64,000 bases of DNA, from assembly GCA_963971425.1 (NCBI GenBank), contig OZ020525.1, positions 1,736,001-1,800,000 on the forward strand. Direction: 5' to 3'. This stretch comes from Bryoerythrophyllum caledonicum (Eukaryota > Streptophyta > Bryopsida > Pottiales > Pottiaceae). Positions within the stretch are counted from its first letter, which is position 1. Each line of letters begins with the position of its first letter. Under the pieces are notes generated by a model. It had not been told where the DNA came from and ran no database searches. It worked only from the letters and a program-made list of their open reading frames with translations. This document shows, one piece after another, positions 1 through 64,000 of the stretch. A program made the position numbers and the translations under genes.

Positions 1-400
1 TATTATGAGAGGGGCGAATGATTTTGCAATGTGTTCATATTCCGGTTGTAATTTTATGGTATTAGGTATGAAGTATATTTTGGCGTTTTTCTTATGTGAT
101 GGGGGGTGTCTTTTTAATATATTAGGCATAGGTCCCGGGTTGGTTTCTATGTCTCCTCCAAGAAGTAGTATTAGTTTGTAATATGTCTGTTTAGTACTGT
201 ATATTAACGCTTTAGTTTTTTGTTTATTTTTTGGGGCTTTTGTTTTGTTGGTATGGTCATGTTTGTTTGTGGATGGGTGGTTGTTTGTATTTTGTATGAG
301 GTAAATGAGTTTTTTTTTGTTATTTATTTATTTGGTGGATGTGGTTGTGTTTATCTTTGATTTTTTATGTGTCCATGTGTTTATTTGCGTAGTTGCTTTT
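1..400 (-). CDS. LINE ORF2 N-terminus with canonical 2A-like motif (partial)
   Basis: The frame is open from about base 310 to the left edge. Bases 174-124 encode LILLLGGDIETNPGPMP, which fits the D-(V/I)-E-x-N-P-G-P consensus of 2A ribosome-skipping peptides known at the N-termini of several non-LTR retrotransposons. The residues after it match the copy at 58,200-58,100. Endonuclease, reverse transcriptase and RNase H would follow outside the window. The exact start codon is unclear because the upstream spacer is of low complexity. In life the motif would release a short leader peptide from ORF2 during translation; activity is inferred from the motif only. Confidence 0.65.
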
Positions 401-1510
401 GTTTGATCAGTGATACGTAGGTGTATGTGTGTTTGTTTGTATATTTTTGTGGTTGAGATTGGCCATGTGGCATGAGGTTATTATGTGTATGATTATTTGT
501 ATATGGGCTTATGTTGGTATTCGGGGGGATATTGAGGTTGTTTTTATATGTAGGTATGTTAGTATATATGTTGGAATTTATATATTTATTTGTTTTGGTG
601 TTAGTGGTAGATTGTATGGTTTGTCTTGATGTTTTATGTGTATTTTTTGAATGATTTTTTGGGTTGTTTATGGTTTCATTATTTATGTACGAGTGTGTGT
701 TTGCTTGCGAGGGCTTTGTGATGTTTACATTTTTGTTTATGTTTTTGAGTGTTGTGTTTGGGTGTGTGTTTATGTTGGTGTGCCTTTGTGTGAGGTTTTT
801 TTTATATAGGTATATGCGTGTTATTGGTGGTGTATAGAGGTGGATTTTATTTTTATATGTTTCTAGTTGTATGGGTGGTAGGGTGTTTGTATGTGGGCGT
901 GGGTTGGTACGCGTATGTTTTTGTTTTTGTAGGCATGTTTTTTTATGTGGTGGTGTTTGTGTGGATGTGTATGTATGTCTGTTTGTGGATTTATTGTGTG
1001 TGTTTATATATATGTGTGGGTGGATGTATGTTTGTGTGTGTGTCTTTTTGTATTTGTGCGTGTATGTGGTTGTGTATGTAGGCATATTTGTTTGATTATG
1101 TGTATGTATTTGTGTTGGTGGGTGTATGTATATTTGTATGGGAGTGTGAGTCCCCGTAGGTATGTATTTGTTTGTATGGGTATGTGTGAGTATTGGTGTG
1201 CTTATGTGTGTATGTATGTGTTTTTTTGTTTTGGTTTTTTTTTGGCATATGTTGTATGGAGGTACGTATGTGTGTATGTGTAGGTATATATGTCTATACA
1301 TATATGTGTACATATCCATATGTACGTGTATGTGTATTGGTATATGTATTTTGTGTTTGTATGGGTTTTTGGCCATATTTGTAGCATACTGTATTTGTAT
1401 TGTATATAATTCGAGGTATAGTGATGGTATGGTATACTAATGTGCTTGTATTCTACTGGTATTCTACTATCCGAATTACTGTGGTAAATATGTATTACCG
1501 TGTGGTCTTT
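300..1510 (-). repeat. CA/TG-rich low-complexity LINE spacer
   Basis: The plus strand is dominated by TGTATG, TGTGTG and TTTG words. All frames here are long because stop codons are rare in such sequence; the minus-strand frame at 1376-381 is almost only H, T, N, Y, K and P. It separates ORF1 from ORF2, and an equivalent spacer lies at 58,400-58,925 plus 61,181-61,690 in copy 2. I do not regard it as protein-coding. Confidence 0.6.
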
Positions 1511-1515
1511 GTTCT

Positions 1516-3627
1516 TCACATGTTTGGCGGTGTATCTTCAATTTGTCTTGGCTTGACTCTTCCTTTGATGGCTTTCATGGCTTCAATGGTGGCTTGCATG
1601 GAGTTTTGGATGCTCTCCATTTGAGCAACTAGTTCTTCGTGTAGCTTGTCGGTGTACTCTCGATTTTCTCTTCTCATCTTCTTGTTGTTTTCTTCCAATG
1701 CTTCTACAAGGTCTTTCTTTGTCACGTTGGTGTTGGTGGAAGAAGGGGCATCTTGAATTTTGAAAGTAGCAACGGTATTAACCATGGCGGTGTTGATGTC
1801 ATTGAATCCAAACTTCTCTACTTGTTCTTGAGTTGGTGGTTCCACTCCTTCCAAGCTTCTCCTATGTGGAGCAAAGTCCACATGGTTACCTCCCATGTGG
1901 ATAGTCCTCTTCACGAATTTCCTACACACAATAGGGTTAGCACATTCCACATTGGCACTTCCATTATGTCTCTCTCCATTCTCTTTATGAAACCAAATAT
2001 TTTTTGTGTTATCATCTCCTAGGATTTTGTGTATGGCATTAGTGGTATCCATTACACTCATAAGAATGGGCAAAGGGGAGAGGGTAAGAGTGAGGGCGTC
2101 CTTCTTTGCCTTGGCTTCGGGAGTCATACGTCCACCGGTGAAGGTTTTCTTCGCTTGAAGGACTTCATGTTGAGTTGTAACATGGTGAAGTTGGATCTTT
2201 GATGCTTGTTGCGGGGTGGTGGTGGAGATGAAGGCGTGGGGGTCGCTTGCAACCTTTTGCACCCCGGTGATTTCGAAGTCTTGTCCTCGGTTGAAGCTAT
2301 TATGGAGGATATCCATGAATAGTTGGTGCGCCGGAACACCTATCAAAGCATCACTTCTAATATGCACGGAAAGGTTAGTAGAGTTAGCAATGTGGTGGTA
2401 TGACTTGCAAACTTTCCCAATAACTTTGTGATTGTCTATCACAAGTATGAACGGCCTAAGGCCTTTGAGCAACATGAGTCCATCCGTATCGGGGTTAAGC
2501 AAGTGTAATTTAAACATACCCGTCGATATTCCTTTTTGGCCACCTCTTTTGACACTATGGCATTGGATGTATATGGGGTCGATTAGACTTGTGCCAAGCT
2601 TGATGTCCATTGCTTCTAGTCTTCTAGTTATTATATTATAGACATCATCATGCAACATGCAATTGGTGGGGGGTTCGAAGAATATTGCAACGTGGAAGTC
2701 TAGAGCCAAACCTGTAACCTCATTGATCTTGATGTCTAGTGGGATTTGTGTGACATTGTAGTGTTGTCCTTGTGCTCCTCTCCTCTTGCACGGGTATAGA
2801 AGTTGGGGAATTCGTGGGAATGCTACACTTGCCTCCACTGCCTCCTCTGCTTCGTTGGCTTTGAGGCCTCTGGACATCATTACTTCCGTTGTCTCATCGT
2901 TTGGGGGTGCCTCCAACCCTTCCTCTATTGCTATACGCTCCATGGTCTCAAAGCCTAACCAAAAATTCAGGTCTTTGGTTAGTGGTGAGGTTTTAGTGGA
3001 CTTACCTCTGTTGTCTTGGGCGTTTTTGCTCTTCTTGCTGCTTCCAGATTCTTCGGTGATTTTCCTTGAGCCCTTCTCTTTGGTGGATGAGGCTTCTTGC
3101 ACGACCACCACGTCCACCTCCATCTCTTCTTCAAATACAAGTCCTCTTCTACTACTTATTGTTAGGCAAATCTTATGATGGAGTGGGTTTTGAGTGGGGG
3201 GGGTGAGGGGACTTACCTGGTTACGATGGGGGGCTATGAGGCTGACTTGTGGTGGCTGGATGTGGCCACCAGCTCGAGTAGTCCATTCTCCTTTGGCGGC
3301 CGAGTTTGAAGGATGGGACTGGCTCCTTACTTCAAGTGTTGATGAGTGGAGCGTATAATAGGGCTCCTGTCTTGTGCACTCCGACAATGTTTCTCCTCTG
3401 ATGCCTGCGGCACTCTTCCAGTCTTTGGTTGCCCTTGTAGTCTTCTCTCTTGTGCTGCTTTCCCTCTCGCTCTGCTCTTGTCCTCGTCTCAAGCTCTGGG
3501 TTTGGTCTTGTGGCGGTCGCTCGCGTTTGTCTTCCCTCCCTTTCAGGCGCTCATGCTTTGTGCTCCGGGTTCTATTCAGTCGCTTCTTCTGTTCGTGCCG
3601 GTCCCAGTCTTCCTGCTTCCTCGGCAT
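1516..3627 (-). CDS. LINE ORF1 protein (703 residues, intact)
   Basis: This is an uninterrupted frame of 703 residues. The first 150 residues are rich in R, E, Q and S and may be leader sequence; a second plausible start is the ATG whose first base is 3123, just before an acidic and valine-rich stretch. The middle (about residues 290-560) is ordinary globular sequence that could include an RNA-recognition-like fold, but I cannot assign a named domain and see no CCHC zinc knuckle. The last 90 residues are charged and heptad-like, consistent with a coiled coil for trimerisation. The C-terminal part matches the broken ORF1 at 61,690-62,015, where it again lies upstream of an ORF2. By family analogy it binds LINE RNA and forms the ribonucleoprotein. 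Assignment as ORF1 rests on position and that second copy, not on a recognised domain. Confidence 0.7.
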   Translation of the reverse strand: MPRKQEDWDRHEQKKRLNRTRSTKHERLKGREDKRERPPQDQTQSLRRGQEQSERESSTREKTTRATKDWKSAAGIRGETLSECTRQEPYYTLHSSTLEVRSQSHPSNSAAKGEWTTRAGGHIQPPQVSLIAPHRNQVSPLTPPTQNPLHHKICLTISSRRGLVFEEEMEVDVVVVQEASSTKEKGSRKITEESGSSKKSKNAQDNRGKSTKTSPLTKDLNFWLGFETMERIAIEEGLEAPPNDETTEVMMSRGLKANEAEEAVEASVAFPRIPQLLYPCKRRGAQGQHYNVTQIPLDIKINEVTGLALDFHVAIFFEPPTNCMLHDDVYNIITRRLEAMDIKLGTSLIDPIYIQCHSVKRGGQKGISTGMFKLHLLNPDTDGLMLLKGLRPFILVIDNHKVIGKVCKSYHHIANSTNLSVHIRSDALIGVPAHQLFMDILHNSFNRGQDFEITGVQKVASDPHAFISTTTPQQASKIQLHHVTTQHEVLQAKKTFTGGRMTPEAKAKKDALTLTLSPLPILMSVMDTTNAIHKILGDDNTKNIWFHKENGERHNGSANVECANPIVCRKFVKRTIHMGGNHVDFAPHRRSLEGVEPPTQEQVEKFGFNDINTAMVNTVATFKIQDAPSSTNTNVTKKDLVEALEENNKKMRRENREYTDKLHEELVAQMESIQNSMQATIEAMKAIKGRVKPRQIEDTPPNM

Positions 3628-5103
3628 GTTCCAGACGTTGTCTTGTTCTGGTCTTCTCTTCTGTTTGCAGTAGTCCCAGTCCTTCGGCGGAGGTTGTCGC
3701 TTTGCGTTCGGGTGTGCCCAGGCTAACCACTGGTAGACCTTGTTCGTATTCGTGGGCTTCTTGTCCGGATCTGTCGTCGAGGGTTCCTTGTTTTCTTCAC
3801 TCGTCTTGGATTGGTGTTATTATTGTACGTGCTCCGTCTTCGTGCCTTCGGCTGAAGGTAACCAGGCTGATAATTTTTGGAGGTGCGATGCCTTTTCGTC
3901 CGTCTTTAATCTGTGCCAGGTAGATGTGATCTGCACATACAACGTTTTTAGGTCAGTATTAAGGGGAGTGTGCTTACCTTTGATAATGTGGGCTTGCTGG
4001 TGTTGTCGAGGGACATTGTGATCTATTGATATATCTTCATGCGTCTGTGAGGCATGTGAGGTTAGTCCTGGCGTATGCTCACGGCTGTTGCAGCTTGGGC
4101 GCTTGATGTTGGTGCAAGTGTAGAGGCTGCTCTGCTCCAATGTTGGTGGGGCCTCGTGTTGCTGGCGGTGTGCTGCTTTTCTCGAACTCCGGGTATTGTT
4201 ACCATATGCTTGGTGTTTGAATGTCGATGATGTTTGTCGAGTGGGGCTCGATACTGTTGGGCGCAGTGGTCTTTTGCAGTCTGTTCTTGTCGTGTCGAGC
4301 CAGGCTGAGGTCGGAGGATTTAGGTTTACATAGTCTTGTTGGCAGGTCGAGTGAGTCCTTGGGCCGGGGGTCCTCTGTCTATACTGGTTTGGAGGGGCGG
4401 TTTCACGTGGTCATGGTGGATTGGCGAGGGTTTGTGTTGTTCCTGTACTTCCTTCGAGCTCCTGTGTCTGATTCGGAGAGGGGCTGTCGGGGTCCTGTGT
4501 CGGTCTTGCTCGACCGTTGTATTCCTCTATCGAATTCGGAGAGGCAGGTTCTCGCATGTATGTCCAGGTTCTTGATGGGTTGTCTAGGTCTTGTCTCAGT
4601 CTGTTTATTCCGCCCAATTCATGTGCTAGTCTTGTTCGTCCTTGGATCCAGGGTCTTCTGTCTTCCGTGGGGTTGCTGTTGTGTTTGTATTGGCTCTGAT
4701 GGGTCTTGCTCTGATGCTGTTGTGTCTTGCGTTCTTGTCTGGGTTGCTCCTTGTATCTGCCTCCGCCTATATTAACTTCATAGTCGCGCCCTAAGTGGCT
4801 GTCGATATATTTATTACTGTCAAAAATTTGCCAGAGCTTCCGTGCATCAAGTGAGTTTTCACAAAAATGAAACCTAATGCAGCTTAGTGAGCAACTACCG
4901 TAAGTGTTAAGCTGGATAAGCAACTTGTGATGTGTGTGAAACGATGTGAGAGCAACACATGCAAAGAGTGTAACTGTAAGGGAGAGAAATGGACAAAAGA
5001 GGTGAGGAGTGGCCTGAGTTGAAGTGGAGCTGCTGCAATGTAGTAAGGCTTGTTTGACGTGCTCTCGAATCTTGACTTGTGTGTTCCTGGATCGAGGAGT
5101 TGT
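3628..5103. other. No gene recognised; possible LINE 5' leader, then unique DNA
   Basis: 3628-4790 is T-, G- and C-rich on the plus strand, like the ORF1 leader, and may be the LINE 5' untranslated region. 4790-5103 changes to ordinary AT-rich DNA and stops at the inverted terminal repeat of the large transposon. The open frames on both strands have biased composition and no recognisable domain. Confidence 0.4.
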
Positions 5104-5136
5104 AAACACGCAATTAAGCAATTATGCACTTAGCCA
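5104..5136 (+). repeat. Left terminal inverted repeat of the 13-kb transposon
   Basis: These 33 bases equal the reverse complement of 18115-18147 except for one A/G difference near the inner end. The sequence is AT-rich and includes the partly palindromic word GCAATTAAGCAATTATGC. Subterminal CAAGTGCA words follow and are candidate transposase-binding sites. Confidence 0.9.
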
Positions 5137-5702
5137 AGTGCACTGGTTGGTGGTAGAAAGCCGCAAGTTATTTGCCCATAACTTTTTTTTAAATCAAAAT
5201 TTGGCAAAATTTTAGTATGTTTTTTGTCAAATTTTTTTGGTGTTTGTTGTATCATACATTGGCATCTTTATGTTCATATCAGTAATATATTTTTTCCATT
5301 CGCTAACTTTTTTTTGAAAATATATGATTTCTACTCTAGTTTACAAATCATGCTACAAAATTATGATCATGTGCCCAAAGAGATTATAAATGTGTTATGA
5401 GTTATTATAGGATTTTAGAGTACTGCACTACAAACACAATGTGTAAGAGATACAAAAATATATATGCAAATTCCTAAGACAGTGTAAAGTACCTCACTGT
5501 ATTTTATAATGCAAAAACATACATGATCAAGCAATTCCACACTATTGCTGAGGAATTCTAAAATCAAACATATCATATGGACCACCCAATATATAAATAT
5601 ATACCACCAACCGAACGATAGACACATCTCAAACTGCATAATACTAACGTACTTGCCACCTAAACTGCGTGCATGCTCTACTATAGTATATAGCTCCACG
5701 GC
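5137..5702. other. Left non-coding end of the 13-kb transposon
   Basis: AT-rich DNA between the left inverted repeat and the stop codon of the minus-strand gene. It should hold that gene's 3' untranslated region. I see no further gene. Confidence 0.5.
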
Positions 5703-8700
5703 TCACAACTCATCTGCTGGCGGAACGACTCCCTCCACGTGTCCAATGGCGCTACCTACCATAGCGGATAGTTCATGATCCTCCACTGGACGATCTCCCA
5801 CATCTTCGATGCCAATGGACGCACACTCAACAAATCGGTAATTGCCAGGAACACCCTCCCGCGTATGCCTTACCCTATCATCATTATAGAAAAAGCCATC
5901 CTTTGCATTGAAGGACATCTCTCGCTCTGATGAGAAGGCCCCCTGAAATGCAATGATGTCCTCGGATACGCTAGATCTTGGAACGGGAGGCAAACCTGGT
6001 CCGGTATCACTCTGAGTACCTCCGAACGTCTCTTGTGTCTCCGATACAGGCTCTGATTGAGGAGGCATCGAAGGCTGTCGAATCCTCCTCTGCACCGAAA
6101 AAAATTCACATGAATCCAATCCTTCTTCCTCCATCTCCAACCTAGGACCATCAAATGTACGCCCCCGTCCTGCCCCTGCCGCCAAACTAACATCTACTAC
6201 ACCTGTAACTTGCATATTCTCTATAGGTGTTGCAGACGTCGCCCCTGAAGTATCTCCCACCGTCCGCTGCGTTGATGGAATTCTCTCTCCATCCTCATCG
6301 GCGTCTGAATCACTGCCAGATGAAAAATCTTCAGTGGTACCTGAACGTGGCAATCTCTCATGTAAACCACCTCCATCCTCATTGTCCTCTTCATTCCTCA
6401 CTCCACCAACCACATCTTCGGTCTCAGGTATGGTGTTGCAACCAGTACTTGTTCCACCAGTCCTGACCAACAATTGTCCTTGGAAATTGTCGGACAACTC
6501 ATTGTACAGGAATGAAACTCTGTCTGTACAATCGTCAATGATGAAAACCTCAGATCCCTGGAAATCTCGTTCAATGATCGTGGGAATGGCCGTAGATATG
6601 TTACACGCCACTAAACCCCAACCACGGGGCAAGTATGAGCCCACTAGTCTTGCGAGCTCTGATGGAGATCTCTCAAGTGAATCAACTTCAGAGGGTTGGC
6701 GTGCCTCACTCCAGTGATCCAAGAATACAAGTGGAAGTGGAACGTCTCCAGAAACATAGTTCGGGCCAGGAGATGTACCCACAGGGTGCTGCATACAAAT
6801 CACAACATCGCCAATCGGTTGTACTACTTGCTCCAGACGCCCATTCTCTGTAAAATCAAGAGCATAGGGATTAACCGAGTTGGGATCAAAGGCCCAGCAT
6901 CCACGTCGCGTAGTACATCCCTCTGGAAGCTTCACCTTCGTGAAAAACTCCTCATTGGCATACACAGCCGCAGGTAACAAGAAGATGACGTTCCATCGTT
7001 CAATATTTGCCATCCATAATGTCAGCTGTGCAAAAGCTGCGGATAATTGGGCATCTCCCCAATGACCATCTCCATGCCTCCCACCGCCACGTCGACAATC
7101 AATCACCCACAAACATGGTTTCCCCAACTCTATGTAGTCGGTGCGGAATAATCCTCTTCTACACCGAACCGAAAGAAGATTCTCTGTGTCGCTCTGCCCT
7201 GGCCTCTTGACTTCCATCTGCCATTCCCAATTAGCAGTAGTCAATTCTCCCACATCCACGGACAGTCCAATGTATCCACGCCCCCCTGCTGCAATGTCAC
7301 CATAATGAAACCTGATGGAAGGGGGGATGAGGTAGCCTATGTCTTCCAGTTTAGACACCTTCCCTCGCACAGGAGCACTCCAAGCTTTTTTCGTGGCAAC
7401 ATTCAAAAGCTTCCCAAAGGTATCAAGTTGTGCACTACTCCTCGGAAAATACTTCGCTACACGGATACGAAAGAACTCTTCCATGGAATCAGGTGTACTT
7501 TCCTTGTTCTCCACCATCAACCAACGGATCGAATTCATCACAGCTTCTCGTCTCTGATATCGGTCAACCACACCGGCAATCGTACGAGGATGTGGATTCT
7601 TGTCTTTTACACCGTCGAAGTAATATGCTTGAGAAGGTCTTACTCCATCCTCCCTCACCGGCTTCGCTGCAGCAGACTTTGCCAACCGAAGATAATATGG
7701 ATTCGGAACCCTACCTAGAGGCCTCAACCAATTCTGCGTCATCTCCTTTCTTGTTGGTCGTACGTCCACATTTGGATCCAGCTCTTTCTTCCTCGCCATG
7801 TCCTTCCACTTGTCCTCTTCTTCCTTGCTGTAAAAGAGAATGCCGTCTTCGTAGTCCTTGCATACTTGAATGATAGCTTCGAAGCAGTCATTGCTCGGAT
7901 TCCATGCATGATTGGTCAGATCCTCCATGTTTTTGGCCAACCTCTTCACCGTGACAACTCCATCCCCCTTGGGCAACTTATGCACTGCACTTGCCGCACT
8001 CACCAAAGCAACAGCCCTGCGTGCATCGTCCGCACGTAGTGTGCTATCAGGCCTCCCGTATAGATTCCAAATCTGACGGAGCTTCCTCAAATCCTCCTCC
8101 ATGGTAGAATATGAATGTCTCTGGAACTCCGCCACGTTGATCCGCGCAGACTTCTCAATGTAAAAGCGACGATCATCATACACCACAAAAGAGGCCTCCC
8201 GTCGCTCAAACGTGTCCAGATACTCGTTTAAAGACATAGTACCATCTCTCCACTGCTGCTGTGCAAACTTACAAGCTGCTACTATGTGTTGCCCATCCAC
8301 CGGTTCCCAAATGATATGATCTTGAAGCCAAGAATACTGGGATCCCATAGCACCCTGTGCAGATGCACTCCCGTGTGCAATGAACATGCGCTCAAACTCT
8401 CGTGCGGTTCCTACCAACGGAAATGGCAGCTCTTCCTTCTCAACGACACCATCATCGGTGGTAGTATGCACGATGTATCTGATCGGTCGAAGTACCAATC
8501 TACTCACCCGAGTCGCGGATTCTGGGTCCCGTAAGCGGTTGAATACTTCTATGACCCTCTTCTGTGATAAAACCCGGTGGTTGGTTTCTGGATTCTCCAC
8601 AGAGACAATGCGGTCTATGTGTGCCTTAAACACAAAATTCCCCCACACTGATCCTTTCGCAATCTCCTCTGTTGTAGGCACTGGTGCTTTTAAATTCATT

Positions 8701-9647
8701 GGAGTTGGTAGATCCTGTGGTATCTCCGCATTGTCTTCAAAATCCTCTGGTATACTGTCTGGAAGGTTGTGAAAATCTTCTTCCTCCGGCGCCATGGCTG
8801 ACAAATCAGCTAAATCTCCCGGTGCAGATGTAGGGGCCCTACGATGACCATCAGACGTCCTGAGCCCCGACCTAGGAATCCTGGCACCTGATCTTGCACT
8901 TCTCCCAATCAACCTCCTCCCACTTGGATCCAAACTTGATGGGCCTTCTCTTGAACCAGAAGCTACATCACTGTCAACACGTCGTGGCCTCTTCGTAGGA
9001 CGTCTACTCGTTAATGGAGGATTCGGTAATGTCTGTACCTCAGAAGTTGTGGCGGGATGTTGGTCTCCACTTCCTCTCCCCCCCTCCAGTGGTCGCCAAT
9101 CCAGTTGCAACGGCTCAGCAAGAATTCGATAAACTTCTGTTTCTTCCGGTTCCGCTGGTGGGGCTTGAGTTGTCGCACGTGATGGGTCCCTCTCCCGAAA
9201 TGCCTCATATCGAATATGTTCCTCCATAATCTTCTTAGCCTTCAGCACCATCTCCGATGATAACGCTAAACAGGCTAAGACGTTGTTGTGTCTAGCAGTA
9301 CGTACTGCAAGAGAGATGTTCAACCAAAACGTCTGCAATGATTTGAGGAATTTCACTTGACCTGGATTTTGAAGAAGATTCAAAGGGACAGGTGCAAGAA
9401 GCAACTTCTTCGAAAGAGAAGTCTTCACCTCCGATTGACCTGGACCCACTGCGCAAGTAATGTATACCATATCATCACGTCGAAGAGTGATTGCTTGGAT
9501 TTTGCCAAAACTCTTCCCCAACGCCGATGTACGCTTTCCCAACTCAAAGGGATAATCTGTCACCCACAAGAAGGCGTTCGACTCATCCACTTCCGCGATC
9601 CACCAGCCGTGGCTCTCCCAGATTCTATCAATATTTGGTGGTGCCAT
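5703..9647 (-). CDS. ParB-like / degenerate N6-N4 methyltransferase-like transposon protein (1314 residues)
   Basis: The frame is open up to 9788, but sequence above 9650 belongs to a miniature repeat also found elsewhere, so the ATG at 9647 (MAPPNIDRIW) is the likely start. Residues 1-170 are globular and unassigned; 170-330 are proline-, serine- and arginine-rich with a basic cluster (RRPTKRPRR, near 220) that could be a nuclear signal. At 451-454 the motif VDGQHIVAA resembles the DGQHR box of ParB-like domains and is followed by a YDDRRFYIEK strand. Residues about 840-890 contain WVIDCRRGGG where permuted beta-class DNA methyltransferases have DPPY. Near 990-1035, ERSPSELARLVGSYLPRGWG and the strand after it match the SAM-binding region of that class, with the usual F-x-G-x-G-T-T replaced by NISTAIP. 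The C-terminus is acidic. ParB-methyltransferase fusions are known in bacteria and phages. Both key motifs are altered, so this copy is probably non-catalytic or uses divergent chemistry. The methyltransferase call is inference. Confidence 0.55.
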   Translation of the reverse strand: MAPPNIDRIWESHGWWIAEVDESNAFLWVTDYPFELGKRTSALGKSFGKIQAITLRRDDMVYITCAVGPGQSEVKTSLSKKLLLAPVPLNLLQNPGQVKFLKSLQTFWLNISLAVRTARHNNVLACLALSSEMVLKAKKIMEEHIRYEAFRERDPSRATTQAPPAEPEETEVYRILAEPLQLDWRPLEGGRGSGDQHPATTSEVQTLPNPPLTSRRPTKRPRRVDSDVASGSREGPSSLDPSGRRLIGRSARSGARIPRSGLRTSDGHRRAPTSAPGDLADLSAMAPEEEDFHNLPDSIPEDFEDNAEIPQDLPTPMNLKAPVPTTEEIAKGSVWGNFVFKAHIDRIVSVENPETNHRVLSQKRVIEVFNRLRDPESATRVSRLVLRPIRYIVHTTTDDGVVEKEELPFPLVGTAREFERMFIAHGSASAQGAMGSQYSWLQDHIIWEPVDGQHIVAACKFAQQQWRDGTMSLNEYLDTFERREASFVVYDDRRFYIEKSARINVAEFQRHSYSTMEEDLRKLRQIWNLYGRPDSTLRADDARRAVALVSAASAVHKLPKGDGVVTVKRLAKNMEDLTNHAWNPSNDCFEAIIQVCKDYEDGILFYSKEEEDKWKDMARKKELDPNVDVRPTRKEMTQNWLRPLGRVPNPYYLRLAKSAAAKPVREDGVRPSQAYYFDGVKDKNPHPRTIAGVVDRYQRREAVMNSIRWLMVENKESTPDSMEEFFRIRVAKYFPRSSAQLDTFGKLLNVATKKAWSAPVRGKVSKLEDIGYLIPPSIRFHYGDIAAGGRGYIGLSVDVGELTTANWEWQMEVKRPGQSDTENLLSVRCRRGLFRTDYIELGKPCLWVIDCRRGGGRHGDGHWGDAQLSAAFAQLTLWMANIERWNVIFLLPAAVYANEEFFTKVKLPEGCTTRRGCWAFDPNSVNPYALDFTENGRLEQVVQPIGDVVICMQHPVGTSPGPNYVSGDVPLPLVFLDHWSEARQPSEVDSLERSPSELARLVGSYLPRGWGLVACNISTAIPTIIERDFQGSEVFIIDDCTDRVSFLYNELSDNFQGQLLVRTGGTSTGCNTIPETEDVVGGVRNEEDNEDGGGLHERLPRSGTTEDFSSGSDSDADEDGERIPSTQRTVGDTSGATSATPIENMQVTGVVDVSLAAGAGRGRTFDGPRLEMEEEGLDSCEFFSVQRRIRQPSMPPQSEPVSETQETFGGTQSDTGPGLPPVPRSSVSEDIIAFQGAFSSEREMSFNAKDGFFYNDDRVRHTREGVPGNYRFVECASIGIEDVGDRPVEDHELSAMVGSAIGHVEGVVPPADEL

Positions 9648-9710
9648 AATGCAACACTCAAAAAACCTGTATATCATTACAAAACGATAGTCACTATTAG
9701 TATGGAATAA

Positions 9711-10500
9711 GAATTTTTGAACCACCACTGATTGCACAATTTTTTTGAACATGCAACACCCCTTGTCTACGTTTAAAAATTTTTGCACTACGGAAGATCT
9801 AAATCCAATACCATTGTGTTAAGCATGTTGTTAGTTCTTTGGTGAAATAGCATATTAATCCAAATCAATTATTTTCACACATTGTCACACATTTTCGGCC
9901 AAAGTACTAAAAACACTTCTACCTTTCTACATAAATCTTCGAGATCTTCGTATGATTCACTTTTGATTTTTCCTACGGCATTATGTCATGTAAACCTTCT
10001 AATTGACCATTTAGATTCTAATTTCAAACAAAATGAAGTTAAAAAATAAATAAATAACATGAATTAAGAATTTTTGAACCTCCACTCATTGTACAATTTT
10101 TTAGAATATGCTACACTCCTTTTCTACCTCTAAAAACTTTTGCACTATACAAGATCTAAATCCAATAGCATCGCGTGAAGCATGTTGTTAGTTCTTTGGT
10201 AAAATAGCATATCAATCCAAGTCAATTATTTTCACACATTGTCACACATTTTCGGCCAACGTACCAAAAAAACCACTACCTTCCCACATAAAATTTTGAG
10301 ATCTTCGTATTATTCACTTTTGATTTTTCCTACAACATTATGTGATGTAAAACTTCTTATTGACCATTTGGATTCTCATTTAAAACAATATCGAGTTCCC
10401 CAAAAAATATAACGTGAATTGAGAATTTTTGAACCTCCACTCATTGCACAATTTTTTTGAATATGCTCCACTCCTTGTCTACCTCTAAAAATTGGTACAT
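9711..10500 (+). repeat. Tandem duplication (357 and 355 bp) of a miniature element directly upstream of the ParB-like gene
   Basis: The word GAATTTTTGAACC begins units at 9711, 10068 and 10423; the first two units are near-identical in layout and the third continues into the rest of the element to about 10,800. The same sequence occurs in the miniature elements at 13,221, 18,755 and 39,358. The block ends about 65 bases from the ATG at 9647, so it supplies most of the gene's upstream region. Confidence 0.8.
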
Positions 10501-11005
10501 AGCAAACTAACATCATGATTAACATTATGGTAATTAATTGAGACCCTTTAAAATGCAAAAATTGGACACCAATTGAAGTCAAAGTCTGCTGATCCATAAA
10601 ACGCAGGGATGAAAATGAGCCTATTCTCAATTTCAAACATTATAATCTTTCAATCCGTGCGGTCAAACTTTATGAAATTTTGTGAGTATATTACTTAATA
10701 GGTGTTTATTGAGATCCTGCGGTTAAAACTATAAAAAAACCTTCATTTTTTCATCCAAGATAATTGCACTAAAACAAGCATTTTTAAGGAGTTTTGGTTG
10801 AGATATTCACTACACCATTTATGGACTATGGTACTTTGGGTATCAATAGAGAGGGTATCACATCCAGGGTATGAATTCATGGGTACAAACATCCGGTTAT
10901 CAACATATATTGGATCAGGGTATCAATTAGGGTTTCAAATTTAGGGTTTTGTTTAGAGGGTATCAACTGAGGATATCAATCCTTAGACCCTTGGGTAGTG
11001 CAAGG
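10500..11005. other. Remainder of miniature element, then GGGTATCA-rich stretch; no gene
   Basis: Up to about 10,800 this is the 3' part of the same miniature-element family as 13,221-14,159. From 10,840 to 10,990 degenerate GGGTATCA and TTAGGGTTT words recur. No coding signal is seen. Confidence 0.5.
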
Positions 11006-11029
11006 AGGGGTGTGCGCGCGCACACCCCT
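11006..11029. repeat. Perfect 24-bp palindrome with alternating CG core
   Basis: AGGGGTGTGCGCGC continued by its exact reverse complement makes a perfect palindrome of 24 bp. The core is alternating purine-pyrimidine, which favours cruciform or Z-DNA. A 22-bp version lies at 11942-11963. Confidence 0.9.
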
Positions 11030-11039
11030 GCCATAGTTC

Positions 11040-11335
11040 TGTGGAGGCTGTGAGCGTGAGAGAGGGTTTGGAGGAGGGAGATGCTTGTGAGAGTGTTGTG
11101 TGTTTGTGAGAGAGGGCTTGTGAGAGGCTTGTGGGTTCGTGAGAGAAGGGCTTGTGAGGAGAGAAGATTTGTGAGGGAGAGGAATGGAGGGGAGGTGTGT
11201 GGAGAGAAGAGTTGTGAGGGAGAGGAATGGAGGGGAGGTGTGAGGGAGAGAAATTTGGTTGCGGCTAGGGTTTGGGAGAGAGAAGAAAAAAGATTGGGGG
11301 TTGTGAGGAATGGTGGGGAAAAAAAAAAAAAAAAG
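11040..11335 (+). repeat. GTGAGAGAGGG-rich purine tract; no gene
   Basis: Degenerate repeats of words such as TTGTGAGAGAGGG and GGGGAGGTGTG, ending in an A-run at 11,320-11,334. Purine-rich sequence creates an artificial open frame here; nothing about it suggests a real protein. Confidence 0.6.
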
Positions 11336-11705
11336 TAGCCGCAGCGGCTGCGCCAGGCCGCAGCGCCTGCGCCAGGCCGNNNNNNNNNNNNNNNNNNNNN
11401 NNNNNNNNNNNNNNNNNNNNNNNNNNNNNNNNNNNNNNNNNNNNNNNNNNNNNNNNNNNNNNNNNNNNNNNNNNNNNNNNNNNNNNNNNNNNNNNNNNNN
11501 NNNNNNNNNNNNNNNNNNNNNNNNNNNNNNNNNNNNNNNNNNNNNNNNNNNNNNNNNNNNNNNNNNNNNNNNNNNNNNNGGCCGCAGCGCCTGCGCCGGG
11601 CCGCCGTGCCTGGGCCAGGCGGCAGCGAGGGCTGCCGTGCCGGCTGCCTGGCCGGGCTGCCGTGCGGGCTGCCTTGCAGGGCTGCCTCGCAGGGCTGCCG
11701 CGCAG
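11335..11705. repeat. GC-rich minisatellite containing a 200-N assembly gap
   Basis: Units of about 19 bp around CGCAGCGCCTGCGCCAGGC flank a gap of exactly 200 N (11380-11579); the right side turns into GGGCTGCCGTGC-type repeats. A gap of round length placed in GC-rich tandem repeat means the true array length is unknown. Confidence 0.9.
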
Positions 11706-11941
11706 GTTACTAGTGATTGGGGTTACTAATGATTGGGGTTACTCATCATGATGCTACTCATCATGATGGTTTTGGGTATGGCTCACAGAAACTCCGGGCG
11801 CAGAAACTTTTAGTGTTGATTGTCATGGTGTACAGGAACCCACGAAGCTCTTTCTCACTTTCGTCGAGAGGAATCACGAAGGTCCTTGCATGAGGTTTGA
11901 GCCAAGAAGTTTTTGGATGAATGGAGGAGCACCAGGAGTTG

Positions 11942-11963
11942 GGGGTGTGCGCGCGCACACCCC
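11942..11963. repeat. Perfect 22-bp palindrome, partner of the one at 11006
   Basis: GGGGTGTGCGC followed by its exact reverse complement. With 11006-11029 it brackets about 0.9 kb of GC-rich repeat and the gap, suggesting the pair could mark the ends of an inserted unit. Confidence 0.85.
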
Positions 11964-12000
11964 ATGAGGCGTTACGCGAACGCCATGGGGAACGAGGGGA

Positions 12001-12115
12001 CTAGGGTTTGGTTTTAGGGTTTGGGTTTCTAGTTGTGGCGGCTAGGGTTTGGTTCTGGCGGCTAGGGATTGGTTGCGGCGGTTAGGGTTTGGCTGCGGCA
12101 GCTAGGGTTTGAACT
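12001..12115 (+). repeat. Degenerate GCTAGGGTTTGG minisatellite with telomere-like core
   Basis: About five to six units of roughly 20 bp carry TAGGGTTT, the core of the plant telomere repeat TTTAGGG, spaced by GGTTGCGGCG-like sequence. It is an interstitial minisatellite, not a telomere. Confidence 0.75.
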
Positions 12116-13216
12116 AGTGTGCTGATGTGCCATTCCATAGATTTAGTGCCACACTACGGGCTACTCACATTACTGAAGTTTTCAGTGGGTTTTGGTGTCA
12201 CTTTGATGTTACTAGTTGACTGACTAGTTGTAAACAAATAACTTCTGTTGTATTTGTAATTTTTGAACATACTGAAGGTGTCCTCGTTTGTATGCTCAAA
12301 TATTGGTACTGCTGACCTTACACTATTGTAAATCTGACCGATCTATTATCATCATAAACCTAACCCTGGAGTTCCCTCGGATTCAGAATTGAAACAAGGT
12401 TAGAAGCTTACCAAATTTGCAGAAGTCTCCTCGATGTGCAAATTTCCTTCAATCTACACGGTCCACACAAAGTTGACAGAAGTCAGTGACTGAAGTAAAA
12501 ACGCACATGGCCTTGAGCTTTCGATTGCAAGAGAGCTTACCTTAGGTACTGGGAAGAGAAATGACCTCCAGATTTTCACAGAAACCTTATATCCATGCTG
12601 GAAACTTGTGCCTGAAGTATACTAGTCAAAATTTGACTTTCGAAATTTGGACCTTTTGCTTTGTATTTTCTTATGTTTAAAATTTTTACATAATATATTA
12701 AAATTTTGGGCTATATGTAATACGAAGATACATAGGAGTTTTTATCACATAGTTTACCATATAAATTTTATGCATGTGTCGCAGGTAAAGTGGGAAGGGT
12801 TGAAAAACATGTCCAATAACGACAGAATGGTGATTCAATGTTTAACGCCATCAAGCATCAGTGCGTGTACCACTAATACCTGCTACGTATCTTGAGGTAA
12901 ACATTTATTTTTATACAAGTTTAAGATTGATTATTGATTGATCTTCTATACTATGTTGTTTGTAGAATAACTTTTATGTGGATGTACAAACCTTTCTTTT
13001 ATTAGGGATTGTAACAAGTTCCAATGGTTGCAGTAATAGCTCGTAGACAACATGGTTCATTTTCTTCCCTAGGTTCAGTGGATTCCCTCCGTTTTCAGTT
13101 CACTTGGATTCAAAAGATTGCATCACACCTGATCTAGATTCATTATCATCATGTCAAGACTGATATAAGTTCCATTTTACACCAATGTTTAAGGATACAA
13201 TAGAGGTGTAGCATAT
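12116..13216. other. No gene recognised between the two transposon genes
   Basis: AT-rich sequence of mixed composition. Short open frames (for example 12,647-12,895) have no recognisable features. It may contain the 5' untranslated region or promoter of the transposase gene, but no motif decides this. Confidence 0.4.
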
Positions 13217-13220
13217 TTAG

Positions 13221-14159
13221 CCCCTAAAGGATCATGTGTCATAAATAAGATTTTTCAAAATTTAGGCACGTTCCTATGGTGTCAGTTTCCAACATTCCTT
13301 CTTTGAAAATTTTACTATAGAAAGGCATTACCAAGACTTCAGTGGAAAAACAATTTTTACCTTAATTGGACATTTGATAAAAAAATATAAGGGTTTTGAA
13401 TTTCAAATGGGGAGAGCGGGCAAGTCCGACACGTCCAAAAACTTTTGCTTAGACACTCTGTTAAATGTGAGATTTTCAGTACTTGCAAGTAATATTATTT
13501 CCTTTGATGTTGTCAAAATAAGTTCTTGTCTTTAGTGAAAAATAACATACCAACACAAACATTTTCACACATTGTCAGCCAGTGTTGGGCAAGGTATCCA
13601 CAAAACGTCTTGTTTTTCAAATAAAACCTAGATATCTTTTTATTTTTTAGTTTTTATTTTTTCCAGAACAATATGTGGTGTAAACCTTCTTATTGACCTT
13701 TTGGAGTACCAATCTAAAACATATTAAGTTCACAAAAATCTACAGAGTGAATTAACAAATTCCGAACTTCCACTCCTTGCTCAATTGTTTTGAATATGCT
13801 ACACCCGTTCTCTACCTCTAAAAATTGGTGTACAAGGAACTAACATCATGCTTAACAAGATGGTTATGGATTTAGACCTTCTGTAGTGCAAAAATTTGAC
13901 ACCAAGTGAAGTCAAAATCTACTAATCCACTCCACGCAGGAAAGAAAATGAACCATATGCTTGACTCAAACACTATTATCTTTCAATCTGTGCGGTCAAA
14001 GTTTATGAAATTTTGTTTATATATTACTTAATAAACCTTAAGTGAGATCCTACGGTCAAAACTAGAAATTAAATTTTTCGTCTCCATTTTTGTTTATTGC
14101 ATTAGAATCCAACAATTTTGAAGTCTTTTTTGTGTAAGACTGTCAGTGTACCTTCAGGG
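13221..14159 (+). mobile_element. TTAA-type miniature element, full-length copy (939 bp)
   Basis: It starts CCCCTAAAGGATCATGTGTC after TTAG (13217-13220) and ends with the reverse complement of CCCTGAAGGTACACTGAC before TTAA (14160-14163). The interior matches 18,755-19,686. The TTAA flank and CCC-starting inverted ends are hallmarks of piggyBac-type elements. It has no coding capacity and sits in the intergenic space of the 13-kb transposon, so it inserted later. Confidence 0.7.
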
Positions 14160-14381
14160 TTAAAGACTCCGTGCAAGGAATTCATGCTCTACAAATTCTA
14201 ATTTATTTCATTTCAAAGCAGTTTTATCAAAAAGTCCAATTTCATCATCATATTTTGAACAGTAAATATGTGTTTAGAAACATTTCTTTTATTAGATGAA
14301 TGGTGCTTTGAAGGTTTAGAATTAGTACATGTATTTTGACTAATGTGCAGCCATAATGTTCCTATGTTTTTAATAGTGATA

Positions 14382-17300
14382 ATGGAGAGCCGCACGATTC
14401 AGACTCCTTCGATACGGCCACACATCCAAATGGATAATATACATTCCAATAGCTCAGTGGGGGCTCGTTTAGTACGAGCAGCACGTGCAAGGAAAATTCA
14501 ACAGAGATCTGTTGGGATCATGACATCTGAATTAGATACGGCCGTAGAATTGCTTTCTGAGAGAGGAGATGTGGTGGGCTTAGCAACTAGGGAGCATGCA
14601 TTCAAAAGTGGCATGGAATTGAATGGGTCGAAGTTGTTCCCATACGAGGTGGCGGTGCGTATCACTAGGGTAGATGATGCATTGCATTGGACCGGAGAGA
14701 TTGTAGGAGAACGCCTTGGCATGTGTATGGGCTTGATCATTCGTTGGCATCGGTCTTTGCTACGTGTAGTGGCTGTAGAACCTGATATTACAGGTGTCCA
14801 TGGTGACATTGGATCACAGATAGCGCCTGCACAAGTGATGGCTCCAGAATTTAATTTCCCTGAGTTCATCAACACACCTGGATCCACCCAGAGGTCTCGA
14901 CGCAGTAGTCAAGCTTCTAACGCCATAGATGAAAATTCGCCGTTTTCCCAGCCTACTCCCTCAAATATCCAAGATTTGCCCCATGTAGATGGATTTTCTT
15001 ATCTGAGACCAGCACGTCGTCCCTATTCTATGCAAAATAGGAGAAGGAGAGATTCAAGGGAGACATCATTGACAGAAGCTGGACCATTCAAGGTATCGCT
15101 TAGAAGCGTGCAAATTGCAATGGCACAAGGAGGATGCAAACGCAATTGTTTGAGGGACGTTCCAGCAAGGTATCTATTGGACATGCGATATAATGCATGG
15201 GCTACTGAGTTTTCAGTACGAAGTACGTGGATGAGACAGATGTTGGTTTCTTTTTATACAAGGACGGAAGGAACTCGTCGAGACAAGTTTGTAACAAAGT
15301 TAGATGGGAAAGAAATTTGCAATGCTTGCTACGCTCTTGGGGTTGGATATTCACAGAGGCGCTTTAAGCAATTGAAGAAGGACTGTCTAATATATGGGAG
15401 AGTGACATCGATTCACGGCAATACCCTTTCAGATCCGATCAGAGAGAGCACTAGAATGTCTGCAGCAGATGCTTGCTTTAAATCATTTGTCGATGAAGCT
15501 GGTTGTCCTCAACCTCATCGTTGTATTCGCCGTAAGAGTGACAACGAAGTGGTGCCTCTCATTCTCCTTCCTATGAATACAGCCAAATTTGATGTATTCA
15601 ATTACGTGAACGAGGAGGTCAAGAGAATTTGTAATGGAGAAACCATTTCTATGAGTTCGTTCCGGAGGATGTGGCGCATCAAATATCCCCACGTTCAGGT
15701 ACCTCCATTCTCAAGATTCTCAAAGTGTTATCATTGTTGGGAGTATAAATGTGCCATGGAGGGAACCACCAATGCGGATGCAAGGATAAAGATAAAGGAG
15801 TTGTTTATGTTGCATCTGCGCAACCAGATGGAAGAACGTAGGCATTATTGGATATTCAAGAGGTCGTGTTATATTAGCCCTGAGTTGTACATGTGCATCA
15901 TAGTGGATGGCATGGACCAAAATACGACCATGGTACCGAGGATGCGTCAGACTGTGAAGAACATTGAACACCGATTTGTGAAGACCCATCTATGTGGTGC
16001 TCTTGTACATGGGATTGGTTTATATTGCGACGTGTGGTTTGGGGCTCACCACAAACACGATAGCAACCAAGTCGTGAGTACATTGTTGTACGTGATAGGA
16101 GATGTGTTGCGGAGGAGGGGCTTTTTGCCACCAACACTGCGAATTCAGGCGGACAACTGCACACGTGAGAACAAAAACATTTATATGTTTGCTCTATGTG
16201 CTACATTGGTGGGATTGGGGTTTTTTCAGGAGGTAGAACTATCTTTTCTCATAGTGGGCCATACACACGAAGATATTGATCAACGCTTCAGTTGTATATC
16301 AAATACGTTGAAGAGGTCGGACGTGGATTCGTTGAAGGAAATGATGAGTCTTATAGAACGAGGAACATCCCCTACGGAGGCATTTGTTAGCGCGCGGCTG
16401 CTAGAGAATGTATGGGATTGGAAAATGTTCATAACTCCTCACTTATTGACAGGTCAGGATTCATTGGTGGGCATAACATTTCCGCACCACATGCGATTCT
16501 ATATGGACAATCGAGAAGGGACTCGTGAGGTTCGAGTACAACACAAGCATTATTGCAAGGATCCATGGGGACCGGAGGTAGGGACGAAAACTTTGAGGTC
16601 ATTGCCAAATAGGGATGAGCGACCATCGTTTGCGGAAGTATTTGCAGCGGACGAACGGGAGTTGAAGGCGTTGGATGACTTCATTACATATAAACAAAGG
16701 TGCATTCAACGGTTGCAGCATGAGGACAAGAATCGTGAGGCAAAAGTAGAGGCTGAAAGATTGAAACTCTATTTAGCTCAATTTCCACACAAAGACCGTA
16801 GCAATGAGCATCGTACCTCACCGTTTTGGCCTTCAGAGTTTTCCAACATCGGACCTACAGAGAGTGCATCTTTGGATGTAATGGATGGTGCAAGTGAAGA
16901 AAATCGCGAGGTACATGTCGTAGAGCAGGTAGTGGCCATGCTTCCAAATGCCGAGGCTCGAGGATACTTTGGTCCTCGTAGAGGAAGACCCTCTAATCAA
17001 GCAGTGCGTAGGGCACAACAAATAGAGCGCAACTATGTTGAGGAACGCGCCGAAGAAGGAGCAATGTATGAAGGTAATCACGACCCATTTCCACCATTTA
17101 ATCCACAATCTGATATCCGTTGTGGACAGTTTGTAGCCTTGAGTGTTGATCGAGCAGAGATAGAAGGCGGTGTACCATTCTATGTGGGGAAAGTGATTGA
17201 GGAAGGAAAAAACCGATGGAGACTTAAGATTAAAGTTTGTTGGTATTGGCCCATCATCCAAAGGGGGGTTGCTGATGGACATGGATCTTCTGCACAACGA

Positions 17301-17573
17301 TATGCGAATTGCATGGATTCATTCTGGGAGCCATCTGGGGAGAACCATAGTTGGGTAGAGAAAGATGCATGCATTTTTTCATGGGTAGACACACCGGAAA
17401 GAACCATGTCCGGGGCCAACGGGTGCAGAAAGCGCAATGTATTTGGAGTGCAAGTTGAAAGCAGGATTCGCATTCTTCAATCGGCAAAGGCTCACATCCT
17501 ACAATATATTGCAATGCAAACCGAAGCTATCGATGACGACCGTTTGCAAGCAGCCCTAAATTCTATGGAGTAG
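14382..17573 (+). CDS. DUF7869-type DDE/D transposase (1063 residues, intact)
   Basis: The frame is open from 14343; the ATG at 14382 (MESRTIQTPS) is the preferred start because the preceding 13 residues look non-coding. Residues 300-340 hold a cysteine-containing segment with CNACYALGVGYSQRRF, typical of the region before the catalytic core in this family, and CYHCWEYKC occurs near 450. The RNase H-like core shows three acidic positions on expected strands and helix: IIVDGMDQ (D509), QADNCTRENKN (D591) and LSFLIVGHTHEDIDQRFS (E630/D631). The ADNC-ENKN and LSFLI-GHT blocks match DUF7869 proteins of plants and other eukaryotes. Residues about 915-965 (PFYVGKV, then VCWYWP) resemble an SH3-like chromatin-binding fold. 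It should cut and join the inverted ends of its own element. It is transcribed away from the ParB-like gene. Family assignment is from motifs. Confidence 0.75.
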   Translation: MESRTIQTPSIRPHIQMDNIHSNSSVGARLVRAARARKIQQRSVGIMTSELDTAVELLSERGDVVGLATREHAFKSGMELNGSKLFPYEVAVRITRVDDALHWTGEIVGERLGMCMGLIIRWHRSLLRVVAVEPDITGVHGDIGSQIAPAQVMAPEFNFPEFINTPGSTQRSRRSSQASNAIDENSPFSQPTPSNIQDLPHVDGFSYLRPARRPYSMQNRRRRDSRETSLTEAGPFKVSLRSVQIAMAQGGCKRNCLRDVPARYLLDMRYNAWATEFSVRSTWMRQMLVSFYTRTEGTRRDKFVTKLDGKEICNACYALGVGYSQRRFKQLKKDCLIYGRVTSIHGNTLSDPIRESTRMSAADACFKSFVDEAGCPQPHRCIRRKSDNEVVPLILLPMNTAKFDVFNYVNEEVKRICNGETISMSSFRRMWRIKYPHVQVPPFSRFSKCYHCWEYKCAMEGTTNADARIKIKELFMLHLRNQMEERRHYWIFKRSCYISPELYMCIIVDGMDQNTTMVPRMRQTVKNIEHRFVKTHLCGALVHGIGLYCDVWFGAHHKHDSNQVVSTLLYVIGDVLRRRGFLPPTLRIQADNCTRENKNIYMFALCATLVGLGFFQEVELSFLIVGHTHEDIDQRFSCISNTLKRSDVDSLKEMMSLIERGTSPTEAFVSARLLENVWDWKMFITPHLLTGQDSLVGITFPHHMRFYMDNREGTREVRVQHKHYCKDPWGPEVGTKTLRSLPNRDERPSFAEVFAADERELKALDDFITYKQRCIQRLQHEDKNREAKVEAERLKLYLAQFPHKDRSNEHRTSPFWPSEFSNIGPTESASLDVMDGASEENREVHVVEQVVAMLPNAEARGYFGPRRGRPSNQAVRRAQQIERNYVEERAEEGAMYEGNHDPFPPFNPQSDIRCGQFVALSVDRAEIEGGVPFYVGKVIEEGKNRWRLKIKVCWYWPIIQRGVADGHGSSAQRYANCMDSFWEPSGENHSWVEKDACIFSWVDTPERTMSGANGCRKRNVFGVQVESRIRILQSAKAHILQYIAMQTEAIDDDRLQAALNSME

Positions 17574-18114
17574 ATAGTGTGCCTTTTTTAGAGTATACTA
17601 GTTGTGTATGGTAATTGATATATACTGTATGTGTAAGAGTAGTATATTCTAAGGGTGATGTAAGACGTTATGTCATTAATCCTTTAGAGTAAAGCTGTGT
17701 TTACTATCGGTGCTAAGTCCAATTGTTGAAGCATCTATATTTAGTTTTCACCATTGTATGCATTATGTACTATGTAGAATATCTTTTAATCAACTGCCAA
17801 CCCTTGCAAAAAGTATGTTTTTTTGTAATTACGTCTGTTTATATATTACAATTCTTCAAATCTATCTTTGGAATATTGTGAAACTATATTAAATACACAT
17901 TTATCTAGTATTAACGAAGGGATACCACAAATTAGTTGAAAATGCCAAAAAATCGCTTCCAATATGAACAACCATAATTGTACATAATATTGTTGCAGAA
18001 GCTCAATTTTTTTTCCTTAGGAAAACATTTTTTTTCTTTGATTTTTTTTTTTTTTTTTCAATTTTGCCACTTTTGTTCGCAATGGCCGCCGTTGTACCCA
18101 AGTGCACTTTTAAA
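17574..18114. other. Right non-coding end of the 13-kb transposon
   Basis: AT-rich DNA with T-runs at 18,000-18,060. It should contain the transposase 3' untranslated region. A CAAGTGCACTTT word near 18,099 mirrors the left subterminal motif. Confidence 0.5.
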
Positions 18115-18147
18115 TGGCCAAGTGCATAATTGCTTAATTGCGTGTTT
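18115..18147 (-). repeat. Right terminal inverted repeat of the 13-kb transposon
   Basis: Reverse complement of the left end with one mismatch in 33. The six bases outward (18148-18153) read CACTAC on the minus strand, the canonical start of CACTA elements, but the left end does not share it. Confidence 0.9.
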
Positions 18148-18153
18148 GTAGTG

Positions 18154-18750
18154 ATTGCGTGCAAGGAGGTAGATCTACCAACACAACCTCATATCTGGGC
18201 GGCAGACTGCTAAAATTCCTTGTAAGTGACGGATCTAACTTCCAACACCAGTGCCCCACGCTTCAGAACTTTGCACAAGTTACTCTGTCACTAAGTCCTT
18301 CCAGTTGCCCCACAACCTCAGATCTGGGCTAGCCCTCTCCAACACATCCACTGCTCTACCAAACTTGCATCAGCCGCAAGACAAAGCTCATAGGGGCTTA
18401 CTCGGAGAATTCAGCTACCTCTCTCCGACCATGAGCTCAGTTTCTGCGGCTAAGTCACTACACTCCTCTCACCAGGAATTGCGGAGCGTTTAGGCGTCCA
18501 TCCTCCTAATATTCTACATCCTCTTGTTGGGTAAAAAATACATTTTATTCACCATTATTTATGGTATGCTTTTATCAAAACAACAAAGACCTTTAGGTGC
18601 ATTGCAAAAAATACAACAATAAATAGAGGATGTTACAAGTTTTATTACAATCTGAAGAATTCAAATCAGAGTAATATTTCTCAAAAATTTGATTGTAATT
18701 TAAAGTTTTTTCTACTCTTGGCCTAGACGCCTCCTGTAGGCTTCATTGTA
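18154..18750. other. No gene recognised
   Basis: Host flank to the right of the transposon. Mixed-composition sequence with short open frames only and no recognised repeat family. Confidence 0.4.
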
Positions 18751-18754
18751 CTAA

Positions 18755-19686
18755 CCCCTAAAGGATCAAGTGTCTCTTGGAGGGACCGTTTTTGCTTTTG
18801 GGCAAGTTCCTAAAATCTGAAAAGAAAAAAAGTTCATTGTGAAATTTTTATACTAGATTGTACGTGATGATATCTTTGTGGAGATATTTTAAAAGTTTTT
18901 TTGCATTCATAATATGAAAGTTATTAGCCTTCAAAGTCAAATTGGGGACTTTGGGCAACTCCAAAAGTTTTGCTAGATTTCTGTTGAGATTTTGCTAGAA
19001 GTTTTGCTAGAAGTTTTGCTAGAAGTTTCCATTGAGATTTTTCATGCATATAAAAAATATCACCCTCTTCGAAGATGTAAGAAAAAAAAATCTTGTATTT
19101 AGTGTAGTTTTAAAAAAAAACTTAAGTCATTAAACCTAGAGATCCGCATATTTTTCACTTTTTAATTTTTCAACAACAATATGTGGTGAAAACCTTCTTA
19201 TCGACCGTTTGGATTATCATTCTAAAACATATATAATTCTCAACAAAAAAAAGAAAGTGAAATAGAAATTATTGAACCTCCAGTCCTTGTATACTTCCAT
19301 ATGCCCGCCCATGTGGAAACTCGATGTTTTGAATATGCTACACATCCCTTCTCTACCTCTAAAAATTGGTGTATAGGGAACTAACATCATGTATAACACA
19401 ATGGTAAAAGATTTAGACCTTGTGTAGTGCAAAACTTTGATACCAAGTGAAATCAAAGTGTAGTGATCCACTCAACGCAGGGATGGAAATGAACCATTTT
19501 CTTAACTTCAAACACTATAATCTTTCTATCTGTGCACTGAAAGTTTTTGAAATTTTGTGAGTGTATTATTTAGTCACTCTTAATTGAGATCCTATGGTCA
19601 AAACCATGTATATAAGGTTTTGTTTCCTTCCTTACTCATTGCACTAGAAGTTTTTTTGGTGTGAAATTGTCATGGTCCTTTAGGGT
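18755..19686 (+). mobile_element. TTAA-type miniature element, full-length copy (932 bp)
   Basis: It begins CCCCTAAAGGATCAAGTGTC after CTAA and ends with the reverse complement of ACCCTAAAGGACCATGACA before TTAA (19687-19690). The interior carries the family hallmark near 19,320-19,390, a block reading CTACCTCTAAAAATTGGTG. No coding capacity. Confidence 0.75.
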
Positions 19687-19690
19687 TTAA

Positions 19691-21639
19691 CTTAGAGGGT
19701 AATATCAGCTCTTGACCCCCCAGAAAAAACAAAAAAACAAAAAAGAAACTGAAATCCGTTAAAGTTATCCTTTCCGGTTATCCATTCAAACTCAGATCAT
19801 TGATTGATTACAATTGCTATCTCGAATTGAAAGATTAATAGCCTTATCCCACCTGTACCATAGAACTTACTACTTGTTGATTAACTCAGTTGAGCTTGGT
19901 CACTGGGACAATTAGTGCAGACTTAAGTTGCCTTTTTCAAACAATTGTTGGGTATTATGAGGAACATTAATGACACCATTTCTAAGGTAGCACTTTTCAA
20001 TGAGACCATGTCATGGGAATGTAATGCACCGTACCTGAGGGTTGATTTTGGCATTATTGTGCCAATTTCCAAATATTCATTCATTTAAAAAAATAGATGT
20101 TTGATGAAATGAACATTCTCTCAGATTAGTTTCTTCACCAAGAAACAATCATTTGAAAAATAATTTCTGATAATTTTGGGAACTATTTTTAGAAATAGTT
20201 TACACTGAATCCGACCATTGGGTACGGTATGCATGTGAGGAGAAATCAATGTAGTCCCCAAACCCACTTTCCAGTTTGTCACTGAATTTCGTGGTTGCCA
20301 GTACAGTATTTTGTATTTTATGCAACCAACATCTACGATGTCTCACATTATGGTATGTACCATTTTTGAAAGTTGAAGAAGAATGGTTGACATCATTTTG
20401 CACTAAATGCGACTATCATGTCGCACAATTCAGTATGATGTATCAATCAGTTGAATGTTGAAGAAGAACGGTAGCTCACGCAGCCCTGCATTATTTGGTA
20501 TAATGTGGAGAGTGAGCTATGCATCATTTCAGGCATGAATGAAAAGGGCTCACATGTCGATATTGTGGTTCAATAATGCCTTGCGATCGCCTTCATGTGC
20601 ATTATTCCTGACTGTATTCAACTTCAACCTCCTGTCAATGCTAGAATACACAGGAACTTCCGGTGTCACACGCTTGGCAGAGGTCACACAAGCCCTGTCA
20701 AGTTCCTGGTTAATTGTTGTGCGAGAGTTCCTCACTGGAATTGTAACACCTCGTTCATATCCACAATCCTTTCTCTAGAGGAACGTCGCTGAGAGCGAGA
20801 CCCCCCAAACCGCAAGTGCATTATCCCTCACGCCAAAAATCCCCGGCAACGAATATGCGAAGTTTTGACCAAAAATTGATCGGGTGTTACTCTTGAAGAG
20901 GCCCGCCCACACGGCAAATGTCAATGTATCATATGATTTAAAACAAAAGTTGGTTACTTTGTTTTTGTCGCCTCACCAAATAATTCCATATTCTTTTCTC
21001 CCTTACCTCTATCTTCTATGCAACAAGAACCAACACTAAGCTAGTGATGAGTACTTCTCACCAAGGGGTCAAAGCCTAGAGGCCAAGCAGTTTTAGTAGT
21101 TTGATTGGTTCAAAACTCAAACTCAACATGTGGGTCTAATGCTCTTGGGACGAAGGGCGGATGGCCTCTAAAATGTGTACATGGCAACACTTTGGAGAAT
21201 CTTGGCAGCCATTTGAGAAGAATTTGGGTAAAACAAGATTTTTAAGATCCAAAATTATCATTGAAGGACATGATAGTTGGCATGTTTCTACATGGAAGCA
21301 CATTTTCATTTAATTTGCAAGATGACTTTTCATGGAATACATTTTTACTTTTGATTATCCAATCCTTCTTAACTCCTAAGAGCCCAAAGCCTTTTCCCAC
21401 AACAAACACTTCAATACTATCACTATCAACACGTGGCAAGAAAATCTGATTTTGAAGTACAATTTTGGACTTTTAACTGTAAGATCTTTAAAAGATCTAT
21501 GTATGAACTAAATATGTTTTGAAAAAATAAAAATAAAATTCCAAAGATCTTATCACGAACAATCTAGTATAAAACTTCAAAAAGAAAAAATATATTTTCA
21601 AATTTTAGAAACGTGTCCAAAATGAAAAATATTCCCCCA
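19691..21639. other. No gene recognised
   Basis: About 1.9 kb of unassigned sequence. Short frames on both strands lack biased composition or motifs. Two GTTGAAGAAGAA(T/C)GG words near 20,373 and 20,456 hint at a degenerate local duplication. Nothing else stands out. Confidence 0.4.
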
Positions 21640-21651
21640 GGTTAAAATGGG

Positions 21652-21926
21652 CGTGGACAGGAAACCCCCCACGCTCGGAGTTACCCGAGGTCGGGCCCCA
21701 TCTTTATTGCATGGGCTCATTTTTTTGGCCCTCCCATTTTGGGGGGTCAGAGACTTTTTTTGGCTTTTTCTATCACTAAATTGGGGCCTACGGCCTCAAT
21801 TTAGTGTAGGAGTCCCCCTTGCTAAATTTAGGGCCCCATCCAAAAACAAAATAGGGGCCAGGTTTTGGCCCCACCACCTCCTCCCCCACCTGGTAAGTCT
21901 GAGCGTGGGGGGTTTCCTGTCAAATC
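21652..21926 (+). mobile_element. MITE (275 bp) with 12-bp target duplication, family M copy 1
   Basis: Inverted ends GACAGGAAACCCCCCACGCT occur near both boundaries in perfect complement. The element is flanked by the direct repeat GGTTAAAATGGG at 21640-21651 and 21927-21938. The interior matches the element at 22813-23088 in opposite orientation. A target duplication of 11-12 bp is closest to Mutator-like elements. Confidence 0.85.
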
Positions 21927-21938
21927 GGTTAAAATGGG

Positions 21939-22589
21939 GGCCTTCAGAGGCTTGTAGTGTGTGAATCACACAAGTAAAAACAGAATCAAAAGTTTAAAAT
22001 AGATTCCACGCAAAGGATAATGAGCGCACACACCAAAGGTCCACTTAGAAAAATAGAGGCGGCAACATAATCATTTTTTTTAAAATTGAAAAATGAGAAT
22101 CATTTCCAAAAAAAAGATTGCTCATACATCCCTCACCGCACATCAAACACCGCAAAGGACCAATTTCCAAAACAAAAAACACCAAGAAGGTTGTATATGG
22201 AAAAAGTATTTAAGTAAGAATGCAGACGTGAGAGGGCATTAAATGAAAGGGGAACGGTTCGTGTGGGAGGTGATGAAAAGGGAGGGCGCAGCACCCGAGA
22301 CGGGCTCTTTGGCACCCGCAGCTGAATTTCAAACAGGAACCGCAGCAGCGGCAAACCAATTTGGAGGTCCCGCTAACTTTAGATCCCGGTTTAAAACAGG
22401 GAGCGAAGTCCGGGGAATGCAGTGGTGGAGTGCCCACATCTGCGCAGGGCGGATCCATGCCTCAGATGGCATATCGCTGCTGCTGTCCAAATATCCCAGA
22501 ATCAATCTCTTCAAATTAACAACCTCGGAAGTTACCTTACATTTTCTTCCTAATTTCACACTTCAAAACTGTTCATTATAGTGCAAGAA
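21939..22589. other. No gene recognised
   Basis: Unassigned sequence between a MITE and the SINE tail. The open frames at 22,210-22,580 on both strands overlap each other and show no motif. Confidence 0.4.
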
Positions 22590-22812
22590 GAAGAACTCCA
22601 ATCTCTGAAGGCGACCGGCGTGACTGTTCATTCTAGTGCAAGAAGAAGAAAGGGGACCGGCGTGAATATAGTGTGTGTTCATTCTCTTCACTAAGAGCTT
22701 TGTTCCATGTAGTGCCTGACCCGTCATTTTTGATGGGGTCAGGTCACTTCCATGTAGCTAGCTTCTCACCCTACCGGAAAAAGGAAGGTCGGGTGCAGCT
22801 AATTATCTTGGG

Positions 22813-23088
22813 CGAGGGAGAATTGACCCCCTCACTCGTCCTTACCCGAGGGGGTCACGAGGTCGTGGAGCCAAACTTGGCCCCTATTTTGTTTTTGGAT
22901 GGAGCCCTATTTGTAGCAATAGAGGTTCTTCCTTAGTTAACATTAGCCATTGGCCCCAAATTTGTCCGAAAAAATCCAAAAAAGCCTCTGAACCCTCCAA
23001 AATAAGAGGGCCAAAAAAATGACCCTATTCAATAAAGACGAGGCCCGCCTCGAGTAAAGACGAGCAAGGGGGTCAATTCTCCCTGGCC
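22813..23088 (-). mobile_element. MITE (276 bp) with 11-bp target duplication, family M copy 2
   Basis: Ends AGGGAGAATTGACCCCCT and its complement lie just inside the boundaries; the direct repeat ATTATCTTGGG flanks it at 22802-22812 and 23089-23099. The interior, reversed, shares long words with 21652-21926, for example CATCCAAAAACAAAATAGGG. The terminal 20 bases differ between the copies while the interior is conserved. Confidence 0.85.
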
Positions 23089-23590
23089 ATTATCTTGGGG
23101 ATGATGGAGCAACTTTTCAAGCCCGTCAACTTCTCCATTCCTCCCAACATACTAATCAGAGCAATGATGCATAGAGAACTTCAAGGTGGGACCTATCATA
23201 TTCTCTTAATAAAGGTAATTGAGGTACAACTTGGAAGCACCTGAAACCTTGGGTTGATTATAATAGTTGACGGGTGTCATGCATGGAAGTGGCCCTACAT
23301 TTTCTTCCCTACATTTTACAAGTAGAGAAGCTACAATGATAATTTGGGGCGGGCATTACATGGGGATTCGCCCTAAGCATATGGCCATGGGACATAGGCT
23401 AGTGTAATAGAACTACTCCCCCCTCTTGAGGGTAAACACTTGTCTACACTAAGTGCTTCCCTACACTAATTGCCTTAGACAACCAACATGTCATCTCCCC
23501 CAAGGGCTTTGTGGGTCCCCATACAACGAGGCCTTGGGACCCCTCTACCATAATTGGGTGGACTATGGTGGCAGGCACCACGCCGGCAAT

Positions 23591-23647
23591 AGGACTTGAA
23601 CTCACAATCACCTCACTGTTGTGCAATGACCCAAACCACTACACTAA
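23591..23647 (-). promoter_or_regulatory. Internal Pol III promoter (A and B boxes) of the SINE
   Basis: A box at 23636-23647 and B box at 23591-23603 in the right order and at tRNA-like spacing. They would drive transcription leftward by RNA polymerase III. Confidence 0.7.
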
Positions 23648-23659
23648 GGCCGTGGTGCC

Positions 23660-24530
23660 TTTTCTAGTGCAATGAATAAGGAAGGAAACAAAATATTGTA
23701 TTTCTAGTTTTAACCGCAAGATCTTAATGAATAGCATACTCTCAAAAGTTCATCAACTTTGACCGCACAGATTAGAAGATTATAGTGTTTGACGTAGGAA
23801 GGTGGTTGATTTTCATCCCCGCGATGTGTAGATCAACAGACTTTGGCTTTACTTGGTGCCAATTTTTTGCACTAGGCAAGGTCTCAATTTTATATCATCA
23901 TGTTGATCATGATATTAACTCCTAGTACACCAATTTTCAAAGATAGGGAAGGGGTGTAGCGTATTCAAAGAATTGTACAAGAGTGGAGGTTTGAGAAGTG
24001 CCAATTCACGTTTTCGTTTTTTGGGAACAAAATATGTTCTGGAGTGATTATCTGAATGGTCAATAAGAAGGTTTACACCACATATTGTATTATTTAATTA
24101 TAATTTTTTTTGTAAAAAATATGAAGACCTCAAATTTTTAAGTAGAAAAGAAGTTTTTTTAGTTCCTTGCTTGATAATGCGTGGCAATGTGTGAAAATCT
24201 TTGACTTGGGATAAAATGCATTTTCCCACTAAAGACAAGAAATGCTTTCTGACAAAGGAAATAATATTACTTGCTAGTATTGAAAATCTCAAATTTGTTA
24301 GTGTCATAGAAAAAGTTTTTGGAGTTGCGCGAGGTGCCCACACTCAACAATTTTTTTCTTTAAAATGGCATAAATTTTTTTTCTATAAGTCCGATGAGAA
24401 TAAGAATTGTACTCACGTACCTCTTGTCTTCTTGCATCTCTGTACAAAGTTTCAAATGTAAATTGCAACCATGGAAACGTGCCCAAGATTTGCAAAAGTC
24501 CACCTTGGGACTTTTGTCACTTAGGGGATA
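23660..24530 (-). mobile_element. TTAA-type miniature element, minus-oriented copy
   Basis: Reads in reverse the same blocks as 18,755-19,686, starting near CTTATCCCCTAAGTGAC (24,530) and stopping at TTTTCTAGTGCAATG where the SINE begins. The SINE therefore abuts or inserted into its end. Confidence 0.6.
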
Positions 24531-24535
24531 AGTAA

Positions 24536-24835
24536 GCTATTGAGGCACATAATATGAGGAGATACCTAGGCCATACCCGCAACATAGCTAGGCGATACCC
24601 TCTCATATTTGTGAGATGCCTAGGTGATACCCATGGATATTGTCTCAAAAGGTGGCTAAATACTTATGATGCTTGTCTCATTCTGGCTAATTGTCAATAT
24701 TTTTTTCATTTTTCCATAGTGTATCACTAGCAGCTCGATTTTTCTTTTTCTTGTAGCTTCTCAGCTAAGTTTAGCTAGTTTAAGGATCGCCTGCGCACTC
24801 AGGTGAGGCATTTCTATAAATATTTATTGATGGTT
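24536..24835. other. No gene; three degenerate CCTAGG-CGATACCC repeats
   Basis: Near 24,558-24,640 the words CCTAGGCCATACCC, CTAGGCGATACCC and CCTAGGTGATACCC recur at intervals of about 30-40 bases. The rest is unassigned. Confidence 0.4.
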
Positions 24836-24839
24836 TTTC

Positions 24840-26160
24840 ATTTGTTTTTTTTGGTTTTTTGGCACAATAAAAACCAAGATTTTTTGATTTTTTTTTACAC
24901 AAGCAAAGAGAACCTTTACTGGAAAGAGGCAAGGGAGAAAAACACAAAAGGCCTGGGGAAAACCCCGCCAGGACCGGCGAGGAGAACTACCGCCCAGGCT
25001 AGGCCTAAATATTAGTGTGAGAGTTAGTTCTAGAGTTAGTTCTAAGAGAATTGGGAGAAAGATGCCAGTGAGGCTTCTCGTCCACCTAGGAAGCCAGAAC
25101 GTCATTACAGCACCAGAGATCTTTGGAGCGCTTAGCGAACTTAGCGTTCTTCTCAGGTGCCAACATACTTCTGTTATGGACTTTGGTCCACGCCGCACGC
25201 CCGTAGTCAACCAACCCAATCCAAACTTTGGTTCTGAGTTTCTGCTTGGGCCACTTGGTGTCGTTGAAGGTAGCGTCATTTCTTTCGCACCAAAGCTGCC
25301 AAAGGATAATACCTCTCATAAGCAGCCAAATTCTGCTAACCAACGTGAACCTTTTCGGGATTTTGTGGCCGAAAATCCCGTATTTCCAGTTGGGGTTGAA
25401 CTCGTGAGTCGGAGCCTCCATGTGAATGTCCCCCGCACTTCGCACACTATTGGCGGCGACCTCCCTACTTTCCCTGCCGGTGTCGTCGGAGGAGTCCTCA
25501 GGGGACGGGGGGACTTCCTGTGTGACAGGCTGTTGGTGGATCGAGCTCCTCCTCGGCACACCTTTCCTTCGTCGCCACAGCCGGCTTCTCATCACGTAAC
25601 TTCATGTTGTTACTGTTCTTGTGCCTTTGGACCATCTGGTTGTCAAGCCTTCGCGACAACATCTGAATCAGAAGGTTGGACCCCACGTCCAAGTATCTTT
25701 AGCAGACTTACATTCCGAGAACCTGTGCATGATAGTCTCAGGAGTATCACGATCACAAACGGGACAATTTTGGTCAATCTCTACATGGGTCCTCCCTCTC
25801 CAGACATTGACCGCAATAGCTTTGTGCCAAATAGCCCAAATGAGACCGGCTTCTTTCTGGGCTCTCTCTGAGTCCCAAATGTTGAGCCATTTGAGTTTAC
25901 AAGACTCCGGCAGGATCCCATTCCATTTCTTCGTGACCACAAAAGGTTCTCTGTGCCTGCGTTGCAGAAGCATGCGGCCGATCTTGGCTGGAAAACTCCA
26001 TGAAAGGCGTTTTCCCATCCCATTTGAAACGTTCAGGATCCCACGTAAGCATGTCACTTCTTCCATAGAATAAATGGATGATGGTCTTCTTGGCACCCCG
26101 GGTGACCTTCACGACCTGGACACGGCGAACCATGCCAAAGTGCGTGGAGGTCCAATCATC
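24840..26160 (-). pseudogene. 5'-truncated L1-type LINE: zf-RVT and C-terminal end of ORF2 plus 3' UTR
   Basis: On the minus strand, 26,133-25,668 encodes the zinc-binding reverse-transcriptase-associated region, with GLIWAIWHKAIAVNVWRGR followed by CPVCDRDTPETIMHRFSEC. After a frame change, 25,595-25,086 encodes the usual C-terminal block with WQLWCERNDATF. The catalytic reverse transcriptase is absent, as expected for 5' truncation. The 3' end (25,010-24,840) finishes in a long A-rich tail on the minus strand. This family is distinct from the RNase H-bearing LINE elsewhere in the window: it has a zf-RVT domain and an A-rich, not TTC, tail. Confidence 0.75.
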
Positions 26161-26179
26161 CTAAAAATCATCTGAGCAT

Positions 26180-26785
26180 GATGTTAGTTCCGAATACAAC
26201 AAATTTTAGAGGTAGAGCAAGGGTGTAGCATATTCAAAACAAGTGTGCAAGGAGTAGAGGTTCAAAATTGTCAATTCACGATTTATTTATTTGAGATTTT
26301 AATATGTTTTAGAATGATAATTCAACAGTCAATAGGAAGGTTTACACCACATATTTTTGTAGAAAAAATAAAAAGTGAAAAATATGAAGATCTCTAGGTT
26401 TTATGTAAAAAAAATGAAGTTTTTTCCCCTGCTTGCCCGAAACGTGTAAAAATGTTTGACTTGAGTTAAAATGTTTTTTAACACTAAAGACAAGAATTTT
26501 TTTGACATCCTCAAAGAAGGTAATATTCTCTATATGTATGGAAAATCTCATTGTCAATAGAGACTTCTAGCAAAACTTTGAAGCTGATGGAGTCCCCATT
26601 TCTAACTTTGAGTGGTACTAACTCTCGAACCATGAATCCAAAATGAATAATAAAAATATCTCCATGGAGCTCTTATCAGGGACAATCTACTGTGGGAGTT
26701 TTAAAAATAAAAATAAAAATTCTAAATTTAGTAACCTGCCCAAAATCCAAAACGTGCGCCTCACGTACACTTGGGCTCTTAGGGG
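26180..26785 (-). mobile_element. TTAA-type miniature element, truncated minus copy
   Basis: Its start, CCCCTAAGAGCCCAAGTG on the minus strand, abuts TTAA at 26786-26789. Family blocks follow to about 26,180, where the L1 fragment begins, so the element is truncated there. Confidence 0.65.
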
Positions 26786-26789
26786 TTAA

Positions 26790-27110
26790 GAGATTTTGAG
26801 AATATTGTGCACTTTTCCTACATTACTTAAATATATATCCACTGAAAAGTTTGTCTATTTTCAAAGTCCTACAAACTAAATGATACTCAGAGAATCAATA
26901 ACTACTTCTCACAGCTCAAATCGTGTGCATTCCCTCTCTTCAAAAGTCTCCCAAAAGAATTCATAGTGTAAGCAATCTCATAGTTTTCACAAACAAACTC
27001 CTACACAAACAAAAACTCGAAAACAACCAACCTCTCCCAGAATTACGTGATAGGACCCCATAAAACCTCTAAAAAACACTCACCCTATATTTACAGATCA
27101 CCTCTTGGAA
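26790..27110. other. No gene recognised
   Basis: AT-rich unassigned sequence. Confidence 0.4.
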
Positions 27111-27114
27111 CTGA

Positions 27115-27262
27115 GCCCTGCGGCTCTGGTTGGTCCTTGGTTCTCTCTTGCTAGTAACTGGTTCCTGTGGTTACATAGTGTCTACCCTAAACCTATGTCC
27201 GATGGACATGGATAACGAATTGACACTTTATTCACTCCGGCTCACCACCGGGGACCGGACTT
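27115..27262 (+). mobile_element. Solo 3' tail of the RNase H LINE or its SINE
   Basis: GGTTACATAGTGTCTACCCT, a TTTATTCACTCCGG block and ACCGGACTTCTTCG follow in the same order as the LINE 3' region at 51,233-51,410. No coding sequence or tRNA-like head is attached, so this is a heavily 5'-truncated insertion. Confidence 0.65.
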
Positions 27263-27690
27263 CTTCGTCACAAACAAAACAAAATAAAACACCAAGTGGA
27301 ACCCTAATAACGAACTTGGAAAAATAGCACTTGTGTAGGTTTGATTATAAGGTTGATAAATGACTTTCTGCTAATGAATGACACTTAAAATACATCCACC
27401 CAGCATGGAAGCCAGCACAAATTAAAACCAGCCGCAGGTGGCGCCATAAGCCTAACACAGCGCTGCATGATTAACTCCAGGAAGCGACGGCGAACGCGCG
27501 GTTCGAAGCGCAGTTTCCCCAGACAGTTGTCCCAGTCGCCGCGCGGTTCGACCCGGATTCGACGCGGTTCCAAACCCTCGTTCCAAACATAGCCAGGGTC
27601 CCGCGCCGGAGATCAAGCGGGCCCTGAGGAGTCGGCACTCGGGGTGCACCACAATAGCCAGCCCCGCCCCCGCCTTTCGGCCTATCCCCC

Positions 27691-27700
27691 TATAATTTAG
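27691..27700 (+). promoter_or_regulatory. TATA-like box of the xylosyltransferase gene
   Basis: TATAATTTAG lies in otherwise GC-rich sequence 318 bases before the start codon and is followed by a CT-rich leader (CCTCCACCAACCCATCC). Position and context fit a core promoter; no other evidence. Confidence 0.4.
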
Positions 27701-28008
27701 CCGCCCTCCACCAACCCATCCTGGCTTCCTCACCATACAGGTAGTCATCCCGGCGTGTGTGCCTGCATTGCTGCGAGGCGCTTCGGATCCTCTCTGTCTC
27801 TCTCTTAGGGATGTAGCACTCGACGCTTGCATTGCGCGCGCTTCGTCGCGTGGGTCTTTCCGGACGATAGAGTTTGGAGTAATTTCGGTGTCTGCCTTTG
27901 TTTGAGCTCGTGCGTGTTGGAAATGTGTGTTGCTGTTGTAGTTTGAGGAGCGATTTTGGTGCTCTGCTTTCTCGGTGCAGCGTTTTTTGAACGCTGTACG
28001 GTATCGCG

Positions 28009-29514
28009 ATGGCGACGCAGGGGTTTCTGCAGAGGTCGATGGCGACGCCCAAGGGGCGGCGCTTGCGGAGGACGATTCATAACATTAAGATTACGGTGCT
28101 GTGCGGTTTGATGACGATTCTGGTGCTGCGCGGGACGATCGGCGCGGGGCAGTTCGGCACGCCCGCGCAGGACTTTGAGGACATCCGCGCGCACATCAGG
28201 TTGGCTACGCGGGAGTATCACAAAGCGCGCGTGCTGAGCCAGATTTCCGAGGATGGCGACTCGTATGCGGACAATGCAGATGGCGCGGACGTGGTTCCGA
28301 GCGTTCCAGGGAAGTCTTACAGCTTGGGACCGAAGATCAGCGACTGGGACGAGCAGCGCGAGCAGTACATGGTCGAGAAAATCATTGCGGGCGAGGCAAA
28401 AGCGGACGCGAAACCGCGCATGCTGCTTGTGACAGGCTCGCAGCCGTCGAGCTGCGAGAACCCCGAGGGCGACAACTTTTTGCTCAAGTCTATCAAGAAC
28501 AAGCTGGACTACGCGCGACTGCACAACATCGAGATCTTTTACAACATGGCGCACCTGGATCAAGAGATGGCCGGGTTTTGGGCGAAGCTGCCGTTGCTGC
28601 GCAAGCTGATGCTGACGAACCCGGACGTGGAGTGGATTTGGTGGATGGACAGTGACGCGCTGTTCACGGACATGTCGTTCGAGGTGCCCTTGGATAAGTA
28701 CGTGGATCACAACCTGGTGATGTATGGGTTCGACCACAAGGTGTACAAGCAGAAGCTGTGGACGGGACTGAATACGGGCAGCTTCTTCATCCGGAACTGC
28801 CAGTGGTCCCTGGACCTGCTGGACGCGTGGGCACCGATGGGACCGAAGGGCGTGGTGCGGAACAAAGCAGGTATGAATTGGTTCGGCTGTGTGGAATTTG
28901 ACGGTCCGGCGGAGGCTGTTTCATGTGTGGTCGGGCATGGTGTGTTTGTTTTGGTGACGATTTTGGGAATTCTGCATTTGGATTGGATGGGCAATTGGAG
29001 GGGTGTTCAGTTTGCGTGGGAGGTGCATTGGTTGCTAACGCTGTGGATTTGGAACTGCTTTTTTGCAGGGGAGTTGCTGTCGAAGAGCCTGACGGGGAGG
29101 ACGAACTTCGAGGCCGACGACCAGTCCGCGCTGGTGTACCTGCTGATCACGCAGCGGGCGGAGTGGGCGCCGAAGGTGCTGCTGGAGAACTCGTACTACC
29201 TGCATGGGTACTGGGTGGACGTGGTGGGCAAGTACGAGGAGAACATGGCGAGGAGTCACCCGGGGTTCGGCGACGACCGTTGGCCGTTCATCACGCATTT
29301 CGTGGGCTGCAAGCCGTGCTTGAAGAACGGCGGGGACTACCCGGTGGAGACGTGCTTCAAGCAGATGGATCGGGCGTTCACGTTCGCGGACAACCAGATT
29401 CTGGAGGTCCTGGGGTTCAGGCACCGAAAGCTGGGGTCGCCGAGGGTGGTGCGGGTGCGGGAGGATTCGTCGCATCCGCTGCGGCTCCGAGGGAGGAGCC
29501 TGGATAGACTGTAA
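28009..29514 (+). CDS. XXT: Xyloglucan 6-xylosyltransferase, GT34 (435 residues after splicing)
   Basis: A Golgi type II membrane enzyme that transfers xylose from UDP-xylose to the O-6 of backbone glucose in xyloglucan. Exons are 28009-28870 and 29069-29514. The N-terminus is short and basic, a transmembrane segment spans residues about 26-43 (IKITVLCGLMTILVLRG), and the family signatures follow: GTIGAGQFGTP, LGPKISDWDEQR, LLVTGSQPSSCENP, GDNFLLKSIKNKLDYARLH, the metal-binding DSD at 214-216 within WWMDSDALFTDM, GLNTGSFFIRN and DAWAPMGPKG. Exon 2 gives FEADDQSALVYLL, YYLHGYW and THFVGCKPC. Length and motif order fit land-plant XXT1/XXT2-type enzymes. The coding region is GC-rich in an AT-rich setting. 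A galactomannan galactosyltransferase (same family) is possible but the sequence is closer to xylosyltransferases. No other host gene is seen nearby. Confidence 0.92.
   Translation: MATQGFLQRSMATPKGRRLRRTIHNIKITVLCGLMTILVLRGTIGAGQFGTPAQDFEDIRAHIRLATREYHKARVLSQISEDGDSYADNADGADVVPSVPGKSYSLGPKISDWDEQREQYMVEKIIAGEAKADAKPRMLLVTGSQPSSCENPEGDNFLLKSIKNKLDYARLHNIEIFYNMAHLDQEMAGFWAKLPLLRKLMLTNPDVEWIWWMDSDALFTDMSFEVPLDKYVDHNLVMYGFDHKVYKQKLWTGLNTGSFFIRNCQWSLDLLDAWAPMGPKGVVRNKAGMNWFGCVEFDGPAEAVSCVVGHGVFVLVTILGILHLDWMGNWRGVQFAWEVHWLLTLWIWNCFFAGELLSKSLTGRTNFEADDQSALVYLLITQRAEWAPKVLLENSYYLHGYWVDVVGKYEENMARSHPGFGDDRWPFITHFVGCKPCLKNGGDYPVETCFKQMDRAFTFADNQILEVLGFRHRKLGSPRVVRVREDSSHPLRLRGRSLDRL
28871..29068 (+). 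other. GT-AG intron of the GT34 gene, readable in frame
   Basis: It begins GTATGA after AACAAAGCAG and ends CTTTTTTGCAG. The length is 198 bases, a multiple of three, with no stop in the coding frame, so an unspliced message would encode 66 extra residues. The inserted residues interrupt the conserved KAG-E-LL region, which confirms that it is an intron. GC drops and T rises across it. Confidence 0.9.
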
Positions 29515-31310
29515 GTAGAAAAAACGGCGTCGAGTAGGTGTTTACATGCGGGTCCTTGGAGTGTTTTGAGACACTTGTTAACAACCAGGGATCTCTTGAG
29601 ACATTTTTTTACGACAAGTAAGTGATGCCACAAGTTGGCGTGCTAGGAGTAGTGATATTGTTGGAACGGAGCTTCGGCGGGAGACGGTAGATGCGGGAGA
29701 GGCCAGCGCCATTGCCTGGAAGGCTCTGCCGGTATCTACGGTGTTGTCGCCTGTACTATAGAGACCGTCGCGTCCATCCTATTCTTTTGGGAATCAGTGA
29801 TGATAGGAACCATTTTTCGGAATCTTTCCCTGTTCTAACGCATCCACTTCATTCATAAGACAGCCCTGCCATGGGCATTTTTGATTTTGCCAACTTTATC
29901 TATATTCCTGGTGTGGTCGGTGGTTTTTATGTTCCAGATGTTGGATGTCTTGTGTGTTGCACATCTTGTTCTATGATTTTCTGCATGTGGTGTACTGGTA
30001 GTTTCAGGTGGCTAGCTTTGCAACGACGGCAGGCCTCTGCTGTGCTGTGTGTCACACGGCCTGTGGCACGTTGTGAGGTAATGTGCAAGCTGAGAGTCTT
30101 GGTTTCTCTGAAGCAACATGCTGTATTAGTGAGGAGATAGTTTTGGATGTGACTAGAGATGTTTTCTGGGGAGTAGTGTATGCAGATGCACATGGAGATG
30201 TGGTCTGGAATGATGCTGTTTCAGTCTTGTACAGGGAATATGAGTCCTTGTGTTTAGGTGTAAACTAGTTGGGTTAGGTGGGTTTGTGAGCCTAGTTATA
30301 TCAGCATGTGAGTAGGAGGGTATGCAATCTCCGTTTCTGTATTATTCCACCAGTGAAATGGCCCAGGATTGATGAAATGCTGGATGTCACAGCATGCAAG
30401 GCACCTGTGTTCTTTTTAACGTGGATAGGAACATTTCGCAAGGTGCACTTGTTGATAGAAAAAGCGTATCATGCAAACTTGCCATCACAAGATGGTTTCC
30501 TTTTGAGTTAAAGACCATGTCTCAGTTTCTTTTACCCGCCCACCAACCACCTTTGAGGCATCCATAAACATCCAGTTCACCATCCAAGGTACCTGACGTG
30601 CAGCAGACATCTGGCCAAGCATCACATGTACATATGTCACAGAAGTACATACAGTAGAAGCGCAGATTTGTGGACATGAACTTGAACTTGAACCTCTCCT
30701 CCCTTTTTTCCTGGACTTCCTTTGGAGACGCACCTCCCATTCAAACGCACAAAAGATCTCTCCTGGTTTGTAACCTGGTTGCTTCCTCCGTCCTATTCCT
30801 GGCTTGCAATAACTGCTGTGGAAAGGCTGCACTCTTCATTTTCATGCCCACTCCCATCCATGCTCCAGCACATCTGGTTGGCCATCCAGATCTGTTACTT
30901 TTGACTTGAATCGACTCGGAGTTTGTATCTGAGCACCAAGTGTTTCGAGGCCTGGAATCATGTAGTTCATGCTGCATCATCGTCCAGATGGTCCACTGCT
31001 ATTCAGTGCATCCACGCATGGTACTCCACTCAGTGCAGAAAATGGAGAAAATGTAATTGCTTCCAGAGACTTTCACTTATGGTAAACAAGCAGGTGAACG
31101 TCAAGGAGCAGAGTGGTGCTGGACAAACAATAATATTGTGGTACAGAGTGCCTTGGGGCAAAAGTATTCATGGGGACATACCAGGGGTTCATGGGTACAC
31201 CCAAGACTCAAATGAAACCGACATGTAGCTGACCCATGTGTATGTACAGTTCATGAGAAAATCTTGCGAAGTTTATAGATGCCAATGATAGAGATGCTCA
31301 CCATCATCAT
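29515..31310. other. GT34 3' region and unassigned DNA
   Basis: The first few hundred bases should be the 3' untranslated region; I see no convincing AATAAA signal. The remainder has mixed composition with short open frames on both strands (for example 29,871-30,140 and 30,670-30,909) lacking motifs. No gene called. Confidence 0.45.
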
Positions 31311-31516
31311 ACTACTAAAATCATAATCCACGCAGTGAACCACGCAACGATCAATCGCGCAGTCAACCGTGTAGTGAACTATAGGAAAGGTGCAGTCAAT
31401 TGCACAATTAATTGCGCAGGCAACCGCTTCAGTGAATCATGTTACCTTTTTTTAAATATAGTTTGTAATATAAAAACTACATTAAAATGGTTGGACGAAT
31501 GCGTTGCAAAGCATTA
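31311..31516 (+). repeat. 206-bp satellite unit, left copy
   Basis: Starts ACTACTAAAATCATA, contains degenerate short repeats around TGCGCAGTCAACCG, and ends with AATGCGTTGCAAAGCA. Two tandem units of the same sequence lie at 35,768-36,179. Confidence 0.8.
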
Positions 31517-32889
31517 GCTTGAGATTTTAATGTGAAAAATTTGCATTTGCGTATTGCAATTTGTGCTCTTGATTACAAATTTGACCTTAAAAATATTTTT
31601 TGAGTTAAACACTATAAGATTGAATTGTAAATTATGAGTTGTAAACTTGGAGTGAAAAAGTTGTGAAGTTGGAGTTGTGATCTTGGAGGTTGGCATACAA
31701 AGTTGGAGTTGCGAAATTGCATATTCAAGTTGTGGAGATTGAAATTACAAGTTTTGAGATTGTAATTGCAAATTGAGTTTGTGGGTGTTGCAGTTTGAAG
31801 AGACAAGATCCCTCCGGAATGCACCCAATCGTCACTAAGCGCTTTCCAAAGTAACCGCTCCGGTTTCGTTCCCACAGAGACCTAATGTTAATTTTCCAAA
31901 TACTTCGGATTACTAATCTTATCACAACAATTCGTTTACGAGTTAGCTATCATCTTTACTTACGTAGGGTAGATCCGGATCCTTCCGGAGCCGGATGTTA
32001 TACAGCCGTGTCCGGAATGTAATTTCTGGAACGCCGAAGGGTAGTTTGATTTATCTCTGTTCCTCCTCAGAGAGTCTCCTAGAGTTTTTAAACGAGTGGC
32101 CGGAGTCCACTGATCCTATTTTGTGTAAGTGGTTGGATTTCCCACAGCCCTGTGACTTTAAGTGGCTAGGCACCCACTGTCCGGAACTTATAGTGACCGA
32201 ACACCACTCTCCCTATTCTGCTAACTAGTGATTTGATTGTTGATGCCAGACATAGACTCTCACGACATCCGGAAGGCCTTCCAGATGCAGTCACACAGAG
32301 ACGAGTCCGGACTACAACGACATTCCGGGAGGTACGGTTGACCGACCTAGATAGTTTTCCCCCTTTGGCAAAACAACTGAGTTATACTATTCCGGAAGAA
32401 TCACTCATACAACCACACCCACAAGAATGGATCCGTCGCTCACAAGTTCCACACGTCACACCAAGACACAAGGTAGCAAGTCTAGTGCAAATAGGCAACG
32501 TATATTTCCAAGTGAGAAGAACAAGATGAAAAGGTTTTTCCCAAAACCTCCCTACTAAGTACTAACTAAGTTCCTTCTGAATTTAGCTTTCCTCCTAGCT
32601 ATCCGCTAGATCTTATCTAAAAGATCCGAGAAATCCGGAAAAGTTCCAGATCGGATCTCAGATCCTAAAATCTCGGAACAGTTCTGTCTCCGGAATTCCT
32701 ACTCTAACTACAAAATTGGCCATTGATTCCGTCAGCAGTCGCGTGCACTTGGGGCCCCATCGTTAATCGCTGTTGATCCGGAATCTAAAATCCTAAGAGA
32801 AATACAAAAACCTAACTAACCTAAGTTGGAGCACCTGGGCTCCGATTTCTCCTACTCCTGTGAGAGGAAGAGATCTCCACCGGAGCGCG

Positions 32890-34884
32890 CTACTTGCCCT
32901 TCGCCTTCTTCGACGTTGCGGGCGACAGGTTGGTCTTCCTGGTCGACGGTCCGGTCGCTGGAGTCACACCAGCCACCGGGGTCTTGGCGTCCGGCGGTGG
33001 AGGGGGCTGTTCCGGTGATCCTTCTGGAACCGGCGGTGTCGGTAGTTCCGTCGCGAAAGCTGACGTGGTCTCTTGGACCAAATCTCTGTAGCTTCCGGAC
33101 GGACTTCTTGGTCCGGGCGCCAACCTCCGGGACACAGACTTGGGGGGTACCGGAAACTCACCTTCAGCCGAAAGATCTGGCTGGTGCATATTCGGTGGCG
33201 ACAGAAGATCCGGAAGCATCTTTAGGATCTCACTCGTACTCGGATTGGGAAGTACGATACCCTCCGTTGGTGTCCGCGGTGACGGAGTGTCGAGAGACTC
33301 CGGATTCACTGAGGTGCACGGAGCTGGAGTGGTCTTGGTCGGTGATTCTGGAGGGACCGTAGTTCGTGTTGGGGTCATGGTGCCTTCTGGTCCAGGTGCT
33401 GCTGGGTCTTCCGGAAGCTCCTCGATGATGTTGTCGACGAGCAACTTCATCTGCTCTTAGGTCTGCCCCATTTTCTCCGCTTGGTCTAGGAGAAACGAGA
33501 TGATGTTGGCCCTGGTGACTTTTTCCTTCTTCTCCACCAGTTCGGTGAAGAGCCGGCTCCGGTTGATCACATCCACCGGAAATTCTAGGGCCTCCCGGAC
33601 CTCTATCAGGGCCGCTGCGGACGCATTGGCCTTCGCCTCAGCTAGTTTCCGGGCCGTCACCGCCAGGGCTGCCTCCGCGAGGTACTACTTCATCTTCCTC
33701 TCCATCTCCGTACTGGCCTTGTACATGGAGGAGATCTGGGTGTGCAACGCCTTCGTGCCCACCTCCCGGCTCTGGAGTTCCTCCACCCTGTTGATGGCGT
33801 CCTCCAGCCGGTCGACATCCAAACTCCGGAAGATTTGCTCCACGTTGGTGGTGATGATGAAGCTGGTCTCCTTGAGGAGCCCAACTCTCCAGCTGATATC
33901 GCTTGTGAGCTCATCCATCAGTTTGAGCTGACCCTTGCAGTCATCCCGGTCAACCTTCTTCTTTTTCCGGCTGGTCCCTCCTGAGGGTCCGGACTCGTCT
34001 TCTCTGGATGATGCGGAGGAGTTGCGGATGCCCGGACTCTCCGCCTCGGGCTCCTTCCCCCGAGGTCTCTTTGGCGCCTTCCGGCCTTCTGGAGTGCCTG
34101 TGGGTGCTGCTTCCGGCACAGGCTCCTTCTCTCCGGACTCTTCTTCGTCCGACTCGTCCCCTCCATACCTTTGGAAAATAAGGACTTTGTCGTACTTCCG
34201 GATTTCCGCCTGAGTTAGCTGCTGGTAGTGAGCATAGAGGTGCACCACATACAAGGCCAGAGGTGTTGCGGATTTCTTCACCTTCTGGAGATTGGCCACG
34301 AGACGGTTGATCATCTCAGTCATCAGCGTTCCCCAATCGACGACGATCTTCCCCCAGAGTGCTCCGAGGAAAGTGCACGCCCACTTCGCCACTACCTGTC
34401 TCGGCTTTTCCGGATGGAAGACAGGGTTTAAAAACCCTAGCACGAGCTGGGCATCCAGGTGCCGAAGGTCTTGGAGGTTGTAGCCATCCTTCGGGTCCAC
34501 TGGTCCTCCGAACTCCTCCGCCAGAAACTCGTCCCGTCTTTCCACCACCTTGGTGCGGCCGGGCCGGAAGTCGTACGCTTGAGACCACTCCGAGACTCCC
34601 CAGACTTCCGGATGGGCTTTCATCAGCCTGTTGTATTTATCGTTCGGTGTCCCTACAAGCTCCCGGACATAGACCTCCTCCCAGATGCCCCAGGGGACCT
34701 CGAGCAAACCCTCACAACCCATATACTTCAGGCTATCCTTTAGCATGCTGAGTTCGTCCGTGTCTTCTGGGATTTCCGGGAGAACGCGAGTTAAGGGAGG
34801 GAGTGCAACTGCGGGCTCCTCGTCTCTACGGCCGCGCCCATCTCTGTCAGTTCGCTTCTCCTTGGCCATGGGGACCGTCTTCAT
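32890..34884 (-). pseudogene. gag-like reading frame broken by two in-frame stops
   Basis: A continuous frame of about 665 codons runs from the ATG at 34884 to a stop near 32890, interrupted only by a TAG at 33685-33687 and a TAA near 33457. The N-terminal 250 residues are globular and resemble the capsid-like part of plant LTR-element gag proteins in layout (PHxVWGVSEWSQ-type tryptophan-rich helices). Then come an acidic and basic low-complexity hinge with a KKKK cluster, a helical region that may be a coiled coil, and a proline- and threonine-rich tail. No CCHC knuckle is seen. The high GC content contrasts with flanking DNA. Gag identity is inference from context; I cannot name a domain. 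Confidence 0.5.
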
Positions 34885-35373
34885 CGAGTTGACCTAAGTC
34901 CTTACTTTCTCTCAATGTTGTCCCTGCATGCACCGTCCTCGCCAAAACTCTCCCTAACGGACGCACGTCCGTTCCAACCGTCTAAGCTCCAAAATCTAAC
35001 GGCCAGCAGTTAAAAAATCGTAAGAGAGAGAAGGGAGAAAGAGAAAGGGAGAGAGCAAGCGCTGGGCGGAACCTTAACACGCGAAGAAGAAATGAAAGAA
35101 AGAGTTTTCTCACCAAACCCCAGCCTTAAGTAGTCTGGCCGTTAGTACGGCTCATAATGATAGTTGGTGGTGACAGCTCCGGCTGCCGGTTCCGGATAAC
35201 TGACTACCCCGGAATTCCGGTAACTGCTCCGGCTCCGCTTTTAACAGCTTTAGGCTTAATTAGGGTTTGCAGTATGGCCCATCCGACTTTATTCTTACCT
35301 GAAGACTATAGGCTCTATCCTAGCGCGAACTATCATAACTAATTAACTAATTTTTTTGTTTTTGCCGGAATTT

Positions 35374-35393
35374 AAGGTTAACTTCCGACACCA
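35374..35393 (-). other. Putative primer-binding site
   Basis: On the minus strand TGGTGTCGGAAG follows CCCACA immediately. It matches the initiator-Met primer-binding consensus at 9 of 12 positions. Confidence 0.45.
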
Positions 35394-35403
35394 TGTGGGA
35401 ACG

Positions 35404-35767
35404 GAGTCCCACAGTGGGTGTGTGAATTTGAGATTGTAATTGCAAGTTGAGTTTGTGGGCGTGTGAAATTTACATTTGAGTGTTGCAATTTGTGCTTATC
35501 CAAAATGAATTTGAAACTCTTGATAACAAATTTGACGTTCATAACATTTTTGAAATTCCATGTTAAAATGCAAAAAATCTAAAACCTAATTTTTTTTTTC
35601 TATTCTATTCAATTACATTATTAAAATTCATGTATAGGTTTCAAACATATATTTATATTTTATGTAGATTGTTGTTACCTTTTTTTTTTTAATATTTTGT
35701 GATATAAAAACTACCTTAAAATGGTTCAACTAATGCGTTGCAAAGCAAGCGCCAACTACTAGTATAT
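35404..35767. repeat. AT-rich satellite-related flank
   Basis: Shares blocks such as GATAACAAATTTGACC and TTGCAATTTGTGCT with 31,517-31,800 on the other side of the LTR-like element, though in different order. No coding signal. Confidence 0.5.
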
Positions 35768-36179
35768 ACTACTAAAATCATAACCTACGCAACAATCAAC
35801 TACGTAGTGAACCGTACAGTGAACTATAGAAACTCTGCAGTCAACCGCGCAGTTAATTGCGCAATCAACCGTGCATTGAATCATGTTACCTTTCTTTTTA
35901 TAATTTATAATATAAAAACTACATTCTAATGGTTGGACTAATGCGTTGCAAAGCAAGCGCCAATTGCTATTATACTACTAAAATCATAATTTATGTAGTG
36001 AACCACGCAGTCAACTGTGCAGTGAACTACAAAAATGCTGCAGTCAACTGCGCAGTGAATTGCGCAGTCAACCGTGTAGTGAATCATGTTACCTTTTTAA
36101 TTTATAGTTTGTAATATAAAAACTACATTAAAATGGTTGGACTAATGCGTTGCAAAGCAAGCGCCAATTGCTAGTCTAA
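35768..36179 (+). repeat. Two tandem 206-bp satellite units
   Basis: The word ACTACTAAAATCATA starts units at 35768 and 35974. Each carries the short GCGCAGTCAACCG-like repeats and ends AATGCGTTGCAAAGCAAGCGC. Same family as 31,311-31,516. Confidence 0.85.
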
Positions 36180-37316
36180 ACGTGAAAATGTAAGGGTTAA
36201 GTGTTTATTTTAAAACTTGAAGCTGGTGTGAAGAGTGTTTGAAAACAAATTTTCTAAAGTGCAGTAGAATCCCCTCTTTTTTTTTCTTCTTAGAGATGAG
36301 ACCCAATTACACAGGTCTATGAGGACCAACAAATATTATGACTGGTTATAATTTACACCAAACATGGGGTGTAGATTACCACTTGTTGCAAAACTCGTTG
36401 GTCCTCAATGGTCCATTGGTCCTCAAATATCATGTTTGCACTACTTCATCAAAGGTAAAAACTTATAGCATTTACAAGTCATTTACTGTGCATAACACTA
36501 AATACCACAATCAGTGGACTGTCATAACAAATCTAGTTTATATATTAGTTATTTTGATAATATCTCAAATGATGGGTGTAAGTTTATTGCTTTACAACTT
36601 GATATACACTTCAACTACCCTCCCTAGGTACAATACACATATTACAAGCACTCCTTGAAGGTGAAGAATGGTCTTGAAGAATAAATTATCTTCTTCTTAA
36701 AGGTAAAATGTCCATTCCTCGACTATAGTCAACTCCCTTCAGGAAAACATACAATATAACAACAATCTCATTATGAGAGGCAGCTTGGATTAAGAACAAA
36801 TTTGTGCTCATTGTAACAATCACTTGCTATTACAGCCTCATTCATCATCAAATTCCTTCCCTAGGTCTTGCTTTCCTTGCACTTCCAAGTTGTCATCACT
36901 TCCTCCAAACTGAAAAAGTCATCACCATTCATCCAACACTTCCATAATAGAACCTTCAGCCATCTCTTCCATTATAATAGCCGCCCATTATAACAACCTC
37001 TAACTATAGCAGGAATACTCAACAAGGCTGTTGTAAAGGGAGTTGGGTGTATTATCAATCTTCAAAGCTTAATATGGTGTCTCAAACTACACAATGACTC
37101 TCCTTAGACGCTAAGAATCCTTAGCACCTTGAGAATGTTGTACACCCATCTCTTGATACTCATTTATATGTTATTCCTATTTTTGTTTGTTCCATTATTC
37201 CTTTTGTTCAAAAGAAGGTAGATTACAATATATTGCCCTCCATCTTTGAATGTGGCCTTTCATTTTGGAGTAGCTCTTGGACTCGTGGAGTAGCTCATGG
37301 ACACAGTGTCACGGTG
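36180..37316. other. No gene recognised
   Basis: AT-rich sequence. CAACTCCCTT words at about 36,729 and, inverted, at about 37,041 could be ends of a small element of some 320 bp, but the match is too short to call. Confidence 0.35.
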
Positions 37317-37320
37317 TTAA

Positions 37321-38090
37321 CCCTTGGCGCCCAATGCATGTTTATTCAAAACCAAGATTTGTGCTGATTTGTTTCCTCAAACTATCTTTGATGGAAATAT
37401 AATTCCTGATTTTAGTACATAACCTTGCAAAATTGAACTCAAAGCATGACTTAAAATTTGGGGAAAATTTGCACAATATCCAATGGTTGATGGAATAGAC
37501 TATCATGTTTAAAGTTTCCATTTATTGAAAGTGACATTTGTGGTTTTTGAAGGATATACTACATCAATAGTCTCCTATAAGAATTTTTTTACTTTGAATG
37601 AAAGAGGTTTAGATGTGCACTAGGTTGATAGCTTTGCATTGACATTTCATATATGAAGTAAACATTAATACATGATTATTGATGATTATTTTCCTTTGCT
37701 CTACTTGATTGTATATGAGAATGTTCCAAACTTATACGAGTCAAAAGGAAATTTTTGTATGCGATGAGAGATCAACAATCACAAATATATGAAGCGTATA
37801 TCAAAGAGAAGTTTCAATAAAAATTTCAGACGGATCTCATTTTACATGTGTATGATATACAACATAGTATGTGGCATGGTATTCGTTGTATTTTAATGTA
37901 ATAGATGTGTTTTGCAATGTATTTCTAAACTTTCCATGAGTTCTAAAACTCCAAATTGTAAACCGATTTTTGCAAAGTACGTAAAAGTTATGAAATGTGT
38001 ACGTAAATCTGAACTTCAATTTCACAAACCTAATTCCTCATGCAAATTGAGATTTAACACATCCAAAGATCACATTTGGGTCTCAGGGGG
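37321..38090 (+). mobile_element. piggyBac-like miniature element (770 bp)
   Basis: Flanked by TTAA at 37317-37320 and 38091-38094. The left end reads CCCTTGGCGCCCAATGCATG and the right end, complemented, CCCCCTGAGACCCAAATGTG. The left end closely resembles the end of the piggyBac element at 62,020 (CCCTTAAACGCCCAGGGC), suggesting shared transposase recognition. No coding capacity. Confidence 0.65.
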
Positions 38091-38102
38091 TTAACCCTTA
38101 AT

Positions 38103-39346
38103 GATTCAAGAAGCCACATTTGGATTGTAACATGATATTTTGTGCGTATTCAACATGCAAGGTGTAAGAGTTGAAGTACACAATAATGACAAAAGTTTAT
38201 GTTTCTGTTGAGCCCTATCCAATGATCCAAATTTAGATCATTATTCTACCTGCTACATTTGTGAGAAACTACAAATGTGTCATGTATGGTGTCGTATTTG
38301 AACATAATAAGGTCGAGATGTCGAAATGACCTCCAAATGGGAGATGTTAGGTGAAGAATCTTCAATCCAAAGGTTTACATCTCGCTAAATTTTAATACAG
38401 TGTTTGTATTCTCTAAGAGTAAAATACATGACCGTATATATGGTCCCCCACATACCTAGGAGGGTGAATGGGTCCTCATAGATGGGTCACATTGTCCTGA
38501 AGTCTGACATGGGTTATGGGCCTACAACAATGACCCTGAATCCTTGAGACGGAAATTTCACCTGAAACACTCGTTACCCTGACCTCAGAGGCATAGTGCC
38601 CACATTGTCAATCGGTGAAATTGTCAATTGGTGAAATTGCTAACGCGGGAGTTGTACCACATGTGGGTGGTTTTGTGATGAGGTCTCACAGCTTATTCCA
38701 GCTCATGACGGGACCCTTGTATTCAACACTGAGACGGAAGGAAAAAGGACAACAAAATCGAATAGATTGCTTGTGAGGACCCATGATTTCATGAAACAAT
38801 TCCTTTCCATATGTTGTGTTGATTCTGCATTTGACGTGTGGGTCCTTCCTGTACAACAATAGTAACATCCAGGAAGAAGGAAGCTGGCCGAAATGCAATC
38901 CTGGAAACTTAAATCATGGTGGATATATCAACACTTTAAAGGTAGGGTGCCTTTAAACCTTGAAGGTCATAGGGGGACCATTTTACACGGTTGCTTATCT
39001 TACTCTTTGTATACAAAAAATGTACTGAATTTTAGGAAGACATACACCTTCGGATTGAATTTTTTTGACTAACATGTTTTCATTTGGAAGTCATTTCAAT
39101 ATCTGAACGTTATCATGTTCAAACATGACACCATACATGTAGAATACGTGACCATTTTGCAACTTCTCAAGCTTGTAGGAGGTGCAATCATGATCTCAAT
39201 TACACTTGTCATGTGTTATTAGATGGGGCTCAACACAAATACAAACGTTTGTGATTATTGTATACATCAATTCTTACACCTTCTATGTCAAACACACACA
39301 AAATATCATGTTGCAATCCAATACCCAAATGTGGCTTCTCAAAGTT
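38103..39346. mobile_element. Foldback element with inverted repeats of about 330 bp
   Basis: The left arm (38,103-38,440) and right arm (39,010-39,346, complemented) share long blocks in order: AGAAGCCACATTTGG, AACATGATATTTTGTG, AAGGTGTAAGA, GTTGAGCCC, and a block near ATGTATGGTGTC. A 12-bp direct repeat TTAACCCTTAAT flanks it (38091-38102 and 39347-39358). The central 570 bases are unrelated to other parts of the window. No transposase is present. Confidence 0.75.
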
Positions 39347-39357
39347 TTAACCCTTAA

Positions 39358-39799
39358 TCCCTAAAGGACCAAGTGTCATAATATGGCAATTTGAAGGTTC
39401 CAATAGATTCCCATGGTGTCAATTTGTAAAATTCCTCTTTGAAAATTTTCTTGTAGAGGAATGTTTTAGGGGGTGCATTACTAAGATGTGCATTACTAAA
39501 ACCTCACTGGGAAAACAATTTTTTTCCTATATCCGTCATTAAATGAAAAAGTTATAGGATTTTGAGTTTCATAAGGGGAGAGCGGGCACGTTGGGCACCT
39601 CCTAAATTTTTTGCTAGGACACTCTATTGAATGTGAGATTTTGAATACTAGCAAGTAATATTATTTCATTTCTCAATGTCAAATTTTTTTTTTTGTCTTT
39701 AGTGTAAAATAACATATTAACCCAAGTCAAACATTTTCACACATTGTCACACATTGACGGGCAAGCTACCAAAAAACTTCTTCCTTTCCAAGAAGAAGA
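39358..39799 (+). mobile_element. TTAA-type miniature element, cut off by a LINE
   Basis: Starts TCCCTAAAGGACCAAGTGTC after TTAA (39354-39357) and follows the family sequence until CTTCTTCCTTTCC, where LINE tail sequence begins. The other half is not found next to the LINEs. Confidence 0.7.
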
Positions 39800-40180
39800 A
39801 GGTCCAACCTCCAAACGGAGGCCGGCGTGAATAGAGTGTCTGCTTGTTCCACTTACTAAAACGATGACCACTGGACAAAGGATTAGTATGAGGGAACTAC
39901 TTCCCCCTTTTGAGGGTAGACACTAAAATATAAACAAATGAACCAAGCATAGAAAAAAATAGGAAGTTCTCAAGATGGTTGTGGCGACTTTGATTGGTTT
40001 TAAGAGGTATAAGGATCGGGTAGAGGTTGGTTGTTTTCTAGTCTTCTTTTATGGAGGAGAATGGACATAGCATGTTGGATAGCGATGGTATTGAAGTTTT
40101 TGAAGGTATATTTAATGGAGGTCATTGAGATTTTAAACGTGGTTTCCAGTGCTTTCATGGGGGGAATATGAGTGGTAGCT
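39800..40180 (-). pseudogene. 5'-truncated LINE 3' end (copy 4)
   Basis: On the minus strand, 40,180-40,000 encodes the C-terminal ORF2 block (ATTHIPPMKALETTF, then AIQHAMSILLHKRRLENN) matching 50,930-51,110. The 3' untranslated region and an AAGAAGAAGAAGG (TTC) tail follow. It abuts, with no spacer, the truncated start of a plus-strand copy at about 40,184. Confidence 0.75.
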
Positions 40181-40183
40181 CTA

Positions 40184-41581
40184 GTAGAAATCTCACTACA
40201 TAAATACTTTAATATAGCCACATCCGACACATGTCTTCGCAACCTTGGTAACAACGAAGCCCCAGGCCCAGACCACATCCCAAACTCAATACTCAAAAAC
40301 ATGCCCCCAAGATTCCATAAACTATTATTCCTATTCTTCTCTCACTATTACAAACAAAAACAAATACCTACATTATGGAAATCAAGTACAACAATTCTAC
40401 TATACAAAAAAGGCGATCCATCTATACTACCCAACCATAGGCCAATTGCACTAGCTAACACAATATACAAACTCTTCACTAGTACACTCACCTCTATACT
40501 ATCCTCATATGGTGAAAAAATCAAAATCCTACATGATAGCCAAGAAGGATTTAGAGCAGAAAGAAGTACCGCACGACAAATACAAACTATAATAGCCGCA
40601 CTAGAAGACGCAAGATTTACAAACCAAGATATATACATACTATATGTCGACTTCAAAAACGCCTTTGGCTCAATAGACCATGCCCGACTACTAGCAATAA
40701 TGATGGACCTTGGTTACCCAAAAGATGCAACTACACTTGTTGGAAACATCTACTCTCAATCATCTACTTGCTATGCTGGTGAACACTTTGGTAAAACAAA
40801 ACCTATACCCATCCAAAAAGGAACTATACAAGGGGATACCCTTAGCCCATATCTATTCATTATATTCTTAAAACCACTACTGAGATGGCTAGAACAAGGC
40901 AACAATGGATACACTTTTGGCACATCACAAGTCACAATAAACTCTGCCGCATATGCGGATGACCTCGCCGCCATGACTAACAAAATTAAATCTATTCAAA
41001 TACAACTCAACAAAATTGATAGATATTGCAAATGGACCGGAATGGACGTAGGTGTCCCAAAATGTGCCGCTATCGGATGCCCAAACAAATTCAAACTGAA
41101 CCCTACCACTTTCAAAGCCCTAATGCAAACTTCCAACATCAATTACCGCAATCAACCGATCCCCATACTACACCCAAATGAACCATACATATACTTAGGT
41201 ACAAATCTTGTTCCCTCACTAAAATGGAAAATCCAAATCCACACCACAACGACGAAACTCATCAAACAATGCAATGAACTAACAACATGCCCGGCCACCA
41301 TGAAACAAAAAATAAAAATGATTGATACCGTACTACGCCCAGGTGTGGCATATAGTTTCTACGGTGTACCATACTCTATGCTTGCTATCAAAAAACTTGA
41401 TAAAAAAATAATAGCCATACAAAAAACCATATGTGGACTACCAAAATGCATGTCAAATGCAATTACCCAACTCCTACATAACCTATTTGGGCTTGAAGCT
41501 TTCTCCCTCAAAAACGCATACCTCCGATGTATAGGTGGACAACTACAAAATGCCTTAAATGATAAAGGTAGACTTGGCTAA
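40184..41581 (+). pseudogene. LINE reverse transcriptase domain (copy 3)
   Basis: The frame holds the classic non-LTR reverse transcriptase blocks: NNEAPGPDHIPNSILKNMP, NHRPIALANTIYKLFTSTL, QEGFRAERSTARQIQT, the catalytic ILYVDFKNAFGSIDHARL, KGTIQGDTLSPYLFIIF and AAYADDLAAM with the YADD active site. The catalytic residues are intact, but the protein starts inside the domain, is cut by a TAA at 41,579, and lacks the endonuclease. By family it would copy LINE RNA into DNA at a nicked target. Confidence 0.88.
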
Positions 41582-42906
41582 ATATATAATGGATTAACTC
41601 ATTATGTCTTAGCCCAATACGGTGGTGCCGAAAACATACCCAGAATCAAAATGAATGACTGCATAAGATCACCGATAACAAAAACATTCTTCTTATTAAA
41701 ACACATAGCTAAAATCCACCTCAAAAGTACGATCCCAAACTTCCTCATTAATCCTACACCACTAGAAATGCTATGGCGCCAAGAAACACTAAATCACAAC
41801 ACACTCAACGCCCATCTTTCCCAAAAACTTCTACAAAAACTCCTCTCAAAAAATATCTTTGAACTAAACCAAATTACTTTGCCTAACGGCACACACATCA
41901 TGAACAATGAGGATTTCAAAGCCCACCACTTCACCCCATCCAAACTAATATAGAGTGCTCTAAACATTGCTAAACAACTTTTTTGTCACCCAACATGCCC
42001 CACCACATGTTAGACCCCTTGTAACATACACCCATACTCCTATATACTTCATGATTCATACATCACCATCAACAATAGCATCATCCCAAGAAATATTCCC
42101 CTACCAATCTACCCCTCTAACCCCCCACATCCATACCACCCCTGTCCCCCAACATACATCCCCAAAAGCCCTACCACATATCCCATTAATAACATCATAC
42201 ACCATAAGCATATCCAGCACACAAACACAAATAATATACAAAATACCTACACAAAATATCTATGCCAATGGCAACACAATGATAATACATACAACAAATG
42301 GCTTCCCCAAAGAACCCTTTTCCCAAGACACGACACCAATACCTCCACAAACAACATCGAAAAATTAAAACAATACTACTAAAAAATTCAAAACAAAATT
42401 TACTCGGACATCATTTTAGCCCACCACCCCCAAGAACAATTCCCAGACTCAAGATTCGTAACACCACCCATAATTATCCCACTCTTAAAAATCCACACAT
42501 CTGAATGTAACCCCGAAAAGGATATCCGTACATTCTCAAACACAATAAAAATGGATAGCAATCAAGCACATCTATATGAAGAAAATGGTCGACACTTACA
42601 CACTATCGCCGTCACTCGACTACAATGGCTATGGAACCAATACAACACTTAACTACAAACTCCTACGAACATTGAACCAACGACCCAACCCTTTGAAACC
42701 AAACTAATCTGGCTCTACCAAAGGTATAAATACCGAATACCTAAAAATGACCCCCTCAAAAACGTGCAATACACAATTCCCACATTTTAGACTCACAAAT
42801 CACATCCTTTAACATCAAACAATCATACTTTTCCTCCCCAGTCACATGTTCTACCAAACTAAAAAAATTCTACTCACCTTATGAAAGAGACAAAATATTC
42901 GGATCC
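41582..42906 (+). pseudogene. LINE ORF2 connecting region, broken frames
   Basis: Frames at 41,651-41,953, 41,967-42,368 and onward match the minus-strand copy at 54,773-53,721 (for example TLPNGT before a HHFTPSKLI-like block against YHFKPTKLI). Stops and shifts occur every few hundred bases. No enzymatic motif is recognised. Confidence 0.65.
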
Positions 42907-44141
42907 TTGGGAAAGGCCTTTGACTACAAATGGACCGGTAAAGGGATAGCTCACCCCCAGAACGAGAAGGAAATAGAACAAAGAATACATTGGGCTCGAA
43001 TGGCTGCCAAACATGACCCGAATAACACAAGTACAATCATCATCACACCAAACAACAATTGGTATCAAAATAACAACCAACACTCCGACCCATTTCTAGA
43101 CTCCCATATCATTGCAATATTTGAGGCAGACTCAATACCATACGAAGAACCTACAATCCCACCCGAGCTTAAAAAACCCCGAATCGAGCCATCTACATTA
43201 CAAGTACTATGTGTCCATCATCAGAACCAAACCATTGGCACCCTAGAACAACTTGTTGAACTTACCACCATATCGGACAAATTAAACATACACAGACTAT
43301 ACACAAGAATGGCCCAACCGACACCTATACAAACCCCCATAAACCAAAGCAAAAACTGGACAAAACTAAAATATGTCAACAATACACTAAACTACTTTAT
43401 CACACCGCCTCCTCTTCCAAATTACCCAAATCATACCACACCAAAATTTAACCCCGCACACAGTTATTACACCGATGGCTCCTTTAAACCACCAGAACAA
43501 ATCAGCCCATGATCTTGGCGCAGAAAAAAAACTGGCTATGGCATTTATAATTCTACCAAGGAAATTAAGCTAGCCAAGAGATTCCATGGACTACAAAATA
43601 TATTAAGAGCAGAACTCATGGCCATTCACAAAACACTACAAATCATCACAACAAAATACAATAATGAACCCGCACATATATTCACCGATTGTATAAATGC
43701 ACTCTTCCTACTAAACACTCAAATAACTCACCCTACTCTTCACAATCGCCACCCCGACCAAACCATATTAATGTCAATGGTCCAAATGTTACAAAATCGA
43801 ACACAAGTCACAACCCTCCACAAAGTGAGAGCCCATGCCAATATTGACGGCAACGAACAAGCAGACAAACTAGCAAAAGAAGGCCGAGAAAAAGCACACA
43901 AAAATGCCAAAGACCCACACGAACATGTCCATGCCACCCCATACTACATTCAAAAAGAAGATTCGCCTTCCAAAGTAGATACCTCCGACAAAGGCCCGAT
44001 TAAATTTTTGGGTAAATATCTTAAAAAACAAGACCTCTACAACAACCTTGACACAATCTCAGAAAATATCCCTAACATAGAAAAATGGACTAACAATAAC
44101 AATATAGACAATGAACTCTCTACAAACTTCTGGAAAAACCC
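42907..44141 (+). pseudogene. LINE ORF2 RNase H domain (copy 3)
   Basis: RNase H motifs appear in order: YYTDGSFKPP, ILRAELMAIHKTL, HIFTDCINALFLLN and TTLHKVRAHANIDGNEQADK, giving the D-E-D-(H/D) set. A TGA at 43,510-43,512 breaks the frame right after the first motif. It would degrade LINE RNA in the RNA-DNA hybrid. Presence of RNase H separates this family from plant RTE elements. The frame is cut at 44,142 by the hAT-like insertion. Confidence 0.8.
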
Positions 44142-44329
44142 CAGGGTTACCAATCCGACGTCCTTGGGGGTCTAAGAGCGTCCTAGGACGAGGACGTCAT
44201 GACGTCACGTCGGACGCAACGTCCGGGGGGGGGGGGTAAAATGCATTTACGGAAGGCCCTGGTAAGTTTTTAGGACTGTTTGATTCGACGAAGTGCCATG
44301 CGACGAGATCTCAGCCGTCGAAATGCGAC

Positions 44330-44540
44330 ACGTCGTCCGATCGGTCCGTGCCGTCGGAGAGATCGAACAGCACCTCGGCCGTCCGCCTGATCGGACGGCC
44401 GCGATTTGATCGCGCGGGCGCGCGACGGCCGTCCGATCAGGTCAACGGCGGCCCGGCCGTCAGATTGGCCGTCCGATTGTCAGACGGGCCATCGGCCGTC
44501 CGTCGCATTGGCCGTCCGATCGGCGGACGGCCCGCCGTTT
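44330..44540. repeat. Left subterminal GGCCGTCCG repeats of the hAT-like element
   Basis: CGGCCGTCCG and CGGACGGCC occur about eight times in both orientations within 210 bases, mirroring the right end. They are candidate transposase-binding sites. The GC-rich frames here are side effects. Confidence 0.75.
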
Positions 44541-44581
44541 TTTGCACATCACACTCTTCTCTATGACTTGCTGATTCTAAG

Positions 44582-44707
44582 TTGGTGTGGCAATCGCTCA
44601 TCGGATGAAAATTGCATGAGTTATGAGCGGATGAACATTTCCGGCAGAATACTTCATCCGTTCATAAGCGCTTTGTCCTTTGTCGGATTGTCAGTTGCCA
44701 CACCATT
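44582..44707. mobile_element. Small inverted-repeat element, family T copy 1
   Basis: TTGGTGTGGCAA and its complement TTGCCACACCA(A/T) bound 126 bases, with an inner pair GCGGATGAA...TTCATCCG. A related copy lies at 47,938-48,062. Confidence 0.55.
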
Positions 44708-44709
44708 CT

Positions 44710-45310
44710 GGAGTCGGCAGCATAATGTCCGGAGCGTAAAGCATTAAAATTATGGAATCCCATGTGAATGGCGAAGACAAATTTGTAATGGTTCAAAAAA
44801 GTTCCTTTCACTAAAGGATCTTTCTTTTATTGAGATGTATTGATCATGCAAGACCTTGGTCTAATCCTTGAAGGAACAAATCACCCCCGGGGCGAAACTT
44901 TTCACTTGGTGCACATTCCTATGATTGTGATTTTAATTGGAATATTGCGGAATGTTAAACAGAGATTTCCATAATGCAAGCCTAGTGGAAACATTAATTT
45001 TGTCCCACTTGGATTCCTAAAGAAAAAGCAATGCTCTTCTAATCACACATACTTTGACTCCGCTCAACTCCAAATATTTTGCTAGAAGCTTCCATCGATT
45101 TTAAGAGTCTTTGTATTACTAGATCGTACCTAGGTTTCTTAAAAACGTCAATAAATATTTCATGCCTCCAATGAAAGATCTAATTTTCAAGCAAAGTCAA
45201 AAATGTTCACACATTTTTGTGTAGTGTAAAGAGAACCACTAATAATTTTGGACATTTTTACATTTTTGGGTTTAGATTTTTGTAAGGTTTAAAACGGGTC
45301 AACTCACAAA
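44710..45310. other. No gene; AT-rich interior of the hAT-like element
   Basis: Includes a degenerate stretch of miniature-element-like sequence (about 45,060-45,240, words such as TTTTGCTAGAAGCTTCC). No coding signal. Confidence 0.4.
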
Positions 45311-45314
45311 ACAC

Positions 45315-46694
45315 CAAGACTCACACATATTCTCCTTTTGATTCTAAACTCATTTCTCGGATGGTCTAGCATCTATTGTATTTTTAATTAACTCTAATTT
45401 CTATACAAAAACTCTCTTCCATCAACAAAACTTAAGTTTTAATCTAAACTCTTAAGAATTTAAGGTTGTTATGTATCCCTCTAAAGAAACAAAGTATTCA
45501 TTAAACCCAAGGTCTAAGTGCCTAGAAGGAACATTATTCCTTTATCAATTGTGCATGTGGTCAACTGTGAAGACTCTTAATCCATGCCTAGATAGGCCGA
45601 TGGAAGATTCCATTGAATTTCAATACAAATCATTAATTATGTTCTTCTTAGAAATCAAAACAAAATGCGATTAACCCACCTTGAGGAATTGAGTGTAATG
45701 AAAATTGTAAATTCATTTGTCTTTACACTTGTCATAAAACACAAATGCGATTAATCTACCTTAAGGAGTCTCTCCTTTCTAGGTTAGACTTAATTCAACT
45801 TATTAACATGCACATAACACTCTTAACATGCTATGCATCAAGGAATGCATCTCTTTTGATAATTTTTTTATCATTAGTATTAAAAATTACTCTTACTCTT
45901 ATGCATTTTTTATTTTCAACACTCAAACTTAAATCTTTATAAAGTGGCAAGTGCCCATGCATTCCTGGAAGTATTGCATTAGGTCACTGATTACACATTA
46001 ACACACACACATGAATATCTCTTCATGAAATTATTCCTTAAACATCTACAATGCCACTTAAAGCTTCAATCAAATCATACTCTTACTTGCACTCAAGTTT
46101 TACATTAATTTAATTCAATCACACTCACATCTCATCACAATGTTTATAATTAATCTTCATACACACAAAATTGTATTAGTTAGACAAATTAGAGTATTTC
46201 TCTAATTTATAATGAAGTACTAATATTCAATGTATTACAAATGACTCAATCCACAAAATCAAGACAATAATTACACAATGAATAATCACATATATCAATC
46301 ATAAATCCAATACATATAGCAACAATTACTCTTACAAACTCAAGAGTTTCACAAAAAAACTAGCTTCCAAAGGTAGGACACACTCCAATCTTTAACATGG
46401 TAGTGGTGGAATTATTGTCTTTCCAATGCTATGTATAATCTAAATTTTAGGGAAGACACCTCTTGAAAAGAGGTGTGTATTATAAGTACTTTAACTCCTA
46501 CAAGTGTTCATTAAATGGATGCATCTCTTCAAATCTTAACTAACTTTTAATGAACTCTTGACTTAATATGTATTTTAGCTATTTTAACCAATAGATATGA
46601 ACTTTTAACACTAATTACTAATTTTTGAATATATACACAACCCTTATAACACTTAAAATTTTGAAAAGAGCTATTTTTAATGGTTTGGCTCTAC
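45315..46694 (+). mobile_element. CTTAAG-rich repeat element, family K copy 1 (internal to hAT-like element)
   Basis: Shares ordered blocks with 58,933-61,173: GAAGGAACATTA(T/G)TCC, GGAAGATTCCATT, ATGCATCAAGG, and the right end TTTGGCTCTA. The right end GCTCTAC (46688-46694) complements to GTAGAGC, the left end of the other copy. The left end here is not clear. Confidence 0.6.
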
Positions 46695-46759
46695 GGTTTT
46701 ATTTTACTATATGATGCGTTATATGTCATCCTTTTTACTGTTGCGATTCTCAGTTTATG

Positions 46760-47371
46760 GCAAATTAGGTACACCACAAAAATAAATAAATATATATATC
46801 ATAATAGTATTTGAACCCCAATCCCTTCCACAATGTTTTTGAATATTTTGCACCCTTCATATTTCACTTTGATTTTTCTTGCAAGGACCTAACATTGTAT
46901 ATCAAATTTTTGCACAAAATTTGATTCTAATCTAAAGCATGAAATTTACATCACAAGAATTCAAAAGGAGATGATCCTTCAAATACATGGAAGTGAAAAA
47001 GAACCTTGTTTTTTGCTTCAAAATATATAATCCCTCAATCCATACCATCAACTTTCATGAAATTTTGAAAGCATGTTATTCTAAATGTGAGGGTTAAAGT
47101 AGAGCTTCAAGCTTTTTTTCCCCTCATTTCTTTTTGCACAAAGTAAATGTACATTCTAAAGTAAACGTGCATTTTAATGACAAATACTCAGAATTTTAGG
47201 GGTTCACCTTGCAAAAAAAACTTAATGATAATGTATCGATAGGAAAGTTTTTCCAACTTATATGAGATGATGTGGTCAAAATTTCGTGAAATTTAACTAC
47301 TTGAATTGAAAGATGATTGCAGTGAAGGTAAACATAATAAACCTTGTAAAGTACACTTAGGCTTGCGGGGG
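46760..47371 (+). mobile_element. Diverged TTAA-type miniature element
   Basis: Ends GGCTTGCGGGGG before TTAA (47372-47375), like the ends at 26,785 and 38,090. The interior retains diverged family blocks (TTTTTGAATATTTTGCACCC, ATAATCCCTCAATCC). Confidence 0.5.
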
Positions 47372-47375
47372 TTAA

Positions 47376-47937
47376 ACTTATATGATGCAAGAGTAAGATG
47401 AGTTTAGATTCTTGTTACAGATGTTGCCAATAGTTTTTCCAACGATAACTATTATTATGGTCTTTTTGAGGAAAACAGTAAAAATAATTATTCTAAATAA
47501 TCATTGTTTTTTCCTTGAACGCATCATCTATTTAAATTAATAGTAGTAGCATAATAGGTGCAAGAGTGATATTCCATACTACATGTTTATCGATATGCAA
47601 TTCAAGCATGAATATATACAAATTTTGATGGTGGTTGGTTCTCGAAATATATCTTGCTTAATATGTAAATTTCAGAATACATGCCACTGCCATACCTAAC
47701 TATGGAAGATCTAGCCATTACCTTTTGCCATTACGACTATATCCATACCTTTTAATAAAATGCGGCACTATTAATTCTATTATGGCATTCTAAGAATAAA
47801 AAAGTGGTCCACATGCAATGATTTAAGCTTATGAGCTCAACCTTGTAGTCTATTTCTAATTTTTGATATCTCTATAATAAGTGCTTTTGAAGGCTTTCAC
47901 GCTCTTATTTTTGACATGCTCATTCCAAGATGGTATG
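47376..47937. other. No gene; AT-rich interior of the hAT-like element
   Basis: Unassigned sequence with no open frame of note. Confidence 0.4.
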
Positions 47938-48062
47938 GCAACAGTCCATTAGATAACTAATGGATGCGTTAAATGCGGATGAACTCTTTCAATGGAGTAC
48001 TTCATCCATTTAGAAGTCATTGGTTCTTTATCGGATTCTCAGATGCCATACCATTCCGAAAT
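47938..48062. mobile_element. Small inverted-repeat element, family T copy 2
   Basis: ATGGTATGGCAAC and, complemented, ATGGTATGGCATC bound about 125 bases; GATGAACTC and CTTCATCC lie inside, as in copy 1 at 44,582. Confidence 0.55.
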
Positions 48063-48880
48063 TGACAATATAAATTATAATGTCAAGAGCATTGTGTATT
48101 AGAAATATGGACTTTCATATAAACAAAGAAGTCAGATTCTACCGGTCCAACGCTTCATCTTTTAACTTCTACGCTCCTTTTTTTGATTCCAAGTGTGTTT
48201 AGAAAGTTCAACCTTGGTTCAAACCCCCAACTTCCAATTATATTTGGAACACAAATATTGCCACCCCAAAATCGTGTAGAGTTTGGGAATATTTTAAGAC
48301 ATTGCTAATGTAATTACATTGTTTGTAGAACATTATGGACATTATGATTTTGGAAAGTATCATTTAACACTTGCACCTCTCTCCAAGTTCCAAATTTACT
48401 ACATACATCATTGCCAAAATAATTACTCCTTTAAAATTCTATGTTGAAAACGTTGGAATGTATAAAAATTTCTCATTTCATACATCCACTTATACTTAAA
48501 AATAAGCAATCAAGTTTATTTAAGAACAAGTAACATAAAATGTATACTTTTTGTTTACATTGACATGGCTGCAATGTGGAAAAAAATATCCACTAGGAGA
48601 TCTTAAAAAATGACCTTGATCAATCGTCTCAAGGGCAGTCGGTCGGCACTTGGTGGTCGACCGCCATGCCGTCCGCCCATAGAGCTTGGCGGACGGCCAC
48701 GAAGCCACGAAGCCTCAAATTTCAGCAACTCCCTTCCCTCTCCTCTACTTCTCTCCACTCTTTGGCAACACGGAAGCGGTTTGGAACATTACTTTTTTGG
48801 GTAGATAGACATTGCATGTGCACTCTAAATTAGGAGAAAGAGTCAAGTGCATTATTAGTCAGAAGAATGTTTCAAAGATA
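48063..48880. other. No gene; a GC-rich GTCCGC cluster at 48,620-48,710
   Basis: Mostly AT-rich. The GC-rich cluster repeats the CCGTCCGCC and GGCGGACGGCC words of the element ends. Nothing coding. Confidence 0.45.
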
Positions 48881-49146
48881 TTATGTGAATATATATGAAT
48901 ATTCCATTTCAAATATCCTATGCACTTGGAAACATATGAAGAATAGAACTTGTGAATAGTGGTTTCACTTAAAATAGACTACACAAGAAATCTAGATTCA
49001 TTTTTCTCCTTTATTATGCGAATATATATGAATATTCCATTTCAAATATCCTATGCACTTGGAAACATATGAAGAATAGAACTTGTGAATAGTGGTTTCA
49101 CTTAAAATAGACTACACAAGAAATCTAGATTCATTTTTCTCCTTTA
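48881..49146 (+). repeat. 133-bp tandem duplication
   Basis: 48881-49013 and 49014-49146 are almost identical; TTATGTGAATATATATG starts the first and TTATGCGAATATATATG the second. The near-identity implies a recent duplication. Confidence 0.9.
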
Positions 49147-49159
49147 CTAACCACAAGCC

Positions 49160-50220
49160 AATTGGAATGGCCGTCCGCCCCGCCGTCCGTCTCTGGCATT
49201 TGGGTGCTTCCCTCCGCTGTCCACCTCTCCAACTGCCACTTGTCACTACACGAGGGTTCGCCCTACGGACTCTATGGCCAACCGCCGCTCGATCGACTCT
49301 TGGCCATCCAACCCACCGATTGCCTAGCCGTCCGCCCGGCGGTCGGCCTTAGGCGTCCGCCGGAGCGGCTGACTGCCTAGCCGTCCGCACGGGTTTTCTG
49401 GCCATAACTCCCTTATTTTTGCGAGTTTTTAAACATGTAATATACCATTCAAAGCGTCTTAAAAATGCGCTTCCAACGGTTTGTAGCGCGCAGTGAACGC
49501 CCAAGGGCCGTCCGCGCGGTTGATTGCCTAGCCGTCCGCACGGGTTTTTTGGCCATAACTCCCTCAGTTTTGAGAGTTTTTGAACGTGTACTATACCATT
49601 CTAAGCGTCTTAAAAATGCGCTTCCAACGGTATATAGCGCGCAGCGGACGCCCAAGGCCGTCCGCACGGCGGTCGGCCCTCACCCGTCCGCGCGGTTGAC
49701 TGCCTAGCCGTCCGCACGGCGGTCGGCCCTCACCCGTCCGCGCGGTTGACTGCCTAGCCGTCCGCACGGGTTTTTTGTCTATAACTCCGTCAATTTTAGG
49801 ATTTTTTAAACGTGTACTATACCGTTGAAAGCGTCTTGAAAATGCGCTTCTAACGGTATATAGCGCGCAGCGAACGCCCAAGGGCCGTCCGCACAGCGGA
49901 CGGCCGAGCGCCAACCACCATTCGGACAACCAGGCGGACGGCTGACGGCCGACTGCCATTCGGACGGCTGCCGGACGGTCAACCCCTGACTGCCATTTGG
50001 ACGGCCGGGCGGATGGCCAATTGCCGACCGCAATTCGGACGGCCTGGCGGTCGGCACCGACCGACCACTGAGCGGTCGCGGCGGGTGGACGGCGGAGTGG
50101 ACGCCACTGACCGACCACCGGACGGTCGCGACGGGCGGACGGAGGGTGGTCGCATCTGACGGACGGAGGGTGGTCGCATCTGACGGCCGAGCGGTCGGCC
50201 AGGGCTGCGGACGGCAATTT
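49160..50220. repeat. Right subterminal repeats of the hAT-like element
   Basis: GCCGTCCGC and GCGGACGGC recur dozens of times. From 49,375 to 49,890 a unit of about 150 bp occurs three times (TGCCTAGCCGTCCGCACGGG, then TAACTCC, then AAAATGCGCTTC, then TAGCGCGCAG). A 24-bp unit is doubled at 50137-50184. Confidence 0.8.
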
Positions 50221-50342
50221 ACCCCCGAGTAAATTGACAAAACTCGTTATGTCATCGGATGTCCTAATAGGCCCGAGGACGTCCTCCGTCCTGTCGTCAG
50301 GGCATCAGGGACGTCGAGCGTCCTGACAACCCTGAAAAACCC

Positions 50343-51129
50343 CATCATTTCAGACTCACAAATAACATGCCTCATCAAATTCCATACTGGTCAATATATG
50401 GGAAACGCCCGCAAACAACTCTTCTTTGGAATAGAAAGATTTCCATCCATAACATGCCCCATATGCCCGTCATTGGACCCCGACACATGGCTTCATGTTC
50501 TACTCAAATGCCAAAATCACCACATACACTCTCTAATTGTTAAATGACATAATAAAGCCATATCGGAAGTCTGAAAACTGATCACTTCCTACAACAAATC
50601 GAGATGCTTTTTATTAATGAACTCCGGCACCTTTAATAACAATCCACAAGAAAATACGGTCCCTCCTTGGCTACTCCCATGCTCATGTGAAACTCAAAGA
50701 TGTCATTGCAATGCTAGACTCAAACCGGACATCCTTTGTGTTAAAGGTTTACCATACAATGACCCACCACCCGATCACATTAACCAAAACTACACCATTC
50801 AATTCATTGAATTCACATATTGCAACGATAGATTTTCCCCGGAAACAATTCAAAACAAAATAGATAAATACCAACCCCTTATTGACGATATCATCGCCCT
50901 TGGATGGAATGTAGACCCCCTCATTGTAATCACGGCCGGGGCTCGTGCCACCACCTTTATCCCATCTATGAAAATTCTAGAAGATACCTTCAAAATACCC
51001 ATTGAAACAATTAAAACCTCCTTTAAAAACATTAACACCATAGCTATTCAATATGCCATGTCCATTCTTCTACATAAACGCAAAATTGAAAACAACCAAG
51101 CCCTCTCCGATACACAGGACCCAACTTAA
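50343..51129 (+). pseudogene. LINE ORF2 C-terminal domain (copy 3, after insertion)
   Basis: Begins IISDSQITCLIKFHTGQYMG, then CPICPSLDPDTWLHVLLKC, a CxxC-containing zinc-like motif, with two stops, and continues as the frame 50,617-51,129 (PPWLLPCSCETQRCHCNARL, IQFIEFTYCNDRFSPE, AIQYAMSILLHKRKIENN). The cysteine pairs C-S-C and C-H-C are conserved in copies 2 and 4. Function unknown; it may bind RNA or target DNA. Confidence 0.75.
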
Positions 51130-51398
51130 ATTCTTCCCCCGCCTTGATTTATCATGACTAGTTGGTTTTGAGGTTTTTGACTACTTGCTTGGTTTGTGGT
51201 TGCTTCGTTGGCTAGTTGCTTGGTTTATGGTTCGTTGGTTAGTTGGTTGTTTTGTGGTTCTTTGGCTGCTTGTTACATAGTGTCTACCCTCGAGACAGGG
51301 AAGTAGTTCCAGCTTACTAATTCCTTGTCGAGTGGGCATGGTCTTAGTAGTGGAACGAACAGCCACTTTATTCACGCCGGCCGCCTTCGGAGACCGGC
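51130..51398 (+). other. LINE 3' untranslated region
   Basis: Contains TTGGTTxGTGGTTxxTTGG repeats, then ACATAGTGTCTACCCT, TTTATTCACGCCGG and ACCGGCC before the TTC array. The same blocks form the tails at 22.6-23.4, 27.1 and 39.8 kb. Confidence 0.8.
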
Positions 51399-51980
51399 CT
51401 TCTTCTTCTTCTTCTTCTTCTTCTTCTTCTTCTTTCTTCTTCTTCTTCTTCTTCTTCTTCTTCTTTCTTCTTCTTCTTCTTCTTCTTCTTCTCTTCTTCT
51501 TCTTCTTCTTCTTCTTCTTCTTCTTCTTCTCTTCTTCTTCTTCTTCTTCTTCTTCTTCTTCTTCTCTTCTTCTTCTTCTTCTTCTTCTTCTTCTTCTTCT
51601 TCTTCTTCTTCTTCTTCTTCTTCTTCTTCTTCTTCTTCTTCTTCTTCTTCTTCTTCTTCTTCTTCTTCTCTTCTTCTTCTTCTTCTTCTTCTTCTCTTCT
51701 TCTTCTTCTTCTTCTTCTTCTTCTTCTTCTTCTTCTTCTTCTTCTTCTTCTTCTTCTTCTTCTTCTTCTTCTTCTTCTTCTTCTTCTTCTTCTTCTTCTT
51801 CTTCTTCTTCTTCTTCTTCTTCTTCTTTCTTCTTCTTCTTCTTCTTCTTCTTCTTCTTCTTCTTCTTCTTCTTCTTCTTCTTCTTCTTCTTCTTCTTCTT
51901 CTTCTTCTTCTTCTTCTTCTTCTTCTTCTTCTTCTTCTTCTTCTTCTTCTTCTTCTTCTTCTTCTTCTCTTTCTTCTTCT
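51399..51980 (+). repeat. (TTC)n microsatellite, about 580 bp
   Basis: Nearly pure TTC/CTT with a few one-base slips that shift phase. It is the tail of LINE copy 3 and abuts copy 2 on the opposite strand. The Phe/Ser/Leu and Glu/Lys/Arg frames across it are artefacts. Confidence 0.95.
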
Positions 51981-52474
51981 GGTAGCTCTAGCACTGGTCG
52001 TGATTACAATCAATGGGTCCACTTTCCATCCTAATGAGCTGATTTCGTCGAGAAGAGGTTGGTATTTGTTTATCTTGTGTGTTATTGTGTCTGGGGAGAA
52101 CCGGTCATTGCAGTATGTGAATTCTATGAATTGTATTGTAATGGTTGGATCTGGGATCATTGGTGGAGGGTGGTTGTGTGGCACCCCGCGGATACATAGT
52201 AAGCCGAGTTTAAATCTAGCATTGCAGTGGCATCTTTGAGTGTTGCATGTACATGGTAGTAGCCACTGAGGGACAATGTTTCTCGTGGGTTGTTGTGAAA
52301 GGTGCCGACGTTCATAAAGGTGAGACATCTAGATTTACTAGAAGATATAAGCAGTTTTCTAAGTTTCCATACTACTTTGTCATGTCTTTTGACAATCAAT
52401 GCATGGATGTGTGGTTGTTGACATTTAAGTAGTACATGCAGCCAAGTATGTGGTTCATTGGAGTTGCAGATGGC
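51981..52474 (-). pseudogene. LINE ORF2 C-terminal domain (copy 2)
   Basis: VPQWLLPCTCNTQRCHCNAR and IQFIEFTYCNDRFSPDT match copy 3. The frame enters the TTC tract after SARAT, so the final helical segment is lost. Confidence 0.75.
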
Positions 52475-53267
52475 TCATGTAATAGAGGGAAATCTTTCTC
52501 TTCCGAAGAATAGTTGTTTCCGGGCATTTCCCATATATTGGCATATTCTAAATTTTATAATACATGTTTTTTGTGAGTCACTGATAAGAGGGTTTGTCCA
52601 AAATTCACTGGAGAGTTCTTTGTCAATGTTTCTATTACCTGTCCACTTTTCTATATTTGGAGAATTTTGAGCTAGTTCTATTAAGTTCTTGTCTAAATCA
52701 TATCTTTTAAGGTATTTAAGTAGAAATCTTATGGGACCTTTGTCTGGGGTGTCTACCATGGCCGGCCATTCTTTTCTTTGATGGTAGTATGGTGTGGGGT
52801 GGGCATGTTTAAATGGTTCCCTAGCTTCTCTAAGTCTTCTTTCTCTACCAATTTTTGCTAATTTGTTTGCTTTTTCATTGCCACCAATGTTCACATGAGC
52901 TCTTACTTTGTGTAATGATACGGATTGGGTTTGTGCTTGTAGTATATGTACCATTGTTGCCAAAATAGTTTTATCAGGGTGGCCATTGTGCATAGTAGGA
53001 TGTTGAATTTGTGTGTTTAAGAGGTATAATACATTGATGCAGTATGTGAATATGTATGCAGGCTCGTCTGGGTATTTAGAATTGAGAATTTGTAGTGTTT
53101 TATGGACATCCATCATTTCCGCTCTAATGATGATGTTTTGTAGTCCATGTAATCGTTTGGCTATTTTTATGCCTTTTGGTGCATTATATATGCCAAAACC
53201 GGCTTTTTCTCTGTGCCAGTGTCCCAGGCTAACTTCTTCAGGTTCTTTAAATGATCTGTCTGTGTAG
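52475..53267 (-). pseudogene. LINE ORF2 RNase H domain (copy 2)
   Basis: HIFTDC of copy 3 is here YIFTYCINVLYLLN, so one catalytic aspartate is replaced by tyrosine. VSLHKVRAHVNIGGNEKANK likewise has N where copy 3 has D. These changes, plus frameshifts upstream, make the domain inactive. Confidence 0.75.
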
Positions 53268-54903
53268 TAGCAATATTCTGGTTTAAATTTAAGGGGTGGA
53301 TTTGTGTTGTAGGTTGGAAGTGACGTTGGGTAGTTGGAGGTGTTTCATTTGGATTTGGATATTTGGCTATAGACCATTGTTTGTTACGGTTAATCTTGAT
53401 AGGGGTGGGTGTTGCTATATTATTTGTAATGTGGATTTTTCTGTTATGGGTTTTTAATTTATTACTTGTGGTATGGTTGGTTCAAAATAGGTTATAGTAT
53501 CTGCTGGGAATAGATATATGATGTGAGAGTCTAAATATGGACCTTTTTGGGGGATAAGATTTTGGTACCAGTCTTCATCGGGCAATACAAGATAGGTTAT
53601 ATTTCTTGGGTTATGTTTTGCTGCAAGTCTAGCCCAATGTAATGCATGTTTGGCTTCTTCTTTAGTGTGTGGGTGTGCGTATCCAATGCCGTCCCATTTG
53701 TAATCAAACAATTTGCCGAGTTAACCAAAAACTTGGTCTCTTGAGAAGGGAGAGAAAAATTTAGATATCTTTGTAGAACATGTAACTAGAGATGAAAAGT
53801 ATGATTGTTGAACATTATATGTTGTAGTGAAGAAATCTAGTATTTCTATTGGTATAGCGTTATGTCTCCGTTTAGGGGTTAGTTTTAGGAATTCTATATT
53901 TGTATCTTTGGTATAGCCAAACAACTTCTGTTTCAAATGGTTGGATTTTTGGTTCTAGTTTGTGTCGAGCATTCAGTGCTAGGTGGTACTGGTTCCAAAG
54001 CCATTCTAGTCTATTTATAGAGATGGTTATTAGGTATTTTCCACTTTTTTCATGGATGTGTGCTTCTCTCTGTTGAATTTGAATGGTATGTTTTTGTGAT
54101 TTAATGTCTTTTTGTGGATTGCATTCTATGATTGAGATCTGTGCTAGGGGAATTTGCGTAGGGGGTGTGATTGCCCGTGTATCTACACCTGGACCTTGTG
54201 GATGGTGTGCTTGTATGATATTATGGTAGGATTTGTTAGTTTGAGTTTGGTAGTATTGCTTAAGGCATGCTGTATGGTGAGATGCGGTATTAGGGTCGTG
54301 CCATGGGAATAAGTTTTGTTGCGTGGGTTTGCATGTAAGTTACATGTGTTAGGGCATGTGTCTAGACAATTGGAGAGGCAGAAAAATTGTTTTGCTAGGT
54401 TTAATGCATTTTTTATTAGTTTGGTGGGTTTGAAGTGGTATATTTGGAATTCATCTTCATTCATTAGTTGTGTGCCATTTGGTAATGTGGTTTGGCTCAG
54501 TGTTGTGATATTTGTTGTGAATAGTTTTTGTAATAGTTTTAAGGACGTTTGTTCAATTAAATGTGGAAGTGTTGGAGTTTCCGTTCGCCATATAGTTTCT
54601 AAAGGTGTGGGGGCTATCAAAAAACTATCTGTTGTGCTTTTTAGGTACGTATTCCCTTCTGTTTTGAGTAGGAATAATGTGCGAGTAATGACGGATCGGT
54701 AGCAATCTCGATTTTTTATTCTGGGTACCGAATATATAATATGATATTTGCTTAATGGACTACTACACTTCATATTTGGCTAATATGACATGTAGTAGTC
54801 CATTAAGTTGTTCTCGAATACATCGTAAATAGTCGTTTTCCAGTGAGAATGCTTCAAGACCAAATTGATCATGTGGGAGTTGTGTTATTATGTTTGATGT
54901 GCA
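53268..54903 (-). pseudogene. LINE ORF2 connecting region (copy 2)
   Basis: Frames at 54,773-54,183, 53,936-53,721 and 53,711-53,454 match 41,651-43,090 of copy 3 (TLPNGT, FDYKWDGIGYAHP, ARLAAKHNP). Broken by stops. Confidence 0.65.
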
Positions 54904-56281
54904 TTATGGGAGGCCACATATTGTTTTTTGTATTGCTATAATTTTTTTGTCTAACTTTTTTATTGTTGGCATTGAGTATGGTACGGTGTAGAAGCTGTAT
55001 GATACTCGAGGTCTGATAACAGTGTCAATCATGTTGATTTTTTGTTTCATAGTAGCATGACCGTTTGTCAGTGCTAGACATTGTTTGTTGAGTTTTGTAG
55101 TAGTAACATGTGTTTGAATTTTCCATTTTAACAAGGGAACCATTTGAGCTCCTAAATATACATATTCTTTATTTTGATGTAAAACTCGGATAGCTTTATT
55201 TCTATAGTTAATATTTATTGCTTGCATCTGTGCTTTAAAGGTTGTGGGGTTCAATTTAGATTAATTGGGGCATTTAGTAACTGCGCATTTTGTTACTCCA
55301 ACATCCATTCCAGTCCATTTACAATATCTGTCTATTTTGTTTAATTGAATTTGTAGAATTTTGGTTTGTTTGATAAGATTGTTAGATTATCTGCGTATGC
55401 GGCATAATTGATTGTAATTCTTGACGTGTTTAGTGTGTATCCATAGTTTCCACGTTGTAGCCATCTCAATAGAGGTTCCATAAATATTATAAAAAGATAT
55501 GGACTTAGGGTGTCGCCTTGGATTGTGCCTCTTTGTATAGGAATTGGGTAAGTTTTTCCGAAATGTTCCCCAATGAATGATGTTGTGGATTGTGAGTAGA
55601 TATTTCCAATAAGTGTAGCTGCGTCTTTCGGATATCCAAGGTCAATCATAATTGCAAGTAGTCTTGCATGGTCTATAGATCCAAATGCATTTTTGAAATC
55701 TACATATAGAATATATATGTCTTGATTGGTGAATTTAGCGTCTTCTAAAGCAACAATCAATGTTTGTATTTGTCGAGCAGTACTACGTTCAGCTCGAAAT
55801 CCTTCTTGGTTGTCGTGTAATATATAGTGTTTTTCTCCATACGAGGACAAAATCGATGTTAATGTACTTGTGTATAATTTATAGATGGTATTTGCTAAGG
55901 CCATGGGTTGATGATTAGTTAATATAAAATGGTGTCCTTTTTAATAAAGTAATATAGTTAAGCTAGTTTTCTACAGTTTGGAAATTTGTTTTTGTCTAAA
56001 GCAGTGTTTGAAGAAAATGTATAGTAGTATATAGAATTTTTCTAGCATATTTTTTAGTACTAGTCCGGGCCAGGGGCTTTATTTTTACTTAATTTTTTAA
56101 GGTACATATCGAATGTTTCTTGGTTGAAGTATATGTGTAGTGGAATATCAAGCTCACCTCTTTTTTCTAAGATAAATCCATCTACATCATTCCAGGGATA
56201 TTGTCTAACGCTCCATACACATGTATTATAGTGTGTATTTTGGTAGTGGCATGAGGGAGTTGTTGGTTTATTTATTTGCAA
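54904..56281 (-). pseudogene. LINE reverse transcriptase domain (copy 2)
   Basis: Blocks KNKAPGPD, QEGFRAERSTARQIQT, ILYVDFKNAFGSIDHARL, RGTIQGDTLSPYLFIIF and YAAYADNLTIL. The second aspartate of the YADD site is asparagine (YADN), which would abolish polymerase activity. A frame break lies near 55,905-56,060 and another near 55,260-55,340. Confidence 0.85.
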
Positions 56282-56979
56282 TTTTTGTTTATATATTTCA
56301 TTTGCGATATCTTCTAGGCTTGTAAGGATGTTGCCTTGTTGGTCAATGATGCAATCAAGCGCATGTGTTGTGTGTCTTTGAAAACCATTTTATTTATCTT
56401 TTTAGGGCTTTTGTCCTGTAGTTGTCTATATTTGAATATGGCCTTTTTTATACATTCTTTATTTTATTTAGTAGTAATTTGCGGGCCTACTTGTTGGCTT
56501 GCCGTGCTAATTGTGCTTTTTTTGCAATCCATGTTGTTGTTTGTTGGTTGCGGTGTTCTACTTATTAATGTGTTACTTGGTACATGCAATTGGAGTGGAT
56601 AATGATCAAAGTTTAAGTTGTTGTCCGTGTTTGTTGTGCAAGAGTATAGGTGTTGATTCTGGGTGTTTAGATAAAATCCATCAATTAAGCTACACTGTTC
56701 CGTGAATATAGTGTAGACTAGACTATTTGAAATTTCCTACACTAATTGAAAATTTACATGAAATTGTTGACTGACACACACTTGCTTGAGAACAAATACC
56801 TAATCAGAACTTGGCATGCACATGCTTTGATTGAAATTAGTGTGAGTGATCTACATCAATAATCTCTTTATACTATATTCAGTGATTAGTGTAGTTTCCG
56901 TATAATTGTTTCCACCTTGTCTCGAGAAGGTGGTGTTAGTATGAATGTATGACATGTGTAGAGTATCATTGTATATTTT

Positions 56980-57580
56980 CCATTCAAAATCTATGTCTTG
57001 GGAGGAGTGATATTATTTCCATTTGAACGACCAATAAGGGCAATATCTCTGTTGAAGTCGCCAATTAAAATATGGGTGTGGTTTTGGTGGTTTTGAATTT
57101 GATTTGTAATGTTTGTTTGTATTTTGTTTATAAGTCCAATGTCTTTCGGATGTGAGGGCATGAAGGGATGTATGAGTAGCTATGATTGAAGTGGATTGTT
57201 TGTGATTTTTATGATTTGTAGATATGGTGATATGTTAGTAGGGGTAGGGATTTTAATTATAATACTGGGAAAAGCATATGTTTTGTTGATGAGTGTTAAT
57301 AGTCCTCCTCTTGCATATGTATAGGGTCTTCTTTGTTGCATACATCTAGTAATCCCTTGAGTATTGTTTAATATTAATTTTAAATCTGGGAATAATCTTT
57401 CAATATATTTTGTTGATTTTGTCGGTGTTATTTTGGTTTCTTGTATGAAGATGAATGCTAGGGTAGTTTGGAGCTCTGTAATTAAGTTTTGGATGCTAGG
57501 AAGTGTAGTGTTTAGTGATGCTGCGTTCCAAGTGATGAAAGTTGTATTGAGTTGGTTATTTGTTGGAGGTTGCGGTGTTG
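56980..57580 (-). pseudogene. LINE APE-type endonuclease domain (copy 2)
   Basis: On the minus strand ITWNAASLNTTLPSIQNLI is the usual start of the apurinic-type endonuclease, followed by FIFIQETK (catalytic E), ARGGLLTLI, and ILIGDFNRDIALIGR with the GDFN metal and catalytic site (57,062-57,051). It nicks target DNA to prime reverse transcription. Frames are interrupted. Confidence 0.75.
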
Positions 57581-57938
57581 GGGGGTGTAGTTACTCACCG
57601 GTGGGTGAGAGTAGTCGGGGATGGGTTCTAGGCATCTTAGTGATTCATTAATCATTTCATGAGAGAGGAAGGGGAATTCGTTTTTTAATATGTGGGGGGT
57701 TATTGCTGTGTGGTGTTTATGTATGTTGTCATAGAATTTGTCTTGAATTAGGTCCGGTGGGTTTATTATGTTTTGGTTATTTTTTTGAAACTAAGTAAAT
57801 TTGTGTTCAGTGGCAATGTGTCGTTCGGGGGGACTTTCTAGAGCTGCGAGTGTGTACAATAAGTTAGTTGTCCAAATAGTGTTTGAGTCTTGTTGGGTGT
57901 TTGAGGAGACTATGTAGTTGGATAATTCTATAGATGGG

Positions 57939-58325
57939 CTAATTGTATCTATGATGGCATATATTATATGTGTTGGGGGGGAAATGTTGTATAGTTTGGA
58001 TGTAACGATGTAAGTGTGGATATCTGTTGTTGTATTCATTATAAAGCGTGTCGGAGGTTTTTATAAGAGGGGCGTATATCTTTGCAAGATGTTGGTATTC
58101 CGGTTGGAATTTGATAGTACTTGGAATAAAGTACATTTGTTGTCTTTTCTTGTGAGCTGAAGGATGATTGTGTAGTATATTTGGCATAGGCCGTGGATTT
58201 TGTTCAATGTCTCCGCATAATAATAAAAGGGAGGATTCATCAATACTTTGCAGTGGTGGTTTCTTATATTTTGTTTTTTGATGCAGGAGTATTTGTGTGT
58301 TTATAATTATTGGTGAAATGTGCAT
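57939..58325 (-). pseudogene. LINE ORF2 N-terminus with degenerate 2A-like motif (copy 2)
   Basis: SLLLLCGDIEQNPRPMP (near 58,240-58,190) corresponds to the canonical motif of copy 1 but has Arg for the Gly before the final Pro, which should abolish ribosome skipping. Downstream residues (NILHNHPSAHKK, YFIPSTIKFQPEYQH) match copy 1. Confidence 0.7.
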
Positions 58326-58399
58326 TTGTAAGTGTATTAGTATTGAAGTGAGGTTTTGTAAATATATTCTAAGAGTTGAGTTTTAGTATGTTTCAATAT

Positions 58400-58925
58400 C
58401 ACCACCAGTTAATACAAGCAATTTATGATAGTTGTTTTTACCAGTTGGTAAGGAAGGAGGTGCAAAATGTGGATTTTAAGTGGTGTGGATGGTTTTAATG
58501 TAGTACCTAATTATAGTGTTATAATTATTTCGAGTGGGGAGGATTGGTGGTTGGTACCTAGTGTGCCGATGTGTGTGTTGTTTTGGGATGTTCCTTAAAA
58601 TGGGTGCAGTAAGATATTGAACATTGGCTTTACAAGCGATGACGTGAGGGATTGGAACAGGAGTTGTATTCCTTTGTGGTGGTGATTTATGGAGAAAGGT
58701 GTGTTTATCAATTGGTGTGTGTAAGATGTAGTGCGTAATTTTAGTGACAACTTTTGTGTGGATGGATTTGTGAAAGTCAAAGTAGTGCTGAAGTGGAATG
58801 AGAGTGAAAGTATAAAATACGGGGGAGGGTAATTCCTTTATGTGTCTGGTTTTTGCTTTGTAGTAAATTTGGATGAAAAATAACTAGTAGAGGGGAGAAT
58901 TGATAAGTGATGGTTTCTAGAGGTA
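58400..58925 (-). repeat. CA-rich LINE spacer, part 1 (copy 2)
   Basis: TG-rich on the plus strand, between the ORF2 start and the inserted element. The equivalent of 300-1510. Confidence 0.55.
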
Positions 58926-58932
58926 GGGAGAT

Positions 58933-61173
58933 GTAGAGCGATTTTTCACCATTCTAAGAAAACACCCAAGTATACCCGCACCTCATAGGATTCGTTACGG
59001 GGATGATCATACGCCTAGTTTTAAGTAATTGGAGCTTAATTGTGTAGTTAAAGCTATCTTCTTGGTTAATTCTTAAGGTTATCTATCTAGATTTTAGGAA
59101 AATAGGCATGTTAGCATCACTTTTAAGGGATCCACCCACAAAGTATAACCCCAAAGGATCTCTCGTGCCTGAAGAAGGAACATTAGTCCTTTTAAGATTG
59201 TGCTTATGCCACTAACTCTTAAACATATGCCACACTGGGCTAATGGAAGATTCCATTAAGTCTCATTGCATTGGTTCCTTAATTACACCCTTTAAGAATT
59301 CAAAGTCTTACCTCATGCAAATCGTTCCACTTTTCACGTCCGTCCACTTGATCCAGGTGATCACTTATCACGTACTTAAGACAAGGTTTAGTCTCAAAAA
59401 TCACACACACAAATTAACTTAAGTCTTAAACAACATATTCATTATATTGGGAGATTGAGAGCCTCCCAAAATATTATGTGAAGATTAAGTCGACCTAAAC
59501 ATGCAGATGTTTAGTGAATTTACACAATGAAATTTGTCCTATATGTACAATATGGGTACATATTCAGCTCGAGTCGAGCTGAATGTGCACAAACAATTTC
59601 TATTGGGAAAACCATTCATATTTTTCAAAGTCCTCGAAATCTCCCAATATAATGAATATGGTGTTCTTAAGGAGTTCATCTCTTAAGTCTCCACTTAAGT
59701 TCTCTCATTGACAATTAACCCTTTAAGACGAACGATATTCTACACTTTCACTTATCTCTCATAAATCTTACCACTTTAAGATATCTGACTGTTACTTAAG
59801 ACTTCACTCTTGATCGATTCCATGTTCTTAAGGACACAGCCTCTGGTCCTTCGGTTCTTAAGCACTTTACACTCTTACTTAGTATCAAACCCTTAAGAAT
59901 CCAAACAATTTATACAAAATCAACCTTACTGTGTTCTTAAGTTTCCAACTTAAGACTACCAAAACATGGAGTGCATCTCGCTGAATGCAAATGATGTCCC
60001 ATGTTCTCACCCATACACACCTTTAAGTCCAAGCCCTTAAACTTAAGGGTCTCCTGGTACTTAAGGTCTTAATCTTCATAAGCTTATGTTATCCGAACTT
60101 GAACTTAAGATTCTTAAGTTTCTATGTTCTTTTCGTAAGTCTTCCTTAAGGATTTGTTCCATACTTACTCTCTTATGATAGATTCTTTAAATACTTACAA
60201 ATTAGTCTACCTTAAAGAATCCCTTCTTCTAAGGCTAGACTTAATGCTAATTATTTGTATGCATAATATGACACTCTTTGCCATGCATCAAGGTATGCCA
60301 CTCTTGATGATTATTGCATAAATTGTATTCACATGAATAAGAACTCCACTCTTATTCTTAAGATACTCAAGTTATGCTCACTCACGCTTGGGAACTTATT
60401 AAGTACTTATGCACCACACTCCTTATGCATCAAGTCACATAATTTCGTATCATCTCCATTAATCTCACACTTATGATTAATGCTCCATCACACACACAAG
60501 GTTACACACACGATCTTAGTAGTTAGGATATTTTCCTAACTTATCCCATGAAGAATAAATATACAATGCATTCATGCATAGGAATTTTATCCACAATTAA
60601 TACCTAATGCATGCAATTGCATTTATACAACACAATGTCAAATTTAGTCAATGAAGATCACATATTATTGCAATTATACATATGATTCAAGTCACACACA
60701 AGACTCTTCATATGCAAATTCAATAATAATTATATATAAAATAAAATACTCTTACAACATTAAGAGTCATCAACTAGCTTTTTCACCTAAAGCTAGGACT
60801 CACTCCAATCTTCCTCCAAGGAATTTCTATGGTAATGGCCAAGAATTCTAAAAATTCAAGCTAGTCATCTACTCAACATCCAAGAGGTACACCTCTTTGC
60901 AAGAGATTTTCCCTAGTATTAACCATTAGGATTAATTCCACTTAATCTTCACATCTCTTCATATCTATTCATGAAAAGGTACACCCTACCCAAAGGATGC
61001 GAGTTCAACCCTTTTCCCATTATTTCCTAATTCTTGGATATGAATAGGTATTTTTCAATTAATTAACTACTTAGTGTAAACTTAATAATTAATTATTTAA
61101 TTCTCCATATATCTTCAATCTTTTCTACATATGATTTTCGGAAAAAAATCTATTTTTATCATTTTGGCTCTAT
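58933..61173. mobile_element. CTTAAG-rich repeat element, family K copy 2 (2241 bp)
   Basis: Ends GTAGAGC and GCTCTAT form a short inverted pair and the 7-bp repeat GGGAGAT flanks it (58926-58932 and 61174-61180). About 25 TTAAG or CTTAA words occur between 59,000 and 60,200. It shares ordered blocks with 45,315-46,694. No coding capacity and no recognised superfamily. Confidence 0.7.
59434..59660. mobile_element. Small palindromic insertion in family K copy 2
   Basis: The 23-bp inverted pair starting CATATTCATTATATTGGG lies at 59434-59456 and 59638-59660. Near the middle an 11-bp perfect stem ATTCAGCTCGA/TCGAGCTGAAT with a one-base loop is present. The unit is absent from family K copy 1. 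Confidence 0.6.
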
Positions 61174-61180
61174 GGGAGAT

Positions 61181-61689
61181 AGGAGTGAAATGTGGGATAA
61201 TGGTAATATTTGTGGTGTGTGGTTTTTAGTTTGGGGTTGAGTTTGTGTTGTTGGTGGTTTGGTATGGGTTTTAATTTATTAGTGTTATTTCTTGATTCTG
61301 GTTTGATTTTATTATTTTTGGTTTTTGATATATTATTTTTGTTGTTTTTATTATTTCTAACTTTATTTTTGTTGATATGTAAAGTGTATAGATATACTAG
61401 CGGGTGTTTCTTGTGTTTATTTTTATTAGTCATATGTCTGGAAATGAAATGATTTATTATATGTGATTATACTATGATTATAGATTTTTGAAATAGTATA
61501 TAAATATACTGTTACATATATGGGTATATTTCCTTTGTTGGTTTTTGGGGTAGTAAATAAGTAAACTTTTAAATATATTGTATTGGTATTACTATTATAT
61601 TTTTGGGTTTTTATATTTGCTGATAATTGAATATATAAATATACTTCTAGGTATTTTATCGTGTTGTGGGTCAAAGTCAGTTTAACGAA
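61181..61689 (-). repeat. CA-rich LINE spacer, part 2 (copy 2)
   Basis: TG- and T-rich on the plus strand; the minus-strand frame at 61,433-61,170 is mostly K, N, H and T and is not regarded as coding. Confidence 0.55.
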
Positions 61690-62015
61690 TCAGGTCGTCT
61701 GACAACCATAGATGTCTCTTTCAAGGCTTCTTCTTCATGTTCTTGGAATATTGAACAAGGTGCATGCAAAGTGAGGACATCTCTCCTTCGAGTGTCTTTG
61801 TTGTCTTGGCTAGTACATTGTCCGTGTATACTTTAGCTTCCTATACAATCTCTGTCTTTAGTGTTACCATCTCCTTCCGTACCTCCAAAATAGTATTTTT
61901 GGTTCCTTTCTTCACCTCCTCCTGGACTATCTTATGTAGGTCTTCTTTGCTGGAGCCAGTCTTTGGTGCGTTTTCTAAGGCAATGACAGTGTTAGCTACA
62001 GCAATGTTCACTTCT
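61690..62015 (-). pseudogene. LINE ORF1 C-terminal fragment (copy 2)
   Basis: EVNIAVANTVIALENAP and KEDLHKIVQEEVKK align with the C-terminal helical part of the intact ORF1 at 1516-3627. A stop follows KTEIV near 61,841, and the 5' side is cut at TTAA (62016-62019) by the piggyBac element. Confidence 0.65.
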
Positions 62016-62065
62016 TTAACCCTTAAACGCCCAGGGCTCCAAAAGGGGGCAACCCGGAGCATATA

Positions 62066-62345
62066 ATGAGAATCTGGAGCAGATCGGGCAGGGTTTGGAG
62101 GTGGGGTCGGGCCCTCTCAGACCAGGCGGAGAATCGTGCAGGGACTCACGCGGGAGAGCGACGCAGCGGGTTTACGCATCGAAGCTCGACATCGCGAGTT
62201 GGGATCGGGCGGGCGGGGCAATTGGCGGGAACGCTCGGGAACGCGTTCGAACGCTCGGGAACCAGGGGAACCCGATGAAGCCCGGAGGCAGAACATGCGC
62301 TCAGGCGCTCAGGCTCTCAGTGGCACTATTCACTGGGAGCTTTCG
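62066..62345. repeat. GC-rich subterminal zone of the piggyBac element
   Basis: Short direct repeats (CGCTCGGGAAC at least twice; GCTCAGGC doubled) in a GC-rich block unlike the flanks. Likely transposase-binding or packing sequence; no gene. Confidence 0.5.
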
Positions 62346-62554
62346 AAGTGCAACTAAAAGGAAGACTCGCATATGGCTCACACATCAAGAAGACTCACAT
62401 AAAATCATAAAGACTTACATATGGCATAATGTATACTTTATTGATGGGAATTGATGGGAAATACAAAAGACACGGTTAGGATAAAACGCATGGTGTTATA
62501 AATTCTACACTAAACATTGGAGGGTTAGAAAAATCAAATCAAATAATTTATATG

Positions 62555-63917
62555 TCACGATTTGCTATGGTGAATCACAAAGCATTCCCCCATGCAAACG
62601 GAAACATTGCAAGTAGGGCAATACCATTGGCGAATTTTCTTACATACCATGCACTTTTGCCGATGACGCTTTCCATGACCACTCCAAGCCATCGTGTAAT
62701 GCAATTTTCCGGGATTCGAAACCGCTGCCCCGGGCATACATGTCGGCTTTTCTACGGGCATCTCGGTCAACACATTAGCAATTTCAACGTAGAATTGTAA
62801 ATGCGACATAGGGGTAGACCCTCTACTTACCATGGTTTTTTTATACAAAATATAGGCATTCAAAAACGATTGATCTAAAATATGAAAAAAATATTTTATG
62901 CCACCATTTGTGATCCCTTCTTTGCAAAGAATAATAACCCCGCAATTGATCATGGACATCAACACCTCTCATATGTTCTTGATAATGCAACAAAATCGGG
63001 GACGCGGGGATTTGAATATAACCCCCTAAATGCCACCGAGATATAAACAAAGATTTTGAAGTATCAATTGGACTACATGCGGTCGAAAGCAATGACACGG
63101 GTTTATTATCATACCATGTAACGGCGCACATCCGCCCGCTTGCGTGCACCCGGTACCAAAGTTGTCCCCGAGATCCCTTGGGCGAGTTAGTGAGCGCTTG
63201 AGGCCACCCGATTCGGTTTGTCCTACAAGTTCCCGTGGCAAATATGCCACGCTCCAACAAAGACCAAAATAAAGCCGGTGAGGTAAAAAAATTGTCACAT
63301 GTGACAATGTGGCCCTTACCTTCCAAACCGGACATGAGATTTAGCACCACTCTCCCGCCGACGTTGCCCTCCTCTTGAGAATCGCTCGCCCCGCAATAAA
63401 TTTCGATCTTTTGCACATACTTAGGCTCACAGTTAGCCAAACACCACATTTTAAAACCATATTGCGTAGGTTTTGCTTTCATATATTGGCGAATGGGAGC
63501 ATACTTACCGGTATACTTGATCATCATTTCGTCTACGCATACATTTTGCTCAGGGTTGTAATACAAAGAACATAAATTATTATGTTCAGTCACTAACCAT
63601 TCCGTTTTTGCTAACTTGTTGTAATTAGGGCTAGATTTATCGGTAGTAACATTTTTATTATCAACTAAGTGCAAACATCTCAAAATGTCCTCAAATCTAT
63701 TTCTACTCATGCACTTAGTAATTGATTTGGTTAGAAATAACTCATCAAAAGATTTTGACCAATGTAATCTAACATTAGGTAATTTTTTAGTAGCCATTAG
63801 CATAAGTATACCAAAAAAAGTTAGTAGCTCTTTTACCGTCAACGGGACCCACCGGGCTCCTCCACCGGTCTTGCCTTCCTCATTGCTTGATGCGGCGTAT
63901 AAATTACATTCTAACAA
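62555..63917 (-). pseudogene. piggyBac transposase (DDE_Tnp_1_7), frameshifted
   Basis: The main frame (63917-62841, 358 residues) has the piggyBac core: NVCVDEMMIKYTGK (D129), HIVTCDNFFTSPALF (D208) and HMRGVDVHDQLRGYYS (D320), with spacing of 79 and 112, close to the type element. The frame then slips by one base at a run of seven A (62885-62891 on the plus strand). The C-terminus continues in another frame to 62555 with the cysteine-rich domain (KCMVCKK, WYCPTCNVSVCMGECF). The N-terminal start shown is not ATG, and an in-frame stop lies just upstream, so the N-terminus is broken or in another exon. piggyBac excises and reinserts at TTAA without scars. Either the copy is dead or the A-run is a sequencing error. 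Confidence 0.88.
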
Positions 63918-64000
63918 TTCTCACCAACATGGAGTTAGGCCAAAACAACATAAAAAAGTCTAGGGGATTTTGGCATAGGGTCAAGGGGTCAACCAAACCT

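Follow-up and report, generated by a model that had tools for sequence, protein, structure and literature searches.

Positions 5105..18146 of the window, the 64,000-nucleotide stretch of Bryoerythrophyllum caledonicum DNA that was analysed, are occupied by a large DNA transposon of 13,042 bp, which has hundreds of related copies and has apparently been active recently. In the explanation that we favour, and regard as reasonably probable, the transposon is autonomous and DDE/D-like, and the product of its second gene is an accessory protein that probably binds DNA; that the protein is accessory to transposition is something we infer.

The limits of the element were set by comparing ends and 4-bp duplications across seven complete copies. 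A repeat search and this comparison place the left terminal inverted repeat, which begins AACACGCAATTAAGC, at 5105..5136 (+) and the right one at 18115..18146 (-), and the target-site duplication TGTA lies immediately outside them, at 5101..5104 and 18147..18150. Within the window alone, the repeat search returns inverted arms of 33 nt (5104-5136 and 18115-18147, 97%), and the sequence-only reading had described 33-bp inverted ends with one mismatch. The ends and the mismatch stand, but the arms proper are 32 bp long, the 33rd base being part of the duplication. Chance can be excluded as the origin of this structure, because 1911 genomic sites carry a 27-mer of the end (at most two mismatches), against 0 for a control pattern, and because the 4-bp duplication is perfect in all seven complete copies (TGTA, TATG, TATA, AAAC, TAAA, GTAA and TGAA), whereas none of 42 mismatched flank pairings, used as a control, shows one. 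Two hallmarks of a class II transposon with terminal inverted repeats, the repeats themselves and a target-site duplication of fixed length, here 4 bp, are present.

The seven complete copies, which were examined in detail in this genome of 437 Mb, measure 12.1-13.0 kb, are about 98-100% identical and contain the DNA of both genes. The window copy and C14:1675952, 65 kb away, are 99.9-100% identical in their aligned parts and have unlike flanks and unlike duplications (TGTA vs AAAC), which argues for movement rather than local duplication. Both genes are free of stops in three of the seven (the window copy, C14:1675952 and one on C11); across the wider set, the frame is stop-free in 18 of 43 scored matches of protein 1 and in 6 of 34 scored matches of protein 2. 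Of the 27 exact inward-facing pairs of the terminal repeat, 12 are of full size (11.3-14.4 kb) and 11 are short (2.2-7.1 kb); the other four span 9.9 kb in one case and 19-25 kb in three. None of the short pairs contains a listed gene, and they look like deletion derivatives of an autonomous element. The inverted repeat is therefore found apart from the genes in 11 of 27 pairs, a circumstance that had been named beforehand as counting against a single element, but these 11 have the appearance of derivatives, and all seven complete copies carry both genes.

Gene 1 (14382..17573, +) encodes a protein of 1063 aa that is likely to be the transposase. Its frame spans 14343-17573 and gives 1076 aa when read from the first ATG (14343), or 1063 aa when read from an internal one at 14382. 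The protein matches Pfam DUF7869 with an E-value of 7.6e-51, the domain covering residues 544-726 (15972..16520, +) and including the blocks ADNC (603), ENKN (609) and GHTHEDID (639). Against seven copies, dN/dS is 0.24-0.46. The Pfam name itself carries no function; DUF7869 becomes a strong candidate transposase because in these copies it goes together with precise ends and a 4-bp duplication, and the earlier reading of the protein as a likely transposase is supported. We posit that the protein is a transposase of DDE/D type, with a candidate catalytic triad formed by acidic residues in IIVDGMD, ADNC and GHTHEDID; it would bind the 32-bp ends and insert the element with a 4-bp stagger, and gene-less copies with the same ends would be mobilised in trans. 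A single-sequence structure model of protein 1 was unusable (pLDDT 34).

Gene 2 (5703..9647, -) encodes a protein of 1314 aa that belongs to no recognised family. The open frame extends over 5703-9788 and would yield 1361 aa from a GTG; the shorter form, from the ATG at 9647, is favoured because in one copy (L052, 97%) a stop interrupts the long form at its residue 20 and because the first residues of the long form overlap a repeat family, and the part upstream of 9647 is probably non-coding. Protein 2 has a dN/dS of 0.30-0.44 against five differing copies, a sixth copy being identical. In an alignment of eight copies the best conserved part is residues 380-560 (8109..8651, -), which contains VDGQH; when the protein is divided into seven parts, residues 376-570 show the fewest amino-acid changes per codon, and the fragment 8109-8711 has at least 150 matches in the genome, with 93-100% identity among the matches listed. 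Constraint is uneven along the protein: residues 791-1090 in young copies show 26 amino-acid-changing against 11 silent codon changes, which is near no constraint, and in several other parts changing codons likewise outnumber silent ones in young copies.

The two long divergent frames described at the outset, of 1063 and 1314 aa, are both present in the list of open reading frames, and their association extends well beyond the window. Genome-wide there are 615 motif sites for the DUF7869 gene and 483 for its partner (0 for control patterns). Among the 150 matches listed for each gene, 74 of each form head-to-head pairs (random mean 0.27, maximum 2), with only four cases of any other geometry. 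The exact motif sites, 61 and 91 for the two genes, give 19 divergent pairs and none in another geometry, and the merged motif set (68 and 93 sites) gives 23 pairs against a random mean of 0.13. The proposal of a single mobile unit, together with the suggestion that the end sequence should lead to further copies, is thereby sustained: the search with the end found its 1911 sites, and both genes recur between the same ends in 7/7 complete copies. Copies of one gene consistently lacking the other had been named as evidence against such a unit; 74 of 150 listed matches of each gene are paired and 76 have no listed partner. The latter may be explicable by the limited extent of the lists and by decay. 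A family search outside the main list yielded further DUF7869 matches, of which 64 of 68 have no listed partner; the partner-gene lists, and with them the pairing figures, extend only to about 93% identity and so cover the younger copies.

Between the two genes lies a feature that goes beyond the earlier reading and is a new observation here. Repeat search and copy alignment reveal a perfect 22-bp palindrome, GGGGTGTGCGCGCGCACACCCC, present twice (11007..11028 and 11942..11963) and kept in all eight copies that align at that place. It occurs at 746 sites genome-wide (at most one mismatch; control 0), lies upstream of a listed gene at 24 of the first 50 sites listed (random mean 0.25), and falls inside element ends at 22 of 26 sites (random mean 0.37). 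Only one of the 11 short pairs of ends retains the exact palindrome, so that it is apparently dispensable in cis for the movement of short copies. Repeat units of about 355 bp (families D1-D5) occur from the 5' end of gene 2 outwards (9703..10774), with a further copy (D1, D2 and D4) upstream of gene 1 (13542..14107). DNA similar to this repeat is also seen outside the element, at 19128-19649 and 23743-24323. The GC-rich core at the centre of the element is interrupted by an assembly gap of 200 N (11380..11579), found in all seven complete copies at a variable position within the core; because of this gap, the real length of the core may differ from the one given here. The hairpin potential of the two GC-rich core pieces flanking the gap is not above that of shuffles.

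What protein 2 does is a matter of weighing several readings. The sequence-only reading had called it ParB/methyltransferase-like and supposed that it would bind or modify the DNA of the element. A by-eye resemblance of VDGQH-IVAA to the ParB/Srx motif speaks for this, and we take the order of segments in the C-terminal half to be readable, again by eye, as that of a beta-class methyltransferase. DNA N6/N4 methyltransferases are recognised by a catalytic motif IV, [DNS]PP[YWF], and a SAM-binding motif I, [FW]xGxG; both are absent from protein 2. An alignment of nine phage ParB-methyltransferases built for the comparison does contain DPPY and GGSGS-type stretches. Against the profile of that alignment, protein 2 obtained hhalign probabilities of 0.07-0.33%, where leave-one-out controls on three of the nine reached 96.5-100%, and of 100 shuffles, 92 (ParB part), 31 (methyltransferase part) and 66 (whole) scored at least as well. 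The ParB/sulfiredoxin superfamily has a conserved active-site arginine, according to the excerpted text of PMC5512222, and the arginine of GxHR/GxRR is missing at VDGQHIVAA, assuming that the correct stretch was chosen. Pfam returned no match for the whole protein at E up to 1 or for five pieces of it at E up to 10, nor did NCBIfam or PADLOC return any; PHROGs gave nothing better than E 0.049 (phrog_14324, function unknown), phage and plasmid records searched for a ParB-methyltransferase identity gave negative, weak or chance-level results, and no recognised DNA-binding domain was found. Among PDB sequences the top match was to a designed helical repeat protein (E 0.0015); it comprises three weak stretches, each with E of at least 11 alone, and was set aside. 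With neither the profile similarity nor the motifs present, the ParB/methyltransferase label is not supported, and we consider it improbable that the protein is an enzyme of this kind that methylates or nicks element DNA.

The protein could instead be a second subunit of the transpososome, required for cutting or joining in the manner of PIF/Harbinger ORF1, rather than a protein that regulates silencing or expression. The recurrent pairing and the similar constraint on both genes are consistent with this, and PIF/Harbinger is known to need two proteins (PMC2836001, in excerpt), but no family match of any kind was found for protein 2, and we regard such a role as possible yet on the unlikely side. 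Gene 2 might also be a passenger that a single successful lineage picked up and that plays no role in transposition. Precedents are the fungal DNA transposons of several lineages that captured TET/JBP genes and the Fanzor genes that ride in several superfamilies (PMC12730594 and PMC3627910, each in excerpt); the presence of gene 2 in 7/7 complete copies and a dN/dS about that of the transposase gene argue against this, and we consider it improbable. We return, then, to the accessory protein of an autonomous element. It would most likely be a sequence-specific DNA-binding protein whose target is the repeated, palindromic core between the divergent genes, and it might act as regulator, anti-silencing factor or transpososome partner. 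In a bolder form of this proposal, protein 2 would represent a novel class of DNA-binding proteins, encoded by the transposon itself and specific for the 22-bp palindrome and possibly the neighbouring repeats. This would be a self-recognition like that of parS-ParB or VANC, needed for the activity of a superfamily whose transposase is the hitherto uncharacterised DUF7869; we offer the proposal tentatively and think it rather unlikely.

The VANDAL transposase belongs to a family other than that of the DUF7869 element, and PIF/Harbinger elements have a different transposase family again and a 3-bp duplication in place of the 4 bp found here. What the present element shares with PIF/Harbinger is the encoding of two separate proteins (PMC2836001). 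VANDAL elements (MULE) likewise have, besides the transposase gene, a second gene of another kind; their non-coding part contains repeats, and their anti-silencing protein VANC binds a short motif whose copies lie in tandem (excerpts of PMC5735166). The conspicuous site here, in contrast, is a 22-bp palindrome, and VANC is not known to be related to protein 2. The mark of a VANC-like protein is that DNA methylation on the element is lost upon its expression. Sola elements (Sola1/Sola2), compared by description only, resemble ours in a 4-bp AT-rich target duplication, terminal inverted repeats and a long transposase, Sola2 having AWWT duplications, ends of 12-21 bp and an 888-aa protein; the ends here are 32 bp, and what the excerpted PMC3627910 describes is Fanzor1, not a gene like gene 2. 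The same source reports a RecQ helicase in Academ; no Pfam helicase domain was found in protein 1 or protein 2. In the fungal TET/JBP transposons a transposase is accompanied by a second gene thought to act in anti-silencing (PMC12730594), whereas no TET/JBP or other Pfam domain was found in protein 2. The phage and bacterial ParB-methyltransferase fusions are alike only in the VDGQH stretch, by eye, and differ in the profile and catalytic motifs discussed above.

Neither protein, nor one motif pattern of each, led to a confirmed relative among viral contigs, the pattern GHTHEDIDQ led to none among prokaryote genomes, and the DUF7869 family search was negative in 14 of 14 control genomes. The term DUF7869 appeared in no paper of the collection searched, and among the papers listed no title or opening of an abstract describes the pairing of the two genes. 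The element offers many copies, in some of which neither gene contains a stop, for testing whether DUF7869 acts as a transposase. Its recurrent second gene and its palindrome provide a concrete pair, a partner protein encoded by the element and a possible site for it, that can be put to the test.

The element at window positions 5105-18146 is a two-gene DNA transposon of 13,042 bp as assembled (200-N gap included), bounded by 32-bp inverted ends that differ at one base. Gene 1 (14382-17573, + strand) encodes a 1063-aa DUF7869 protein, protein 1, and gene 2 (5703-9647, - strand) a 1314-aa partner, protein 2. Among the 12 copies or part-copies compared from the 437-Mb genome, including that of the window (C14:1736001-1800000), seven are complete: the window copy, C14:1675952 and those on contigs C9, C11, C10, C7 and C4. 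These are 12.1-13.0 kb long and 98-100% identical across their main alignments, except for a 167-bp segment of the C4 copy at 97.6%; the remaining five (C8, C464, C3, C849 and C7:28804700) have a single end within the fetched stretch. All seven carry DNA of both genes, and all seven are flanked by a perfect 4-bp duplication (TGTA, AAAC, TGAA, TATA, TATG, GTAA and TAAA), which none of 42 mismatched left-right pairings reproduced. The inverted ends proposed by the sequence-only reading are thus real, but not at the 33 bp it gave them: since the duplications span four bases and five-base flank matches occur in 0/7 complete copies, the true end lies one base further in. The copy at C14:1675952 sits 65 kb from the window copy on one contig with it. 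Wherever the two align they are 99.9-100% identical, yet the flanks and the duplication differ between them, and hence the copy has moved.

The family is abundant. A 27-mer of the element end has 1911 genome sites (≤2 mismatches), a gene 1 30-mer 615 and a gene 2 32-mer 483 (both ≤3 mismatches), with none for any control. Searching the genome with the end, as the sequence-only reading advised, did recover further copies. Among the first 100 exact ends listed, 27 neighbouring pairs face inward less than 26 kb apart, against four neighbouring pairs in another orientation; 12 are full-size (11.3-14.4 kb), one is 9.9 kb, 11 are short (2.2-7.1 kb) and three measure 19-25 kb. At least eight of the 12 full-size pairs enclose one or more listed gene copies. 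Because none of the 11 short pairs encloses a gene among the matches listed, gene-less derivatives sharing the element's ends seem to exist.

That the two genes recur together, as had been anticipated, is borne out by the complete copies and by a genome search with a 201-aa piece of protein 2 and a 193-aa piece of protein 1. Scoring the best 150 of 880 candidates for protein 2 and the best 150 of 2882 for protein 1, we found a divergent partner in the other list for at least 74/150 matches of each gene, with piece starts 6.9-12.3 kb apart (4-13 kb allowed), whereas random placement gave a mean of 0.27 such pairs (maximum 2). Merging all lists raised this to at least 77/150 for each gene, with four nearby cases in different geometry. 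An earlier test with exact motifs, on 61 and 91 sites, had yielded 19 pairs and none in other geometry, and the merged motif set (68 and 93 sites) gave 23, against 0.13 under random placement. On the other side, 76/150 matches of each gene had no partner among the other gene's best 150, and neither did 64 of 68 further DUF7869 matches, picked by eye outside the best 150, among the matches listed; those partner matches reach down to about 93% identity, and the pairing counts therefore cover younger subfamilies, not older ones.

Residues 544-726 of protein 1 match Pfam DUF7869 (E 7.6e-51), and its motifs VDGMD (521), ADNC (603), ENKN (609) and GHTHEDID (639) look, from their layout and the anatomy of the element, like the acidic motifs of DDE/D transposases; a single-sequence structure model was uninformative (pLDDT 34). 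The term DUF7869 is absent from the literature searched, whose scope leaves out Repbase and subscription journals, where the family may already be catalogued under another name.

Protein 2 had been read as ParB/methyltransferase-like, a label that fared poorly. It has no Pfam, NCBIfam or PADLOC match, and its best PHROG match is at E 0.049. Our comparison set consisted of annotated phage ParB-methyltransferase fusions, nine of them aligned, starting from a Vibrio phage D93 gene that matches Pfam N6_N4_Mtase (E 7.9e-10) and, below the cut-off, ParB_N. Against this alignment, protein 2 or its parts reached hhalign probabilities of 0.07-0.33%, and shuffles equalled or beat it in 92/100 cases for the ParB part, 31/100 for the methyltransferase part and 66/100 for the whole. 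Three of the nine fusions, used as leave-one-out controls, scored 100% when taken whole and 96.5-99.7% with their ParB part; these are far closer kin than protein 2 could be, which leaves room for a very remote relation. Protein 2 also lacks the catalytic motifs. The label should be given up pending a structure.

Both proteins appear constrained relative to the window copy, with dN/dS of 0.24-0.46 for protein 1 (seven copies) and 0.30-0.44 for protein 2 (five differing copies, a sixth being identical), values that in the youngest copies rest on few changes. Within protein 2, amino-acid changes per codon are lowest in residues 376-570; the part supposed to be a methyltransferase, residues 791-1090, has 26 amino-acid-changing versus 11 silent codon changes when six comparisons are added together. 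Stop-free frames were found in 18/43 scored protein-1 matches and 6/34 scored protein-2 matches. Because the protein-2 query begins 47 residues ahead of the likely start, some of its stops may fall outside the gene, as in the copy L052.

The core between the genes holds repeat units some 355 bp long and short tandem arrays, together with a GC-rich stretch that contains the 200-N assembly gap. A perfect palindrome of 22 bp, GGGGTGTGCGCGCGCACACCCC, occurs in it twice, at 11007 and at 11942. A gap of exactly 200 N interrupts the GC-rich core of all seven complete copies at different points (11380-11579 in the window; the same core in fetched stretches L017-L030); apparently the assembly could not read through, and the assembled core length may differ from the true one. 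The palindrome occurs once or twice in 8/12 copies, namely all eight that align to the core, the other four not aligning there. Genome-wide it has 746 sites (≤1 mismatch; control 0). At least 24 of the first 50 sites listed are found upstream of gene 1 or gene 2 in one of the listed copies (for random placement, mean 0.25 and maximum 3), and 22 of the 26 within range of listed ends fall inside an element end (for random placement, mean 0.37 and maximum 3); the palindrome is thus largely a property of this element family. It may serve as a binding site for protein 2. The exact palindrome is kept in just one of the 11 short copies, which speaks against its acting in cis in their movement.

Outside the element, DNA at 19128-19649 and 23743-24323 is about 70-84% like the core's non-coding repeats and perhaps represents remnants of older relatives. 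The window also holds a 703-aa open frame next to the element (1516-3627, - strand) for which Pfam gave nothing at E ≤ 1, a 501-aa Glyco_transf_34 frame (28009-29511, + strand; E 6.9e-56) that is probably a host gene, a 469-aa reverse transcriptase frame (40172-41578, + strand; RVT_1, E 3.9e-27), and a second transposase gene, unrelated to the element's, with a 358-aa frame (62844-63917, - strand; Pfam DDE_Tnp_1_7, PF13843, E 6.3e-69), which we take to be of piggyBac type.

A cut-and-paste-type transposon is the most economical reading of the element, although excision itself is something we infer. Its 4-bp AT-rich duplication fits Sola2 elements as described in PMC3627910, a likeness in this one trait. 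Protein 1 would act as the transposase, and protein 2 is a candidate accessory protein that would work at the core of the element encoding it. VANC in VANDAL elements, described as binding motifs in tandem repeats and removing methylation (PMC5735166), offers a parallel to protein 2, as do PIF/Harbinger ORF1 (PMC2836001) and, for gene 2, the TET/JBP genes captured by fungal transposons (PMC12730594); we regard all three as parallels and none of them as demonstrated kin.
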